From a virus, in the IMG/VR virus record IMGVR_UViG_3300047564_003884, positions 1 to 20,940 of that record: 20,940 nt of DNA, one strand, 5' to 3'. Below the pieces are notes generated by a model that was given only the letters and a program-made list of their open reading frames with translations, ran no database searches and was not told the origin of the DNA. Position numbers and translations under genes: made by a program. How positions within the stretch are numbered: position 1 is the stretch's first letter; every line of letters starts with the position of its first letter. Shown here piece after piece: positions 1-20,940 of the stretch.

Positions 1-1
1 T

Positions 2-3000
2 GCAATTTTTAGTGGAGAAGATATTTCTATCCCATCAATCCACCAGGAAGGATCATTAGTTAAAGGTTTAGACTCAGTATTTTTAACTACTATACTAGAT
101 AGGATCGTAAAACAGTATATTCCTGGTCTTCCCAAGTTAGATTACAATACTGTTAATATTGCGAATATCTTAAGAACAGTAAAAGACTTCTATTCATCGA
201 AAGGAACTAGACAAGCAATTTCATACTTGTTTAAAGTTCTTTATGGAGTAGACATTGATATTTCATATCCAAAAGATCAAATCATCAAACCTTCGGCTGC
301 ATCGTGGTCAATTGATACGATTTTAAGAGCCAAATTGATTTCTGGTAACCCAGAAAATATCAGAGATACTAGCATTATTCAAGAAGAAGATGCTGTGGAT
401 ACTAATGTTAGATATGCTGAAGCTACAGTTGAAAACTTTATCGCAATTCAAACTTCAGACTATGATGTTTATGAGTTAGTTTTGTCGGAAGAATCTATCA
501 TTGGTTCATTCACAATTCCTTATAAGACCAAACTGGCAGAACCAATGACGCCAGAAACTTCGATTATCACTGTAGACTCTACCATTGGATGGCCTGAGAG
601 AAATGGTGAAATTATTGTTGGTACAGAAATCATTAGATATAAGGAAAAATCATTAACGCAGTTCATTGAATGTACCAGAGGTATTAATGAAACTCCAGGA
701 TCTTGGGATTCTGGTACTGTTATTTCCTCAAATTTCTACATTAAGGCAAATTCAGGTACACAGAATGAAGTTGTAATGTCGGTTCTTGGTATTGTTGAAT
801 CGAACAATACAACATTAACTGATGAAAGTAGTTACTACTTACCTGGAGATAAATTGAGTATCTCTAAATTAGGATCTTTAGATACATCTCCTCTTGTAAC
901 TTCATGGTTGTATAACGTTAAGAAATTAATTCAAGTAGAGTCGATCACGTATGGTGGTATTGGCAATAAAACAGCAACTGTTACTTGCTCCAATCCACAT
1001 GGTCTGTTAGTTGGTGACCAAGTAACAGTTTATGGTGCAAACCCAATCGTGTATAATGGTTCTTTCCTAGTTTCTGCTAGAGAAAGTGCTTTAGTATTTA
1101 AGTACGAACTACCACAACCAGCAACATTAAACCCACAGGGCAATATTCTAATTTCTGTCGATTTAAATAAAGGTAAGAGCGATGAGCAATCAATCAATTC
1201 CGCTATTACCAACTTTGCGACAAATATTCAGAATACATTCTTTAATGCATCCAATGTATATGTGGCAGCATCGGGTATTCCAAACTATAAGATTGGTCCT
1301 TTCTTAGGAACATCATTACTTCCAGGAAACCAGAGAAAATTATATAGATTCCCAAGAAATCCACAGACAATCTCACTAAAACCAGAAACAAAATACGGGG
1401 CTGTTGGATCATTCATCAATGGAGTTTCTGCATGGAACTATAAATCGGATACAATTTATAACTATGGTCCAGTAACAAATGTCAATATTATAAATCCTGG
1501 TTCTGATTATGACGCAGATTCTCCCCCAGTTCTATCATTTAAAGGTGGAGGAGGTTCTGGGGCATCTGGACGTGTAGTTGTAGATGGATCAGTAACCTCG
1601 ATTGAAGTTACAAATCAAGGAAATGGTTACACAACTTCGCCACTAGTTTCAATTTCTGGAGGAAAAGGTTCTGGTGCATCTGGAACTGCAATTATCACCA
1701 ACGGAAAAGTAACTCGTATTTTAGTAAATACACCTGGATCGGGATATACTTCAGCACCAACAATTACAGTTACTGGTGGAGGGGGTACTGGATGTACCGC
1801 AGCTGCTTCTGTAAGAGGTCCAATCAAAGAAGTTATTGTTGATGAGTATGGTAATGACTATACTTCAGCACCTGAAGTTTCTCTCAGTAGTGGAGAGGGG
1901 GCAGCTGCACAATCATATGTAAGTAATGGAAGAATCCTTTCTATTGCTGTTATTGCATCGGGTAATGGTTATACCACTGCACCAAAAGTTACAATTGTCG
2001 GAGAAGGATATGGTGCTGTTGCAATCGCAAATATTCAGACAGAAGGATCTGAAGCAGGAAAGGTAACTTCAATCACCATCCTAAACAGAGGTATTGGTTA
2101 TAAGCAAGGTACTACCCAAATTAGGTTGGAATCCGTTGGTAATGGAGCACAGTTTAATACTGAAATTTTTGGTTGGACATTTAATCTACAAGCAAACGTT
2201 AATTATGACTATGCGAATGGATCTATCTTTGAAGGATTCAATAAGCAGTTTGGTGGTGAATATGGTCATGTATCCAATCCAAAGCAACTCAGATACGTTC
2301 TTGGTGATAACTTAACTGTTGTCCAGGGACAAATTGTAGAAAAGGAAAGTGGTATTGTTCACTCCCCTATTATTGGTTGGGCTTTTGATGGCAATCCAAT
2401 TTACGGACCATATGGACTATCAGACCCAACTAACCTTTCTAGTACAGTTGTACCAATTAAGAGTAGTTATGTATTAAAGAGTAATCTGGTATTCGATCCG
2501 CAAATAAATCCCACTCCAGTTAGAATTGATGGTCCATCTTTGGATGAATATTCATCTGGTACTTTTGTGGAGGACTATATCTATCAATTTAGAAGCGAAC
2601 AATTCTATTTGGATGAATATAATGGTAGATATTGCAAAACGCCAGAGTATCCAGAAGGAACCTATGCATATTTTATCACACTAAATTCCGACGGATCTCC
2701 AGCATTCCCATATATTGTTGGACCAAACTTCTATTCCATTCCAGATTCTTGGAACTTAACTCAATTTGCTGTTCAGTCAAATATTCCTTCTGGTATCGTT
2801 AGATATAGAGCACCATTTGAGAATGTTGATATTGATGTCGATAGAGCTCCAAATGAAAGCACAAATGCACTAACTTTAGAAAATGGAGACATTTTAACCT
2901 TTGAGGTTGAAGATGAGAATAGAGATGGTGTTATTGATGAATTTGAAGAAGGAGATCCAGATCAAATCTTCGAAGAGTCTAAACTACAGCTATTTGATTA

Positions 3001-6000
3001 CTTCCCCAAAATTGACTTCTCATCGAGGGTTGATATTGAAATTGAAACTACTACCAAATTTGAAGACGCTAAGATTAGTGGATTTCTAATTGAAAATGCT
3101 GGAGAAAATCATCAGGTTGGTGATAGACTCATTTTTGATGATACTGGAACTGAAGGATACGGAGCTTCTGCTGTAGTTTCGGAAATTATTGGTAAAAATA
3201 TCACTTCATACAACTATGAATATAGTGCAGCACAAGATGAATATTTTGGTATTGTACAGACAGAATCTGCACATAATATGGTTATTGGTGATATTGTCAA
3301 TGTGACTACTGTTCCATTGATGGAACCTACATCAAAATCTATCTACGTTAGAACAATCCAAGGTCTTGAGGATGTTGTTGTAGTGACTCCAGGACTAGGA
3401 TACGACCCAGAAATTGATATTCAAGCGGTAATTGATAGTGATACTGGAGTTGGCGCTATAGTAGAACCAATCGTTTCATCTACAGGTTCATTGAATGATG
3501 TAAGGATTATAAATTCTGGTAGAAATTATCTATCAGATCCAAAGATTAGAATTTCGCACCCACAAGTCCAAAAAAGATCAATCTACTTTGCTATCAGTAG
3601 ATATTATGATGGTGCTGTTAAAATCTTTAAGTCTATTACGGATTCATCAAAGAATACTTATATTGTTGGATCTGTAAAATCATCTAATAATGATACTCAT
3701 GGATTTATTTCTAAGATTAATAGCGAAGGCACTGTACTTTGGTCTAAGTCTCTGACAGCTATCCAACCAGGAAGTACAAAGAGAGCAGAATTTATTGATA
3801 TCGTAAAGAATGGATCTGATCTCTATGTGATTGGTAATACATATCCAAATACTCCATCAGCGGATAACTTTAATCCTGATCTTCTCTTCGCAAAGTATAC
3901 CGAAAATACTAGTGGAACTTCAGTAACTTTAACTTGGCAAAAAGAGGCTGCTGGTATTAGTGGTGTACTGAGAAAAGACTATATCACTGGAATTTCTTCA
4001 ATTAATAATAATATTATTATTTCTGGATATACCACTACAAATTCTACTGGCACATACGATGGTATTTTAATGTACCTATCTCCTGGTGGAGACATTTTAC
4101 ATAAGAGAAAATTAACATCAACAACAGGAACAGAAAAATTACTTGCAATTAAAGTTGATTCTAATGATAATATCTATGTTGTTGGTCAAACGGTAGAGAA
4201 TAATTTACTTGTAGCGAAATTAAGAATTGTAGAGAGTAAAATTACCGCAACTTGGCAAAAGCAAGTTGTTTACAGCGGTCAAGAATTCCATGATATTACA
4301 TTTGATATTGATGAATATGATGAATTGTTTATTACTGCATCAATTGGTACAACAACTAGAAATAGACTTGCTCTAGTTAAACTTGATGGAAATGCAAATG
4401 TTATTACTCAGAAAGAATATAGTATCCCAAGCATTTATTCAATTGTGGGAGCCGGATGTACTATTGACGTATTCTCTGATCTAAATGTTGGTTATTCCGC
4501 CGTTGACACCAACGGTAAGAAGACTTCAGGCGTAATTAAATTGGACTACAAGGGCAATGTGATCAATTCATATACTTTGAGTGGTGTGGAAGGTTATAAC
4601 TTAGTACAGGTCCTCTCGGACGTGTCTGGTGATCCATACTTTGTGGGTAACATTCAACCAAATAGATCACAATTCCTCTACAATGGAAATGATTATACTG
4701 ATTTTATCAGTAGACAAGGTAATTTAACAACATCTGGTACTGTAAGTATTAATACAGATCCAAAGTGGGGTACTAATGCATTTACTGTTGGTCAGAATGG
4801 TGTTCTATCGACCCCAACACTATCAAATTCTGGTAATTGGACTGTTGATGCTTGGATTAAGTGGGACTCAGCGGCCACTGCAAAGGTTGCTCAAATTTTA
4901 AGAATCTACGATTCGTCTTTAACTGACGGTATCAAGGTTCAATTATTTGCGGACAATAGTTCACCATCAACCTTAGGAAAATGGAGAATTTCAAACGAGG
5001 GTGCTACTATATCAACGTTCTCGGCATCAACAAATAATGTAACTCTTCTTTCTAGTGGTTATTACTATATTGCTGTCAATAAGTCATACAATTCTTCTAC
5101 TGGTATTTCAACTTATACTTTATACTTTAACGGTGTCCAGCAAGCACAAATTACATTAACAAATAATATCAACCCAACTCTAATTCAGGTTGGTTCGTCA
5201 ACTACCTATAATTCTTGGCCAACAAAGATTGATAGTTTCAGACTGTCAAATTATGCAATTGCTGCAATAACTATTCCAACAGCGGCATTCTCTGGATATG
5301 ATTATGGGACAGAAGTTGGTTACTTAATGAAGTTTGATAAGAATGCAGATGCAGAAAGAATGGGTAATATTACCCTAACAAATAATGGTATCACTACGAC
5401 AAGAACCGCATCATCCATTAGTGGAAATCAACTGGAACTTCTAGTGGAGACATATACTCTAGGCCCAGATGGTCTACAAGTATTAGATATGAACGATACT
5501 ACTTCATATCTAACTCAAGACTATCATTTACCATCGACACATGCTGATGTGTGGAGTAGCAGAACAGCAACAATTCCTTCCCCTGGAGGAAGAAAGGCGG
5601 TATTTGAAACTAGTGCATATGGTAAGTACTTCTTTAGACATTTTACAATTGATAAATTCGATAACGTTAGAGTTCTAGAAATTAATCAAGATTTTAATTT
5701 TGATATTGGTACTAGAATTAACCAGAAGAATTCGATTGGGGCAACAGTTGGTTCCGCAAGAATTGTTGATATTGATGCAACTAACGATCTTTTATATGTT
5801 ACCGATGTCTCTGGAACTTTCTCAACGAATACTGGTTATTTGGAAAGTTCTGATCTAAAGATTAACGAAATTGAAGATTATTCATTCCCATATATCGATG
5901 CTGATAGTCCAGGAACTTTTAATATCTCAATTCCTGTTGAGGTGGAGGCAACATTTAAGAATTACTCTGATGAAGACTATCTAATTAGAATTGATGAAAT

Positions 6001-9000
6001 TATTACTGGTGCAGCTTATGCTAGAGGATCTGTAGTGTCTCTTGGGCAAGAGTATTTTAGTTTCTCTTCAGATAGAAGATCGGTAACAATTTCTGGATTA
6101 GCATCAGTAACGCAAATTACATTAATTGCTAACTTAACCAAGACGCTTCAAATTGATGCTATTTCAAATACAAACCAGATCTTTGCAAGATCTACAACTT
6201 CACATTATCTCTCTACTGGGGAAAACATTTATACCGAAACAGCACCAGTGTATTCATATGCTGATGGATCTTTCTTCATCAAAGAAATTCTAAGCAAGAA
6301 AGAATTTATTTTTGAAATTGATAGTGTTCCTGGATCATTTATTGGAAGTGGAACTCAACTCTATGTTTATGTCAAGCATCCTGTATTTAAGTTCATTTAT
6401 GGGCAGCAGTACACCTTTGATGTTACCCATGTATCTAACGAAGGTTACTACTTATCATTCTATAGAGACAATTTAAATAAGATTGAATATACATTTAAGA
6501 ATATTGTCAGAAAAGGTATTCCTGGTAGAGATGCACCTGGCGCATCTCCATTTATTTCATTCAAGGTCACTGATGATGTTTCAAATATTAGTTATTATGC
6601 AGATCCATCTAGAATTGGTCCAAAGAGCCCAGTTTCAAACTTCTCATATATTGACGTTGTAAAGAGTCCTTATATTGGTAAGTTTGAAATCATTGAAACT
6701 TCTGGTGGCACAGTAACAGTTGGGGACAATAAGTTTAAATTTAAGATTGATATTGATCCAGAAAAGAATGCACAATCTTCCCTATCATCATATTCAACTC
6801 AATCTTCTAAGGTTGCTGGATCTATTGCAAATATTAGACTTGTTAATGGAGGAGGTTTCTACAAGAAACTACCCGTCATTACTGATATTCAATCTGTAAG
6901 AAAAATTGAAAGAGTTGAAATTAGAAGTCCAGGAACAGAATATCAACCAGGAGAATACTTTGGTGTACCAATTTTAGGTGATGGTGCTGGAGGAAAGGTA
7001 AGAATTACTGTGGACGAGAATAGTGATCCTGCAGGTCAAATCATTGAGGTTGCTGTAACAGATCCTGGTAAAGGATATACTGAGGCATATATTGACGTTG
7101 ATGCCATTGATGGAATCTTGGGTCCACAATTAAGCGGTTCTGGTGCTGTTCTTGATGTCATTATTCCACCAAAGGGTACTGGATCATCTATCTTCGTTCA
7201 AGGTGAAAATGTTGGTAAGATTAAGAAACTGAAGAACAATAACTTTGGATTTAATTACACGCATGATTATACCTTAAGACCAGAAATTACATTCCCCGTA
7301 AACCTACAATTAATTAATACAAGTATTCTTAGTAACATTAAAGTTACAGATCCTGGTACTGGTTATACATCAGTTCCCCAGGTTGTAATCACAGGTGGTG
7401 GTGGATCGGGTGCTGAGGCTATTGCAGAAACCCGAAACGGAAGAATTAGTGGTATCGTAATCAAGAATGCTGGATTTGGTTACAGTACTGCTCCTACAGT
7501 TGAGTTAAAGACATCCTTTACTTATGTTGTGAACTTAGACCTCGGACTATTCCAGATGGCATATCCCCATGGAATTACTAATGGATCTGAGATTACATTT
7601 ACTGTAGAGGATTTGGGTGAAGGAACTGCATTCCCACTAACCTCATTCGGTTATATCATTCCAGGTCAGATCTATTATGCAATTGCAGGAGAATTTGCAG
7701 GTCTGGAAGATGATCAACTAAGAATTGCATTAACCCCACAAGATGCAGAATCTGGCAACTATATCTCTTTTGCTAATGCTGGTAATGGAAGACAAATTTT
7801 ATTAACTAACTCATTTGGTGGAGCAGCAGAGGCTATTGTTGAAACTGGAAGATTCTTATCTGGTGAACAGGTATTCCAAGGTGAAACTCTAGAAACTGCA
7901 TCCGCAATTGGTTATGTTTCTGACAATGATGGGTGGCAAATCGGTCCAAGAATCCTTAAACTGATCAATACAACAGGAACATTCTCGGTGGGGCAAATTG
8001 TAAATGGTGTCATTTCAAAGGCAAGTGGTACTATTGATAACATCAATGCAGCAAAAGGAGTTATTGAGGTGGATTCGATCACCAAGACTCCAGGTAAGTT
8101 CTTAGATGATGTCGGCAAACCAAATGAAATTGTTCAAAAAATTCAAGACTCATATTTATACCAACAGTTCTCATATAATGTGAAGTCCCCAATTTCCATT
8201 GATCAGTGGAAAACTACAGTAATCGATAACACTCATCCAACAGGATTTAAGATCTTTGGGGAAATTCAAATCGAAGAAGATCAAAAGGGACTCACGGATA
8301 AAGTCGATTTTGAACTAACGAAGAGCGTAAATCTTGTCGAAAGTTCTGTCGTCGCTCATATTGACAACTTTGGACTAGTAGAACCAGTTTATAAAGAATT
8401 TGATAATACACAGGTACTATTTAGAACCAAAAAACTAACATCATCCGAGGAGATTTTAACTTCATACGTTCAGAAAATTGATGATATTGCATATCTATTT
8501 GATGGTGAGAGAACATCTTTCCCACTAACCATTGATGGAAATACTGTAATTGCCAACACCAATCAACTGCAACTCATAATTAATGGTGTTGCACAGTCTC
8601 CTGGAACATCCTTCCAAGTTCAACAAGGAAGTATTGTATTTAGTGAAGCTCCGCCTGCACCAACCAAGATCAGTTATGCTAGATTAACACTACAATTCTT
8701 ACAGAGTTTTCAAATTGAAATTAGCAATGTCAGTGGTATTTTACCAGAACTTGGACAAACTATTAGAGGTCTAGTTAGTGGTGTTTCCGCAACTGTAATT
8801 GAATCAACAACATCATCAATCACTGTCTTCAATAAAAGCGGCAATTTTACTCCTGGGGAACTACTCCTCGGATCTGCTACTGGACTAAGTGCTCAATTTG
8901 ATTCTGAAGTACTACTTGTTAATGATAACATCTTTGAATTTAAAGAGGCGATTACAAATACAAATAAAAAAACAGCAGAAGTTGAGGAGATCAATTTAAA

Positions 9001-12000
9001 TATTGCAAATAGCGTTGTAACTAACGAGATTGTAATTAGTAAGACTTCTGGTACGTATAATAGTCCCTCAGGTCTCCTAGCGATTGGAATCAATGATTTT
9101 ATTATTTCGGCCAAAACCAAAGTTATTGCCAAAGTAATTTCAGTTTCTCCATATATTGATCCTGAAACTGGAGCTCCTATTTCATCAATTGCAATTAGTG
9201 ATCCAAGTACTTTCTTTGGACTGTTATACAATAGAATTGTATCGCCAGATTATCCAAACGTAATCATAGATGATATTAGCAAATCTAGTGTAGAGATTGT
9301 AGATATCTCAGATTCGGATATAAAGATTGAGGGAAGAATTCCAGAATTTGAAACTATCAATAATATTACTGCGGAGTATACTGTAAACTCTGGTACTGGT
9401 ATTGTAGAGGAAGAGTTTATCCAAAACATCAAGATCAACTATATTAATTCAGATGGTGATTTTGCTCCTAATGAAGTTGTTAACGTAAATAAATTAGCAT
9501 ATAAAGATCTATCTGGAGGTAACTTCCAGTCTGGAGATATTATATCAAATGGATCGGGATACACCGCCAATGTTATTGGTGTAAGTTATGCATTGAAATA
9601 TTTGTTCTTAGGAGAGCAAACGGGTTCGTTTAGTATTGGTGACACAATATCATGTGATAGATCATTTGTATCTAATGATGATATTGTTGCTGGTAGAAAT
9701 GCTGATGCATCCGACCTAATTCTTGCTAACAAACTTTTAATTGCTGATGTTGCAGTCGGTAGAATGCTTGCTGCCTTCCCTGGATTTACTGTACCAGGAG
9801 GAAACCAAAATTGCAAGGATGATATTGTTGATGTTCTAGATGAAATTTGTTTTAACCTTAAGTATGGTGGAAACCATAGAGCATATGATGTAGGTCAACT
9901 CTACATCGACAACACATATTTACAGGACGAGAGAGATGAATCGGTTTATGCTTTCAACCAAGCAAGAAACATGGCAATTCAGGCCATGCGTAACGAATCA
10001 ATTACCATCGGTGGTTATTCATCTCTCAGTCAGTATTTCAATCTATCTGTAGAAGGAGATCAGTCTGGAGAAGAAGGAGTTTATATTCCTGGTGACTGTG
10101 CTGATGTTGCAGCATCACTAACTACATTATTTGGTATTGTAACCCAAGCTATTGGAAGTGATGCAACTCCTGGTAATTTAACTGGCATTACAAGAACTAA
10201 TATCGGAACAGTATCTGCAGAGATCTCAGCATATTTAGAGATTCCATTTAATGTAGAGCAAATTAATACTACCACTGATAGTATTACAACGTTCCAATAC
10301 TTTGATGATACTCAACACAGATTTAGAGATGCAGCAAATCTACTAAGATTGAATTCCACTTATATTATTGAAGAAACTGTTGGTAGAATGAAGAATCTGT
10401 ATCCAGATTTGATTATTCCTGGTGATCAAACTGGAGGATCTGATGGAACTTCCAGATGTAAAGTGGATCTATCACTACTTCTAAATGCTATTATCGATGA
10501 CTTAGAGTATGGAGGAAACTATGAAACTCTAGCTGCTGGACGTTTTTACTTAGATGAAAACGGTGGTATTAGATTTATCGCCAGACAAATTCTACAGAGC
10601 GTATATGCTCACCAACAGATGAGTCTATTGTGTCAGGAAGCAGTGCAAGGTACTTTGTCAAATACACCAGATTATACCAATGAAATTCCAGTACTACCTT
10701 TAGACATTACCATTGATCCAGCACCAGTAAACGGAGTATATTGTGCAGATGTAGTATCAAAAATTGATACCCTATGGTCTTTAATCAATGAGGTAATTAC
10801 TACTACTGGAGATGTATATAAGGATGCATCAAATGCTCTTTGGTTCAATAGAGACTTTATTGCAGATGAAGCGGTAGGTAAAACAACTAGTTATTTCACA
10901 TATTTCTTAAACGGAACTCAATATAAAGCGTTTGAATATCCAGGTGGAAATAATGGCGTAACTAAGTGTAAAAGAGATATCGCAGATTATATTATTCCAT
11001 CAATCATTGCCGATTTAATGAGTGGCGGTGACTCAAATACAATTGATGCTATGACATACTATATTGATATTAATGATGTTCTCCACGTCAAAGATGAACT
11101 TCTACCAACAATCTATGCATTTGAGCAAGTAAATATTCTTTGCCAATATGCAATTGATAACTGGGTTGTAACAGGAACTTCTGATGTTTATTCTGCACAA
11201 TTTGGTAATGCTGCAGATATGTACTTTGATGAGTCTATCACAGAAGATGATGGTACTTATGGGGGCAACTGCGCTGTAATTAAGTCTGCTATAGATGCGC
11301 TTTTCACAAAAGCAATTGATATCTTATTACCAGTTCATGCAAATACTGACACCTATAGAGATGCTGCTAAGTTAATCCTATTCAACAAAGAGTATTTTAA
11401 GGAGGAGATTGCTGGAGCCGTAACTGCACAGTATCCAGGATTCAATTTTGGTGGAGCAAACTCTACAGAATTACCAGCATACAGAACAAAATGCAAGAGA
11501 GACATTGGATATATTGTAGATGCAATTGTATATGATTTACTAACAAATGGCAACTCTGCAATCCTTTTTGCAACACAGTCCTATATTGATGCTGCAACTG
11601 GAACATTAATCTCCTTACAGGGTGAATTAGTTCAAACACTATATGCATACACATTATTGAGAACTTTCATGAAGTCTGCCATTAGAGAGAACTTAACTTC
11701 ACCTTCACCAAATGTTTCATTCTATTCATACACCGATAATAATATCGCTATAACTGCTGGTCAACTAACTACAATTGACACCTTCCTGGATAATAGGATG
11801 TCAATCTTATTAGGAACTCTCAACAATTCAAATTACATTGAATCAAATGAGATTGTTGCATATAATGCAATCAATGTTCCATCTAGAGTGTATCCATCCA
11901 GAATTGATATTACTGGAATTAGCGGTAGACTAAGTGCTGGTGATTATATCTATGGACAAACTTCAGGTATCAAAGGAGAAATAGAATCTATCTTTACAAA

Positions 12001-13885
12001 TAGAGCTACTATTAAGAAGACTTTAAAGAGAGTAAGAATTAACTTCACTCTTCCACTAGAGAGATTCATTGAGAATGACGCAGTAACCGTTCAAGGTTCA
12101 GCAACAAATAATGGTATAGTGTATTCATACTCATACTCGGAAAACTTTAATTATATTGATGTTGATGTAAACTCTGGTTCTTTCACCCCAGGTGATATTC
12201 TAATTAATGGTGAAGGTTACACGGCAACAGTAGTTTCTGTGACAGATAAAGTACAGATTTCAAAACTAATTGGTGAATTTAGCAATGGAGATAAGATTAG
12301 AGAATTTGGTTCTAGTACAGAATTTACAATTTCTAATTATTCTAATGTAAGTGCTCCAGTTTTAGATAACACTGGTTCCAAATTGACCCTGGAAACGGAG
12401 TCTTATTTTGGAAACTTTAATGTTTCGAATGTCATTTATTCAAACACTAGTGATGTGTACATTGATGTGAAATATAACTTGGGAACACAAGTTGGTCTTG
12501 GTGATCTAGTACTAACTAAAAAAATCTATAAACTAGAAGTCGTATTGAGTGATCCAGCTGTTGTAAGTTTTCCTTTGGGAAATCAACTTCAAGATTCGGC
12601 ATTGTTAACAACAATTGGCACTATTGTTGCATTTATTCCAAATGATCCTGAGGCACCTACAACTGCAGAGATTTATGTCGGTAACTTAGAACAAGACTTC
12701 TTTACAAATGGATCCACAGTTAATTGCTATGAATCTGGAAATAATTTCCCAATTGGTATTGGAACTGTCACTTCAACACAAGAAATAACATCTGAGGCTT
12801 ATGGATTTATTGAAAAGATTGATCAGGTTGGTGAGGGGTATAGAATTTATCTAAGTTCGGTAAAGGGTACTTTCAATCCATATGCACAATTATTGGGAAG
12901 ATTTGGATACAAGTCTCTAATTACAGATACAAAATCTATTGTTGGAAGAGTATCAAGAAGTTTTAGGGGATTTGATGGTGTACAAGATACTTTTGATCTA
13001 ACTATCAATAATGGAACCTCATACTTACCAAACCCAGATGGTCATATGTTGGTATTCTTGAATGGTGTTCTACAACCACCAACAACTTCATACTCTGCGT
13101 TTAGTGATGTTATTCAATTTACTGAACCACCAGAACTCGGAGCTTCTTTCCATGCAGTTTATATTGGTAAATTAAGACAACTAGATGATATTGGATTTGA
13201 ATTTGACTCCCTAAGAAATAGTTTTAACTTAAAGTTAGATGAAGTTTTCTACTCTCTAACAGTTACTGCTGGTTCAGAAGCATCAAATATCAAACCAGAA
13301 AATAATATCATCATTTCACTAAATGGTATCATCCAGGAACCTGGAGTTGCGTTTGAACTTGTTGGTTCTCGTGTAATTTTTGCGGAGATTCCAAGAGCAG
13401 GTTCTAGTTTTGTTGCATTCTCATATATTGGTTCTGACGCTGACGTTATTGCTTCGGAAGTTGTCCCTCCAATTGAATCTGGTGATGAACTTTTAATTGA
13501 AGGTGAAGATCAGGATAGAACTGTTGCTATCATTGAATCTTCAAACTCTCTTGTGACATTTGATTACACAGGATCAGTCTTTGGTAGAAATGCATCTGCT
13601 CTTGTATCTTTGATCAAGGGAAGAATTACTGAGTTGTCAGTAACCTCAACAGGTAACGGATATACTTCGAGACCAACAGTATCAATTGATTCTACAACTG
13701 GATTTGACGGTCAAATTAAAGCATTAGTTGGTGTTTCTAGAGTTGATGTGGTTGACAGAGGAGGTGGATATAAGTATCCAGAGATTGAAATTATTAATGA
13801 TGTGTCTGATACTCCTGCACTATTGATCTTTGACTCTACTGGTACATTCTTCGATACTGAAGATATTACGTTCGACCAGGCATAA
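2..13885 (+). CDS. Giant modular virion structural protein, gp7-like baseplate wedge component (5' partial)
   Basis: The frame is open from the left edge to TAA at 13883-13885, giving at least 4,627 residues; the true start lies outside the window. The first in-frame TTG (227) is not a credible start because conserved coding sequence precedes it. Residues ~61-90 carry FYSSKGT and YLFKVLYG, and residues ~2717-2758 carry SYNVKSP, QWKTTVID and HPTGF; both resemble, from memory, the C-terminal part of T4 gp7, a baseplate wedge protein. Domains in order (window residue numbers): CTRG motif ~180-231; six GxGY repeats 491-711; YHYH-like domain ~787-913; EF-hand-type loop 971-982; propeller-like repeats ~1195-1550; LamG-like ~1558-1763; further GxGY repeats ~2275-2500; FDG/LNGV modules at 2827, 4321 and 4395; four CKxDI repeats 3233-3899. 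No signal peptide or membrane segment is seen. The role is probably virion baseplate or peripheral fibre-like structure. The structural call is strong; the gp7 link is inference from two short motifs. Confidence 0.85.
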   Translation, partial: AIFSGEDISIPSIHQEGSLVKGLDSVFLTTILDRIVKQYIPGLPKLDYNTVNIANILRTVKDFYSSKGTRQAISYLFKVLYGVDIDISYPKDQIIKPSAASWSIDTILRAKLISGNPENIRDTSIIQEEDAVDTNVRYAEATVENFIAIQTSDYDVYELVLSEESIIGSFTIPYKTKLAEPMTPETSIITVDSTIGWPERNGEIIVGTEIIRYKEKSLTQFIECTRGINETPGSWDSGTVISSNFYIKANSGTQNEVVMSVLGIVESNNTTLTDESSYYLPGDKLSISKLGSLDTSPLVTSWLYNVKKLIQVESITYGGIGNKTATVTCSNPHGLLVGDQVTVYGANPIVYNGSFLVSARESALVFKYELPQPATLNPQGNILISVDLNKGKSDEQSINSAITNFATNIQNTFFNASNVYVAASGIPNYKIGPFLGTSLLPGNQRKLYRFPRNPQTISLKPETKYGAVGSFINGVSAWNYKSDTIYNYGPVTNVNIINPGSDYDADSPPVLSFKGGGGSGASGRVVVDGSVTSIEVTNQGNGYTTSPLVSISGGKGSGASGTAIITNGKVTRILVNTPGSGYTSAPTITVTGGGGTGCTAAASVRGPIKEVIVDEYGNDYTSAPEVSLSSGEGAAAQSYVSNGRILSIAVIASGNGYTTAPKVTIVGEGYGAVAIANIQTEGSEAGKVTSITILNRGIGYKQGTTQIRLESVGNGAQFNTEIFGWTFNLQANVNYDYANGSIFEGFNKQFGGEYGHVSNPKQLRYVLGDNLTVVQGQIVEKESGIVHSPIIGWAFDGNPIYGPYGLSDPTNLSSTVVPIKSSYVLKSNLVFDPQINPTPVRIDGPSLDEYSSGTFVEDYIYQFRSEQFYLDEYNGRYCKTPEYPEGTYAYFITLNSDGSPAFPYIVGPNFYSIPDSWNLTQFAVQSNIPSGIVRYRAPFENVDIDVDRAPNESTNALTLENGDILTFEVEDENRDGVIDEFEEGDPDQIFEESKLQLFDYFPKIDFSSRVDIEIETTTKFEDAKISGFLIENAGENHQVGDRLIFDDTGTEGYGASAVVSEIIGKNITSYNYEYSAAQDEYFGIVQTESAHNMVIGDIVNVTTVPLMEPTSKSIYVRTIQGLEDVVVVTPGLGYDPEIDIQAVIDSDTGVGAIVEPIVSSTGSLNDVRIINSGRNYLSDPKIRISHPQVQKRSIYFAISRYYDGAVKIFKSITDSSKNTYIVGSVKSSNNDTHGFISKINSEGTVLWSKSLTAIQPGSTKRAEFIDIVKNGSDLYVIGNTYPNTPSADNFNPDLLFAKYTENTSGTSVTLTWQKEAAGISGVLRKDYITGISSINNNIIISGYTTTNSTGTYDGILMYLSPGGDILHKRKLTSTTGTEKLLAIKVDSNDNIYVVGQTVENNLLVAKLRIVESKITATWQKQVVYSGQEFHDITFDIDEYDELFITASIGTTTRNRLALVKLDGNANVITQKEYSIPSIYSIVGAGCTIDVFSDLNVGYSAVDTNGKKTSGVIKLDYKGNVINSYTLSGVEGYNLVQVLSDVSGDPYFVGNIQPNRSQFLYNGNDYTDFISRQGNLTTSGTVSINTDPKWGTNAFTVGQNGVLSTPTLSNSGNWTVDAWIKWDSAATAKVAQILRIYDSSLTDGIKVQLFADNSSPSTLGKWRISNEGATISTFSASTNNVTLLSSGYYYIAVNKSYNSSTGISTYTLYFNGVQQAQITLTNNINPTLIQVGSSTTYNSWPTKIDSFRLSNYAIAAITIPTAAFSGYDYGTEVGYLMKFDKNADAERMGNITLTNNGITTTRTASSISGNQLELLVETYTLGPDGLQVLDMNDTTSYLTQDYHLPSTHADVWSSRTATIPSPGGRKAVFETSAYGKYFFRHFTIDKFDNVRVLEINQDFNFDIGTRINQKNSIGATVGSARIVDIDATNDLLYVTDVSGTFSTNTGYLESSDLKINEIEDYSFPYIDADSPGTFNISIPVEVEATFKNYSDEDYLIRIDEIITGAAYARGSVVSLGQEYFSFSSDRRSVTISGLASVTQITLIANLTKTLQIDAISNTNQIFARSTTSHYLSTGENIYTETAPVYSYADGSFFIKEILSKKEFIFEIDSVPGSFIGSGTQLYVYVKHPVFKFIYGQQYTFDVTHVSNEGYYLSFYRDNLNKIEYTFKNIVRKGIPGRDAPGASPFISFKVTDDVSNISYYADPSRIGPKSPVSNFSYIDVVKSPYIGKFEIIETSGGTVTVGDNKFKFKIDIDPEKNAQSSLSSYSTQSSKVAGSIANIRLVNGGGFYKKLPVITDIQSVRKIERVEIRSPGTEYQPGEYFGVPILGDGAGGKVRITVDENSDPAGQIIEVAVTDPGKGYTEAYIDVDAIDGILGPQLSGSGAVLDVIIPPKGTGSSIFVQGENVGKIKKLKNNNFGFNYTHDYTLRPEITFPVNLQLINTSILSNIKVTDPGTGYTSVPQVVITGGGGSGAEAIAETRNGRISGIVIKNAGFGYSTAPTVELKTSFTYVVNLDLGLFQMAYPHGITNGSEITFTVEDLGEGTAFPLTSFGYIIPGQIYYAIAGEFAGLEDDQLRIALTPQDAESGNYISFANAGNGRQILLTNSFGGAAEAIVETGRFLSGEQVFQGETLETASAIGYVSDNDGWQIGPRILKLINTTGTFSVGQIVNGVISKASGTIDNINAAKGVIEVDSITKTPGKFLDDVGKPNEIVQKIQDSYLYQQFSYNVKSPISIDQWKTTVIDNTHPTGFKIFGEIQIEEDQKGLTDKVDFELTKSVNLVESSVVAHIDNFGLVEPVYKEFDNTQVLFRTKKLTSSEEILTSYVQKIDDIAYLFDGERTSFPLTIDGNTVIANTNQLQLIINGVAQSPGTSFQVQQGSIVFSEAPPAPTKISYARLTLQFLQSFQIEISNVSGILPELGQTIRGLVSGVSATVIESTTSSITVFNKSGNFTPGELLLGSATGLSAQFDSEVLLVNDNIFEFKEAITNTNKKTAEVEEINLNIANSVVTNEIVISKTSGTYNSPSGLLAIGINDFIISAKTKVIAKVISVSPYIDPETGAPISSIAISDPSTFFGLLYNRIVSPDYPNVIIDDISKSSVEIVDISDSDIKIEGRIPEFETINNITAEYTVNSGTGIVEEEFIQNIKINYINSDGDFAPNEVVNVNKLAYKDLSGGNFQSGDIISNGSGYTANVIGVSYALKYLFLGEQTGSFSIGDTISCDRSFVSNDDIVAGRNADASDLILANKLLIADVAVGRMLAAFPGFTVPGGNQNCKDDIVDVLDEICFNLKYGGNHRAYDVGQLYIDNTYLQDERDESVYAFNQARNMAIQAMRNESITIGGYSSLSQYFNLSVEGDQSGEEGVYIPGDCADVAASLTTLFGIVTQAIGSDATPGNLTGITRTNIGTVSAEISAYLEIPFNVEQINTTTDSITTFQYFDDTQHRFRDAANLLRLNSTYIIEETVGRMKNLYPDLIIPGDQTGGSDGTSRCKVDLSLLLNAIIDDLEYGGNYETLAAGRFYLDENGGIRFIARQILQSVYAHQQMSLLCQEAVQGTLSNTPDYTNEIPVLPLDITIDPAPVNGVYCADVVSKIDTLWSLINEVITTTGDVYKDASNALWFNRDFIADEAVGKTTSYFTYFLNGTQYKAFEYPGGNNGVTKCKRDIADYIIPSIIADLMSGGDSNTIDAMTYYIDINDVLHVKDELLPTIYAFEQVNILCQYAIDNWVVTGTSDVYSAQFGNAADMYFDESITEDDGTYGGNCAVIKSAIDALFTKAIDILLPVHANTDTYRDAAKLILFNKEYFKEEIAGAVTAQYPGFNFGGANSTELPAYRTKCKRDIGYIVDAIVYDLLTNGNSAILFATQSYIDAATGTLISLQGELVQTLYAYTLLRTFMKSAIRENLTSPSPNVSFYSYTDNNIAITAGQLTTIDTFLDNRMSILLGTLNNSNYIESNEIVAYNAINVPSRVYPSRIDITGISGRLSAGDYIYGQTSGIKGEIESIFTNRATIKKTLKRVRINFTLPLERFIENDAVTVQGSATNNGIVYSYSYSENFNYIDVDVNSGSFTPGDILINGEGYTATVVSVTDKVQISKLIGEFSNGDKIREFGSSTEFTISNYSNVSAPVLDNTGSKLTLETESYFGNFNVSNVIYSNTSDVYIDVKYNLGTQVGLGDLVLTKKIYKLEVVLSDPAVVSFPLGNQLQDSALLTTIGTIVAFIPNDPEAPTTAEIYVGNLEQDFFTNGSTVNCYESGNNFPIGIGTVTSTQEITSEAYGFIEKIDQVGEGYRIYLSSVKGTFNPYAQLLGRFGYKSLITDTKSIVGRVSRSFRGFDGVQDTFDLTINNGTSYLPNPDGHMLVFLNGVLQPPTTSYSAFSDVIQFTEPPELGASFHAVYIGKLRQLDDIGFEFDSLRNSFNLKLDEVFYSLTVTAGSEASNIKPENNIIISLNGIIQEPGVAFELVGSRVIFAEIPRAGSSFVAFSYIGSDADVIASEVVPPIESGDELLIEGEDQDRTVAIIESSNSLVTFDYTGSVFGRNASALVSLIKGRITELSVTSTGNGYTSRPTVSIDSTTGFDGQIKALVGVSRVDVVDRGGGYKYPEIEIINDVSDTPALLIFDSTGTFFDTEDITFDQA
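182..262 (+). other. SKG motif, gp7 C-terminal-like segment
   Basis: Codons read KDFYSSKGT, then YLFKVLYGVDI. A short amphipathic helix of the form FYxSKGTxxxxxxLFKVLY is what I recall near the C-terminal end of T4 gp7 (FYSTKG...FLFKVLYN) and in related phage wedge or tail proteins. Its position at the very left of the window shows that the gene's 5' part is missing. Confidence 0.5.
539..694 (+). other. CTRG motif module (first copy)
   Basis: The encoded segment has the pattern T-x-I-x-V-D-S-T-x-G-W-P...G-x-I-x-x-G-x-E-x-I-R-Y...F-x-E-C-T-R-G. A second copy with the same core (ELIRY, then GCTRG) lies in the downstream split gene at 17615-17770. I read it as a small beta-rich module reused in virion proteins; its function is unknown. 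Confidence 0.55.
1472..2154 (+). repeat. Six tandem GxGY protein repeats (37-43 aa each)
   Basis: Unit starts are at 1472, 1592, 1709, 1823, 1934 and 2063. The consensus is V-x-s-I-x-V-x-n-x-G-s-G-Y-T-s-a-P-x-V-x-I-s-G-G-G-G-s-G-A-x-a-x-a-x-x-x-n-G-k. The sixth unit is degenerate and runs into the YHYH-like region. Related units occur later in this protein (about 3370-3560, 6820-7180, 7325-7500, 13616-13815), in the split gene (16857-17540, 18590-18800) and in gp8 (19571-19834). The alternating pattern suggests short beta strands joined by glycine-rich turns. Confidence 0.85.
2168..2740 (+). other. YHYH-like domain
   Basis: The segment contains FGW, then an HSPIIGWAFDGNPIYGPYG core, then LDEYNGRYCKTPEYPEGTYA and YF, and ends in FPYIVGPNFY. 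The order GWAFDGxPIYGPYG, LDExNGR, FPYxxG is the signature of the YHYH domain as I know it. The tetrad that names the family appears here as YAYF (about 2663-2674), so its histidines are absent. The domain is found in secreted and phage structural proteins and its molecular role is unknown. Confidence 0.65.
2912..2947 (+). other. EF-hand-type calcium-binding loop
   Basis: The twelve codons read DENRDGVIDEFE, which fits the EF-hand loop pattern with D at 1, N at 3, D at 5, G at 6, I at 8, D at 9 and E at 12. It is a single copy followed by an acidic stretch (EEGDPD), and flanking helices are not obvious. Calcium binding is inferred from the pattern only. Confidence 0.5.
3584..4650 (+). repeat. 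Six-unit beta-propeller-like repeat array
   Basis: Six imperfect units each read aromatic/I-V-x-G-x-T/S...G-x-L-x-K-x-x...G-x-x-x-W-x-K. Examples are YIVGSVKS...ISKINSEGTVLWSK, YVIGNTYP...LLFAKY...TWQKE, IIISGYTT, YVVGQTVE...LTWQ-like TATWQKQV, FITASIGT and VGYSAVDT. This is the look of SBBP or PQQ-like beta-propeller blades. Six blades could close one propeller. The role is probably a carbohydrate- or protein-binding platform in the virion (inference). Confidence 0.6.
4673..5290 (+). other. LamG / concanavalin-like lectin domain
   Basis: The segment contains FTVGQNGVLSTP, NWTVDAWIKW, KWRISNEG, YYIAVNKS, TYTLYFNGVQ and IDSFRLSNYAI, in the order expected for the jelly-roll LamG_3 type fold (W-T-x-D-x-W-I, then xYxNGV, then I-D-x-x-R-x-S). 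Such domains bind glycans in many virion and surface proteins, so host surface recognition is plausible but not shown. Confidence 0.7.
6820..7500 (+). repeat. Second GxGY repeat cluster with DVIIPP module
   Basis: Repeat-like units include NIRLVNGGGFY, VEIRSPGTEY, VAVTDPGKGYT, IKVTDPGTGYTSVPQVVITG and IVIKNAGFGYSTAPTVEL. Between them, around 6968-7187, is a longer module with GDGAGGKVRITVD, then GKGYT, then VDAIDGI, then DVIIPPKGTG. That longer module has a close relative in gp8 (19571-19834). Confidence 0.7.
8150..8275 (+). other. gp7 C-terminal-like HPTGF motif
   Basis: Codons read SYNVKSP, then QWKTTVID, then HPTGFKIFGE. From memory, T4 gp7 has a matching run near its C-terminus (YYVMKIKS...RWKSDV...HPVGFGF). 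Together with the SKG motif at 182 this is the basis for calling the giant protein gp7-like. Confidence 0.45.
8480..8698 (+). repeat. FDG/LNGV module, copy A
   Basis: The pattern is aromatic-x-F-D-G-x-x-x-S-F-x-L...L-x-I-N-G-V-x-Q-x-P-G...I-x-F-x-E-A-P-P. Two further copies lie side by side at 12962-13180 and 13184-13450. Modules of this form occur repeatedly in tail and fibre proteins of marine myophages, in my recollection; the function is unknown. Confidence 0.6.
9698..11698 (+). repeat. Four large CKxDI...GGN repeats (about 120-205 aa spacing)
   Basis: Copies start near 9698, 10316, 10814 and 11345. Each has D-A-x-x-L-x-x-x-N, a helix with E-x-x-x-G-R, an FPG or YPD/YPG turn, a C-K-x-D-I/L helix, D-L-x-x-G-G-N/D (NGN in copy 4), a short Y-I/L-D strand, then an x-x-x-Y-A-x-x-Q/L helix. 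Copies 1-3 end with a second cysteine helix (GDCADVAASL, GVYCADVVSK, GGNCAVIKSA); copy 4 lacks that cysteine. These units are predicted to be mostly helical, unlike the beta-rich remainder. They are a tandem duplication family; function unknown. Confidence 0.75.
12962..13450 (+). repeat. FDG/LNGV modules, copies B and C
   Basis: Copy B (12962-13180) contains FRGFDGVQDTFDLT, VFLNGVLQPP and IQFTEPPELGASF. Copy C (13184-13450) contains GFEFDSLRNSFNL, ISLNGIIQEPG and VIFAEIPRAGSSF. They are adjacent and share the order of copy A at 8480. A GxGY repeat pair follows at 13616-13815, before the stop codon. Confidence 0.65.
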
Positions 13886-13888
13886 ATA
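13881..13888 (+). promoter_or_regulatory. T4-type late promoter-like octamer
   Basis: CATAAATA differs from the T4 late promoter element TATAAATA only at the first base, and fits the NATAAATA form reported for T4-like cyanophages. It overlaps the stop codon of the giant gene and lies 28 bases before the fibre ATG. It could separately drive the fibre-to-gp8 genes late in infection. In AT-rich DNA such octamers also arise by chance. Confidence 0.45.
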
Positions 13889-13896
13889 AACTTGAG

Positions 13897-13902
13897 AAGG
13901 AG
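13897..13902 (+). promoter_or_regulatory. Ribosome binding site of the fibre gene
   Basis: AAGGAG is a strong Shine-Dalgarno match. The gap to the ATG at 13917 is 14 bases, longer than usual. It is the strongest such site among the gene junctions in the window. Confidence 0.6.
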
Positions 13903-13916
13903 TTTTTTAAAACGAA

Positions 13917-15107
13917 ATGGCTAGACAAAGCATTGGTGTTGGTTCGCAGGCAAATGATGGTACAGGTGATACCCTGCGAACTGGTGCTCAAAAAGTTAAT
14001 TCGAACTTCAATGAAGTATATAATAAATTAGGTAATGGTACTGATTTGCAAATCAGTATCACTGGAGTTTTTTCTGATGGGATGACTCTAAGATCTAATG
14101 GACAAGAATTTATACCATCTAGTTTAAATTATAACGATCTACTTAATAGACCTACAATTCCAGATCCACAAGTTCAAGCAAATTGGATCGAATCTGATAT
14201 TAATGCTGCAGCATACATTAGAAATAAACCAGGAATTCCTACTACAGTATCAACACTATCTGATGTTTTAGTTTCTGGACCTTCTATTGGTGATGCACTA
14301 CGTTGGAATGGCACTGGATGGATTAATCAGGCAGTTCAAGAGTCTATTGTAACTGCATTAGATAATCTAACTGATGTCAATATCACTTCTGTTGCAGTTG
14401 GTAATGTAATTAGATATAATGGTACTGCTTGGGTAAACACGGCTCTAAATTATTCGGATTTATACAATGCCCCACCACTATCATCTGTTGCCATTAGTGG
14501 TGATTATGACGATCTGACAAATAAACCAGATCTTAGTGTTTATTTGACATCCCAGGTCCAAAGTGACTGGAATGCCTCTAGTGGATCTGCACAAATTTTA
14601 AATAAACCCACATTATCTACAGTAGCAACTTCTGGTAGTTATACAGATTTATCTGATGCACCAACACTATCTGCTGTAGCTACAACTGGTGACTATGATG
14701 ATCTTTTAAACACCCCAGATTCACTAGCACCTTCCAGGACAACTGTAAGTGGTACAACAACATCAATTAACAATAATTTTTCCGCAAATTTAACAATTAC
14801 TGGATTTAAAACTTATGCATTATACAAAGTAGAAACCTCAGAGTCTGCATGGGTTACTATCTACACAGATGTAAATGCTAGATCAAATGATACTTCAAGA
14901 CAAGAAACTACAGACCCAGCTCCTGGTTCTGGAATTATTGCTGAAGTTATTACAACAGGAGCCGAGACAGTATTATTTACCCCAGGAACTATCGGATGGA
15001 ATAATGATGATCCAGCATCCAGTAATATATACTTAAAAGTTGTAAATAAGTCTGGAGTACCAGCTGCGATTACAGTAACGTTAACCCTTCTTCAATTAGA
15101 ACTCTGA
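13917..15107 (+). CDS. Tail fibre-like virion protein
   Basis: This 396-residue protein begins MARQSIGVGSQANDGTGDTL, an N-terminal motif shared by many fibre and structural proteins of marine T4-like phages and probably an attachment segment to the virion. The middle holds short repeats: YNDLLNRPTIP, YSDLYNAPPLS, YDDLTNKPDLS, YTDLSDAPTLS and YDDLLNTPDS, plus two RWNGTGWI/RYNGTAWV units each preceded by a LSDV or LTDV turn. The C-terminal ~120 residues look like a compact beta domain ending TLTLLQLEL. No signal peptide or membrane segment is seen. The start is supported by AAGGAG 14 bases upstream. It lies 31 bases after the giant gene and one base before the protease. A peripheral fibre or fibre-tip role is inferred; receptor specificity cannot be read from the sequence. 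Confidence 0.8.
   Translation: MARQSIGVGSQANDGTGDTLRTGAQKVNSNFNEVYNKLGNGTDLQISITGVFSDGMTLRSNGQEFIPSSLNYNDLLNRPTIPDPQVQANWIESDINAAAYIRNKPGIPTTVSTLSDVLVSGPSIGDALRWNGTGWINQAVQESIVTALDNLTDVNITSVAVGNVIRYNGTAWVNTALNYSDLYNAPPLSSVAISGDYDDLTNKPDLSVYLTSQVQSDWNASSGSAQILNKPTLSTVATSGSYTDLSDAPTLSAVATTGDYDDLLNTPDSLAPSRTTVSGTTTSINNNFSANLTITGFKTYALYKVETSESAWVTIYTDVNARSNDTSRQETTDPAPGSGIIAEVITTGAETVLFTPGTIGWNNDDPASSNIYLKVVNKSGVPAAITVTLTLLQLEL
14122..14721 (+). repeat. YxDLxNxPxLS fibre repeats
   Basis: At least five imperfect units of the form S-x-x-Y-x-D-L-x-N-x-P-x-L/I-S/P are spaced through the middle of the fibre protein, with VATSGSY and VATTGDY linkers between the later ones. Such short repeats are typical of trimeric phage fibre shafts. 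Confidence 0.65.
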
Positions 15108-15108
15108 T

Positions 15109-16794
15109 ATGGAAAGAGAATACGTAGTAACTCTAAAGAAATACGAACAATTGGAGGAATTCTATGATGACATGGAAACTCCAGGGGGAAATTTGTACAT
15201 ACCAAATAGGATGGTGGAATGTGCATTAAGAAGAGATATTTCTAGAAATACACACTACATGCTTACTGATGAAGAGGCAGAAGAAGTAAGAAATGATCCT
15301 AGAGTTCTTGCTGTAGAATTGTTACCAAAAGAAAGAGGTATTAACCCAGTTCTTTTTTGGGATCAAACTGGAAATTTTGAAAAATCTTCAACTGTAGATC
15401 AAGCAGATAAAAATTGGGGACTACTTAGATGTATTAATGGTTTCCAGATTTCTGGATGGGGTACTAATGTAGGATCTGAGACTCAAAAAACAAGTTTGAA
15501 TATCAAAACCACAAGTTCTGGTAAGAATGTTGATGTTGTAATTGTTGATGCACATGTAAATCCCAATCACCCTGAGTTTGCAGCAAATCCAGACGGATCT
15601 GGTGGTGGAAGAGTAAATACTATAGATTGGTATGAGTATAACGATTATACTGGAGCAGTTGTTAGTGGATCTTACGATTACTCCACTGTTTCCAGCAATC
15701 ATGGAACTCACGTAGCGGGAACTGCTGTAGGTAATACCCAAGGATGGGCTAGGGATGCGAATGTGTATTCAATAGAATTTAATTATTCCAACAGTCCAGT
15801 CTCAGAATGGGATTTAATTCTATTTGATTACTTAAGAGCATTTCATAGAAATAAACCAATTAACCCAGAAACAGGTAGAAGAAACCCAACTGTAACAAAT
15901 CATAGTTGGGGATATTCATATGGGAATATTGGACTATCGAATATCACTTCAGTAACATATAGAGGAATAACTACTGATATATCTGCGTTGAGTACAGCAG
16001 ATAAAAAAATTGCTCTAGAATCGAGGGGTGTTCCAGTTCCATTTGGAACATATCTGTACAAGATGCCTGCAAGAGTTGCTGCATTGGATGCTGATATTCA
16101 AGATGCAATTTCCGATGGAGTTATTGTAGTTTCATCTGCTGGAAATTCATATTGGCAAGTATGTAGAGATGCTGGAGATAGTGACTTCAATAACTATATG
16201 ACCATTGGTGGTACTAATTTCTATCATGCACAGGGTTCTTCCCCAGGAGCTGCCAATAATGTTATTTGTGTGGGATCTATTGGATCTGAACATGTGGAGA
16301 AAAAGGCAAATTATAGTAATTGGGGTTCGAGAATTGATGTATGGGCTCCTGGAACAAACATCATATCTAGTGTGTACAACTCTTCGGCTGCGTCTGAATT
16401 TGGAATTACACTAGTCAATGATGTGAGGAATAGTTCTTATTATCTTGGGTCAATTAGTGGAACTAGTATGGCATCACCACAAGTTACTGGTATTTTGGCA
16501 TGTTTGGCAGAACAAGAACCAGATATGAATCAAGCAGATGCAATTATATATGTTAGCGAATATGCAGTAAAACAAAATCAGTTATTCAATCAAGAACCTA
16601 ATGTGGATTGGGTAAATGCTGGTTCTCTACCACCAACTCAGAGTCCATATGATTCTCTATCTGCAAGTGATAACAATAGATTTTTATATTATGTTAAAGA
16701 ACGTCCTTTGGAAGGTGTTACTGTACCAAAATGCAATTTCAAAAGACGACCACAAACAGGAGTAGTTTATCCAAGAATAAGAGGTAGAAGATAA
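15109..16794 (+). CDS. Subtilisin-like serine protease (S8 family)
   Basis: The 561-residue protein has the full subtilase triad: Asp147 in VVIVDAHV with HPEF downstream, His198 in NHGTHVAGT, and Ser453 in GTSMASPQVTG; oxyanion-hole Asn346 lies in SSAGNS. Residues 1-71 (EYVVTLKKYEQLEEFYDDM ... LTDEEAEEVRNDPRVLAVEL) resemble an inhibitor-I9 propeptide, suggesting synthesis as a zymogen cut somewhere after residue ~71. No signal peptide is seen, so it should act in the host cytoplasm or ride in the virion. The C-terminus is basic (KRRPQTG, then RIRGRR). ATG follows the fibre stop by one base without a clear Shine-Dalgarno, so translational coupling is likely, and its TAA overlaps the next ATG. 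The fold and active site are secure. A role in processing virion proteins or digesting host surface protein is inference; it is not the usual T4 prohead protease (gp21) type. Confidence 0.92.
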   Translation: MEREYVVTLKKYEQLEEFYDDMETPGGNLYIPNRMVECALRRDISRNTHYMLTDEEAEEVRNDPRVLAVELLPKERGINPVLFWDQTGNFEKSSTVDQADKNWGLLRCINGFQISGWGTNVGSETQKTSLNIKTTSSGKNVDVVIVDAHVNPNHPEFAANPDGSGGGRVNTIDWYEYNDYTGAVVSGSYDYSTVSSNHGTHVAGTAVGNTQGWARDANVYSIEFNYSNSPVSEWDLILFDYLRAFHRNKPINPETGRRNPTVTNHSWGYSYGNIGLSNITSVTYRGITTDISALSTADKKIALESRGVPVPFGTYLYKMPARVAALDADIQDAISDGVIVVSSAGNSYWQVCRDAGDSDFNNYMTIGGTNFYHAQGSSPGAANNVICVGSIGSEHVEKKANYSNWGSRIDVWAPGTNIISSVYNSSAASEFGITLVNDVRNSSYYLGSISGTSMASPQVTGILACLAEQEPDMNQADAIIYVSEYAVKQNQLFNQEPNVDWVNAGSLPPTQSPYDSLSASDNNRFLYYVKERPLEGVTVPKCNFKRRPQTGVVYPRIRGRR

Positions 16795-17240
16795 TGGCAT
16801 TAGTACCTGGATCTGGAGCTATCATTCAACCACGTTTTGATCCCATAAAACTTGGTGTAGACTCTGTTGTAATTATTAATGGGGGATCTGGTTATTCTTC
16901 AACAAATCCTCCAAAACTGCAAGTAAAAAATTGCGGTAATCCATTACGAGATGCTAGATTGCAACCAGTAATCAATAATGGTAAAATCGTAGCGGTAAAA
17001 ATAATTGACCCAGGTGAAGGATATGATCCATTAAGGGTTGTATTTACTCCACAAGTCCCAAGTGATATTGATTCAGAAAATTTACCAACCAAAAATCTAG
17101 ATGCCGAAGCAATATTAAAAGAAAATGGATCTGGAGAAATTGACTACATTAAAGTCACAAATTCTGGTGATAACCAGTACTATGATGTTTATGCTGAAGT
17201 AGTTGGTGGTGAGGGATCTGGAGCTTCTATTAGAGTTTAG
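16794..17240 (+). CDS. GxGY-repeat virion protein, N-terminal part of a split gene
   Basis: The 148-residue frame starts at an ATG overlapping the protease stop (TAATG), with GAGG at 16781-16784 as a Shine-Dalgarno. It contains repeat units VVIINGGSGYSS, VKIIDPGEGYDP and IKVTNSGDNQYYD and stops at TAG (17238-17240) directly after GGEGSGASIRV, in the middle of a repeat. The next frame (from 17234) carries on the same repeat pattern. Adding one T to the TTT at 17236-17238 would join the two into a protein of about 699 residues. I therefore read this as the front half of one gene rather than a complete small protein. It is probably a baseplate-associated structural protein, judging by shared modules and neighbours; exact identity unknown. 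Confidence 0.7.
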   Translation: MALVPGSGAIIQPRFDPIKLGVDSVVIINGGSGYSSTNPPKLQVKNCGNPLRDARLQPVINNGKIVAVKIIDPGEGYDPLRVVFTPQVPSDIDSENLPTKNLDAEAILKENGSGEIDYIKVTNSGDNQYYDVYAEVVGGEGSGASIRV

Positions 17241-17540
17241 TCTTATTAAATTCGGGAAGAAACTATGAAACTCCACCATTTATTACGATTAATGGAGGAG
17301 GAGGGCAGGGTGCCGCTGGAGTTGTTGATATCGATACTAGAGGTATTGTAGATTTAGATGTTTCAATCAGCAATCCTGGTCAATTTTATTTGAAATCTCC
17401 TTATGTTTTGTTGGTTGGTGGAGGTGGTCAGGGTGCCAAGGCCAGAGCAATTGTAAATCAAGGTGAAATTGTAGATATTGAGATATTAGATCAGGGTAAG
17501 GGATATACTTCAGAACCAAAAGTTATTTTTACGAGAAACG
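16857..17540 (+). repeat. GxGY repeats running across the frame change
   Basis: Three units lie in the first frame (VDSVVIINGGSGY, IVAVKIIDPGEGY, IDYIKVTNSGDNQY) and three in the second (LVLLNSGRNYETPP, LDVSISNPGQFYLKSP, IVDIEILDQGKGYTSEP). Spacing stays regular across 17231-17243, which is the main evidence that both frames belong to one protein. Confidence 0.7.
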
Positions 17541-18892
17541 TAAAAGTAAAGAGAAAGTCCAGAAATAGACAATCTTATAACTTAACTTACTATAATATTT
17601 CAGGTTTAACAAAAAATGCTGCTAGAGATGATGCATCAATTTATTTAAATACCACAGATCCTTTCCCTGGAAGCGGACTTGTTTTACTAGAAAAGGAACT
17701 AATTAGATATACAGGTAAAGATGCAAATAGACTTACTGGTTGTACTAGAGGACTAAACTTTAGATACGATCAAAGAATTGTTCTGGACTCTCTCCAAGAT
17801 GATGATGATGGAAATACAGCATATGAATTCGGTGTTGGAGATAGAATTCTACGATTAACAGAATCCGCCAATAATAAAATTGCGGTCGTATACGATTGGA
17901 GACCAGAAACAAAAGAACTGTTTGTAGTATTCCAAGTAGATGAATTAGCATTCATTGATGCGGGAACTCCAGGCGAAAAGACAAATGTTAGATTTGATGC
18001 TGGAGTATCGGATTCTACTGGTGGTGGAGATTTACCGCACAATTTAGTCGATGATGAGTTTGGAATCATTTACATGTTGACAACTCCTCTTTCAGCAATG
18101 ACTGGATTTGCATTTGAGGATATTGCCGAGTTTGATGGTGAGGGGGATGGTCTTCCAGATTTAATTAATAGTGGAACTGCATTCGAAAATCAAACTTTCC
18201 TAGATGGTGGAATTCCCTCTACATTATATGGTATTGAAGAAACAGTTGGAGGCCAAAACACCACTTTATTTGTAAGCGGAGATCAAATTAAAGATTCTGG
18301 TCAACCATTTAAGATTGCTGGTATTGTAGATGCTGGTCAACTTGATGAAGGTGTTGATCACTTTGCCAGATTGGAAATTATTTTAGATACTGCAAATCCA
18401 GCATATTATAATGGAACTGGATTTGTTCCTGGTGAACTTATCACTGGGGTAAATTCATTGGTTCAGGCAACAGTGGAATCTTGGGATCCAGATACTTCTA
18501 CTCTTATTGTAACCGATGTAATTCCATATGATACTGGAAATATTGAGGATGGAATTTTATATAAATTCTCAGTGGATAGTACTGTAATTGAAATTAGAAT
18601 TAATGAGGTCGGTCAAAATTATACTTCAGCACCTACTGTCACTATTGCCGACACAGGAACATTCCAAGCAACGGCGATTGCATCAATTACTGCCGACCAA
18701 GTTACTTCTATTGCAGTAGATGATGGTGGATATGGATATACTAGCAAACCAACTGTAACTTTAACTGGAGGAGATGGATCTGGTGCCGTTGCTGAATCCA
18801 TTCTTGGTGGGGAAAAAATTAGTGGGCAAAATGGTGGCATATGGAAGATTAAGTCAATTAATTATTTGACTGCATTAAGGAATGAAGAATAA
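17234..18892 (+). CDS. GxGY-repeat virion structural protein, C-terminal part of a split gene
   Basis: Coding pattern begins right after the frame stop at 17231-17233 with LVLLNSGRNYETPPFITING, a good repeat unit, yet there is no ATG, GTG or TTG until TTG at 17390, which has no ribosome site and sits inside a repeat. The upstream frame 16794-17240 therefore probably supplies the start. Contents: GxGY units to ~17540; a basic linker (KVKRKSRNRQ); a CTRG module at 17615-17770; an acidic middle with DGEGDGLPD at 18134-18160; a FVPGELITG module at ~18421-18590; two GxGY units at ~18590-18800; and a C-terminus GGIWKIKSINYLTALRNEE. It lies 42 bases before gp8. No enzyme signature or membrane segment is seen. 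It is a virion structural protein by module content; T4 counterpart not recognised. Confidence 0.72.
   Translation, partial: SLVLLNSGRNYETPPFITINGGGGQGAAGVVDIDTRGIVDLDVSISNPGQFYLKSPYVLLVGGGGQGAKARAIVNQGEIVDIEILDQGKGYTSEPKVIFTRNVKVKRKSRNRQSYNLTYYNISGLTKNAARDDASIYLNTTDPFPGSGLVLLEKELIRYTGKDANRLTGCTRGLNFRYDQRIVLDSLQDDDDGNTAYEFGVGDRILRLTESANNKIAVVYDWRPETKELFVVFQVDELAFIDAGTPGEKTNVRFDAGVSDSTGGGDLPHNLVDDEFGIIYMLTTPLSAMTGFAFEDIAEFDGEGDGLPDLINSGTAFENQTFLDGGIPSTLYGIEETVGGQNTTLFVSGDQIKDSGQPFKIAGIVDAGQLDEGVDHFARLEIILDTANPAYYNGTGFVPGELITGVNSLVQATVESWDPDTSTLIVTDVIPYDTGNIEDGILYKFSVDSTVIEIRINEVGQNYTSAPTVTIADTGTFQATAIASITADQVTSIAVDDGGYGYTSKPTVTLTGGDGSGAVAESILGGEKISGQNGGIWKIKSINYLTALRNEE
17615..17770 (+). other. 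CTRG motif module (second copy)
   Basis: The segment has DASIYLNTTDPFPGSG, then LLEKELIRY, then LTGCTRGLN. It matches the order of the copy in the giant protein at 539-694 (TVDSTIGWP, GTEIIRY, FIECTRGIN). Confidence 0.55.
18590..18800 (+). repeat. Two GxGY repeats near the C-terminus
   Basis: Units read IEIRINEVGQNYTSAPTVTI and VTSIAVDDGGYGYTSKPTVT, followed by LTGGDGSGA, the same consensus as the arrays in the giant protein and gp8. Confidence 0.7.
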
Positions 18893-18894
18893 TC

Positions 18895-18902
18895 ACTAAA
18901 TA
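18895..18902 (+). promoter_or_regulatory. Weak late promoter-like octamer before gp8
   Basis: ACTAAATA shares the TAAATA core of the T4-type late element but differs at the first two positions. It lies between the split gene's stop and the gp8 ATG. Chance occurrence in AT-rich DNA is a real alternative. Confidence 0.25.
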
Positions 18903-18903
18903 T

Positions 18904-18920
18904 AATAGGTAAGTAAAAAC
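18904..18920 (+). promoter_or_regulatory. Intergenic motif AATAGGTAAGTAAAAAC (copy 1)
   Basis: This 17-base motif lies 14 bases before the gp8 ATG and recurs almost unchanged (AATAGGTAGTAAAAAAC) directly before the next gene at 20466-20482. Its AGG may be part of a weak ribosome site; the fuller candidate for gp8 is GGAAAG at 18924-18929. Confidence 0.4.
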
Positions 18921-18934
18921 TTCGGAAAGAACTC

Positions 18935-20467
18935 ATGGCTGCACTGCTAACAGATCAATTTAGAATTTATGCAGCGGCAAAGTTTATCAAATCTTTGGAA
19001 GGTCCAGATCCAGAGGCAACAGACTTAGCTGCTGGTACTAATAGAGATAGACTATATGTATTCATTGGTAGACCACAATCCTGGGAAGATGAAAATAACC
19101 CTCCGCAAGCTATTGATAGTTTTGCCCAATATAGCGATTTATATGATGACTTGATTTCCCTAAAAAGAGTTCTTGCAAACGATACCACCCAAGTTGTAAG
19201 AAGAATTGATTGGATTCCACCAGAAAAAACAACTGGTGGATTAGGTTACATCTATGACATGTATCGTCATGACTACTCACCAACAAAAACTGCAGCATCT
19301 GGTTCTACACGTCTATATGATGCAGATTTCTACGTAGTTAACTCATCTTACCAAGTTTATAAGTGCATCTATAACGGCACCTCTCCCTCCGACCCCAACG
19401 GAAAACCTTCAACCATTGAACCAACTGGCACTTCTACTTCTATCATCACAACCTCAGATGGTTATCGTTGGAAGTATATGTACACTATTCCTGTTGCACA
19501 GGTTCTAAAGTTTTTCTCATCTGATTATATTCCCGTACTTGTAGATTCCGCAATTAAGTCTAATGCTTCTGATGGTGAAATCGATACCGTTGTTGTTCAA
19601 TCATCTGGAGCTGGTTACAACAACGGTACTTATGATAATGTTCCCATCAATGGAGATGGTACAGGAGGAAGAGTTACAATTATTGTTGATGGTGGTAAAA
19701 TCGTCAACGCTACAGTAACTTCTGGCGGTACTGCTTATACTTTCGGTAAGATCGTTGTTGATCAAATCAATGGTATCGGTACTGGAACTGGCGGTCAAAT
19801 TGATGTAATTATTCCTCCTCAAGGTGGTCATGGATTTGATCCAGCATTTGAACTTGGTGGATATCGTGTAATGGTAAACGCCAAACTTCAGTATTCGGAA
19901 GGATCTGGAGATTTCCCAACAGACAACGATTATCGTAGAATCGGTCTTCTCCTAAATCCATATAAATTCAACACCGCAGAACTAGCTTCCGACCTAACTC
20001 TAAGCGGTACTAGAGCAGTTATTTTTCCACCAACCTTCCAAGGTACATTCTTTGTTGATGAAATTATTTCACAAACGAGAATTGTTGGAGGTGGAACTAT
20101 TACTTCAAGGGGGAGAGTGATTTCATGGAATTCAACAACAAAAGTTTTAAAGTATTACCAGAACCAAATTGATGGTATCTATCCAGAAATCACAGGATCT
20201 CTGAATGAGTTTGCTGGAAGTAACGTTATTACTGGTTCCTCATCTGGATCATCTGGTGAACCAGATGTTGCGTTCCCTTCAGTACCAGGTTCCTCAACAA
20301 GAACTATCAACAACACAGAGTATGATTTGGGTATGAGGTTTACTTCTGGATATGCATTCTCAGAGATCGAAAAGAACTCTGGCCAAGTCATCTATATAGA
20401 TAATAGAAGACCGATCTCTCGTGCAAACGATCAGATCGAAGATATCAAAATTGTAATCGAATTCTAA
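18935..20467 (+). CDS. 8: Baseplate wedge subunit gp8
   Basis: This 510-residue protein matches T4 gp8 in order, as recalled: an N-terminal FRIYAAAKFIKSL; VFIGRPQSWEDE (T4 ITFGRSEPW); VVRRIDW (T4 VIPRRDW); TIEPTG...DGYRWKYMYTIP (T4 TIEPGDGYVWEYLFEIP); DYIPV; RRIGLLLNP (T4 RQISIITNP); and a C-terminus YIDNRRPISRANDQIEDIKI (T4 YMENRPPIIMAMDQTEEINI). In T4, gp8 is a dimeric component of the six baseplate wedges, and the same role is likely here. T4 gp8 is about 334 residues; the extra length lies mainly in two insertions, residues 213-300 (GxGY/DVIIPP module) and about residues 365-440 (TFFVDEIISQ...GRVISWN module). ATG at 18935 has GGAAAG at a 5-base spacing and leaves the N-terminus matching T4. 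It is 42 bases after the split gene and 15 bases before the next ATG. Confidence 0.93.
   Translation: MAALLTDQFRIYAAAKFIKSLEGPDPEATDLAAGTNRDRLYVFIGRPQSWEDENNPPQAIDSFAQYSDLYDDLISLKRVLANDTTQVVRRIDWIPPEKTTGGLGYIYDMYRHDYSPTKTAASGSTRLYDADFYVVNSSYQVYKCIYNGTSPSDPNGKPSTIEPTGTSTSIITTSDGYRWKYMYTIPVAQVLKFFSSDYIPVLVDSAIKSNASDGEIDTVVVQSSGAGYNNGTYDNVPINGDGTGGRVTIIVDGGKIVNATVTSGGTAYTFGKIVVDQINGIGTGTGGQIDVIIPPQGGHGFDPAFELGGYRVMVNAKLQYSEGSGDFPTDNDYRRIGLLLNPYKFNTAELASDLTLSGTRAVIFPPTFQGTFFVDEIISQTRIVGGGTITSRGRVISWNSTTKVLKYYQNQIDGIYPEITGSLNEFAGSNVITGSSSGSSGEPDVAFPSVPGSSTRTINNTEYDLGMRFTSGYAFSEIEKNSGQVIYIDNRRPISRANDQIEDIKIVIEF
19571..19834 (+). repeat. GxGY/DVIIPP module inserted in gp8
   Basis: Residues 213-300 contain IDTVVVQSSGAGY, then GDGTGGRVTIIVD, VTSGGTAYTFGKIVVD, INGIGTG and DVIIPPQGGHG. 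They sit between the DYIPV and RVMVNAKL segments that are close together in T4 gp8. The module resembles the giant protein at 6968-7187. Confidence 0.7.
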
Positions 20468-20482
20468 TAGGTAGTAAAAAAC
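20466..20482 (+). promoter_or_regulatory. Intergenic motif AATAGGTAGTAAAAAAC (copy 2)
   Basis: The motif begins inside the gp8 stop codon and ends at the next ATG, filling nearly the whole junction. It differs from the copy at 18904-18920 by a one-base shift in an A run. No better Shine-Dalgarno exists for the downstream gene, so it may act in translation initiation. Confidence 0.4.
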
Positions 20483-20940
20483 ATGCCACAAAATACCAAC
20501 CTGAACGTAACTCCTTATTATGATGATTTCGATAAGGATAAAAACTTTTATAAAGTTTTATTCAGACCAGGATTTCCAATCCAAGCTAGAGAACTTACTA
20601 CCTTACAATCTGTTCTACAAAACCAGATTGAAAGTATGGGAAACCATTTTTTCAAAGATGGTTCTATGGTTATCCCAGGACAGGTCGGATTTGACAACAA
20701 CGTTGATGGTGTATTAGTACAGTCAAGTTTCTTGGGAACTAATGTTGAGGAGTATCGTTCTCAATTAGATGGAGCAATCATCACAGGTCTAAGTAGTGGT
20801 GTAAAGGCAAAGGTAATCTATACTATTTCATCAAGTGAATCGGAACTAGGATTCATTACAATTTATGTAAAATATATCGAATCGGGTGGTATTAATAGAG
20901 ATATCATCAAATTCCAAAATAATGAACAGTTGATTATTAA
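20483..20940 (+). CDS. DUF4815-like virion structural protein (3' partial)
   Basis: The frame runs from ATG at 20483 through the right edge (152 codons visible). It starts MPQNTNLNVTPYYDDFD, then FYKVLFRPGFPIQARELTTL and QSVLQNQIE, then GNHFFKDGSMVIPG. That opening (N-x-x-PYYDDFD, RPG-x-P-x-Q-A-REL-x-x-LQ) is what I recognise as the N-terminus of DUF4815-type structural proteins of marine T4-like phages. A GLSSGVKAKVIY segment with the surrounding GAIITG resembles the GE-x-I-x-G modules of the giant protein. It follows gp8 by 15 bases, so it belongs to the same baseplate or fibre gene set. Exact role unknown; the remaining sequence lies outside the window. Confidence 0.82.
   Translation, partial: MPQNTNLNVTPYYDDFDKDKNFYKVLFRPGFPIQARELTTLQSVLQNQIESMGNHFFKDGSMVIPGQVGFDNNVDGVLVQSSFLGTNVEEYRSQLDGAIITGLSSGVKAKVIYTISSSESELGFITIYVKYIESGGINRDIIKFQNNEQLII

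Follow-up and report, generated by a model that had tools for sequence, protein, structure and literature searches.

The locus analysed here raises the question of what protein is encoded by a single frame that stays open over 13,884 bases, and whether it is, as a sequence-only reading had claimed, a relative of T4 gp7, a baseplate wedge protein, that has absorbed a very large set of surface modules. In T4, the gp7 core contributes, together with gp6, to the assembly of every one of the six baseplate wedges. The window, i.e., the whole stretch of DNA under study, is a virus fragment of 20,940 bases (IMGVR_UViG_3300047564_003884). The giant gp7-like frame occupies positions 2-13885 on the + strand and encodes 4,627 amino acids, with its 5' end lying off the window. 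ORF reading found no earlier stop across the 4,627 codons before the TAA at 13883-13885, which bore out the claimed length of the open frame.

A relative in another IMG/VR record (3300005805_000062; L006/L086) is about 95% identical to the window protein and has an N-terminal surplus of about 632 residues. Since this near-identical protein carries these further residues, the comparison suggests that the complete giant is about 5,260 residues long. The profile of phrog_701, a virion structural protein, scored 5,318 bits against the giant, with its best stretch at residues 2-3003. When residues 1-500 were used as the query, 496 phage records were matched, 391 of them with a coverage of at least 80%. 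The closest records were all Kyanoviridae or other marine cyanomyoviruses, and the closest isolate was Synechococcus phage S-CREM1, with 74% identity over the same residues. The same architecture was observed in the isolates S-CREM1 (5,422 aa), S-H38 (5,512 aa) and Syn9 (6,076 aa) and in many IMG/VR contigs, and therefore the frame is neither a chance event nor an assembly artefact. Gp7s of 3,000-6,600 residues are general in cyanomyoviruses, and some are already labelled 'gp7' or 'baseplate wedge initiator'. The single giant virion protein of the sequence-only reading is thus real and gp7-like, but not peculiar to the virus of the window. Public records and one published table (PMC9146016) already contain both the size of the giant and the gp7 label, and earlier comparative work assigned gp7 to the non-cyanophage core, remarking on how divergent it is (PMC3037559).

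The first part of the gp7 core (motif 1, residues 13-128; FYSSKGTRQAISYLFKVLYG) is encoded at 38-385 on the + strand and corresponds to T4 gp7 731-759. The T4 core motif FY-TKG--SYKFLFK-LY-E (T4 729-759) is present in the giant, and residues 62-87 of the window protein aligned directly with T4 gp7 733-758 by BLASTP (50% identity, E 5e-4). The same two collinear top matches to T4 gp7 were obtained by BLASTP for the window, S-CREM1, S-H38 and Syn9. Using hhalign, a profile of 119 cyanophage sequences was compared with 40 T4-like gp7s, and motif 1 matched T4 729-759 with a probability of 96.4% (E 1.3e-9). With an N-terminal profile containing motif 1, gp7 chains were the best two among 177,635 PDB sequences (E 0.0024 and 0.0073). 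All full T4-like gp7 frames (40/40) outranked every other six-frame ORF and reversed decoy with motif 1. The Pfam family PF23786 (Baseplate_wedge) scored 26.8 bits against the window protein, compared to a cut-off of 27, and 29.5 bits against L006 including its N-terminus.

The second part of the core (motif 2, residues 2692-2797; SYNVKSPISIDQWKTTVIDNTHPTGFKIFG; positions 8075-8392, + strand) corresponds to T4 gp7 862-892. Direct BLASTP aligned residues 2727-2749 with T4 gp7 866-888 at 43% identity (E 0.05), and hhalign placed the motif at T4 864-892 with a probability of 48% (E 1.8e-4). The motif KS-LP-SRWKSDVIRFVHPVGF (T4 862-892) keeps a constant position after motif 1 and scores near background against T4 alone; in a single profile search with the six-frame and reversed decoy control it was not separable. 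After the profile was enlarged by the gp7s of phiM12, YB07 and RC-2014, 27 of 41 T4-like gp7s scored above the best non-gp7, a result that is not significant alone. Because the T4 signal is near background, the assignment of motif 2 rests on the intermediate gp7s, i.e., those of phiM12 (E 7e-18), YB07 (E 8e-19) and RC-2014 (E 8e-12), in which motif 1 is also present. At the level of sequence, the identity of motif 2 is supported via these intermediates and its constant position in T4-like gp7s. The motif spacing of about 2,650 residues and the following stretch of about 1,870 residues estimated beforehand were measured as 2,665 and 1,878 residues. In T4 the two motifs are indeed close together near the end of gp7, 133 residues apart and with 144 residues after the second.

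The Pfam domains Gp7_helical, Gp7_5th and Gp7_6th were detected in the gp7s of T4 and 44RR, and a Pfam scan found none of them in the window giant, phiM12, YB07 or RC-2014. Among the scanned phages these domains were restricted to Straboviridae, and therefore they define the T4 subfamily and not gp7 at large. The first 793 residues of L006 were modelled by AlphaFold with 43 homologues; in this model the beta module folded well and the core helices poorly (pLDDT about 40-70). Foldseek gave no significant match of this model to gp7, because the core helices were predicted at low confidence. A match of the two segments to T4 gp7 by profile or structure had been proposed as a check, and it was obtained by profile for motif 1 and not by predicted structure.

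The neighbouring genes, all on the + strand, were also compared. Downstream of the giant are a protein with a gp10-like N-terminal domain and a fibre part (13917-15107; PF07880, 34.2 bits; phrog_677), a subtilase in which the Asp-His-Ser signatures are present (15109-16794; PF00082, 92.7 bits), a phrog_708 baseplate protein (16794-18892), the baseplate wedge protein gp8 (18935-20467; PF09215, 62.5 bits; phrog_438, 728 bits) and a DUF4815 virion protein cut by the window end (20483-20938; PF16075, 40.2 bits). The gene order is 25-6-[giant]-10N-subtilase-8, with the genes upstream of the giant seen in the relatives and not in the window. In isolate genomes, the giant is flanked by gene 6 on its upstream and gene 8 on its downstream side, in some cases with a few other genes in between. 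Taken together, sequence, profile and gene order support the giant as the gp7 (baseplate wedge) gene product of a Kyanoviridae cyanophage, so that the homology first read from the letters has held, with motif 1 secure and motif 2 weak against T4 alone.

Several features of this gene cluster were recorded in their own right. A late-promoter-like CATAAATA at 13881-13888 overlaps the stop codon of the giant, just upstream of the gp10-like gene. The phrog_708 gene is one frame in S-CREM1 (703 aa), while in the window about 8 codons are missing and the frame is shifted and broken near 17237, which reflects either a sequencing error or a real small deletion. The subtilase gene lies amid the baseplate operon in the window, S-CREM1 and S-H38. 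In P-HM1, Sf-CH5 and ACG-2014j it is found at another place of the genome. Peptidase_S8 was absent from the complete genomes of Syn9, S-PM2, ACG-2014f and S-SZBM1.

The two parts of the core define where the additional residues are located. An insert of 2,563 residues (386-8074, + strand) occupies the slot of T4 domain V (T4 766-861), and a C-terminal extension of 1,830 residues (8393-13882, + strand) takes the position of T4 domain VI (T4 920-1012). On T4 gp7 itself, Pfam placed domain V exactly between the motifs and domain VI after the second. The giant is about five times as long as T4 gp7 because thousands of add-on residues occupy these two extra-domain sites. The gp7s could be arranged by total length and by the number of residues between the motif matches: RC-2014 (284/14), YB07 (503/230), phiM12 (1,007/771), T4 (1,032/102), S-PM2 (3,048/1,547), ACG-2014j (3,516/1,521), ACG-2014f (4,225/2,117), P-HM1 (4,446/2,305), Sf-CH5 (4,878/2,130), S-CREM1 (5,422/2,569) and Syn9 (6,076/2,675). 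Cyanophage gp7s thus have 1,521-2,675 residues between the motifs, and at least 1,100 after motif 2, while the chain ends at motif 2 in RC-2014 and phiM12. Since the slots are common to T4 and cyanophage gp7s and phiM12 fills the first only, the slots have been filled independently. In the group of the window, beta repeats spanning about 600 residues form a third insert ahead of motif 1, and the AlphaFold model placed this insert between the N-terminal helices and those of motif 1. The open-access literature yielded no description of the domain V and VI slots as shared sites.

Three other gp7s had further features. The 284-residue protein of Dickeya phage RC-2014 (L136 5473-6327; phrog_460) is labelled 'head closure Hc2', follows a baseplate wedge gene and carries adjoining gp7 core motifs; judging from these, it looks like a minimal gp7 that has been mislabelled. 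In the gp7 of Stenotrophomonas phage YB07 (L133 8752-10263, 503 aa), the insert between the motifs is similar to tail sheath domain I of T4, with a score against PF22639 (24.1 bits) just under the cut-off of 27. The gp7 gene of S-SKS1 (L130 13560 onward) is unannotated, its frame stops after 710 residues and 7 kb of unannotated sequence lies behind it; the break is probably due to frameshift errors in the record.

Modules were recognised in both slots. Within the domain V slot, GxGY / GGGGSGA beta repeats, which were also found in PHROG tail families, were read from the translation at about residues 480-720 (1439-2161, + strand). They are followed on the same strand by a YHYH domain (residues 725-895; 2174-2686; PF14240, 95.5 bits, cut-off 25), a weak beta-propeller-like stretch (about residues 1195-1550; 3584-4651; SBBP, PF06739, 15.1 bits, below the cut-off of 20.5) and a LamG / concanavalin A-like lectin domain (4805-5263; PF13385, 39.9 bits, cut-off 27.6). 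The absorption of surface modules suggested previously therefore stands with regard to the YHYH, LamG, GxGY and phycobiliprotein-fold modules, while the insert site proved to be the slot of T4 domain V and not a random one.

In the domain VI slot, four phycobiliprotein-fold repeats of about 150 residues each were found at 9692-11764 (residues 3231-3921), all on the + strand, and these, with their near-invariant Cys-x-x-Asp, are probably the most surprising feature of the window. Repeat 1 (9692-10117) matched the repeat profile at iE 6e-48, repeat 2 (10310-10768) contains Cys3486 and Asp3489 and was modelled by AlphaFold2 with a pLDDT of 89.4 and a pTM of 0.84, repeat 3 (10805-11296) was found with the repeat profile, and repeat 4 (11348-11764), found in the same way, also gave a weak phmmer match to phycocyanin alpha at residues 3786-3852. 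PF00502 scored 28.2 bits against the whole giant (cut-off 22.2), and 31 of 90 repeats matched it at E <=0.01. A profile of the 90 repeats found PDB phycobiliproteins at E 2e-7, and the PDB matches listed (60) were all phycobiliproteins or one fluorescent protein entry, which we take to be derived from a phycobiliprotein. Likewise, all the PDB matches listed by Foldseek for the model of repeat 2 (50) were phycobiliproteins or the fluorescent protein, with a best E of 4.8e-4, a TM of about 0.64 to phycobiliproteins and a probability of 1.00.

The Cys of the bilin site was kept in 89/90 repeats and so was the Asp at +3, and Arg at +2 was found in 40/90 only. Since 19 repeats have a single Cys, this residue is not simply half of an intra-repeat disulphide. 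In the phage collection, the repeat was found in 364 records, every one of them from a cyanophage. It was present in 10/10 cyanophage genomes tested, where between 1 and 13 copies were carried by frames of 836-6,619 codons, and absent from 3/3 non-cyanophage genomes tested. The window giant has four repeats and the 95% identical L086 has five, the missing unit being about 174 aa, in frame (window residues 3778-3786 versus L086 4410-4590), which indicates that the repeat number changes quickly. A scan of genome contigs for a bacterial source gave one short MAG contig only. A phycobiliprotein-like repeat is encoded at L178 3001-3621, in a contig of 4.4 kb that was binned with a Lewinella MAG and is most likely a stray phage contig. 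No description of phycobiliprotein-fold repeats in virions, or of the C-terminal slot of the giant, was found in the open-access literature.

As for their role, the repeats may be stiff helical spacers derived from the most abundant fold of the host, or they may bind something. Many cyanophages, including Prochlorococcus phages, carry bilin-reductase and lyase genes (pebS, cpeT), and to our knowledge Prochlorococcus has no standard phycobilisome. Conservation of the Cys and Asp, together with the presence of bilin genes in cyanophages, makes attachment of a pigment possible; we nevertheless consider it very unlikely that bilins are bound covalently to the repeats of gp7 and of other giant tail proteins. 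If they were, the baseplate of cyanophage virions would be pigmented, and the products of pebS and cpeT would serve the virions among other uses, in Prochlorococcus phages as well. Among 13 genomes, cpeT was found in 7, a bilin reductase in 2 and the repeats in 10. All ten genomes with repeats are cyanophages, so that the host confounds the comparison and nothing was concluded on a link between bilin genes and repeats; the association was rejected as inseparable from the host.

Selection and published proteomics were then considered for the whole chain. Between the window and L086, dN/dS was 0.059 over the 4,627 codons, no region exceeded 0.085, and the lowest values were at motif 1 (0.027) and motif 2 (0.005). 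Hence the giant is under purifying selection along its whole length, most strongly on the two motifs. Virion proteomics, which the sequence-only reading had proposed as a check, has been published for a homologue: mass spectrometry of purified virions assigned 71 peptides to the 'baseplate wedge initiator' of S-SZBM1 (6,619 aa, 724 kDa), a coverage of 13.5% (PMC9146016). This protein, S-SZBM1_208 (OL473597), is a full-length homologue with the motifs at 655-769 and 3517-3621 and at least 6 phycobiliprotein-like repeats. That publication lists it in a table without comment on its domains, does not take it up in the structural section, and reports that the phage has no long tail fibre (PMC9146016). 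In S-CREM2, which belongs to another cyanophage cluster, a 1,937-aa 'baseplate wedge protein, intermediate' encoded after a gene-6-like gene was detected with 91 peptides (PMC10665884).

We consider it highly probable that the giant is the gene 7 product of a T4-like cyanophage, with a split core and with module chains that would act as adhesive arms. Starting from the gp7 homology, the slot positions, the constraint and the published homologues in virions, we infer that the modules are exposed and adhesive. The core is split into two pieces (motif 1 and motif 2), which would anchor the giant in the wedge beside gp6. A module chain of about 2,560 residues leaves the core between these pieces, where T4 carries domain V, and a chain of about 1,830 residues follows the second piece, at the site of T4 domain VI. 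Both looped-out chains could then extend outwards at the baseplate rim and form six very large adhesive arms. These may take over part of the tail-fibre work in host recognition, in place of fibres that are missing from cyanophages. Contact with the cell surface would fall to the lectin-like and beta-repeat modules, with the phycobiliprotein-fold repeats as rigid spacers or interaction domains.

The gp7 homology could also be combined with a different function, if the modules formed a skirt or scaffold that strengthens the baseplate and replaces gp9-gp12-type proteins and were not host-binding arms. LamG, YHYH and many repeats are generally typical of exposed surface proteins, and the difference between four and five repeats in near-identical relatives is hardly compatible with a tightly packed scaffold, so that we regard a skirt as unlikely, whereas it would agree with older accounts in which cyanophages have no recognisable g10, g11, g12, g34 and g37 (PMC2984593). 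We think it rather improbable that the giant is a polyprotein, cut post-translationally into separate virion proteins of which one is gp7, perhaps by the subtilase encoded two genes further on. Tryptic mass spectrometry would be blind to the difference between an intact chain and its pieces, and a protease with Asp-His-Ser signatures lies in the same cluster in three of the phages (window, S-CREM1 and S-H38). However, motif 2 follows the insert, so excising the insert would split the gp7 core, and giants are also encoded by the four complete genomes that have no Peptidase_S8, which makes cutting by the subtilase less likely.

It is even harder to regard the giant as an unrelated giant fibre with short convergent motifs and the downstream phrog_708 protein as the true gp7. 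The phrog_708 proteins, of which those of S-H38 and S-SZBM1 are named 'baseplate wedge initiator' too, carry neither motif (all E >0.1) and were rejected as gp7. Although only about 30 residues per motif align with T4 gp7 itself, the phiM12-type intermediates match both motifs strongly, the motifs are the most constrained parts of the giant, and the place behind gene 6 is taken by the giant in all the cyanophage records that were checked; this reading is very improbable. That separate genes were joined by frameshift or misassembly might be suspected from the frameshifted phrog_708 gene in the window record, but it is hardly conceivable for a single frame that recurs in many independent contigs and isolates and has a dN/dS of 0.06 over its whole length.

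If the giant gp7 is built as proposed, T4-like phages of marine cyanobacteria would have grown two side chains from a core wedge protein, at the sites already in use in T4, instead of encoding all fibres as separate genes. The gp7s form an ordered series from a core of 284 residues up to more than 6,600 residues. In addition, a host-type fold, that of light-harvesting proteins, with an almost invariant Cys-x-x-Asp is found within a virion protein in every cyanophage genome examined, and these repeats bear on the question of why cyanophages carry bilin genes.

Compared to known systems, the giant shares with T4 gp7 (PDB 5IV5, 5HX2) the order of motifs 1 and 2, the gene position between 6 and 8, and extra domains in the same two slots. 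The two proteins differ in length (1,032 aa versus about 5,260) and in the residues between the motif matches (102 versus 2,563), and the Pfam gp7 domains of T4 are not recognisable in the window giant. Nor was the N-terminal part of T4 gp7 recognised in it, about 640 residues before the helical domain; unlike T4, the L006 giant starts near core-like helices, and a further beta module, about 600 residues long, comes after them. The gp7 of Sinorhizobium phage phiM12 (1,007 aa) likewise has both motifs and an insert of 771 residues in the same slot, but it lacks a C-terminal extension and ends at motif 2. The Ackermannviridae-type PF23786 protein of RC-2014 (284 aa) consists of motif 1, 14 residues and motif 2, and its core, in contrast to that of the giant, is uninterrupted by any insert. 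S-SZBM1_208 resembles the giant over the full length, with both motifs, the repeats and its presence in virions, but is longer and about 42% identical in the best stretch only. S-CREM1_163 (5,422 aa, OP535465), from the closest isolate, has the same neighbours including the subtilase and carries five phycobiliprotein-like repeats instead of four. Finally, the repeats share with phycobiliproteins (phycoerythrin/phycocyanin beta and alpha, PF00502) the fold and the Cys-x-x-Asp of the main bilin site, whereas their identity is at most 16-20%, they lie inside a virion protein, and they carry an additional C-terminal segment in which a second Cys is often present.
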